30,142 bases of DNA from a virus. Location of the stretch: positions 1-30,142 of the IMG/VR virus record IMGVR_UViG_3300030117_005343. One strand, given 5' to 3'. The translations under genes and the position numbers were made by a program. Positions 1-30,142 of this stretch are shown one piece after another (within the stretch, counting starts at the first letter, position 1; the number at the start of each line of letters is the position of its first letter). Under the pieces are notes generated by a model that did no database searches, was not told the origin of the DNA, and was given only the letters and a program-made list of their open reading frames with translations.

Positions 1-134
1 TCGGCGTGATCGGCGGCAGGCTTGTACCGCTCGCCCGTAGCGTCAGGACCTTGAACACTGGGCTTACCCGACTTTGTGCGCCAATCTTCTCCCGTCCACT
101 GTTTTAGAGATTTTTGTGACTTAGCTAATGCCAT
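1..134 (-). CDS. Partial small basic phage protein, C-terminal half of a DUF5872-like unit (runs off left edge)
   Basis: The gene starts at the ATG read from 134 on the minus strand and stays open for 44 codons to the window edge, so its 3' end is missing. The visible protein begins MALAKSQKSLKQWTGEDW and continues with TKSGKPS and ATGERYKP. The pattern 'SLxxWTxxxWxTKSGKPS...TGERY' is one I recall from small basic proteins of marine phages and giant viruses (labelled DUF5872-like in some databases). In those, as I remember, it follows a 'GGxPGQWSARKAQ...GGGY' segment in the same chain. Here that first segment is encoded by the gene just upstream, and the two genes overlap by one base (TGATG), which suggests coupled translation. 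Function is unknown. The family name is from memory; that the frame is real is well supported by the motif and the overlap. Confidence 0.72.
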   Translation of the reverse strand, partial: MALAKSQKSLKQWTGEDWRTKSGKPSVQGPDATGERYKPAADHA

Positions 135-367
135 CAGCTTGTGTATCCCCCGCCAGCTTTCTTGTATGCCTTGGCAAGCATCTGTGCCTTGCGTGCAGAC
201 CACTGACCCGGACGACCGCCCTTGCCGCCAGCTTTAATGCGATTGAACATTCGTTTACGCATAGTCGGCTTGGTGTAGTTACCTGCCTCGTTAACGCGGC
301 TCTTGCTCTTCCGTCCTTTGATGGCTTTACGCAATTTCGACCGTTTTGCTTTTCGTTTATCCGCCAT
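134..367 (-). CDS. Small basic phage protein, N-terminal half of a DUF5872-like unit
   Basis: This is a 77-aa, strongly basic protein starting MADKRKAKRSKLRKAIKG. I chose the ATG at 367 because it overlaps the previous stop (TAATG) and lies 8 nt downstream of AAGGTG. An in-frame ATG at 373 would have only 2 nt of spacing. The middle and C-terminus carry GGRPGQWSARKAQ followed by KKAGGGYTS, a motif I recall from small DUF5872-like proteins of phages and large viruses. It ends right after GGGYTS, where remembered homologues continue into the SLxxWT...TKSGKPS part, here the next gene. The high Lys/Arg content fits a nucleic-acid-binding or head-associated protein, but no function is known to me. 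Confidence 0.75.
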   Translation of the reverse strand: MADKRKAKRSKLRKAIKGRKSKSRVNEAGNYTKPTMRKRMFNRIKAGGKGGRPGQWSARKAQMLAKAYKKAGGGYTS

Positions 368-675
368 TACCATTTCACCTTGTCGGCCCAGTAGGCCGCA
401 CTCATTTTGCCCTTAGCAATATTCTTGCGATGACGATCCTTAAAACTCTTTCGTTTTTTCTTCATTCGATCGCTCTCACCCTTCTTGGGCTTTCCTGCGG
501 TGCTCGCCCCTTGCTCACCAAACCGAATGAGTTTGAGTCGACTGCCTTCTTGCGCCAGTACAATATGACTTTTCGTGGGATGATCAGGCGTGCGTTTGGG
601 TATGTTGACGCCCTTGAGCCTATGTTTTTTTAGTAGCGCGGCTTTACGTAGTTTGTCTCTTTTCGATAGCGCCAC
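367..675 (-). CDS. Conserved small basic phage protein encoded next to portal
   Basis: This 102-aa basic protein uses a GTG start at 675, preceded by AGAGGTG with 4 nt spacing; that site overlaps the portal stop codon. Visible conserved blocks are KRTPDHPTKSHIVLAQEGSR, LIRFGEQGASTAGKPKKGES, and a C-terminal FKDRHRKNIAKGKMSAAYWA. I recognise these as a protein family recurrent in tailed phages close to head genes; I know no assigned function. The tight coupling to portal suggests a role in head assembly, DNA packaging, or binding of packaged DNA. The spacing and ribosome site argue strongly that it is expressed. It has no membrane segment or signal peptide. Confidence 0.85.
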   Translation of the reverse strand: MALSKRDKLRKAALLKKHRLKGVNIPKRTPDHPTKSHIVLAQEGSRLKLIRFGEQGASTAGKPKKGESDRMKKKRKSFKDRHRKNIAKGKMSAAYWADKVKW

Positions 676-684
676 AAATCACCT

Positions 685-2469
685 CTATGCTTCACCGCGA
701 ATCGGCGAACCACCGCCGCCCGGTAACGCGTCTTCCATTAGTTCCTCCGCTCCCGATATAGGTTGCCCCATTTGTTCCGCAAACTTAGCCGCCTCCTCAG
801 GCGGTAAATTTCTTAGCATAGCCTCAACCTCTTTGGCTTGATTTGCGGCTAACTGTGGTGCGCCACCGGCAGCACCTCCAAGCTTGGATTGTGCTTCGAG
901 TTGAGCCGCCATTTGTTGTTGCTCTGCGGCCTGTTGCTTCGCCTGAAGAATATCCTCTTCTGGGATGAGAATACGATTGGGAAGTCCCATGTTGGACAGT
1001 ATTTCTTCTGTTAGACGTCGAACGTTTACGTTTTCGTTTTGAGACAAGAATGGCAACATTTGAATCAGCGTTTCTGCCATCATGCCGGGGTTGCGTCTGA
1101 TGGGGTTGTAGCTGACAATTTCAAAGTCAACATCGACATCGACCAAATCTTTGTGGCTCAACTCTTGCCACTTTGTCGATCCTGCAATTCGTACAAGACG
1201 ATTTGTTTTCATGTACTTCTTACACAGATAGAATGCCTTCTTGGCTACGTCCTCCAAGGCGTCGTTTAGATGACCCTCTCGCGTGGCAAGACGAGTTCTA
1301 AGTTGAGCATCGATGATTGCCATTTCGGTGGCGGTACGAGCGCCTGCGACCTGACCTCGAGCCGCTTCCGCAAGTGCGGAGATAAATGCCGCATCTTCTT
1401 CTTGTCGAGCGATAAACTCTTTCACTCCGTTTGGTGCCGCAGGAACTGGCATCTCGTAGAATAGCGTAGCGAGACTCCGAAGTGCCTCACTGTTGGACGG
1501 GTTGACACCGACAAACGACCCAGCAGAGGCCTCTACTGCCTTGTTGAGATCTTCTTCGGTTACTCGACCGGAGTCATACATGACACGAGGTACCTGCAGA
1601 TAGGTGATCTGCTTCATGTGTGTCAGAAGATCGTTGATGGTTTCTTGCTGTCGCAGAACCAACTGAACTTCGCTCATACCCAGACAGTCAATACCTGACT
1701 GGTTGAGTGAGAACATGCTGTAAGGGATGTAATCAATCTTATCTTCAAACACTACTGCGTCAGCTTGCTTGATGTAGTGCTGCATCAGGCCGCGCTCACG
1801 ATCGTAGTATTCGTACACAGTCACCCATTTGAAGGCGTCACGAACCTGATCGGTAGAACTCTTTACGTTTTCGTCCAAAAGCCACTTTGGGTATCGATCA
1901 GGCTTTACCTCTTTGATTAGCTCGGACTTGTATTGTCCTGACTTCACTCGAGCCTTGAACTCATCGAACGAAATGACGGTAGCTTCGATCCAGTATCGAA
2001 TGTCGTCTGTGTCACGAACGGTAAGGTCAAAGAAAACACTTGATGGGTTTACCGCTCGAATGATCGGTATATCTTTTTTTGCGTCCCACCCAGTCTTGAA
2101 GATTCCTCTCTTGCACAACACAGCGTCAATCAAAGCGGTTGCTGCCTTGCGTCGAAACTTATTTGCGTCAAACACGTAATCAATGAGCCCAGTCACGGAG
2201 GGGGCGGCGTCTTGAGACTTGGGCGTCCGTGCCATGGCTCCTACAGATGGATTCGGTCCCAACAAGGAACTGATAGCCGTATCTGCAATCGCGTAGATGA
2301 TGTTCTTCGAGCACAAGAATGAATGTTGATTCATTCCCGAAAGGTCACTATCCGAGGTAGTAAAAAACTTGCCTCGATAAAACCTTCGAGCTTTGTCGAA
2401 GTCCTTCTTCTCTGAACGCTTGTAGTGGTCCAGATGACGATCAATAAGTTTTGAGAGTTTCATTGTCAT
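685..2469 (-). CDS. Portal protein
   Basis: This 594-aa protein is the likely dodecameric portal at the head vertex, through which DNA is packaged and ejected. The N-terminus (about residues 10-30) has a charged helix ending in RRFYRGKFF. Residues 65-100 (SLLGPNPSVGAMARTP onward) and the segment CKRGIFKTGWD followed by VNPSSVFFD resemble the wing/clip regions of portal proteins of the P22-like length class. A long helical stretch, VQLVLRQQETINDLLTHMKQ, fits the stem. The C-terminus is Gln/Ala-rich (KQQAAEQQQMAAQLEAQ), like a barrel-type extension inside the head, then a Gly-rich tail. It lies downstream of terminase and a 74-aa gene on the same strand, as expected for a packaging module. The start ATG is 7 nt after the previous stop and has no strong ribosome site; a second ATG lies two codons in. 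Confidence 0.88.
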   Translation of the reverse strand: MTMKLSKLIDRHLDHYKRSEKKDFDKARRFYRGKFFTTSDSDLSGMNQHSFLCSKNIIYAIADTAISSLLGPNPSVGAMARTPKSQDAAPSVTGLIDYVFDANKFRRKAATALIDAVLCKRGIFKTGWDAKKDIPIIRAVNPSSVFFDLTVRDTDDIRYWIEATVISFDEFKARVKSGQYKSELIKEVKPDRYPKWLLDENVKSSTDQVRDAFKWVTVYEYYDRERGLMQHYIKQADAVVFEDKIDYIPYSMFSLNQSGIDCLGMSEVQLVLRQQETINDLLTHMKQITYLQVPRVMYDSGRVTEEDLNKAVEASAGSFVGVNPSNSEALRSLATLFYEMPVPAAPNGVKEFIARQEEDAAFISALAEAARGQVAGARTATEMAIIDAQLRTRLATREGHLNDALEDVAKKAFYLCKKYMKTNRLVRIAGSTKWQELSHKDLVDVDVDFEIVSYNPIRRNPGMMAETLIQMLPFLSQNENVNVRRLTEEILSNMGLPNRILIPEEDILQAKQQAAEQQQMAAQLEAQSKLGGAAGGAPQLAANQAKEVEAMLRNLPPEEAAKFAEQMGQPISGAEELMEDALPGGGGSPIRGEA

Positions 2470-2475
2470 GATGAT

Positions 2476-2697
2476 CTACTTTTTAAACATCGCTTCAACT
2501 TTCTTCTTTTTCTCTTCTGAGGCTGCCTTGTCTTCGGCGAGGGCCTTTTTTTGATCCTCAGGAGACATTGCCTTAATTTCTTCCTCTCGTTTTTTCTTCT
2601 CCTCAGCCGCACCTTTTTTTGCGTCTGCCATCCGTGACTCGAAATCCTCCCTTTTCTCTGATGCTTTTTTCGCTTCGTCGTAGTCTGTGTTTGCCAT
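2476..2697 (-). CDS. Small Lys/Glu-rich helical protein between terminase and portal
   Basis: The gene encodes a 73-aa highly charged protein starting MANTDYDEAKKASEKREDFE and ending KKKVEAMFKK. It is almost wholly Lys, Glu, Asp and Ala and should form one long helix or coiled coil. I chose the ATG at 2697, two bases past the terminase stop. A TTG at 2709 would add four residues and overlap terminase. It has no DNA-binding motif, so calling it the small terminase is not justified. Its size is small for a scaffold, but charged helical proteins next to portal often act in head assembly, and no other scaffold is visible in the window. Role unknown; the frame is supported by tight packing between two certain genes. 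Confidence 0.68.
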   Translation of the reverse strand: MANTDYDEAKKASEKREDFESRMADAKKGAAEEKKKREEEIKAMSPEDQKKALAEDKAASEEKKKKVEAMFKK

Positions 2698-2699
2698 TT

Positions 2700-4364
2700 T
2701 TAATCCCAAATGTTTGATGCGGGTTGATAAAGAGATCGAGCGGCACGTCGCTTCGTTGCTTTGTGTCGATCAAGTTGTTGAATAGTAACGTGTCCCGGTA
2801 GGTAATCTGATTCTACTGAAACTGCAGCATTAGTAAAGTGTCTGCGCGAAAGAATATCAGCGGCCATAACGGCTGTACGCGCTCGGTCAAAGTGGTGAAC
2901 AGTACCGTCATCGCCTCGAACACGTTTTTTTCGAGTCCCGTCATAGTTTAATAATTGATGCAACATTCCACGACTTCGTATTTGTAGTTCGTGTTGTCGT
3001 AGCATTTGTACCAGACGTGCCTCAGACTCTTGGAGACGTTTGCTGGTCGCGTACCATCCGGGGTGATTCCTGTCCGTCCACAGAAGGTTTCTTGTACCTT
3101 GATCTTTTAGTATCGCAATGCACGCCGTGGCGTTGGATTCGACTGCCAGTAGTGCGCCAAGGTATCTTTTTTGTACAGTCTTCAATCGTTGCGCGAATCG
3201 ATCGGGTGACTCTCGGTCCTCCCAAAACGCAATCTCTCGCCATTCGAGGGCGTCCCAGACTGTGAGCGCGGACTTGTCACCAGTGCTCCCAAATCCTGCG
3301 GGGTCTGCGGTTATCAGGTACTTGTGACCCGGTTTCGGTCCTTCAAATTCATGACAAGCATATCGTCCCAAACTCGGATCCTGCTTTGCTCGCTCCAGAG
3401 ATGGTTTTAGAATCTCTGCGGGCATCACGGGATTGGTTGTTCCCAGCCATCCATCGTACGCATCCGATGGGTACTTGCAGGAAAAAAGACGAGTGTCTCC
3501 AACAAACTCAGTGTTCAAGCCTCGTCTACGAAAAGCTAGATTGTACGCTGACATGCCATCGTGGCGTGACATGTACTCTCGCTCTGGTTGTGTTGGTTTG
3601 AAGGAGTCATCAAGTTCTCTGCAGCTTTCGTCCTCCCACCATTCTAGAAACAGTGGGTGGAATCGACTGGATCCCTCCAAGGCCGAACGCCACATTTGTT
3701 CGTGATGAGATCCTGCTCGTCCCGGAGTTGACTCGAGAATAACCTTTGCGTTTGGTCGTTTGTTTACAGTTGGGAAGATGTTGATTGCAGCTTTGCGTTG
3801 CCACTGAGCTTCACCGAACTCGGTGATTACGAGCCGGTCAATGGATCGACCGATCGCAGGAGATCGGCCGCCTGCCGTCAATACCTTGATGCCTCCTCCA
3901 TGAACGAACTGCATCTGCGTTGCGCCTGCCTTCCTACCCGGAGCCAGTGGCATGCGAACATCTTTTGGTAGACGATTGTAGGCAAAAAGTATTCGCTCAA
4001 AAATATCTTCGGCGGTGTCCTGTCGTTCTGCGATGAGCAATCCTTTCACACCACTCAGATACATGCAGTCTCTCAAAAGAAGCATGACAGACACCGTCGT
4101 AATTTTTGCCTGACGGAACTTGTTGACCATGATCCATCTGTTTTCATCGTAGGCTTTCAACAGTTTTTTCTGCGTATGTGTGGGCTCCATGTACCCCGTT
4201 GACTCGTCTTCGCGGACAATCTGACACATAGATACAAAAGCGTCAGGCGTAGCGAACAAAGCTTTTACCTTGCCTTCATGTATGCCGGGTGCGCTGGCAA
4301 ACTCTGCACCACTCGTTGTGGTGTCATTTTTATTCTTGTCGTTTCGTTTTCGCGATGATGCCAT
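2700..4364 (-). CDS. terL: Terminase large subunit (ATPase and nuclease)
   Basis: This 554-aa protein is the motor that translocates DNA into the procapsid and cuts concatemers. The N-terminal ATPase has a Walker A-type loop KFRQAKITT (residues 82-90), which lacks the usual glycine of the RQ-x-G-x-T form. Its Walker B region is RLVITEFGEA (177-186), and a coupling-motif-like ESTPG lies at 211-215. The C-terminal RNase H-like nuclease shows ITADPAGFGSTGDKSA (351-366, Asp354), AVESNA (407-412, Glu409) and HHFDRARTA (490-498, Asp493), giving a plausible D-E-D metal site. Length fits the family. It is first in the leftward operon (terminase, small charged gene, portal). No strong ribosome site precedes the ATG. 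The start region faces the capsid gene across a 191-bp divergent spacer. Confidence 0.93.
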   Translation of the reverse strand: MASSRKRNDKNKNDTTTSGAEFASAPGIHEGKVKALFATPDAFVSMCQIVREDESTGYMEPTHTQKKLLKAYDENRWIMVNKFRQAKITTVSVMLLLRDCMYLSGVKGLLIAERQDTAEDIFERILFAYNRLPKDVRMPLAPGRKAGATQMQFVHGGGIKVLTAGGRSPAIGRSIDRLVITEFGEAQWQRKAAINIFPTVNKRPNAKVILESTPGRAGSHHEQMWRSALEGSSRFHPLFLEWWEDESCRELDDSFKPTQPEREYMSRHDGMSAYNLAFRRRGLNTEFVGDTRLFSCKYPSDAYDGWLGTTNPVMPAEILKPSLERAKQDPSLGRYACHEFEGPKPGHKYLITADPAGFGSTGDKSALTVWDALEWREIAFWEDRESPDRFAQRLKTVQKRYLGALLAVESNATACIAILKDQGTRNLLWTDRNHPGWYATSKRLQESEARLVQMLRQHELQIRSRGMLHQLLNYDGTRKKRVRGDDGTVHHFDRARTAVMAADILSRRHFTNAAVSVESDYLPGHVTIQQLDRHKATKRRAARSLYQPASNIWD

Positions 4365-4423
4365 AACGGTAACTGTATCACTGTTTATGATTGAGGAAAT
4401 TTTTATGATTAAAAAACAGGGGC

Positions 4424-4452
4424 TTGCAGCTTTTTCACGCGTGATGTATACA
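4424..4452 (+). promoter_or_regulatory. Predicted sigma70-type promoter for the rightward structural operon
   Basis: TTGCAG (4424-4429) and TATACA (4447-4452) are separated by exactly 17 bases, a near-consensus arrangement. It sits about 100 bases upstream of the capsid gene in the only large divergent spacer. The -10 lies inside the 8-bp palindrome TGTATACA (4445-4452), so the same hexamer appears on the other strand, but I found no matching -35 there. Transcription would start near 4459. Confidence 0.55.
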
Positions 4453-4474
4453 CATATTGCACCCAGATAGATGT

Positions 4475-4498
4475 GTCAGGTAGCCGCTACGGTCTGAC
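4475..4498 (+). promoter_or_regulatory. Hairpin in the capsid-gene leader
   Basis: GTCAG (4475-4479) pairs with CTGAC (4494-4498), and inside it GTAG (4480-4483) pairs with CTAC (4487-4490) around a CCG loop, leaving a GGT bulge. It lies just downstream of the predicted promoter start, so it would be at the 5' end of the capsid mRNA. No T-tract follows directly, so it does not look like a terminator. An mRNA-stabilising or operator role is possible. Confidence 0.35.
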
Positions 4499-4555
4499 GT
4501 TAGCATCGCGGGCAGGCGAGACAAACGTTTTTTAACCCCTCTCTGTGAGAACAAA

Positions 4556-5611
4556 ATGGCTATCAGTACTGAATTGCTGAACACCACGTTCGCCGATCTG
4601 CGCGGACCTCTGGTAAATTCCTTTGTTCGTAGCAACGAGTTGTTCGAAGCACTCAATGCCAAGGCTCGCATGCCAATGGAAGGCGGAACGAAGATTGAAC
4701 GTTCCTTCTCCGGTGGTGCGCCTGCCAAGGGTGTTGGTGTCTACGTGGGCGACGAGCTACTGAACATGACCCGACGTCAACAAATCCGTAAGTTTGAAGT
4801 TGAGCCCCACCGCTTGGTTATGGCTGTCAATATTCCTAAGAAGGAACTCAATCAAAACAGCGGAAAGCTCGCTATCATGCGGCTGATTGAAGAGTACCCA
4901 CAAACCTCTATGGAGGCCATGAAGGCAGACTTGAACAAGTACTTCCTGACTGGTGCCAGCCGTGGTTTGGCGTTCGCTTCTTCCGAACTCTTTGGACTTC
5001 AGACCTTTAACGGTCAGTTCTCCTCTGGTATTGGAACTGGTGTAACGCACGGGCTTCTGGACTTTGTTGCACCTGCATCGCAGAGTCAATCTGTGCAGAA
5101 TGTGACGAAGAGCAGCAGCTACTTCCACTTCAACCAATTCAACGACATCTCATCGTTCGGTGCTAACGGTATTACGCAACTGCGTAAGACCTATCGTCAG
5201 TGCTCGCACTTTGCTGGTGGCGTAGGCAAGGGTCCTGATCTCGTGATCATGGATGACGACACCTACACCAACTTCGAAGATGCTCGCCGCGATAACGTTC
5301 GTGTCACCCTCGTTGATGACAAGATTGACAAGAGCAACACCTTGGGTCTTTCCATGGGTCTTGCTTCGGTCACGTCTTCCATCGACTTGGACCGTACTGA
5401 CTCGACGTTCTCTGGCGTAGCTTCGGACGGTATCACCTACATGCTCAACACTGACTTCATTGAGTTCCCGATGCTTGAAGCACCGAACATCAGTGAGTTC
5501 AAGGAGCGAGTTGGTGATCAAGATGTCGTAACTGCAATCTTCGCAATGCAAGGAAACATTATCTGCACCAAGCTTGTGGCGCAGGGAGTTGTTTCTGGCG
5601 GCGCGGTCTAA
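4556..5611 (+). CDS. Major capsid protein (probable HK97 fold)
   Basis: This 351-aa protein likely forms the icosahedral shell. It starts MAISTELLNTTFADLRGPLV, has an N-arm and E-loop-like segment (residues about 35-65, with GGTKIERSFSGG), a central helix-rich P-domain region (EEYPQTSMEAMKADLNKYFL), and an A-domain-like segment with PDLVIMDDDTY and later YMLNTDFIEFPML. The order and size (300-400 aa) match non-processed HK97-type capsid proteins of short-tailed and marine phages. No long charged N-terminal prodomain is present, so proteolytic maturation is not suggested. It is first in the rightward operon, has a weak ribosome site (GTGAGA), and is followed after 11 bases by a decoration-like gene with a perfect ribosome site. 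The fold call rests on pattern and context, not alignment. Confidence 0.85.
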   Translation: MAISTELLNTTFADLRGPLVNSFVRSNELFEALNAKARMPMEGGTKIERSFSGGAPAKGVGVYVGDELLNMTRRQQIRKFEVEPHRLVMAVNIPKKELNQNSGKLAIMRLIEEYPQTSMEAMKADLNKYFLTGASRGLAFASSELFGLQTFNGQFSSGIGTGVTHGLLDFVAPASQSQSVQNVTKSSSYFHFNQFNDISSFGANGITQLRKTYRQCSHFAGGVGKGPDLVIMDDDTYTNFEDARRDNVRVTLVDDKIDKSNTLGLSMGLASVTSSIDLDRTDSTFSGVASDGITYMLNTDFIEFPMLEAPNISEFKERVGDQDVVTAIFAMQGNIICTKLVAQGVVSGGAV

Positions 5612-5622
5612 GGAGGTACATC

Positions 5623-6171
5623 ATGGCACTTGGAAATAACTTTGATACTGGCGGTGACATCGTCGACGGTCAGGATTCACAACCATTCTGGACTCGTACC
5701 TATACAGATGAGCAATATCCTTTGGGTACTCTTCGTCTTGAGTCTGCCGATAATGTTGCGGATGCTGAGCACACTGATGGAACTGCCTTGGGCCTGAAGG
5801 GAGATCGCACATGGATCTTTGTGAAGGCAACGACTGCACTGACTATCTACGATTGCGCTATTGTTAAGGCAGCAGATACGGCAACAGCTTCTTTTGAGGT
5901 TGCTCCGTCGGATGCTGCTGGTGACAATGCACTCGATGTCGTTGGTGTGACGCAGACTGCGATTGCCGAAAACTCTTTCGGCTGGATCGTTTGTGACGGT
6001 GAGTGTGTCGTCAATGGTAACGCCGGTATTACTGCGGGTCAGTTTCTTGACACGCACACTGGTGGTCAAGTAGACGACAGCACTGCTGCTGGAACGTTGA
6101 TTGGTAAGGCTCTTTCAGACACCAATACTCCAGTTTCTGGAACGATCCGCGCCCGGATTCGTCTGCCGTAG
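5623..6171 (+). CDS. Head decoration-like structural protein
   Basis: This 182-aa acidic, beta-rich protein has short conserved blocks LGTLRLESADNVADAEHTD, RTWIFVKATTALTIYD and GWIVCDGECVVN. This style is typical of small virion proteins encoded directly after the capsid gene in marine phages. It probably coats or cements the capsid, as decoration proteins do, at high copy number. Expression is supported by a textbook ribosome site, AAGGAGGT, six bases before the ATG, and by the 11-bp gap from the capsid gene. A terminator-like hairpin follows it, so the capsid and decoration genes form a unit that can be made in excess over the tail genes. Exact function is inferred from position and composition. 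Confidence 0.7.
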   Translation: MALGNNFDTGGDIVDGQDSQPFWTRTYTDEQYPLGTLRLESADNVADAEHTDGTALGLKGDRTWIFVKATTALTIYDCAIVKAADTATASFEVAPSDAAGDNALDVVGVTQTAIAENSFGWIVCDGECVVNGNAGITAGQFLDTHTGGQVDDSTAAGTLIGKALSDTNTPVSGTIRARIRLP

Positions 6172-6193
6172 TATTTGACTACGTGATACACTT

Positions 6194-6223
6194 AGGGGGC
6201 GTGGCTTTCGGGTTACGCCCCCT
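6194..6223 (+). terminator. Terminator-like GC-rich hairpin after the capsid/decoration unit
   Basis: AGGGGGCGT (6194-6202) pairs perfectly with ACGCCCCCT (6215-6223) around a 12-nt loop. The tail TCGTCTTT is only moderately T-rich, so termination is likely partial. It sits between the decoration gene and the adaptor gene, where reduced read-through would favour high capsid and decoration levels. The adaptor ribosome site (TGGAGG) begins 8 bases after the stem. Confidence 0.68.
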
Positions 6224-6240
6224 TCGTCTTTGGAGGCACA

Positions 6241-8112
6241 ATGGACGTTTCGCTCGCAGCACTTCGTAGTCGTTTATACGCCTTGAGGTCATGGGACTCA
6301 ACCGGCACAACACTTGACAATAGAATCCGTGCTGCACTGAACTTGGCACTCGATCGCATTGCTGGAGATATTCCCGAAGCATTGGTGCCCGACGAGGAAC
6401 ACATCGTATTGTTGCCCGACGTAGATGGTCAGGCCGACGTCATTAGTTCCAAGGTTTGTACCTTCGATAATGACAAGCGTTTGCTGTATTTCGTGGACAC
6501 TGCAGGCGTTTCGATTGGTGCTGCAGCAAGTGCCACCTCATGGACACCCACTGTGACTGGTGAGTGGGATGGGATCATGCACCTTGAGATCACGGACTCG
6601 ACCGGTCGGATTCGTCGTCGTCAGAGTCGCGAGTGGTTCAAGGTGACTTCAAATGCGACTCTTTTTTATGTAGTTAGTCTTGACCGCCCAATGCCAGACA
6701 TCATCGCGGCAAGCGCAGGTCAGGACTTTCGAATTCATCAGCCGGAGTTTTTCTTCGCCGATGACGTCATGGAGGTTTTAGAGCCTGCTAAAATCTTTGA
6801 TAGCTCACGCCAGAAAGTAACAAAAATTGCCACCTCATCCGCCAACCGTGATGATCTCTTTGATTTTCAGGGAAGCGCCACCGGTAGGCCTCACACTTGT
6901 TGGCGAGACCGCCACTTCCAGATCCCAGCCCCTACTCAGGCTCCAGCCATTGTGGAAGTGGACATACGACAGCCAAAGATACCACCTCAAAAGGGTTCGG
7001 AAGTCAAAGCTGATGACGTCAAAAAACCGCCCGTAGAGAAGCCTCCACAAAAGAAAAACAGTTGGGCGTCAGCTTCAATCGCATACGAAGGGCCGACCAG
7101 TGAAGCTGCGATTGTGGATGAATCAGCAAAGTTGCCCGAACCAGATGGCGCTTACAAATGGAACAATGAAAAGTCTTTGAGATCAGGTACTTGGGCTATT
7201 CGTTACACATACGTATGGGGCCGAAGAGACGATGAGTTTCAGCAGTCACCATCCATTGCTCCCGGAGGGGACGAAGATCATGACAGTTCGTTCGACTTGT
7301 CTTGGGCGTATGAGACGGGGTCAGTGACATCAACTGTTAGTCGATACACTGGTATTCATGATCCAGTTTGGGAAAGCGCACCCTCTCCTGTGACGGTGGT
7401 AGAGCAGAAGAATGTGAGCGCCGGGGTAGATGGTGCCCTCGTTCTTTCGGCTACAAACATTGACTCGATGCTCGGATTCGGGGACCCGGCATTCTTCCGG
7501 TTCAGCCGATCGGGACTGAGGATTCGTTACTACGTTGCCCATATCGATAAGACAATCTCTGGTCGAGGAGAATTCAATTCTGTCGAGATCGGTGAGAAGT
7601 TTTATCTTCTCTGTGAGGTTGAGCCCACGTTTGATCATGTAGCTGCTCTGAGTACCGCAGGTACGGCAGCGCCTTCTGGTTTGACAGGTATCGATCACCT
7701 GAAGGGTGGTCGAGTAGTTTGGAACGGTAGCCAGATTTATGATTACTATCGTCCCTTGAAGCACAGCACTGGATACTACGCGTGGCAGGTTTATCCGCAG
7801 CAAGATCAGCGATACGAGCTTGATTTCCGCGTTCTTCGTCTGCCTCGTAAGTTCGTGGACGCCCAAGATACTGCGCCTATCCAGAGGGACGCTGTTCCCT
7901 GTCTTATAGAGTTGGCACTCTACTATGTCAGTCTTGACGACGGTAACGATCAGACGAGCGCGCAGGCACATCTAAATCGATATCATGAGTTGATGCGAGG
8001 GTTCAGGGATCGATACGCTAATGTGGGTGGTGCGGTCACACCCGTTCCATTTACTGGACATCGAGACCGTAGCCGCTATGGTACATTTGGTTCACTTCCA
8101 TTGGAAGATTAA
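6241..8112 (+). CDS. Probable head-tail adaptor / neck protein
   Basis: This 623-aa protein starts at an ATG with TGGAGG four bases upstream. The N-terminus, LRSRLYALRSWDSTGTTLDN followed by RAALNLALDRIAGDIPEAL, is a helical pattern like that of connector proteins that bind under the portal. The C-terminus has LIELALYYVSLDDGNDQ and HLNRYHELMRGFRDRYAN, also helical and like the last part of such adaptors, ending in RYGTFGSLPLED. Between them is a large beta-rich insertion with a Pro/Lys-rich linker (about residues 240-275, PPQKG...KPPVEKPPQKK) and an ARYTYVWGRRD-like core. This is far larger than a standalone adaptor (about 200 aa), so it may carry an extra tail- or host-facing domain. Position after the head genes and before the nozzle supports the call; the fold is not verified. 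Confidence 0.58.
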   Translation: MDVSLAALRSRLYALRSWDSTGTTLDNRIRAALNLALDRIAGDIPEALVPDEEHIVLLPDVDGQADVISSKVCTFDNDKRLLYFVDTAGVSIGAAASATSWTPTVTGEWDGIMHLEITDSTGRIRRRQSREWFKVTSNATLFYVVSLDRPMPDIIAASAGQDFRIHQPEFFFADDVMEVLEPAKIFDSSRQKVTKIATSSANRDDLFDFQGSATGRPHTCWRDRHFQIPAPTQAPAIVEVDIRQPKIPPQKGSEVKADDVKKPPVEKPPQKKNSWASASIAYEGPTSEAAIVDESAKLPEPDGAYKWNNEKSLRSGTWAIRYTYVWGRRDDEFQQSPSIAPGGDEDHDSSFDLSWAYETGSVTSTVSRYTGIHDPVWESAPSPVTVVEQKNVSAGVDGALVLSATNIDSMLGFGDPAFFRFSRSGLRIRYYVAHIDKTISGRGEFNSVEIGEKFYLLCEVEPTFDHVAALSTAGTAAPSGLTGIDHLKGGRVVWNGSQIYDYYRPLKHSTGYYAWQVYPQQDQRYELDFRVLRLPRKFVDAQDTAPIQRDAVPCLIELALYYVSLDDGNDQTSAQAHLNRYHELMRGFRDRYANVGGAVTPVPFTGHRDRSRYGTFGSLPLED

Positions 8113-8121
8113 TTGGCTTGG

Positions 8122-8135
8122 TTCCCTTCGGGGAA
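8122..8135 (+). promoter_or_regulatory. C(UUCG)G tetraloop hairpin in the short intergenic spacer
   Basis: TTCCC (8122-8126), TTCG (8127-8130), GGGAA (8131-8135) form a perfect 5-bp stem with the very stable C(UUCG)G loop. It lies 10 bases after the adaptor stop and ends 20 bases before the next ATG, upstream of its AGAGG ribosome site. No T-tract follows, so it may protect or process mRNA rather than terminate. Confidence 0.4.
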
Positions 8136-8155
8136 GAACAACAAAGAGGTAGTAC

Positions 8156-8665
8156 ATGTCCGAAATCAAAAAATTCTATACAACTCTCACTGCAATCCCA
8201 CGGCCCAAGGTTGGCGATCGGTTTTATCGTACGACGCTCGTCAAACAATATGAGGAAGCTCTTATTGTCAGCATGCTCAGTCAGAGCGAGGACTCGGAAA
8301 ACTGGTCCGCGACCCTCATGACTAAGAATGGTTTGGAGCAAGTGAGCGGGAACGTCGAGCACCGCAGTATTCATGATTGGATGCCTGTTGGTTGGCGTTT
8401 TGACGCTACGCTCGTCGGATGGATTCCGCCTGAGAGTGTTTTGCGAGACGACAGCAAAGATGCTGCAGATATTGAGGATCCCGTTGAGGCTGAAGCCGCA
8501 GCAAAGGTCGATGTGTTTGTAGTACCTGCACCGTGGGAAGGCGAGAAGTTCATGTCTTGGCGTTCGCGTGTGCTTAAGTCTGTGCCTGCACTCAAGGGTA
8601 AACGTGCGATCCAATCAAAGCTTTCCGACTCATGGAAGTCGAAGCAGTATGAAATCACTATTTAG
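8156..8665 (+). CDS. Unknown virion-region protein, 169 aa
   Basis: I do not recognise this protein. It starts at an ATG with AGAGG eight bases upstream. The N-terminal half reads as mixed alpha/beta (KFYTTLTAIPRPKVGDRFYR) and includes a hydrophobic segment GWRFDATLVGWIPPESVL. An acidic Ala/Glu linker (KDAADIEDPVEAEAAAK, about residues 100-116) leads to a basic helical C-terminus with PWEGEKFMSWRSRVLKSVP. Its place between the adaptor and nozzle genes suggests a small tail or connector part, such as a chaperone or stopper. No enzyme motif is visible. Confidence 0.6.
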   Translation: MSEIKKFYTTLTAIPRPKVGDRFYRTTLVKQYEEALIVSMLSQSEDSENWSATLMTKNGLEQVSGNVEHRSIHDWMPVGWRFDATLVGWIPPESVLRDDSKDAADIEDPVEAEAAAKVDVFVVPAPWEGEKFMSWRSRVLKSVPALKGKRAIQSKLSDSWKSKQYEITI

Positions 8666-8677
8666 TAGGGGTTGAAT

Positions 8678-11146
8678 GTGGCTGGACCCACTCGTCAACA
8701 AACTAACTCTGTCATTGTACCTCCCGGAGAGGGTCGCAAAGCGTACGCTTCCGCTTCTCTTGCTTGGTTTGTGGAAAACCTTGAGATGGAGGACGATGAT
8801 TGTTTGAAGAGTGTAGTGGGTCCATCCATACTTCGAATTGGTGAGTCTGTTGAGGTAGAGACCTCACCACCACCCTCGCAGTCAACAGTTTTTGTGCCTG
8901 ATCTCAGCACTGGTGTGACGTGTGAGGGGGCGAACGATTTGGGGTCTTCGTTTGCTGATTTTGGTTTTAAGGCCGGAAGCAGACCCCACAGCATTTTTGC
9001 TGCAAACCTCATGAACGGCTCCGTCAATACTTTGATATATCGTTTTGGTACGCGACTCTTCCGCTTCAAGGGTGGTGTCGATGAGCCTGATGAGGTGATC
9101 GAGTCTGGCTTAAGCTCTGTCGAAAACCCCCGTTTTCCAGACCAATACGTGACCATCGGTAACACTATTGTTTGGACCAATGGAGTTGATCATCCGAGAG
9201 TGATGCTGTACACCGGGGATGTCTTTGACTTAGGATTCAAGATAAAGGCGTCAACACCAAGTGTCGCAGGTCCAACACAACCTGACTTTGACGAAATACC
9301 ACAATACTTCCCAAACTCTGTTGGATACTCATGGCCCGGTCGCATTGGAACGCCGGGTGATGTACTTGCGGGGAGGGAGGGATCACTACTCAACGGTGGT
9401 TGGTACTACTATTTTCAGTTCGAAGATTTGTTCGGAAATCTCTCTGCTTTTTCGAGCCCGAGTGAGCCTGTATCGATCAACTCAAATCAAGCTGATCCGT
9501 ATGTTTCTGTCAGCGGTGGTAAGCCCAGATACGTCTCAGATACAGAATCGTCGGCTACATTTGCTTATGGTGGACCCCGTACAGAGGTCGCTCAGGGAAC
9601 AGAGATCGATGATCTGACTCGTAGATTCCTCGTACGTTTTAACGGTGACGCACCCGAAAACGCCGTAGCCGTCCGAGTTTTTCGAACTCCCGACACCAAA
9701 CATGTTGGTAACGATCCACAATTTTTGGCTCGTGTTCCGGGTTCAGGTCAGTTTACTTTTGATGATAATAAAAGCGACTCTGAGCTTGGTCTCGTTTGGG
9801 ACGAAACAGTTGAAACGCCAGTGTTTCGAGTCGCTTGCTCACATCAAGGACGATTGATCGTTGGTAACATTGCGGGCGATCCGGGTGCTGTTCGTCAATC
9901 CCGTCCGGGTCTTCCGGGAACATTTAGTAAGTTCGACATTGTTTACCCCGATGCAGGGGGAGCAGAAATCACCGGGTTGGTTTCGCACAATGGGCATTTG
10001 TTGGCCTTCACTGAAAACGCGACGTACGCTATTGGACAAGATTTCAAGATGGCTCAACCAGTGTCACTGGGAGTGGGATGCATGGCACCAAGATCCATCA
10101 ACGCACTGCCAGATGGTACATTGATGTGGCTTGGCAGAGACGGGTTCTACGGCATGAAGAGTTTTGGTCAGATTGTCAGGATGAGCATGCCGATTGAACA
10201 ATCCTTTAAGAGTGACGTAAATTCTTCTCGCATGCATATGGCAGTTTCTGTAATTGACTCAGAAACAAAAGAGTACCGTTGCGCTTTAGCTAAGTCAGGT
10301 GAAACACATAATCGTCTGATTTTCTGTTTTGACGGAAAGTATTGGAGACGTCAAACTCTTGGGATTCACATAGCGGATATGTGCAATAGCAAAGATTGGC
10401 GCAAGTACACGTTTGTGGCTGGATTAGATCCTAGAGAACAAGACCTTTCGTTAAAGGCAAAATTTTCTGGTGCAACAAACAAGGACATATCGACTGCGGT
10501 AGAAAATAAGACTCACGACTACAGTAGAGTTTTTGTTCTCGACCGGCAGACTACTGATTACTTCGGTCCACCACGACGGATTAGGTATCGATCGAGTTGG
10601 ATACAAGCTTCGGAAAACGGGCTTGTGCCGACGAACGTACGAACCTTGTACGTTGGACTAAAGGATGCTTGGAACGGATTCGCGACGGTCAGAATCTACA
10701 AAAATGGGTCATGGAAACCCTTCCAAGAAATGAAAGATCTGCTTCTGGTCGGGCCTGATGACGAGTCTGATGTGGTCAACGACATCGCAGGTAATGCGGT
10801 TTACGGGGAGTCGAAGGTACATCGTCCTCGTCTATTTTGGCGTCAGGTACCTGTGGATCTACACAATGTAAATTCATGGGCCTTCGAGATTGAATTAATT
10901 GGTTGGCCCTCTGGTAAGCCCGTCGCATCGTCAAGCATCCCTTCATCTGTAGGCAAAAACGATAAGCTAGCTTACATCGATCTTTTTGGGTCAGACAAAG
11001 ATGGCATTGAATCCTTAAACGAGAAAATGCAAAATACGAAGTCTCTGGAGCTTGGACGCCTGCGACTCGCTGCTTTTGCTTTCGACGTAAGTATTGCTAC
11101 TATGGGATCGCCGTTCGGTCGAGTTCCAAAGAGAATGGACGAGTAG
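8678..11146 (+). CDS. Tail nozzle-like protein (gp12-type tail tube B analogue)
   Basis: This is an approximately 822-aa beta-rich protein. I prefer the GTG at 8678 because TAGGGG lies 6 bases before it; the in-frame TTG at 8672 directly touches that G run. The chain has repeated blade-like elements: TLIYRFGTRLFRFKGG, NPRFPDQYVTIGNTIVWTNG, YYYFQFEDLFGNLSAFSSPS, GLVSHNGHLLAFTENATYAI (about residues 432-452) and TLMWLGRDGFYGM. These are reminiscent of beta-propeller tail nozzle proteins such as T7 gp12 (about 794 aa), with similar length and gene position. It should form the distal tail tube through which DNA leaves. It follows the 169-aa gene closely and is followed within two bases by the next virion gene. 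Identification is by pattern and context. Confidence 0.6.
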   Translation: MAGPTRQQTNSVIVPPGEGRKAYASASLAWFVENLEMEDDDCLKSVVGPSILRIGESVEVETSPPPSQSTVFVPDLSTGVTCEGANDLGSSFADFGFKAGSRPHSIFAANLMNGSVNTLIYRFGTRLFRFKGGVDEPDEVIESGLSSVENPRFPDQYVTIGNTIVWTNGVDHPRVMLYTGDVFDLGFKIKASTPSVAGPTQPDFDEIPQYFPNSVGYSWPGRIGTPGDVLAGREGSLLNGGWYYYFQFEDLFGNLSAFSSPSEPVSINSNQADPYVSVSGGKPRYVSDTESSATFAYGGPRTEVAQGTEIDDLTRRFLVRFNGDAPENAVAVRVFRTPDTKHVGNDPQFLARVPGSGQFTFDDNKSDSELGLVWDETVETPVFRVACSHQGRLIVGNIAGDPGAVRQSRPGLPGTFSKFDIVYPDAGGAEITGLVSHNGHLLAFTENATYAIGQDFKMAQPVSLGVGCMAPRSINALPDGTLMWLGRDGFYGMKSFGQIVRMSMPIEQSFKSDVNSSRMHMAVSVIDSETKEYRCALAKSGETHNRLIFCFDGKYWRRQTLGIHIADMCNSKDWRKYTFVAGLDPREQDLSLKAKFSGATNKDISTAVENKTHDYSRVFVLDRQTTDYFGPPRRIRYRSSWIQASENGLVPTNVRTLYVGLKDAWNGFATVRIYKNGSWKPFQEMKDLLLVGPDDESDVVNDIAGNAVYGESKVHRPRLFWRQVPVDLHNVNSWAFEIELIGWPSGKPVASSSIPSSVGKNDKLAYIDLFGSDKDGIESLNEKMQNTKSLELGRLRLAAFAFDVSIATMGSPFGRVPKRMDE

Positions 11147-11147
11147 T

Positions 11148-13739
11148 ATGCCCTTTATTTTTCCGAAACGTTTTCTCCGTCCTCGTGACGTACTCGATCC
11201 CTTTGAGTACAACCAAGACAAGGTGCCTGTTCAGGAACTTCTTGACGGAGAGTTGGATCGAACAAACTTCAACGGCAAAAAGTTGAAGAGTGACCTGAAG
11301 CCTCACCCCGAAAGTGGTACCGGTTTTGGTGCAGACGCGGCTTTTCCGAATAGTGTCGCCGAGGACGCGTACTATCAAATGTTTAGGTCCGAGTCTGAAG
11401 TACCGACAATTTTTGAAAATGGTGAACCGACAGACACATCAGGTAAAAAAGCTGCATTGGGCATACCAATCAATAAGTTTCGAGGAGTCCCAAATTTCTT
11501 CCATTTCGCGGGGAAGGAATTCCGTGAGGCTCATCTCAATAGCCAAGCTGAGACCGAGACCGGATCCACTAATTTCTACACGAACTACACCTCAGACCCG
11601 TTTGTAGTCCCTAATAGCGGAGAATGGGATGCGATTACAGGGGCGTCCTGTGTTGTGCCCTCAGGTAAGGACAATCTCTACATCAATGCTTTCCTTCAGT
11701 ACGTATGGCAAGGATTCTTTGAGCCCAAGCCACCATGGCGATACGAGGGTGTTACCGCGAGAACTACAAGGTTTTCCTATATGGGAAACCATAAACCTTC
11801 CGGAGGAAAGTGTGCCGAGAGAGAGGCTCAAAATTTAAATAAATTTGGACCCAGCGACAACTGGGTTTTTTGGCAAACTGCTTATAGTTTCAACGCGGGA
11901 CTGAAAACATTCAATGAGTCTACGGGTGAGGCGACATTCAAGACACCATTCGATGGTGAGTTGTCCACGGGTCAGAAGCCTTTGATTCAATCTTATCCTT
12001 ATGCGTATCCGTTGAACGAAGCCTCAGCTACAGAAGAGTCAGAAAGGCCGCAACTAGCTGGATATCATCACATTTCAAAAGGTTTTTACCCGTGTCTTGT
12101 CCAATTTGCGATTCGTGTTGACGGACGAATTATAGACGACACAATCACCGGCAAAACATTTTCTTTCGAAGAATCGGCTCACGGTCTGCGAATCGACGAC
12201 AGTGCTCTCGTTGGCGACACTGATGGTAAGTTTGTGTTCGGTCAAAGAAGTTCTTCAAGGTCTATGAGCTACGAGGACACAAAAAACGCTCGTCCCGGAC
12301 AAAAGATCCGTGCCTCCAGAGCAACAGCCTGCGGTCCAGAGATCCTGCCGGTCAGAATCGGTGCTGTTATCCCTGTGAGTCCCGGTTCTCATACAGTAGA
12401 AATTGTAGCCCGCAGACTAATTAGGAAACGTAAAAAGTTTGAAGTAGGTGATTTTGTTGGGGTTTTTACGCGCCGACTGAACGTCATGAAGCTCCCAATA
12501 TTTCCCATTAACGTCGATGGTTTGTCTGTTGAACCTGCCGTCACCACGAAATCTTTGACGACGGAAGACTTGATTGACAACACTCAAAAGCGTGATTTCG
12601 AATCTTTGGAGGATCGAATCAACAACATTCGATCTACTGACATCAAAAAACACTCGTTACCTCACACGCACCTTCCTTCGAAAGTAACTACATTTTCTAC
12701 TGTCGGCGTGTCCCCAAGTTTTACCGTAGGTGAAAATCGCGAAACCGTATCGAGTTGTGTGATCAGTTCTCGTTTTCCGGGATTCAAAAACCTACAGTAC
12801 TTAGATAGGAGAGTTGTCGACACAGCTAATCATGTGACGGCAGCGTTTGGGTTTAGCACCGCTTTAACTGGTGCTGGTTGGCAGTTGCTGCATGACGGAG
12901 AGTCTGGCTCTGATCAAGACTTTCTATCCATCAAAGACGAAACTGGCGGATCGTTGTCGATCGCAGAAAACGAAAAAATGCTGATTTTTGCCGACGTCGA
13001 AGTGCGTGGTATCCGGCCTGAGCTTGATATGAGGGTTTCGAGTCTTATCGAAAAATTCTTAGCTGGTGAAGCGCATCCGAGAGATCTGTCAGATTTTTAT
13101 TCCTTTATTCTTCCCGACCGATATCTAGACTTATTTGCGTTGTTTAATATCGGTTATCGAACTGGAACCGACTCGTTTGACAACTGGACAATTGGTTCAA
13201 AGTTTGCACCTGCAGTTATAAACTCATCGAATTGGTTGAACCGCACTGCTGCGTTCCTACCTGCGTTCGAGTTTGAGACTAAACACATGGTTAATGCTCA
13301 GGGAGGTAATGTTTCGCAGGAGCTTGGAATCGGATCCAAAGTTCGTGTAGATTTGAGAGGCAATCAGGGTGCCCCCAATAATTTGGGTATTACCGTCCCC
13401 CTGATGCTTTGTCTTGACTCAAGTGATTTTGCCTCCGAGGCCGATCGTTCCATTACAGAAATAGGTGTTTTAGGTTGTACCGCGATGCCTTTTTGGTGGG
13501 ATGGGCTTGTTGCTCATAGCGCATCAAGTTGCACTAAAAGTCGCAGAGAAGGATTAGACGCCGTTGTTCCCGATCCCGATGAAGGATCGGGGGCGGTTCT
13601 TAGCTCTTCGGAAAAAAGTTTCATGAATGCTTGGATGAGTCCTGCACGCAGCCTTGACACGCCGGGACGTGGGCTTCTGTCTGGTGTTGACGCTCATATT
13701 GGTCGATGCCGACTCACCGTTATTAAAATGTTGAAGTGA
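11148..13739 (+). CDS. Large virion structural protein, probable tail-associated
   Basis: The protein is 863 aa from the ATG at 11148, the second base after the upstream stop. An in-frame TTG at 11094 would add 18 residues that overlap the previous gene and is unlikely. The N-terminus MPFIFPKRFLRPRDVLDPFE and then QELLDGELDRTNFNGKK looks like a conserved attachment segment. A beta-rich part (about residues 325-460) contains FAIRVDGRIIDD and GAVIPVSPGSHTVEIVARRL, resembling a jelly-roll domain. This resembles parts of the following 316-aa protein (DGEYIPFTKRR, GFHEISVQV), hinting at a shared domain. A His-containing linker (KKHSLPHTHLPSK) separates a second half. Likely a tail or appendage protein, perhaps receptor-related; I cannot name the family. 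An 8-bp inverted repeat lies near its 3' end. Confidence 0.6.
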   Translation: MPFIFPKRFLRPRDVLDPFEYNQDKVPVQELLDGELDRTNFNGKKLKSDLKPHPESGTGFGADAAFPNSVAEDAYYQMFRSESEVPTIFENGEPTDTSGKKAALGIPINKFRGVPNFFHFAGKEFREAHLNSQAETETGSTNFYTNYTSDPFVVPNSGEWDAITGASCVVPSGKDNLYINAFLQYVWQGFFEPKPPWRYEGVTARTTRFSYMGNHKPSGGKCAEREAQNLNKFGPSDNWVFWQTAYSFNAGLKTFNESTGEATFKTPFDGELSTGQKPLIQSYPYAYPLNEASATEESERPQLAGYHHISKGFYPCLVQFAIRVDGRIIDDTITGKTFSFEESAHGLRIDDSALVGDTDGKFVFGQRSSSRSMSYEDTKNARPGQKIRASRATACGPEILPVRIGAVIPVSPGSHTVEIVARRLIRKRKKFEVGDFVGVFTRRLNVMKLPIFPINVDGLSVEPAVTTKSLTTEDLIDNTQKRDFESLEDRINNIRSTDIKKHSLPHTHLPSKVTTFSTVGVSPSFTVGENRETVSSCVISSRFPGFKNLQYLDRRVVDTANHVTAAFGFSTALTGAGWQLLHDGESGSDQDFLSIKDETGGSLSIAENEKMLIFADVEVRGIRPELDMRVSSLIEKFLAGEAHPRDLSDFYSFILPDRYLDLFALFNIGYRTGTDSFDNWTIGSKFAPAVINSSNWLNRTAAFLPAFEFETKHMVNAQGGNVSQELGIGSKVRVDLRGNQGAPNNLGITVPLMLCLDSSDFASEADRSITEIGVLGCTAMPFWWDGLVAHSASSCTKSRREGLDAVVPDPDEGSGAVLSSSEKSFMNAWMSPARSLDTPGRGLLSGVDAHIGRCRLTVIKMLK
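13569..13591 (+). other. Perfect 8-bp inverted repeat inside a coding region
   Basis: CCCGATCC (13569-13576) and GGATCGGG (13584-13591) flank a 7-nt loop, 148 bases before the stop of the 863-aa gene. No T-tract follows. In mRNA it would form a stable stem. It could be chance in a codon-rich Asp/Pro/Gly stretch. Confidence 0.45.
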
Positions 13740-13742
13740 CGT

Positions 13743-14693
13743 ATGCCTAAAATTAAATTGGACTTTTCGCCGTTTTCTGACTCCGAAAAAATATTACAAA
13801 CGACGGATCCTAAAGCTGCTGCTCGAGTCGATGAGCCGTATACAGAAAACATTCATGCTCGTCCTGACATTCGAGACGCGGCTGAATTTGGGGGATTTGT
13901 CTCTTCGGGTTCAGCAATCAGAGAGGGATTGATGTCGGCCTCGAATGGTTTGTTGGATTCTTTTAATCTACACCCAGCGACAGAAATTAGAGACATACAC
14001 GTCATGCCTGAGCAAGCTTCGTATGCTCGTATGGAGTCTTACACAGACTCGTCGACCCTTTATGGTAACGGTATGGGTCAACGGAACATGGGGGAAAAGA
14101 ACGAAAGGTTTGTCACGCTTCCCGGTGTTACGATCCGTTGGTTTCAGCCCTTCGACACTACAGTCAGTCTGATGCATTGGGATTTATTTTTTAGCTACAA
14201 CAACTGGCAGGGCGAATACGTAGACAAAGAGGCGCGGTTTAGCAACAACGGCAGAAAAACAAAAATGGATCTTCAATGTATTCTAGACGGTGAGTACATC
14301 CCGTTTACTAAACGAAGAATATCAGAAAATATGTTTCACCCTGTGTCTCCCGGATTCAAGAACACGGTCCCTGAAATTCCCGGTCCCGGACGTGATCTTT
14401 ATAGTACCTACCCAAAAGGTTTAGAAAATAAACAAGGTGGTGGACCGAAGTATTGTTTTTCCGAAGCTCACTCGGCCGCACCATTAAGCCTTCATTTTGC
14501 ACAAGCACTTACCAAAGGGTTTCACGAGATTTCCGTGCAGGTCAAAACAGTAAACATTGGAGGCGAGGCCGTGTATGTTCAGAACATTGGATCTGAGCAT
14601 CGTAGTTCTCAAGTCCGTGGCCGAGGATTTTTCGAGTTATGTGCAAAGCTAAGTTTAGGAATCCGAAACGCTCGAGTGATTTCGCTTTTGTAA
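13743..14693 (+). CDS. Virion structural protein with beta-sandwich-like domain
   Basis: This 316-aa protein begins three bases after the previous stop. The first 100 residues look poorly ordered or helical. The rest is beta-rich: TLPGVTIRWFQPFDTTVSLM, LFFSYNNWQGEYVDKEARFS, QCILDGEYIPFTKRRISENM, and the C-terminal GFHEISVQVKTV plus FFELCAKLSLGIRNARVISL. The strand order (input strand, 'DGE' hairpin, 'GxHEIxVxV' strand, final strand) parallels a segment of the preceding 863-aa protein. The two may therefore be partners or diverged copies, for example in an appendage trimer. I recognise no named family. Placement between tail proteins and the ejection cassette supports a virion role. Confidence 0.6.
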   Translation: MPKIKLDFSPFSDSEKILQTTDPKAAARVDEPYTENIHARPDIRDAAEFGGFVSSGSAIREGLMSASNGLLDSFNLHPATEIRDIHVMPEQASYARMESYTDSSTLYGNGMGQRNMGEKNERFVTLPGVTIRWFQPFDTTVSLMHWDLFFSYNNWQGEYVDKEARFSNNGRKTKMDLQCILDGEYIPFTKRRISENMFHPVSPGFKNTVPEIPGPGRDLYSTYPKGLENKQGGGPKYCFSEAHSAAPLSLHFAQALTKGFHEISVQVKTVNIGGEAVYVQNIGSEHRSSQVRGRGFFELCAKLSLGIRNARVISLL

Positions 14694-14722
14694 ACGCGCT
14701 ATACTTCGCGGGGAGAGCAAAT

Positions 14723-15502
14723 ATGACACCCATTTTTCCGCCGTTCCATCCGATCGCAATCGTTTGTATTCTTGTTTTTGGGCTGATGTGTCTGTTTCTC
14801 GGAGGCACCCTGTCGACGGATGTACTCTACGCTATAGACCCTTTTACGGGGACAGCCATAGCTTTGGGTGTCGCTAAAGTTGCCTCTTCCGTCGTTAGCG
14901 GTTTGCGAGAAGCTAAGGCAGGTAGAGACGCCATTAAAAACCTTAGGGCAAGTCCAGAGTTCAAAGCTTTAAGTGCCGAACAAAAGAAAGCCCGAGAGCG
15001 TCAAGAAGCCGATTCATATGGCCTGAGTGCCGCCGCAAAGCGAAAACTTGGGATCGAATCCGGTAAGCAGTTCAAAGCCTCTGTCGCTAAGACTCAGGCC
15101 GATTTACAAGCAGGCAAAGCAGACCCAACAAAGATGGCTGGTAGCCGAGAATTGGTAGATAGGATTTCAGCCGGAGCGGCAGATACGGCAGTCAAGACTG
15201 CTGCTGCGGCTGAGGAGCAATCCGGAAAGCTCGCTATGGCTCAAAAGGCTCAAGACTCCAAGACTATCGCTACCGCAGCCAGTCAGGCACAGGCCTTAAT
15301 CGCGGCAGATGAGCAGGCAAAGCTGAAGCGAGATCAGGCGATTCTTGGTGGTGTATCAGACGCGGCAAGTATGGGCTTAGACGCGACGTTAGGTTTGGCT
15401 CAAAATCAAGCGAACCGCCGCTTGGACGCCTCAAAGGTCAACGTGGGCACCGATCCCAATATGATACCGGGGTCAACTAATACTGGGACGGGATTGTCAT
15501 GA
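14723..15502 (+). CDS. Membrane-anchored internal virion protein (gp14-like candidate)
   Basis: The protein is 259 aa from the ATG at 14723, preceded by GGGGAGAG with good spacing; this decides the start over an upstream in-frame ATG at 14639 inside the previous gene. Residues 10-30 (PIAIVCILVFGLMCLFLGG) form one strong transmembrane segment. A second mildly hydrophobic stretch, TGTAIALGVAKVASSVVSG, follows. The rest is Ala/Lys/Gln-rich helix (AEQKKARERQEADSYGLSAA onward), ending in a flexible Asn/Thr/Gly tail. A short membrane-tagged helical protein placed just before two large internal proteins matches T7 gp14, which forms the outer-membrane pore of the ejection conduit. A TATACT sequence at 14700-14705 resembles a -10 but has no -35. 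The stop overlaps the next ATG (ATGA). Confidence 0.55.
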   Translation: MTPIFPPFHPIAIVCILVFGLMCLFLGGTLSTDVLYAIDPFTGTAIALGVAKVASSVVSGLREAKAGRDAIKNLRASPEFKALSAEQKKARERQEADSYGLSAAAKRKLGIESGKQFKASVAKTQADLQAGKADPTKMAGSRELVDRISAGAADTAVKTAAAAEEQSGKLAMAQKAQDSKTIATAASQAQALIAADEQAKLKRDQAILGGVSDAASMGLDATLGLAQNQANRRLDASKVNVGTDPNMIPGSTNTGTGLS

Positions 15503-18339
15503 GTGTAGATACAAGCGCGGTGATGAAAAAGATTCTCGCAACCGCAAGCGCGAGACGATCATCTAGAAAAACCGAGTCGGATTCCGGTGAGAGCATCGAT
15601 TGGCTTAGTAGGTGGTTGGATTCTATTGAGTTAGAAGCGGATATTTTGGGGAGCATTGCGACTCATGAACTCAAGTCGTACAAGGCTGCGATCGAGTTCC
15701 ACACCAACGTGGCCGGTCTCCAGTTCAAGTATGAACAACTTGAGACTTCGACGAACGTCGACAGGGCGAAGATCTATGCGGACATTCTAAAAGCGCAAAT
15801 AGCAGCGCAAAAAACGTACTATTCGAAGACCCGCGTTGCAGACACTAATATCACAGGAGGTTTTTTGAACGCCGTCGGGGACAGTGCGGACCCGGTAGAT
15901 TTGTTGACGAGTGCAGCAGATGCGCTGTCTACCGGGATGGCCATCAATAAACTCAGTGGTAAACCGAACATTTCTCCCACTGATCCTGCGTTTACCGCAA
16001 CAATGCGGGCACTTCTGGAGGGTGCGAATAGGCACAACGGCAAAAAAATTGTTGTGTTTGGTCGAGATGGACTCGTCGATATAAGAGCGACACAAGCAAA
16101 TATTAACGCTCGAAAAATGGCGGGTCCCGAAATTATAAACTTCGTCAACTCGATGAAGGCGTACAACGCAAAACGACTGCAAGAGATTGGAATTGACGAA
16201 GGCTACGAGGAGGCGATTACACTTGCCGATAATCGATATCAGGCTGCTGTAGCTAAGCTCCGAAAGGATCCAAATGACGCTGAGGCTTTGAATGATCTTG
16301 AGGCCATCAATGAGCAGATTGAATCGGGCAGGATCCAATTTTTGGCTGATGCAAATCTCGTTAGTAAAGAAGAAGCCCAGAAAGAACTTGAGATCATCGA
16401 TCTTAGAATGGATGCGGCAGAAGAGGCTCGCACCGCAGCGCTGTACGCAAAGAGTAAACTTGGTGGCGATGATCAGGATGAAGTCCGCGAAGGTTTAGCG
16501 AAGGGTGTGAGCAACTCTGCGTTTCGGGCGTGGGCGGCAGATCATGGTTTCGATCGACTTGGTTCTGTTGATTTCGACAAGAATGGTAAGGTAGATGTCG
16601 ACACGTACAAAGAGGGTGGAGACGATGTTGCTGCTCTGTTGGCGTGGCAGAAACAATCTCTACGACAACCGGGCAACTATGGATTCCGTGCCGTCAACTC
16701 TGGTGAGATCTGGCGTGTCGAACTCAAGGACGGTACCGAGGTAACAGGGCACCGCTTGCGTCGTCATGCGGCAGACCCTAACGGGGCGATTCGCATTGTT
16801 ACGGCCGAGGGTGCTCGACTGATTACTCCTGCAGAGGCATCACAGGCACAGATTCTTCAAAGACAAAAAACTGGGTTGAGCCGTATCGATCGACGTGCTC
16901 GACGAATGTTCAAGAAGAATAAATTTAAGTACGAAAAGCTGGGGGCTACTGCTCGATTCCGTGCGGGTGAAATAGCGAAAGCCGACTTAGCCCAGACCGA
17001 AAATCTTGAGTACATCGTCGATCCTGAAACGGGTCAAGGTATTACGAAGCGGGAGTTTGAGACTGCAAAGCAGAACGCTCGCACCAGTGCTTCTTTTATT
17101 TTTGAATCCGACGGGATGATGTACATCGTCGATCCTGCGACGGCGAAAGTTTACTCCGCAGATTTTGCTGGAAACAAGTTTACGGAACTCACAGATGAGC
17201 AAAGGGACGCGATACGGGACAAGATTCCTGTCGACGGTCAACGCGAGTATTTCGGTGTAGGCAAGGATGGCAAGCCTGTAAAGCTTTTCCGTACGGCCGA
17301 TATCGAGGCCCTTGTCAAAGGAGAGTTGGAGATAGACGGTGACTTTACGGGCTTCGACTCTGATGAGTTCAATGCGTTGTTGGAGCAAGACACGACGTTG
17401 GCCGGGCTCGGTTTTGAGATGTCTCCTGATGTTCCCCCTACCCCTGTTTCTGGTACGACATCGAGATTGGCTGGTTTCGACATTGTTGAGCAGGAAGACA
17501 CTCGACGTATATCGGATGAAGATGAAGTAAAAGCAAACGATGCTCTAGACTCATATTTGGTTTTGCGACCGGTAGGCGAGCCTCCAAATATTGATGATGG
17601 TCAGGACGACAACGTGAGTGGTCCCCGAGCGGTGGGCGGCGATGTAACTGCTGAAATGATTAAGTCGTTGCTCGATCCCAATAGAACACCGGAAGAAAAA
17701 GCTAAGTTGTCCGGGATTTACAACGAGCGTTTTCCGGAGCTTTACAGGCAGGCCTACTTCGGGCTGGAATTTGATAAACTTGATTTCGATCCGACGGATC
17801 CCACGTTTGTGCCGCCCCCGCCAAAGGAGGATCGAGGGCCTTCTTCTGAAGAAACAGAAGTTGCTCCAACAGATGCTGCTCCGGATGCTGCTCCGGATGC
17901 GACACCTCCAGCGGTCGATACTTCTGCTCCCGGAGTCGGAAAGAAAACACCGAAGTCTTTGAAGTCAGTATCTATGATTGACGTTGGCGCACTGCCAACA
18001 ATGGACACAAGCACTGGCGGTAAGTCAAAGATTGTTCGATCAACTCAACCACCTACACCGGATATTGATGCTGGGTCAATGTCTATGTTCAATGGTATGA
18101 ACCTGCAGGGGGTTTTTGGGGCGGGCAAACAAGAGGACAAAACGTCAACTGATGAGAAAGCAGCGCAACCAGATGACAAACCTGATAGCATTGATTCTCC
18201 ATCCGTACCCGGAACAGGAGGAATTTTCGGTGGCCTCAGAGATCGTCGTGAGAAGCGAAAGAATAAACGTAAAAAAGAAAAACGTGAAGAAGAAAAAACT
18301 AAAGTAGATACGACTTCTGATGATGAGGATGTAGAATGA
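15499..18339 (+). CDS. Large internal virion / ejection protein (gp15-position)
   Basis: This 946-aa protein starts at an ATG overlapping the previous stop by four bases, so translation is coupled. The N-terminal 300 residues are helical (HELKSYKAAIEFHTNVAGLQ; long stretches with EAL, DAEALNDLEAI). Residues 358-369 (DFDKNGKVDVDT) match an EF-hand-type calcium loop except for a Thr at position 12. A duplicated motif EYIVDPETG / MYIVDPATAK follows (about 505-550). The C-terminal 200 residues are disordered: Pro/Thr/Ala-rich with a 12-bp DNA tandem repeat giving DAAPDAAPDA (about 792-801), then a Lys/Arg/Glu tail (REKRKNKRKKEKREEEK). Its position fits T7 gp15, an inner-core protein ejected with DNA. 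No enzyme domain is recognised. Confidence 0.58.
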   Translation: MSVDTSAVMKKILATASARRSSRKTESDSGESIDWLSRWLDSIELEADILGSIATHELKSYKAAIEFHTNVAGLQFKYEQLETSTNVDRAKIYADILKAQIAAQKTYYSKTRVADTNITGGFLNAVGDSADPVDLLTSAADALSTGMAINKLSGKPNISPTDPAFTATMRALLEGANRHNGKKIVVFGRDGLVDIRATQANINARKMAGPEIINFVNSMKAYNAKRLQEIGIDEGYEEAITLADNRYQAAVAKLRKDPNDAEALNDLEAINEQIESGRIQFLADANLVSKEEAQKELEIIDLRMDAAEEARTAALYAKSKLGGDDQDEVREGLAKGVSNSAFRAWAADHGFDRLGSVDFDKNGKVDVDTYKEGGDDVAALLAWQKQSLRQPGNYGFRAVNSGEIWRVELKDGTEVTGHRLRRHAADPNGAIRIVTAEGARLITPAEASQAQILQRQKTGLSRIDRRARRMFKKNKFKYEKLGATARFRAGEIAKADLAQTENLEYIVDPETGQGITKREFETAKQNARTSASFIFESDGMMYIVDPATAKVYSADFAGNKFTELTDEQRDAIRDKIPVDGQREYFGVGKDGKPVKLFRTADIEALVKGELEIDGDFTGFDSDEFNALLEQDTTLAGLGFEMSPDVPPTPVSGTTSRLAGFDIVEQEDTRRISDEDEVKANDALDSYLVLRPVGEPPNIDDGQDDNVSGPRAVGGDVTAEMIKSLLDPNRTPEEKAKLSGIYNERFPELYRQAYFGLEFDKLDFDPTDPTFVPPPPKEDRGPSSEETEVAPTDAAPDAAPDATPPAVDTSAPGVGKKTPKSLKSVSMIDVGALPTMDTSTGGKSKIVRSTQPPTPDIDAGSMSMFNGMNLQGVFGAGKQEDKTSTDEKAAQPDDKPDSIDSPSVPGTGGIFGGLRDRREKRKNKRKKEKREEEKTKVDTTSDDEDVE
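17011..17137 (+). repeat. Direct 16-bp repeat pair within the 946-aa gene
   Basis: TACATCGTCGATCCTG occurs at 17011-17026 and 17122-17137, in frame, encoding YIVDP twice. The flanks differ in DNA and protein, so this is a short internal motif duplication rather than a recent large one. Confidence 0.7.
17872..17895 (+). repeat. 12-bp tandem repeat, two perfect copies
   Basis: GATGCTGCTCCG is repeated twice head-to-tail and followed by a partial third copy (GATGC). It encodes DAAPDAAPDA in the disordered C-terminal part of the 946-aa protein. In-frame copy changes would alter linker length without a frameshift. Confidence 0.8.
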
Positions 18340-18602
18340 TGACTGAAGAAAAAAAGGTATCGTCGATTGAGATAAAACCGAGTGCTGAAAACATTAAGGT
18401 TGAAGGCTCGCCCGTGTCTGAAAAGGCTCGAAGGGATGCAAGACGAGCCCAACGACTGAAAAAATTGATGCCGGTAGTAAAGGCTATGAGAGGTAAATCG
18501 TCTGAATCAACGAAGACCGCTTCTTCTTCGGACGATAATCAGCAGTTTTCTGATATGCAGATTGCTATGCAAAATGTCGCGAATGCGTTTAAGCCGAGGT
18601 AG
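18336..18602 (+). CDS. Small basic protein in the ejection cassette
   Basis: This 88-aa protein overlaps the end of the 946-aa gene (ATGATGA at the junction); translation may begin at either of two adjacent ATGs. It starts MMTEEKKVSSIEIKPSAENI, has a basic helix KARRDARRAQRLKKLMPVVK (about residues 30-49), then a Ser/Thr-rich linker, and a C-terminal amphipathic helix FSDMQIAMQNVANAF. The design suggests a small protein binding DNA or RNA, or bridging core proteins. I do not recognise a family. The overlap on one side and a 3-bp gap on the other make it a real part of the operon. Confidence 0.68.
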   Translation: MMTEEKKVSSIEIKPSAENIKVEGSPVSEKARRDARRAQRLKKLMPVVKAMRGKSSESTKTASSSDDNQQFSDMQIAMQNVANAFKPR

Positions 18603-18605
18603 TCA

Positions 18606-20000
18606 ATGCGAGTTTTTGGGCAGACGCCGAAACCTAAGGTTGTCAATAAACCGCCGCAGCCTGAGGTTGTTCCAGCACCTAAATCACCGGAGTCAAAGAC
18701 CAAAGGCGCTAAGCCGAAGGTACAACCAACCATGGATGCGGATGCGGGTACGCCTGCTTCGGTAACTATCGAGCCGATTATTGGAATAGATGACGCGGTT
18801 AAAGCTGCGGAGTCGGTCTCCTACGAAGACAAACTAAAGGTTATCGACAGCAAAATCGACAGACTGAGGGAGGTTGTGCGGTCTCAGGATGCTCAGCGAG
18901 AACGTTTTGGTTCACCGATTCTTTCAGCCACCATTGCTGAGCGAGAAGCACAATCTTTAGATAAAGATCTTTTAGAATCACAAAGGCGGGACAATAAAGA
19001 CAAACTTCGGGATCTTCTCAAAGAAAGGTCAGATTTGGTTCGCGCAAACGTTCCCGGAGCCTTGGCGGCTGGTATGGCCCCAATCACACCAATCCTGCCC
19101 GACACGAGTCCGGATATGTTAGCCGGTCCCGTTTACAATCGTAGTCCTCAGCGCCAAGAGGAAAGGCTTCGAGAGGTAGAAAGTAATATATTCACGGCGG
19201 AGCAAATGTATTCCAAGCCGTCGATGGAATGGTCGACTATAGGGCCGAGAAGAAGACAAACAGTAATTACACCAAGAAGTTTTGACAAAGATGGTAAACT
19301 CAGAATTGGTGACCCGCAGAGATACGCAGTAAGTCGTTTACGAGAAGGATTCCTTTACGACTTTGGACTGCGCGGTAAACGAGGTGAAATCGATTTACTG
19401 CCGGATATTATTGATCCTATGGCGGCAGGAGTCTACACACTTCTAGATCGAATTCTAACACCTACGCTGGATACTATTACTTTCGGGCCTGTGAGAGGTT
19501 TGTTTGGGGAGCCGTCGTTTAGTGGCCAGATGTATCCCTCGACCGTGATGAATCCGGCTCGATACATTGACCCCAATACGGGAGAAAAAACTTTTTTTGC
19601 GCAAGGCAGGCCGCCCTCACTGACAGAACAACAAAATCGACAAGGTGGAATTATTCGTGCTCCTCGTACGCCAAGAAAAACTCGAACCGGCAAAACGTTG
19701 ACGCCTGAGTTAATGCTTCAAAATGCTCGGAAGGCTTTGGAGCTAAGGACTAATATGATTATCTCCGCTGAAGGCGCGATAGCAGAATTAAGAGAAAAGC
19801 TACGAAATCGTGAGGTTGCTACATCGGATCAGCCAAACGCTTATGCTTCGATTTCGGCGTTCGAGGATACCATCGAACAGTTATCAGCAGAAAGCGATCA
19901 ATTGCGACGTATCATAGGTGTTAGTATCCCACGGTCTGAGGCGGCGGAAGAAATCGCTCCAATGTATGCAGGATCTGGAATCGTACCAACAGAAGACTAA
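18606..20000 (+). CDS. Unknown virion-cassette protein, 464 aa
   Basis: This protein begins at an ATG with GAGG seven bases upstream, three bases after the previous stop. The first 60 residues are Pro/Lys-rich and disordered. Residues about 70-150 are a charged coiled coil (EDKLKVIDSKIDRLREVVRS, ESQRRDNKDKLRDLLKERSD). A middle globular part contains YAVSRLREGFLYDFGLRGKR and GVYTLLDRILTPTLDTITFG. The last 90 residues are again helical (NARKALELRTNMIISAEGAI, IEQLSAESDQLRRIIG). The family is unknown to me. Its place directly before the giant protein suggests an inner-core or ejection partner. A phrase FDKDGKLRIGD resembles a calcium loop but lacks the first Asp. Confidence 0.6.
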   Translation: MRVFGQTPKPKVVNKPPQPEVVPAPKSPESKTKGAKPKVQPTMDADAGTPASVTIEPIIGIDDAVKAAESVSYEDKLKVIDSKIDRLREVVRSQDAQRERFGSPILSATIAEREAQSLDKDLLESQRRDNKDKLRDLLKERSDLVRANVPGALAAGMAPITPILPDTSPDMLAGPVYNRSPQRQEERLREVESNIFTAEQMYSKPSMEWSTIGPRRRQTVITPRSFDKDGKLRIGDPQRYAVSRLREGFLYDFGLRGKRGEIDLLPDIIDPMAAGVYTLLDRILTPTLDTITFGPVRGLFGEPSFSGQMYPSTVMNPARYIDPNTGEKTFFAQGRPPSLTEQQNRQGGIIRAPRTPRKTRTGKTLTPELMLQNARKALELRTNMIISAEGAIAELREKLRNREVATSDQPNAYASISAFEDTIEQLSAESDQLRRIIGVSIPRSEAAEEIAPMYAGSGIVPTED

Positions 20001-20012
20001 TCGGAGACACTG

Positions 20013-23000
20013 GTGGCAGAAACTCAAAAGCAGATGGAGGATCGTTTAGCTCGACTGAAAGCCAGCGACCCCGGCGACATGACGATTGATCTGGATGACG
20101 TTCCTACGGGGGACAAGAAGCCTGCAAAGAAAGGCACTGGTGTTGACGAAAAGCCACCAACCGAAGATGAGAAATTAGGTAAGTTTGAAAAATTTCCTGA
20201 GTTCGAGGAGATGGACATTGATCTCCTCACGAAAGACCTTCAATTGAAACGGCTAGGTATTCGGATTGCGCGTGAGGCAGAATCGACAAAGCGAATAAAT
20301 CCAAAGCTTGCGGCAGAAAAGAAAGAAAAAAACGAACCTATTCTCGCGTCGGACGAAATCCTCAAAGCGCATGCAGAGCTTGCGGGATTTACTGTCGAAG
20401 ATTTTAAAAAGGCTGCCGAGTTTCAGGAAGCACCAATCCAAAACTTTTTCCAAGATATTGGAGATGAGGGTCGACCTGTCCAAGAAGTATTTGATGCCTA
20501 CAAAACGCAAGAAAGTCTGTGGTCAAAAACACAGCAACAACGAAAAGTGTTGGCTAGAGGTGAAAAGGTTCGAATCAAAGGTATCGAACGAGTGGTGACG
20601 GGTGAAAAGAAATTGTCCCCGGAAAAAAGAAAGGAGACACTTCAAGTCCTCTTAGCGGCGAAAGACCCCAGATTGAAGAGCAGAATTTTTACGGGTGACG
20701 CCGACAGCGGCGAGGCTGAAAATGCAATCGCCAAGCCGGGTCAGGCTGGGTACGACCGTCTCATGATGCAGGCTAACAAGCTCATCGATACAGAAATCGC
20801 GGACGACAAGGAGCAGGCAGAAATTTATCAGAGTCACATTGCGGCTCTGGGGCCACCAACGACTGGCGCGATGATTCGTAACACTCTTGGTGAGCGAAAG
20901 TTTCAAGAGATGGTAAATCAGATCTCCACTCATAAGCTCAACAAAATGGCTAAACGCCAAGGTGTTCAGAGAGGGACAGAAGCATATGAGCAATTGAGAG
21001 CTAAATCGAATCGTGACGCCCTGTACGAGGCGGCACTTCTCAGGACCGTGAATAAATACTATCTCCCCGGATTCGTGCAGTACGATCAGATTGACCCCGG
21101 AAACGTGCGTGGTGCGGAAGACACCAAGGATAAGTGGTGGATCACGCAAGCCATGAAAAACGCTGCGGATGTACGCATTGAGGTCGTCGGATTGGACCCT
21201 AAGGGTATTCCTGTTTATCGACTCACATCTCCTACATGGCATATCTTTGAGATGGCGGATTCGGTTCAGGCAGGTATTGCAGGTGCCATTGAGAGATTGT
21301 CCGACGATGAGAGAGATGAGAGCATCTTGACTGCGATTCGAGAAGGATCCCTTGATGGTATTCGTAATAGACGAGACTTCTTGAAGGCTGCGTTGTCGAG
21401 TGAGGCTGCTGAGAACGGTGGTCTGGCTTCGTTTGCTATGGGGTCTGCAGGGCTTGTTGCTGCCATCCTCACTCCTGATCTCTTTATGGGTGCTGCCGCA
21501 GTCGCACGAACAACTAAAAGGGTTGCACAAATTGCGTCGGAAACTGCCGGGTTCCGTCGAGCCGCACCGGTTTTGGTCGAATCTTTGGGAGATGGAGCGA
21601 CAAACTACGCCAAAACCGAAGATGTGCTGGAGGCAGCAGAGGCTGCTGTCGCTAGAGGCGATTATGACGCGGCACTATTAATACTCGAAGAAGCTAAAAC
21701 GCTTGCCAAAAAGGGTGACGAGGCTTTGTCCAAAGCCCGTGGTGAGAACGTTGAGATTGCACGAGAAGTAGATCGATTGGATGTCGACATCGCTGCTCGC
21801 ATGGGCAAAAGGGTACCGGAAAGCACCTTCGCAGAGGGTAAGAGGGTCGCATCGAAGATACCCGGATCATTTGGAGAAACTGCCCAGAATGTTCATATGG
21901 GCGCTCGACGGGTAATGTTGAGGGGTGAGTCACTTGATCAGTTCACGGGATTTCCTGAGCTTCTGAGCTTTGAGAAGATGATCGATTCATTGAAAGAAAG
22001 TGTCGATATTCTTAAGTCAGGAGATCTCAAAGACGCCTTTAATGTCAAATTAAGAGAGATGGTTGCAAACCCATTTCGTAATGCCGTCGATGAACTTTTG
22101 ACCCAAACAGGTGTAGGTGTTGCAGATGTCAATCGCAGTGTTGCCCTAAGACAGCAATCTTTGGATTTGATGACATTCCTCAACAGCACAAAGAGTACTA
22201 GAATTTTACGAGATGACCCTCAGTTGTATCGATCAGAGGTCATTCGTATAGCGAAGAAAATTGATTTCGACGATGCAGATAAAGAAAAGGCCTTTTTTAC
22301 GGCACTTGAAAAACGATTCCCAGACCTTTTAGACGAAGCTAATAATATTGGTAAAACACTGTCTAAAGTTTCCATCGCAGAGGCTCGTCAGGCCACATCG
22401 AGAGGGATTGCTGCAATTAGGGGGAATCTTGAGTCTCGAGCAGCCTCATCGGCGTTTATTCGCGAACGTGTGGCCGAACAGGCCAAGGTGGCGGCTGAAC
22501 CTCTTTTGATAAAGCTAACGGATCGATATGCCGAAGTTGGCCGAGATCGCCTTTCGCCTCAAGCTCTTCAGATTCAGGACGCTATTTTGGACATCTATCC
22601 AAATATAGAGCCCGCAGAAATACGAAAGTTTACTCGTATGATGGATCAAGAGGCGAAGAAGTTTGCAGACTCTAAAAAAGGTAGAACTGTCGCAGACTTC
22701 TACGCGGAGAGATTTGGTGGTATCAAGAAGGGGTTGGACGACGTTGCCGATGAAGTAAAGCCGAAGGACGTTAAACCGGAGACACAGAAGGATCCCACGA
22801 TTGATGAGGTTACTCCAAAGGATGTTGCTCCGGAACCACAACCAGCACCACCAGCACGAGATCTTTTGGATGATGTTGAGGCCGGAAATATTTCTAAGTT
22901 GCCGAAGGGGCTTCAGGATGCTCTACGTGGAATTGCTAACGACGCGAAGAAAAAAGGTGGGTTTTCAGGACCAATTCAGGGTGTAAAACCTCAGCAGGTT

Positions 23001-26000
23001 TTGCCTGAGGTTGAAGACGCGTTTGCCGATTTGATGAATGCTGATCGACGAACCCAAGAAATAAGACCAGCGATACACGTATTAGAATCATCCTCGCCGG
23101 GTTTGAGTGCTCGTACTTTATATAATCACGTCTCTAAGATGACACGCATGGACGAAGTGTGTGAGTTTTTAGCCCGTCATGCCGAGCTTGACTCCACAAG
23201 ACTGTTGGCTCAAAAAATACTGCCGAACCTACGTCGTGATCCGGGACAGTTTCGTGTCATCAGCGGTAAAGTCGATGACGTCGACCTTAGTGTGCGAGAC
23301 GCTCATGGATTGTATTTTCCTAATTCCCATAGAATATTTATACGCGGCGCACAAAAACCGACAAGATTGGGCGATGAAATTCCGATCGAGACGGGTCTGA
23401 CCGAAGAAACTCTTATTCATGAGTTGCTTCATGCCGCGACGGCAGTGTTCATCCAAAAAAACCCGAACGCTAAAGTTGTTCGAGATTTAGATCAACTTAT
23501 TTCCGAAGTTCGAACTGGTTTGAGTGATTTGATCAAACAGATGATTGATGCGGGGCGAGTCAATCAACTCGGTTCGGTTCGCTTCTACGCACGTAATTTT
23601 GATACGTATATTGGTTCCGCCGACGAGTTTTTAGTTCGGGCAATGACCGATCCAAAGTTCCAACGACTTTTGAAGCTAATTAAAGTAACGCCTAGATTAA
23701 GTATCTGGAATAAGTTTACGCGCGCTGTGGCATCTATTTTTGGTATTCGCAAAGAAGATGAAACAACCGCTCTGTCACAGGCGTTGATTGCCAGTGAAAG
23801 ACTTATACAGAAGTCAGTAAAATTCGATCAACGACCTGCGTCAGATGCTGAACCCATCGTTAAGGTTCTTCGCCCTACACAAGGCACGCCCGGAGTCGAT
23901 GTAGCTGAAACAGCGTTTCCTGACGGGGCTATGGGCGATGTTTTTATCACATCGCCGAAGCTACGAAACCGTCCAGAGAATGGGATCACTCTGCAAAGGG
24001 ACAATCTTAGCGACTTTCTTTCTCTTTCGGGTATCCGAATTCCTCGACCAGATTCGAAGCAAGTTGTTCGTGTTTCAAACAGCTTCATTGACGTTTCTTT
24101 GAGGGGTAGAGGATTCGGCACAGACCTTTATCTAAGGGCATTGAAGTACGCACAAAATGAAGGAGTTGCTTTTGCGAGTGACGTCAGCCCAACGGGCGAA
24201 GCTCTTCGGGTTTATGAAAAATTGCGTTCGATGGGAGTTGAGTTCCGTCGATTACCTGTTCGTCTTGCCGACGGTAGTTTAGGGGAGGCCTCGTACATAG
24301 ACGCTGCGTCTCTGGCTAAAATTGATCTTGATGATCTGGCGGTAACTCATGGTTTGAGAAATCGAACAAATATGTTTGGTCCATATGATAGTTTCGACAA
24401 GATTCCATCGAAGGTCCTCTACTCAAAACTATCCGACACATCGGATCCTTTGGTTGTTGAATTTCTGGAAAACGGGCAAGCAATCATTCGCGCTATTGGT
24501 GAGACCGCCAGTGTTGATGACTTTATTCGTGTTCTTGGTCGAATCTCACGCAGAGATCTTGATGAAAAGGGCATGAATATTGTTACGGATTGGCTCAAAA
24601 CTAGGGGTATTAATGTCGGTTTTCAGGGTGCAAAGTTTACATCTGCCAACCCTGCTGACATTGAAAGGGCTGAGTCTGAGTTCGCGTCGGCCTTTGCTGC
24701 CTACGTTGACTCTGGTAGGGCAACAAAACCCGAACTTGTAAAGCCTTTCAACGCAGTTCGTGAGTGGGTTTCAGGTAAATATACTGCTCTTAGGAGTGCT
24801 GAAGCCGATGGAGCGCCGTTAGAAATCGACGATCGACTGACACTTCAACTCGACAAGATGATGCGGGTTCCTTCGAAGCGTGTCGGCATGCCAAACATTA
24901 TAGGCATGCTCAAAGACGCACTCATCAAACCAGACTTGGGTGGGACGTCGGTTGATGTTTTGGAGGAAATTGCTCGAGAAAGTTTCCGATTGGGTACACC
25001 AATTAAGAAGAAAGACCTTCAGGAGCAGTTCACCAAGGCTCTGAAAGCGTACAACGCGGGCCGCAAGGAAGAGGCCGTTATAAGGTTGCCGGGACCCGTA
25101 TCTATACGTGGATGGAATGCGAGTTCAAGTACTGGAGCTAAAGAGTTCACTCTCGATGAGCTAGCTGACATACAACAAAGTTTGGAAACTGCAAAGCGTA
25201 TGGAGCTTCAGGAGTCCAGAAAGCTCGGTATGCCAACGGCTGAACGAGCTATTAAAGAAAGAAATCCATCAGAGTTGGTCGATCAGTGGGTGACACAAAA
25301 CCCGGTACGGGGCGCGTTCCGGTTCATGTATTTGGGTGGTGACGCGTTCGCAGATATGAGGCTGCTGCCTCCAGTCGTCCGTGATGCAATCATGGCCGGT
25401 ACACGGGCAGTGCAGCAAGCCATCGGTGATGCGATCACTTTGGTTGCAGAAAAAGACATTGCTAAACTGACCCAACTTTTGACCGGCGATCCAAACGTTC
25501 AGTTTACAAAAGGTGGTCGATCAGCAATTAGTGCTGGTCACGATCACATGGCGTCTGTTTCACACAACTTAGGGCGGTACTTCTCATCGGTGAATCAAAC
25601 AAACTTGGGCATTGTGCGGAACTTTGTTCAGAGAGTAAGAGTGTTGGACTCCACGGCGAAGGCGGCGGCAGAACTAAGTGCGGAAGAATTGGGCAAGGTA
25701 TCCGAGATCGTCAATGATCTTATATCTGGAGATAAGGCTTCACGTTTTGTCACCGAGGTTTTTAAGGCGGCTGGATTTACGGGTAGTCGCATCGAGCCAA
25801 AGTTCTTCACGGAACCAGCTACGGGCCTCGATCCCGGCGGTCTGCTTGAAATATTGATGTATTACGGCAACGTATCCGGTCGTGTTGATCCTGCGATGAA
25901 AACTCAAGATGGTCGGCAAGTGTTTGCTTTTTTCAACGAATCTATGAAGAACCGTGGTGCTCAGCGTGTGACATCGAAGAACATGTTTACAGGTCTTTAC

Positions 26001-28484
26001 GGAGACATCAACGCAAAGTTTACAGATGACCCCACAGTAGCTAACCGGGTTGCGGTGTTGATTGCTGGGCATGGTCAAGCTCACGCGACGAAAAAACGTT
26101 GGGTCGACCTTGGGGTGGCGGCGGACGAAGATCTGGCAAGATCAATGCGCCAATACATCGTCGGTGAGTCTATCGATCCCGATGATGTCGTTCGAGTCAA
26201 AAACGCTTTCGACTCTCTTGGTTACAACCCCAACATGGTCGAGGGATACGCTTTGGACGGCGTAACTATGTTTATACCCAGAGCCGGTAGAGAGCGTTTG
26301 AATATGGTTCTCGCTCAAGCTCAGGATCCTTCGCTGCTCAAAACAGACAATATGGATACTATTTCTGCCTTGAACGAAATCTCATCGGCGGGAGAAAGAA
26401 TCATTACTGGTGCCGGTACAAACAGCACTACGGCACTTAGTTTCGCACTTTTTTACCGATACCTGAAAACACGAATGGTTCGTGGTCACTTTGTTCTTAA
26501 GTCTCGATATTTTTGGATGAACACATTCGACCACTTCAATCAAACGGCTCAACGCGCCGGGTTTAGAACTGCCGCGATATCAACGACTCGTATGTTCACG
26601 CAGAATGTCCTTTCAAACCCAATAGGTCAGGCGTTTGTTTTTGCGGCAAGAAGAACGGGTAAGGGAGATGCCGCAGAGGCTGCGCGTCGGGTTTTGCAAG
26701 AAGGTGGGGATAAAGCTGCCGAGTGGGCGGGTAAACTGACTCGCGGGTCAAAATGGCACATCAAACTCAATCCAATATTGGAGGGTGCGGACGGCATCGT
26801 AATGATTGCCGGAAAGCCCTACAGGAACGCAGATATTAGGCAGGTGGCTCTTGAAGCAGGTATTTTTGCCTCATTCGACACCAGTCAGTTGGGTACAAAA
26901 ATTCAAAATGTCGGGAACCTTTTTCTTCAGACTGAGGCGAAGAAGGGTCGATTGACAAAACTTGGAACAGATATCCTCGACGACGTGAAGGGGGCATCGG
27001 AAGACATCGCAGAAGCGTGGGCCGAACGAGAGCGACTCGGATGCATGATTACCCTGATGGAAGCGGGTATCGACCCGAGAACTGCAGCAAAGATAAGCAT
27101 CGAGGCGCTGTACGATTACGCAGGAAGCATGTCTAAGGGTGATCGAAACTTTCTGCTCAACATATTCTTCCCATTCTGGGCCTTCCAGAAAAATGCAAAC
27201 CGACAGATTTTCGACGCGATTTTCAGCCCAGAGGGCGCTTACAGGCTCGGTGTCATGCGTAGAGCCTATGACAAGGGCAGTGAATACCTTAGTTATCTTA
27301 CCTATGGTGCAATGGTCGACGAGAACGGTATTGCCGTCGACTCTTTGCCCCCAGAACTACGAAGCACATATTTTGCTTTCAAAAAGCAAATGCAAGACCT
27401 GTATGGTGAGAACGGAAAAATTCCAGCACCTATACAAGAGGAAATACGATTGTTTGTCGCGCAGTCCATGATCAAGACAACCGGCGGTAAAGTCATGCAG
27501 GGGTCTGTGTACTACGACGATTTCATCGATATCGCTGCGTCGATCAAGGGTGAGGATGGTAAATCTGTGGGCTTAGATCGAAGAGCACTCGCTTCGTACT
27601 ACATGCCGATACCTGATAAGTCTGGGCTGCAGACCTACTTCAGAGATAGGATTTCGTTCCCTCTGCCCTACGCACCAGAGAAGTTTGGTGAAACGCCCGT
27701 AAACTACGCTCCTCCCGAAGATTTTCAGAACAGCACTAAAGCTTGGAATGATTTGTATCGACAGAAGAGAGCCGACGCTCCTTACATGGCTTTCTTTATG
27801 CCTGAACCGACTTATGTTGCAGCGTTCAATCACTTCTCGTACTTGATGGCTACTAAGATCCTTATGATGCAAAAAATGGAGGACATGGGTGACCGTTGGT
27901 TTACGGACGAAGACGATGGTTCGGATGCCATCACACCACTTGCTGCCGTTAATGCACTGCTAAGCCCCGCTCGTGCGCCGGTTCTTTCAGACGTGCAGGC
28001 AAGTTTGGGTACTGGTGGAGCGACCATTCCGAAGAGAGTCGCTCAAGACCTTGTTCATTTTTTCGACTATCACCTGATTGATTTGCTCGAATTGGATGAG
28101 TCCGAAGATATTTTTGACATTCAATTGCAACAACAACGGGATGAAGCCGAGGGTCGAGAGCCTCGAGATCTGCCGATAAAACCTATAGATGCGCCTATTG
28201 TTCCGACAAAACGATACTACATGATGCCCGGCGTAGCACAAATGTTGTTTATCAATAGTCCGCTTGGAGAGTTGAACGACATCCTCCTGAAGGCAGAAAA
28301 GACTCCGATGGAAAAAGCATCCGGCATAAGAGGTGACGTTCAAAAGTGGTTGAGAGTGTTCACGGGTCTGGATCAAAGAGAAATTATCAGAGACAGGACG
28401 GTGATGTCAGAACTGTTCCGGGCCGAAGATCAAACGTCTGACGTCACAAAGGAAAGGGCCGGAGAAAAAACTGAACTAGATTGA
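20013..28484 (+). CDS. Giant internal virion protein with metallopeptidase and GNAT domains
   Basis: A 2823-aa protein with a GTG start preceded by GGAGA at 5-base spacing. In order: a charged helical N-terminus; a hydrophobic segment (469-498, GGLASFAMGSAGLVAAILTP onward); coiled-coil regions; a Pro/Lys/Glu linker (about 912-955). Then a metallopeptidase-like domain with GLYFPNSHRIFIRG and HELLH at 1136-1140, followed by SADEFLVRAM, where Glu1205 could be the third zinc ligand. A GNAT-like domain follows (about 1335-1420) with the acetyl-CoA loop RGRGFGTDLY (from 1364) and EALRVYEKLRSMGVEF. The last 1000 residues are helical and include IFFPFWAFQKN (2384-2394), a pattern seen in other giant phage proteins. 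By position it replaces T7 gp16 (1318 aa). The enzymes may act in the virion, on the cell envelope, or in the host cytoplasm after ejection. No transglycosylase motif is seen. Confidence 0.72.
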   Translation: MAETQKQMEDRLARLKASDPGDMTIDLDDVPTGDKKPAKKGTGVDEKPPTEDEKLGKFEKFPEFEEMDIDLLTKDLQLKRLGIRIAREAESTKRINPKLAAEKKEKNEPILASDEILKAHAELAGFTVEDFKKAAEFQEAPIQNFFQDIGDEGRPVQEVFDAYKTQESLWSKTQQQRKVLARGEKVRIKGIERVVTGEKKLSPEKRKETLQVLLAAKDPRLKSRIFTGDADSGEAENAIAKPGQAGYDRLMMQANKLIDTEIADDKEQAEIYQSHIAALGPPTTGAMIRNTLGERKFQEMVNQISTHKLNKMAKRQGVQRGTEAYEQLRAKSNRDALYEAALLRTVNKYYLPGFVQYDQIDPGNVRGAEDTKDKWWITQAMKNAADVRIEVVGLDPKGIPVYRLTSPTWHIFEMADSVQAGIAGAIERLSDDERDESILTAIREGSLDGIRNRRDFLKAALSSEAAENGGLASFAMGSAGLVAAILTPDLFMGAAAVARTTKRVAQIASETAGFRRAAPVLVESLGDGATNYAKTEDVLEAAEAAVARGDYDAALLILEEAKTLAKKGDEALSKARGENVEIAREVDRLDVDIAARMGKRVPESTFAEGKRVASKIPGSFGETAQNVHMGARRVMLRGESLDQFTGFPELLSFEKMIDSLKESVDILKSGDLKDAFNVKLREMVANPFRNAVDELLTQTGVGVADVNRSVALRQQSLDLMTFLNSTKSTRILRDDPQLYRSEVIRIAKKIDFDDADKEKAFFTALEKRFPDLLDEANNIGKTLSKVSIAEARQATSRGIAAIRGNLESRAASSAFIRERVAEQAKVAAEPLLIKLTDRYAEVGRDRLSPQALQIQDAILDIYPNIEPAEIRKFTRMMDQEAKKFADSKKGRTVADFYAERFGGIKKGLDDVADEVKPKDVKPETQKDPTIDEVTPKDVAPEPQPAPPARDLLDDVEAGNISKLPKGLQDALRGIANDAKKKGGFSGPIQGVKPQQVLPEVEDAFADLMNADRRTQEIRPAIHVLESSSPGLSARTLYNHVSKMTRMDEVCEFLARHAELDSTRLLAQKILPNLRRDPGQFRVISGKVDDVDLSVRDAHGLYFPNSHRIFIRGAQKPTRLGDEIPIETGLTEETLIHELLHAATAVFIQKNPNAKVVRDLDQLISEVRTGLSDLIKQMIDAGRVNQLGSVRFYARNFDTYIGSADEFLVRAMTDPKFQRLLKLIKVTPRLSIWNKFTRAVASIFGIRKEDETTALSQALIASERLIQKSVKFDQRPASDAEPIVKVLRPTQGTPGVDVAETAFPDGAMGDVFITSPKLRNRPENGITLQRDNLSDFLSLSGIRIPRPDSKQVVRVSNSFIDVSLRGRGFGTDLYLRALKYAQNEGVAFASDVSPTGEALRVYEKLRSMGVEFRRLPVRLADGSLGEASYIDAASLAKIDLDDLAVTHGLRNRTNMFGPYDSFDKIPSKVLYSKLSDTSDPLVVEFLENGQAIIRAIGETASVDDFIRVLGRISRRDLDEKGMNIVTDWLKTRGINVGFQGAKFTSANPADIERAESEFASAFAAYVDSGRATKPELVKPFNAVREWVSGKYTALRSAEADGAPLEIDDRLTLQLDKMMRVPSKRVGMPNIIGMLKDALIKPDLGGTSVDVLEEIARESFRLGTPIKKKDLQEQFTKALKAYNAGRKEEAVIRLPGPVSIRGWNASSSTGAKEFTLDELADIQQSLETAKRMELQESRKLGMPTAERAIKERNPSELVDQWVTQNPVRGAFRFMYLGGDAFADMRLLPPVVRDAIMAGTRAVQQAIGDAITLVAEKDIAKLTQLLTGDPNVQFTKGGRSAISAGHDHMASVSHNLGRYFSSVNQTNLGIVRNFVQRVRVLDSTAKAAAELSAEELGKVSEIVNDLISGDKASRFVTEVFKAAGFTGSRIEPKFFTEPATGLDPGGLLEILMYYGNVSGRVDPAMKTQDGRQVFAFFNESMKNRGAQRVTSKNMFTGLYGDINAKFTDDPTVANRVAVLIAGHGQAHATKKRWVDLGVAADEDLARSMRQYIVGESIDPDDVVRVKNAFDSLGYNPNMVEGYALDGVTMFIPRAGRERLNMVLAQAQDPSLLKTDNMDTISALNEISSAGERIITGAGTNSTTALSFALFYRYLKTRMVRGHFVLKSRYFWMNTFDHFNQTAQRAGFRTAAISTTRMFTQNVLSNPIGQAFVFAARRTGKGDAAEAARRVLQEGGDKAAEWAGKLTRGSKWHIKLNPILEGADGIVMIAGKPYRNADIRQVALEAGIFASFDTSQLGTKIQNVGNLFLQTEAKKGRLTKLGTDILDDVKGASEDIAEAWAERERLGCMITLMEAGIDPRTAAKISIEALYDYAGSMSKGDRNFLLNIFFPFWAFQKNANRQIFDAIFSPEGAYRLGVMRRAYDKGSEYLSYLTYGAMVDENGIAVDSLPPELRSTYFAFKKQMQDLYGENGKIPAPIQEEIRLFVAQSMIKTTGGKVMQGSVYYDDFIDIAASIKGEDGKSVGLDRRALASYYMPIPDKSGLQTYFRDRISFPLPYAPEKFGETPVNYAPPEDFQNSTKAWNDLYRQKRADAPYMAFFMPEPTYVAAFNHFSYLMATKILMMQKMEDMGDRWFTDEDDGSDAITPLAAVNALLSPARAPVLSDVQASLGTGGATIPKRVAQDLVHFFDYHLIDLLELDESEDIFDIQLQQQRDEAEGREPRDLPIKPIDAPIVPTKRYYMMPGVAQMLFINSPLGELNDILLKAEKTPMEKASGIRGDVQKWLRVFTGLDQREIIRDRTVMSELFRAEDQTSDVTKERAGEKTELD

Positions 28485-28490
28485 TACTTA

Positions 28491-28519
28491 GTGTCATAAG
28501 GTCGTTTATCTCTTATACA
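28491..28519 (+). promoter_or_regulatory. Possible sigma70-type promoter before the tail-fibre genes
   Basis: GTGTCA (28491-28496, 4 of 6 to consensus) and TATACA (28514-28519) are 17 bases apart, in the 79-bp gap after the giant gene. The -10 is identical to that predicted before the capsid gene. A short GGTGC/GCACC hairpin (28536-28552) follows, just before the ribosome site. Confidence 0.4.
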
Positions 28520-28563
28520 TTTTTAGTGTTACAATGGTGCCACTGCTGCACCGGGAGTCATCG

Positions 28564-28995
28564 ATGGGCATCAAACAGTTTACTCACTTTGGATATTCGT
28601 ACAAACATAACGCGAGTCTGAGCGACAGTTATTCAGTCTTCGAGCTTACCGTAGACGCAACCAACTCTCCTAATTCAGCAGCGGTTCCCTCAAGCTGTCA
28701 TCTTGATTCGATCGAGTTTGAGTTGTCATCTACCGACGCCACAGAAAAAGTAACAATGTTTTTGGCTCGAGACTCAGCGGGCGTGGTTCCGATTACAACC
28801 GATCAGCTTGCAACAGCAGAGCAGGTACCTACAATTATTACCGGTTCTGCTGGCGGATGTAGCTTTACAATTGGTAAGGATTTTCACTTCGACTCAAGCG
28901 TGTCAAACGCAACAATTGGATCTATTTACGTGGCGGCTAAACTGCCTTCGGGCAAAAATAGCACCGCTAAAATTAGGTTGAACTGGAGAGGATAA
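28564..28995 (+). CDS. Small beta-rich virion protein
   Basis: This 143-aa protein starts MGIKQFTHFGYSYKHNASLS at 28564, chosen because GGGAG lies six bases upstream; an in-frame ATG at 28534 has no ribosome site and sits in the promoter/leader region. It is rich in Ser, Thr and Ala, with alternating hydrophobic residues: LDSIEFELSSTDATEKVTMF and ATIGSIYVAAKLPSG, ending KIRLNWRG. This is typical of a small beta-sandwich virion component. Its stop overlaps the next start (TAATG), so it is coupled to the tail-fibre gene and may be an adaptor or a base for the fibre. I know no family name. Confidence 0.6.
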   Translation: MGIKQFTHFGYSYKHNASLSDSYSVFELTVDATNSPNSAAVPSSCHLDSIEFELSSTDATEKVTMFLARDSAGVVPITTDQLATAEQVPTIITGSAGGCSFTIGKDFHFDSSVSNATIGSIYVAAKLPSGKNSTAKIRLNWRG

Positions 28996-30142
28996 TGGGA
29001 AGTAGCTCACTTGTTGGAAATCTATTTGACGGATCTGTAAAAGCTGATGCCGATGGCAATGTCAGCATTTCTGGGGATCTGGTCGTAAGCGGTTCGACCA
29101 CAACAGTATCGACATCTAATACTACATTAGCAGATCAACTGATTGAGTTGGGTTCTGGGCGAACTGGTTCGGCCTCTGGCGACTCCGGAATCATCATTGA
29201 GCGCGGCAGCGACACCAACGTTTTTCTCGGATTCGACGAGAGTGAGGACAAGGTCACATTCGCCACCACCTCCGCCACGGGCGCTTCTACTGGTGACCTC
29301 ACACTTACTGACGCTGCCCTCAAGACGGGCGCAATCACGTCATCTGGAGTAGTCACTGCTACTGGTTTTACCATTGGAAGCGCGGTAATTGCAGAATCTG
29401 AATTGGAGCAAATTGACGGGATCACTGCTGGTACAGTCGTCGCATCTAAGGCCGTTGTAGTTGACGCAAACAAAGATGTTGGGACAATTCGAAACCTGAC
29501 TATCGACGGCACATTTTCAGATGGCAACTATACCTTCGATACCAGCGGTAATGTCTCTGGTCTCGGTACTGTTGGCTGTGGAGCAATCACAGCTTCTGGT
29601 GATATTTCAACGACCGGTGAAATCAAAACAGCGAAAGTCGCATTTACCGATGGCGATGATGCAATCACGATTGCAGATGGCGGCGGGATCACAGCCAACA
29701 CCAGTCTGACTCTTGCTAGCGGCGCCACAGTCACGGCAATCAACGACGAAGACAACATGACGAGCAACAGTGCAACTGCTCTGGCCACGCAGCAAAGCAT
29801 CAAAGCCTACGTTGATTCTCAAACGTCCGGTGCCGGTAACATGGACAACTGGATTCTTGAGGACGACAGCGGGGATGAAGTCACAGTATCCAACGGCAAG
29901 GAAGTAAAGTTCATTGGTTCGGGTATCACGACCAACTGGACAGACACTGATAACGGTACAGATGCAGACCCATACGATCTGACATTCACTGTAGATGCAG
30001 CACAAACTGGCATCACATCTGTAGTAAACGCAAGCCTTGAGATTGGTCGGGACGCAGACAACCGCATCAAGTTTGGGACCGACAACCAGATTATCTTTGA
30101 GGTTGATGGTGGTGACAACGTCATCTTCAAGACTGGTGGAGA
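28995..30142 (+). CDS. Tail-fibre / repeat-rich structural protein, 5' part (runs off right edge)
   Basis: The reading frame opens at the ATG of TAATG (28995) and stays open for 382 codons to the window end, so the C-terminus is missing. It starts MGSSSLVGNLFDGSVKADAD and contains blocks well known in marine phage fibre or structural proteins: NTTLADQLIELGSG, GIIIERGSDTNVFLGFDESE, ITAGTVVASKAVVVDANKDV, IRNLTIDGTFSDGNYTF, ALATQQSIKAYVDSQ and LEIGRDADNRIKFGTDN. The Gly/Thr/Asp-rich, repetitive beta strands suit a trimeric beta-helical shaft. The N-terminus probably attaches to the virion and the missing C-terminus would bind the host receptor. It lies last in the structural operon seen here, the usual place for a fibre. 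Confidence 0.8.
   Translation, partial: MGSSSLVGNLFDGSVKADADGNVSISGDLVVSGSTTTVSTSNTTLADQLIELGSGRTGSASGDSGIIIERGSDTNVFLGFDESEDKVTFATTSATGASTGDLTLTDAALKTGAITSSGVVTATGFTIGSAVIAESELEQIDGITAGTVVASKAVVVDANKDVGTIRNLTIDGTFSDGNYTFDTSGNVSGLGTVGCGAITASGDISTTGEIKTAKVAFTDGDDAITIADGGGITANTSLTLASGATVTAINDEDNMTSNSATALATQQSIKAYVDSQTSGAGNMDNWILEDDSGDEVTVSNGKEVKFIGSGITTNWTDTDNGTDADPYDLTFTVDAAQTGITSVVNASLEIGRDADNRIKFGTDNQIIFEVDGGDNVIFKTGG

Follow-up and report, generated by a model that had tools for sequence, protein, structure and literature searches.

A giant ejection-type phage protein combining predicted zincin and GNAT acetyltransferase domains in one chain

Introduction

Ejection proteins of phages are usually treated as channel parts accompanied by a murein hydrolase. 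T7 gp16, whose gene adjoins those of the tail fibres, has a real N-terminal SLT transglycosylase domain (PF01464, E 1.7e-31). The counterpart at the same gene position in phiKMV (Autographiviridae), gp37 (L009:5029-9042), considered here together with the internal virion protein of PDB 9sfn, is recorded as an 'internal virion protein with endolysin domain'. In the tetrameric ejection protein (TEP) gp48 of PhiM1 (PDB 8vb2; L201:6198-9989) the segment Asp268-Asp528 was published as 'endolysin/exotransglycosidase-like'; this domain is inserted in the hub, borders the DNA groove and was modelled inside the capsid (PMC11440229).

Giant phage proteins with zincins and GNATs were described in 2017 in a survey of 'polyvalent' proteins (PMC5512222). 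In the survey, the layout of the polyvalent zincins is given as a helix, three strands, a HExxH helix and a Glu helix, and the phage polyvalent GNATs, which are RimI-like, are found in multidomain proteins predicted to be delivered with the DNA, usually beside an ART domain (PMC5512222). A zincin is also present as the C1 domain of the virion RNA polymerase of N4, a giant virion protein that is ejected.

Here we describe a gp16-position ejection-type protein of this 'polyvalent' kind, the domain combination of which is new and unusual. It is encoded in a virus record of 30,142 bases, which was analysed whole and is called the window below. A first-pass annotation had set the protein against a background of zincins and GNATs in delivered phage polyvalent proteins, and this background is indeed to be found in the 2017 survey (PMC5512222).

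Results

The giant gene and its neighbourhood

The open reading frame of 2823 codons proposed by the first-pass annotation, and the motifs singled out in it, HELLH, Glu1205 (within DEFL at residue 1204) and RGRGFG, were all found where they had been placed (Table 1). For the giant's length and composition the chance expectation of HExxH is about 0.014 motifs, so that HELLH is unlikely to be noise. For the GNAT-like loop pattern [RQ]xxGx[GA] the expectation is about 3.9 occurrences; such a loop by itself therefore proves nothing and it is conservation that decides. A chance origin of the loop was rejected because, despite this expectation, the loop is conserved in the family alignment. When the whole giant was compared with Pfam and PHROGs no match above cut-off was obtained, and family profiles were therefore used instead. 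Comparison with a relative that is 96% identical gave a pN/pS of 0.105, which shows that purifying selection acts on the gene.

Table 1. Features of the window, with positions, strand and basis of assignment
Feature	Position	Strand	Basis
Portal protein, P22/SU10-like	685..2469	-	PF16510 E 4.1e-18
Terminase large subunit	2700..4364	-	phrog_2 E 2.3e-19
Major head protein	4556..5611	+	phrog_9953 E 7.8e-23
287-aa protein, one hydrophobic segment, gp14-like position	14639..15502	+	position and hydropathy
946-aa protein, gp15-like position	15499..18339	+	position only
464-aa protein directly upstream of the giant, probable ejection-module member	18606..20000	+	position only
Giant gp16-position ejection-type protein, 2823 aa	20013..28484	+	GTG start, no internal stop
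Zincin (gluzincin-type) domain, residues 1028-1286	23094..23870	+	hmmsearch, hhalign, AlphaFold, BFVD Foldseek
HELLH, residues 1136-1140	23418..23432	+	predicted zinc ligands His1136, His1140; predicted general base Glu1137
Glu1205, predicted third zinc ligand	23625..23627	+	49/49 non-redundant relatives; second predicted active-site helix
GNAT acetyltransferase domain, residues 1302-1436	23916..24320	+	Pfam in relative, PDB profile matches, AlphaFold, Foldseek
RGRGFG acetyl-CoA loop, residues 1364-1369	24102..24119	+	family alignment
Invariant Tyr1373 and Tyr1401	24129 and 24213	+	family alignment
Conserved C-terminal body, family-specific, residues ~1463-2420	24399..27272	+	common to all relatives, including those without zincin

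The plus strand carries the head protein, tail and ejection genes and the minus strand the terminase and portal genes. The order of tail genes followed by the 287-aa, 946-aa and 464-aa proteins and the giant is much as in T7 and phiKMV. No convincing family was found for the 464-aa protein, and the 946-aa protein has no similarity to its T7, phiKMV or PhiM1 counterparts; neither it nor an 881-aa protein of the same tail/ejection block (11094-13739) has a significant Pfam or PHROG match. In the 96% relative, a contig of 71.7 kb, the giant is followed by genes for 649-, 396- and 398-aa proteins, which from their position are plausibly tail fibres. That contig further encodes a family A DNA polymerase, a SNF2/ResIII helicase and an SSB, and in its polymerase gene (L023:1497-4277) a uracil-DNA-glycosylase-like domain is fused to the family A DNA polymerase. 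None of the 84,980 bacterial and archaeal genomes searched yielded a relative, and hence neither a prophage nor a hint of the host was obtained.

The placement of the giant at the T7 gp16 position was thus borne out as a matter of gene order. T7 gp16 itself differs in that it has no match to the zincin profile and no GNAT, and a SLT transglycosylase of its type was rejected for the giant. In an alignment with phiKMV gp37, the giant showed no resemblance outside the zincin; since only the zincin aligns, the ejection role is argued from position. The giant therefore resembles gp16 in where it is encoded, and a common descent of the channel body is not supported. Neither Pfam nor PHROGs gave a match to its C-terminal body (residues 1463-2420), which is better conserved among all relatives than any other part of the giant. 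The ejection-type setting suggested at the outset is supported by the gene order and by virion relatives, PhiM1 among them, and on these grounds we consider it quite likely that the protein is housed in the capsid and leaves it before or together with the DNA.

The zincin domain

With the giant as tblastn query, matches were obtained in 90 phage records (88 of Pseudomonas and two of Serratia phages); those listed fall on the HExxH stretch and, where inspected, belong to gp16-position proteins. In an alignment of the window clade with the phiKMV-type sequences 18 columns are invariant, HExxHAAT and Glu1205 among them, and a scan of viral contigs with the resulting profile yielded at least 342 relatives. 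The domain mostly lies within reading frames of ~1300 to 5200 aa in the 80 zincin relatives examined. At a mean column identity of 22%, Glu1205 is identical in 49 of 49 non-redundant relatives, and Gln1217 and Leu1220 in 48 of 49. Because HExxHAAT was the pattern by which these relatives were retrieved, the invariance of HExxH partly reflects selection, and it is the conservation of Glu1205, Gln1217 and Leu1220 that is independent of it.

In hmmsearch against the PDB, the zincin profile matched the phiKMV-like protein 9sfn (E 1.3e-60), PhiM1 gp48 (8vb2, 4.6e-15), gp10 of 23sg (2.3e-11) and N4 virion RNA polymerase (11fw, 1.7e-7) and, weakly, the lethal factor catalytic domain (0.013). N4 was missed by the default HMMER filters and was recovered at full sensitivity as well as by hhalign, in which the profile aligned with an N4-family alignment at 99.0% (E 2.4e-18). 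An AlphaFold model built from 49 sequences (pLDDT 80.8, pTM 0.80) has a helix (33-48) before a three-stranded sheet (52-56, 72-75 and 80-84), HELLH in a predicted helix at 104-122 of the domain and Glu1205 in another at 176-185, an order of elements that is the one given for polyvalent zincins in PMC5512222. The Foldseek matches of the model in BFVD include predicted polyvalent, internal core and virion RNA polymerase proteins; against the PDB nothing fell below E 0.001, the best weak match being lethal factor. No Pfam metallopeptidase family matched the window's zincin domain, and the best such match among the 49 members was SprT-like at 0.0023; membership of the fold is not defined by a Pfam match of this kind. 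A proline-rich, linker-like stretch precedes the domain and the GNAT follows directly after it.

From profile comparison and modelling we conclude that the giant carries a zincin domain with a complete predicted HExxH + Glu ligand set, and that this domain shares homology with the zincin (C1) of N4 virion RNA polymerase as well as with a domain that the phiKMV and PhiM1 proteins at the gp16 position contain. The earlier proposal of a zincin fold with Glu1205 as predicted third ligand therefore stands, upheld by the constancy of the Glu, by the N4, PhiM1 and phiKMV-like profile matches and by the modelled layout; its HExxH and Glu are kept within the zincin clade, the former partly through selection.

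The giant and N4 virion RNA polymerase share a HELxHA(A/S)T helix and a NEFMAW Glu helix, but the giant has no detectable RNA polymerase part, has a GNAT instead, and is not alignable with the N4 protein over the rest of the chain. A hidden virion RNA polymerase was rejected, as there is neither a Pfam RNA polymerase match in the giant nor a significant N4 alignment outside the zincin. The zincin of phiKMV gp37 is about 25% identical and keeps all ligands, but gp37 has half the giant's length, no GNAT and no further detectable homology to the giant. In PhiM1 gp48, which is much shorter and also lacks a GNAT, the profile covers residues 374-516, with HEAAH and a later Glu. Pfam assigns no domain at all to phiKMV gp37 and detects no transglycosylase in it or in the PhiM1 TEP. 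Judged by these alignments, the 'endolysin/exotransglycosidase-like' domain of PhiM1 appears to be this zincin, and the 'endolysin domain' of phiKMV gp37 is probably the same, under a label that was probably carried over from T7. The main text of the 2017 survey does not mention phiKMV (PMC5512222).

The GNAT domain

The PF00583 score of the window protein, 16.1 bits, is below the gathering threshold of 20.7, and that of the relative L002, 23.8, is above it. A profile of 14 GNAT sequences matched solved GNATs in the PDB (2g3a, E 3.6e-5; 1yvk, 1e-4). The corresponding AlphaFold model of 14 rows is only moderately confident (pLDDT 75.7) and is ordered as strands, loop-helix, strand, helix and two strands; its listed Foldseek matches in the PDB are almost all acetyltransferases (probability 0.97-1.00, TM ~0.4-0.54). 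In the 14-row alignment Gly1367, Tyr1373 and Tyr1401 are invariant and the loop varies conservatively. A scan with a closer set of seven rows found no members beyond those already known. The Pfam score of L002, the profile matches and the Foldseek result agree with the GNAT fold that had been suspected, and the loop on which that suspicion was founded is kept across the family. The outcomes that the first-pass annotation had named as refuting its reading, namely that neither fold would be predicted or that homologues would lack the motifs, thus did not arise for the HExxH and Glu of the zincin clade or for the GNAT loop of the family. Alignment and modelling lead us to conclude that a predicted GNAT domain with an intact acetyl-CoA loop lies directly downstream of the zincin, and we hold the structural identification of both domains with high confidence.

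Distribution of the two domains in the family

The giant's own relatives are 15 in number (L001-L007 and L012-L019). The GNAT loop is present in 14 of them, L017 being the exception, and the zincin in six distinct members: the window, L001, L002 (with the near-identical L007), L003, L004 and L016. The GNAT is thus the constant part of the family, and the zincin is an accessory module that marks one clade, because a whole sister clade is without it. All seven zincin-less GNAT relatives with a complete N terminus have Phage_lysozyme2 close to it; in the zincin-bearing records this domain was found nowhere, including contigs of 71.7 and 73.2 kb. In a tree of the shared body the zincin group and the lysozyme group each form one clade, which means that the difference between them is one event, and repeated replacement of one domain by the other was rejected. 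L005, the sister to the zincin clade, is N-terminally truncated and has no zincin between its N-terminal part and the GNAT; this points to a gain of the zincin on the branch leading to the six members.

The slot before the GNAT seems to accept different modules. In L006, L014 and L018, Rho_N (HeH/SAP-like) domains lie just before the GNAT, near the place of the zincin in the window clade. L017 (9554-22234), a relative of 4227 aa, has two HExxH motifs as well as an ART-PolyVal domain (E 1.3e-15), and no GNAT loop was found in it.

Discussion

We propose that the giant is an internal (ejection) protein of the virion of a short-tailed phage and serves at the same time as a carrier of polyvalent effectors. 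After ejection, the zincin would act as a protease on host-side proteins and possibly free parts of its own chain too. The GNAT depends on acetyl-CoA, hence on the cytoplasm, and would acetylate a host protein there; the outcome may be help to early takeover or counter-defence. Taken as a whole, an ejected giant delivering a zincin protease and a GNAT effector is the explanation that we favour, at slightly better than even chances, and for the catalytic action on host proteins in particular we would put the chances a little below even.

It is also possible, if unlikely, that the zincin is a self-processing protease that cuts the giant inside the capsid, on its passage or once it has arrived, freeing the GNAT and other parts. 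Autoprocessing was proposed for polyvalent zincins in the 2017 survey and cleavage of P1 DdrB is known (PMC5512222), and the linker-like stretch before the zincin and the GNAT straight after it would suit such a cut. However, N4 packages its virion RNA polymerase, which also has this domain, without processing (PMC5512222), and the PhiM1 homologue was modelled in place within the capsid (PMC11440229). Moreover, the zincin-less relatives retain the GNAT and the C-terminal body, so that in them cleavage by a zincin is not needed. Self-cleavage during passage through the tail, which the first-pass annotation had raised, found no support, and the N4 and PhiM1 observations weigh mildly against it.

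The lysozyme of the sister clade brings up another reading, in which the zincin is a wall-opening peptidase that replaces it. The distribution of the two domains in the family is in keeping with this, and no Pfam cell-wall hydrolase was detected in the virion proteins of the window, nor among those genes of the 96% relative that were scanned. Yet the tree reduces the swap to one event, so that the correlation has n = 1, and the Pfam absence is weak evidence because the lysozyme-like domain that was reported for PhiM1 OEP likewise escapes Pfam. In addition, PhiM1 was reported with both a lysozyme-like domain and the domain that matches the zincin (PMC11440229), and the closest kin of the zincin are predicted proteases and not cell-wall enzymes (PMC5512222). 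We regard a wall peptidase as quite improbable, and a low probability attaches also to a zincin that acts without catalysis, as a zinc-stabilised structural module for packing or ejectosome assembly. The latter would fit the requirement of the zincin-containing region for N4 encapsidation (PMC5512222) and the location of the PhiM1 domain in the hub beside the DNA groove (PMC11440229), but Glu1137, for which a zinc site of purely structural function has no use, is retained together with the ligands; this retention is in part a product of the HExxHAAT selection, but the catalytic Glu is also present in N4, PhiM1 and 23sg, which were found by routes other than the HExxHAAT search.

Host-facing parts of proteins often show raised amino-acid change. 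In the comparison with the 96% relative, the share of amino-acid-changing differences is above that of the rest of the chain in the zincin (p 0.006) and in the GNAT (p 0.0006), the counts being small. The silent rate is likewise raised in the GNAT region, and the faster change of the two domains could alternatively reflect relaxed constraint or recombination.

If the reassigned domain is a protease, many ejection proteins at the T7 position would carry an injected zinc protease; this would extend to Pseudomonas and Pectobacterium phages that are well studied and have structures solved, so that it could be examined in laboratory phages. The most far-reaching version is that the widespread ejection domain called 'endolysin' or 'exotransglycosidase-like' for phiKMV-type phages and in one cryo-EM model is a zinc protease that is injected and that occurs in N4 virion RNA polymerase as well; in the present lineage it would have taken the place of a lysozyme beside a constant GNAT effector, protease and acetylase being delivered in one chain at entry. 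This version we hold tentatively and consider rather doubtful. The conservation of the GNAT across a family of uncultured phages points to acetylation by a virion-delivered enzyme as a candidate function. Three points are new within the portion of the open-access literature covered here, although priority is not certain: the pairing of zincin and GNAT in a gp16-position giant that is not a polymerase, the contrast between a lysozyme in one sister clade and a zincin in the other, and the reassignment of the domain. The phage polyvalent GNATs of the 2017 survey resemble the one described here in being part of a multidomain protein, but in the giant the neighbour is a zincin and not, as is usual in those proteins, an ART domain (PMC5512222). 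When the GNAT profile was run on other zincin giants, only L096 matched besides the window's own clade. This reading frame of 5178 aa has a zincin and, elsewhere in the chain, a match to the GNAT profile (E 9.4e-9), and is possibly a second, separate zincin-GNAT pairing.
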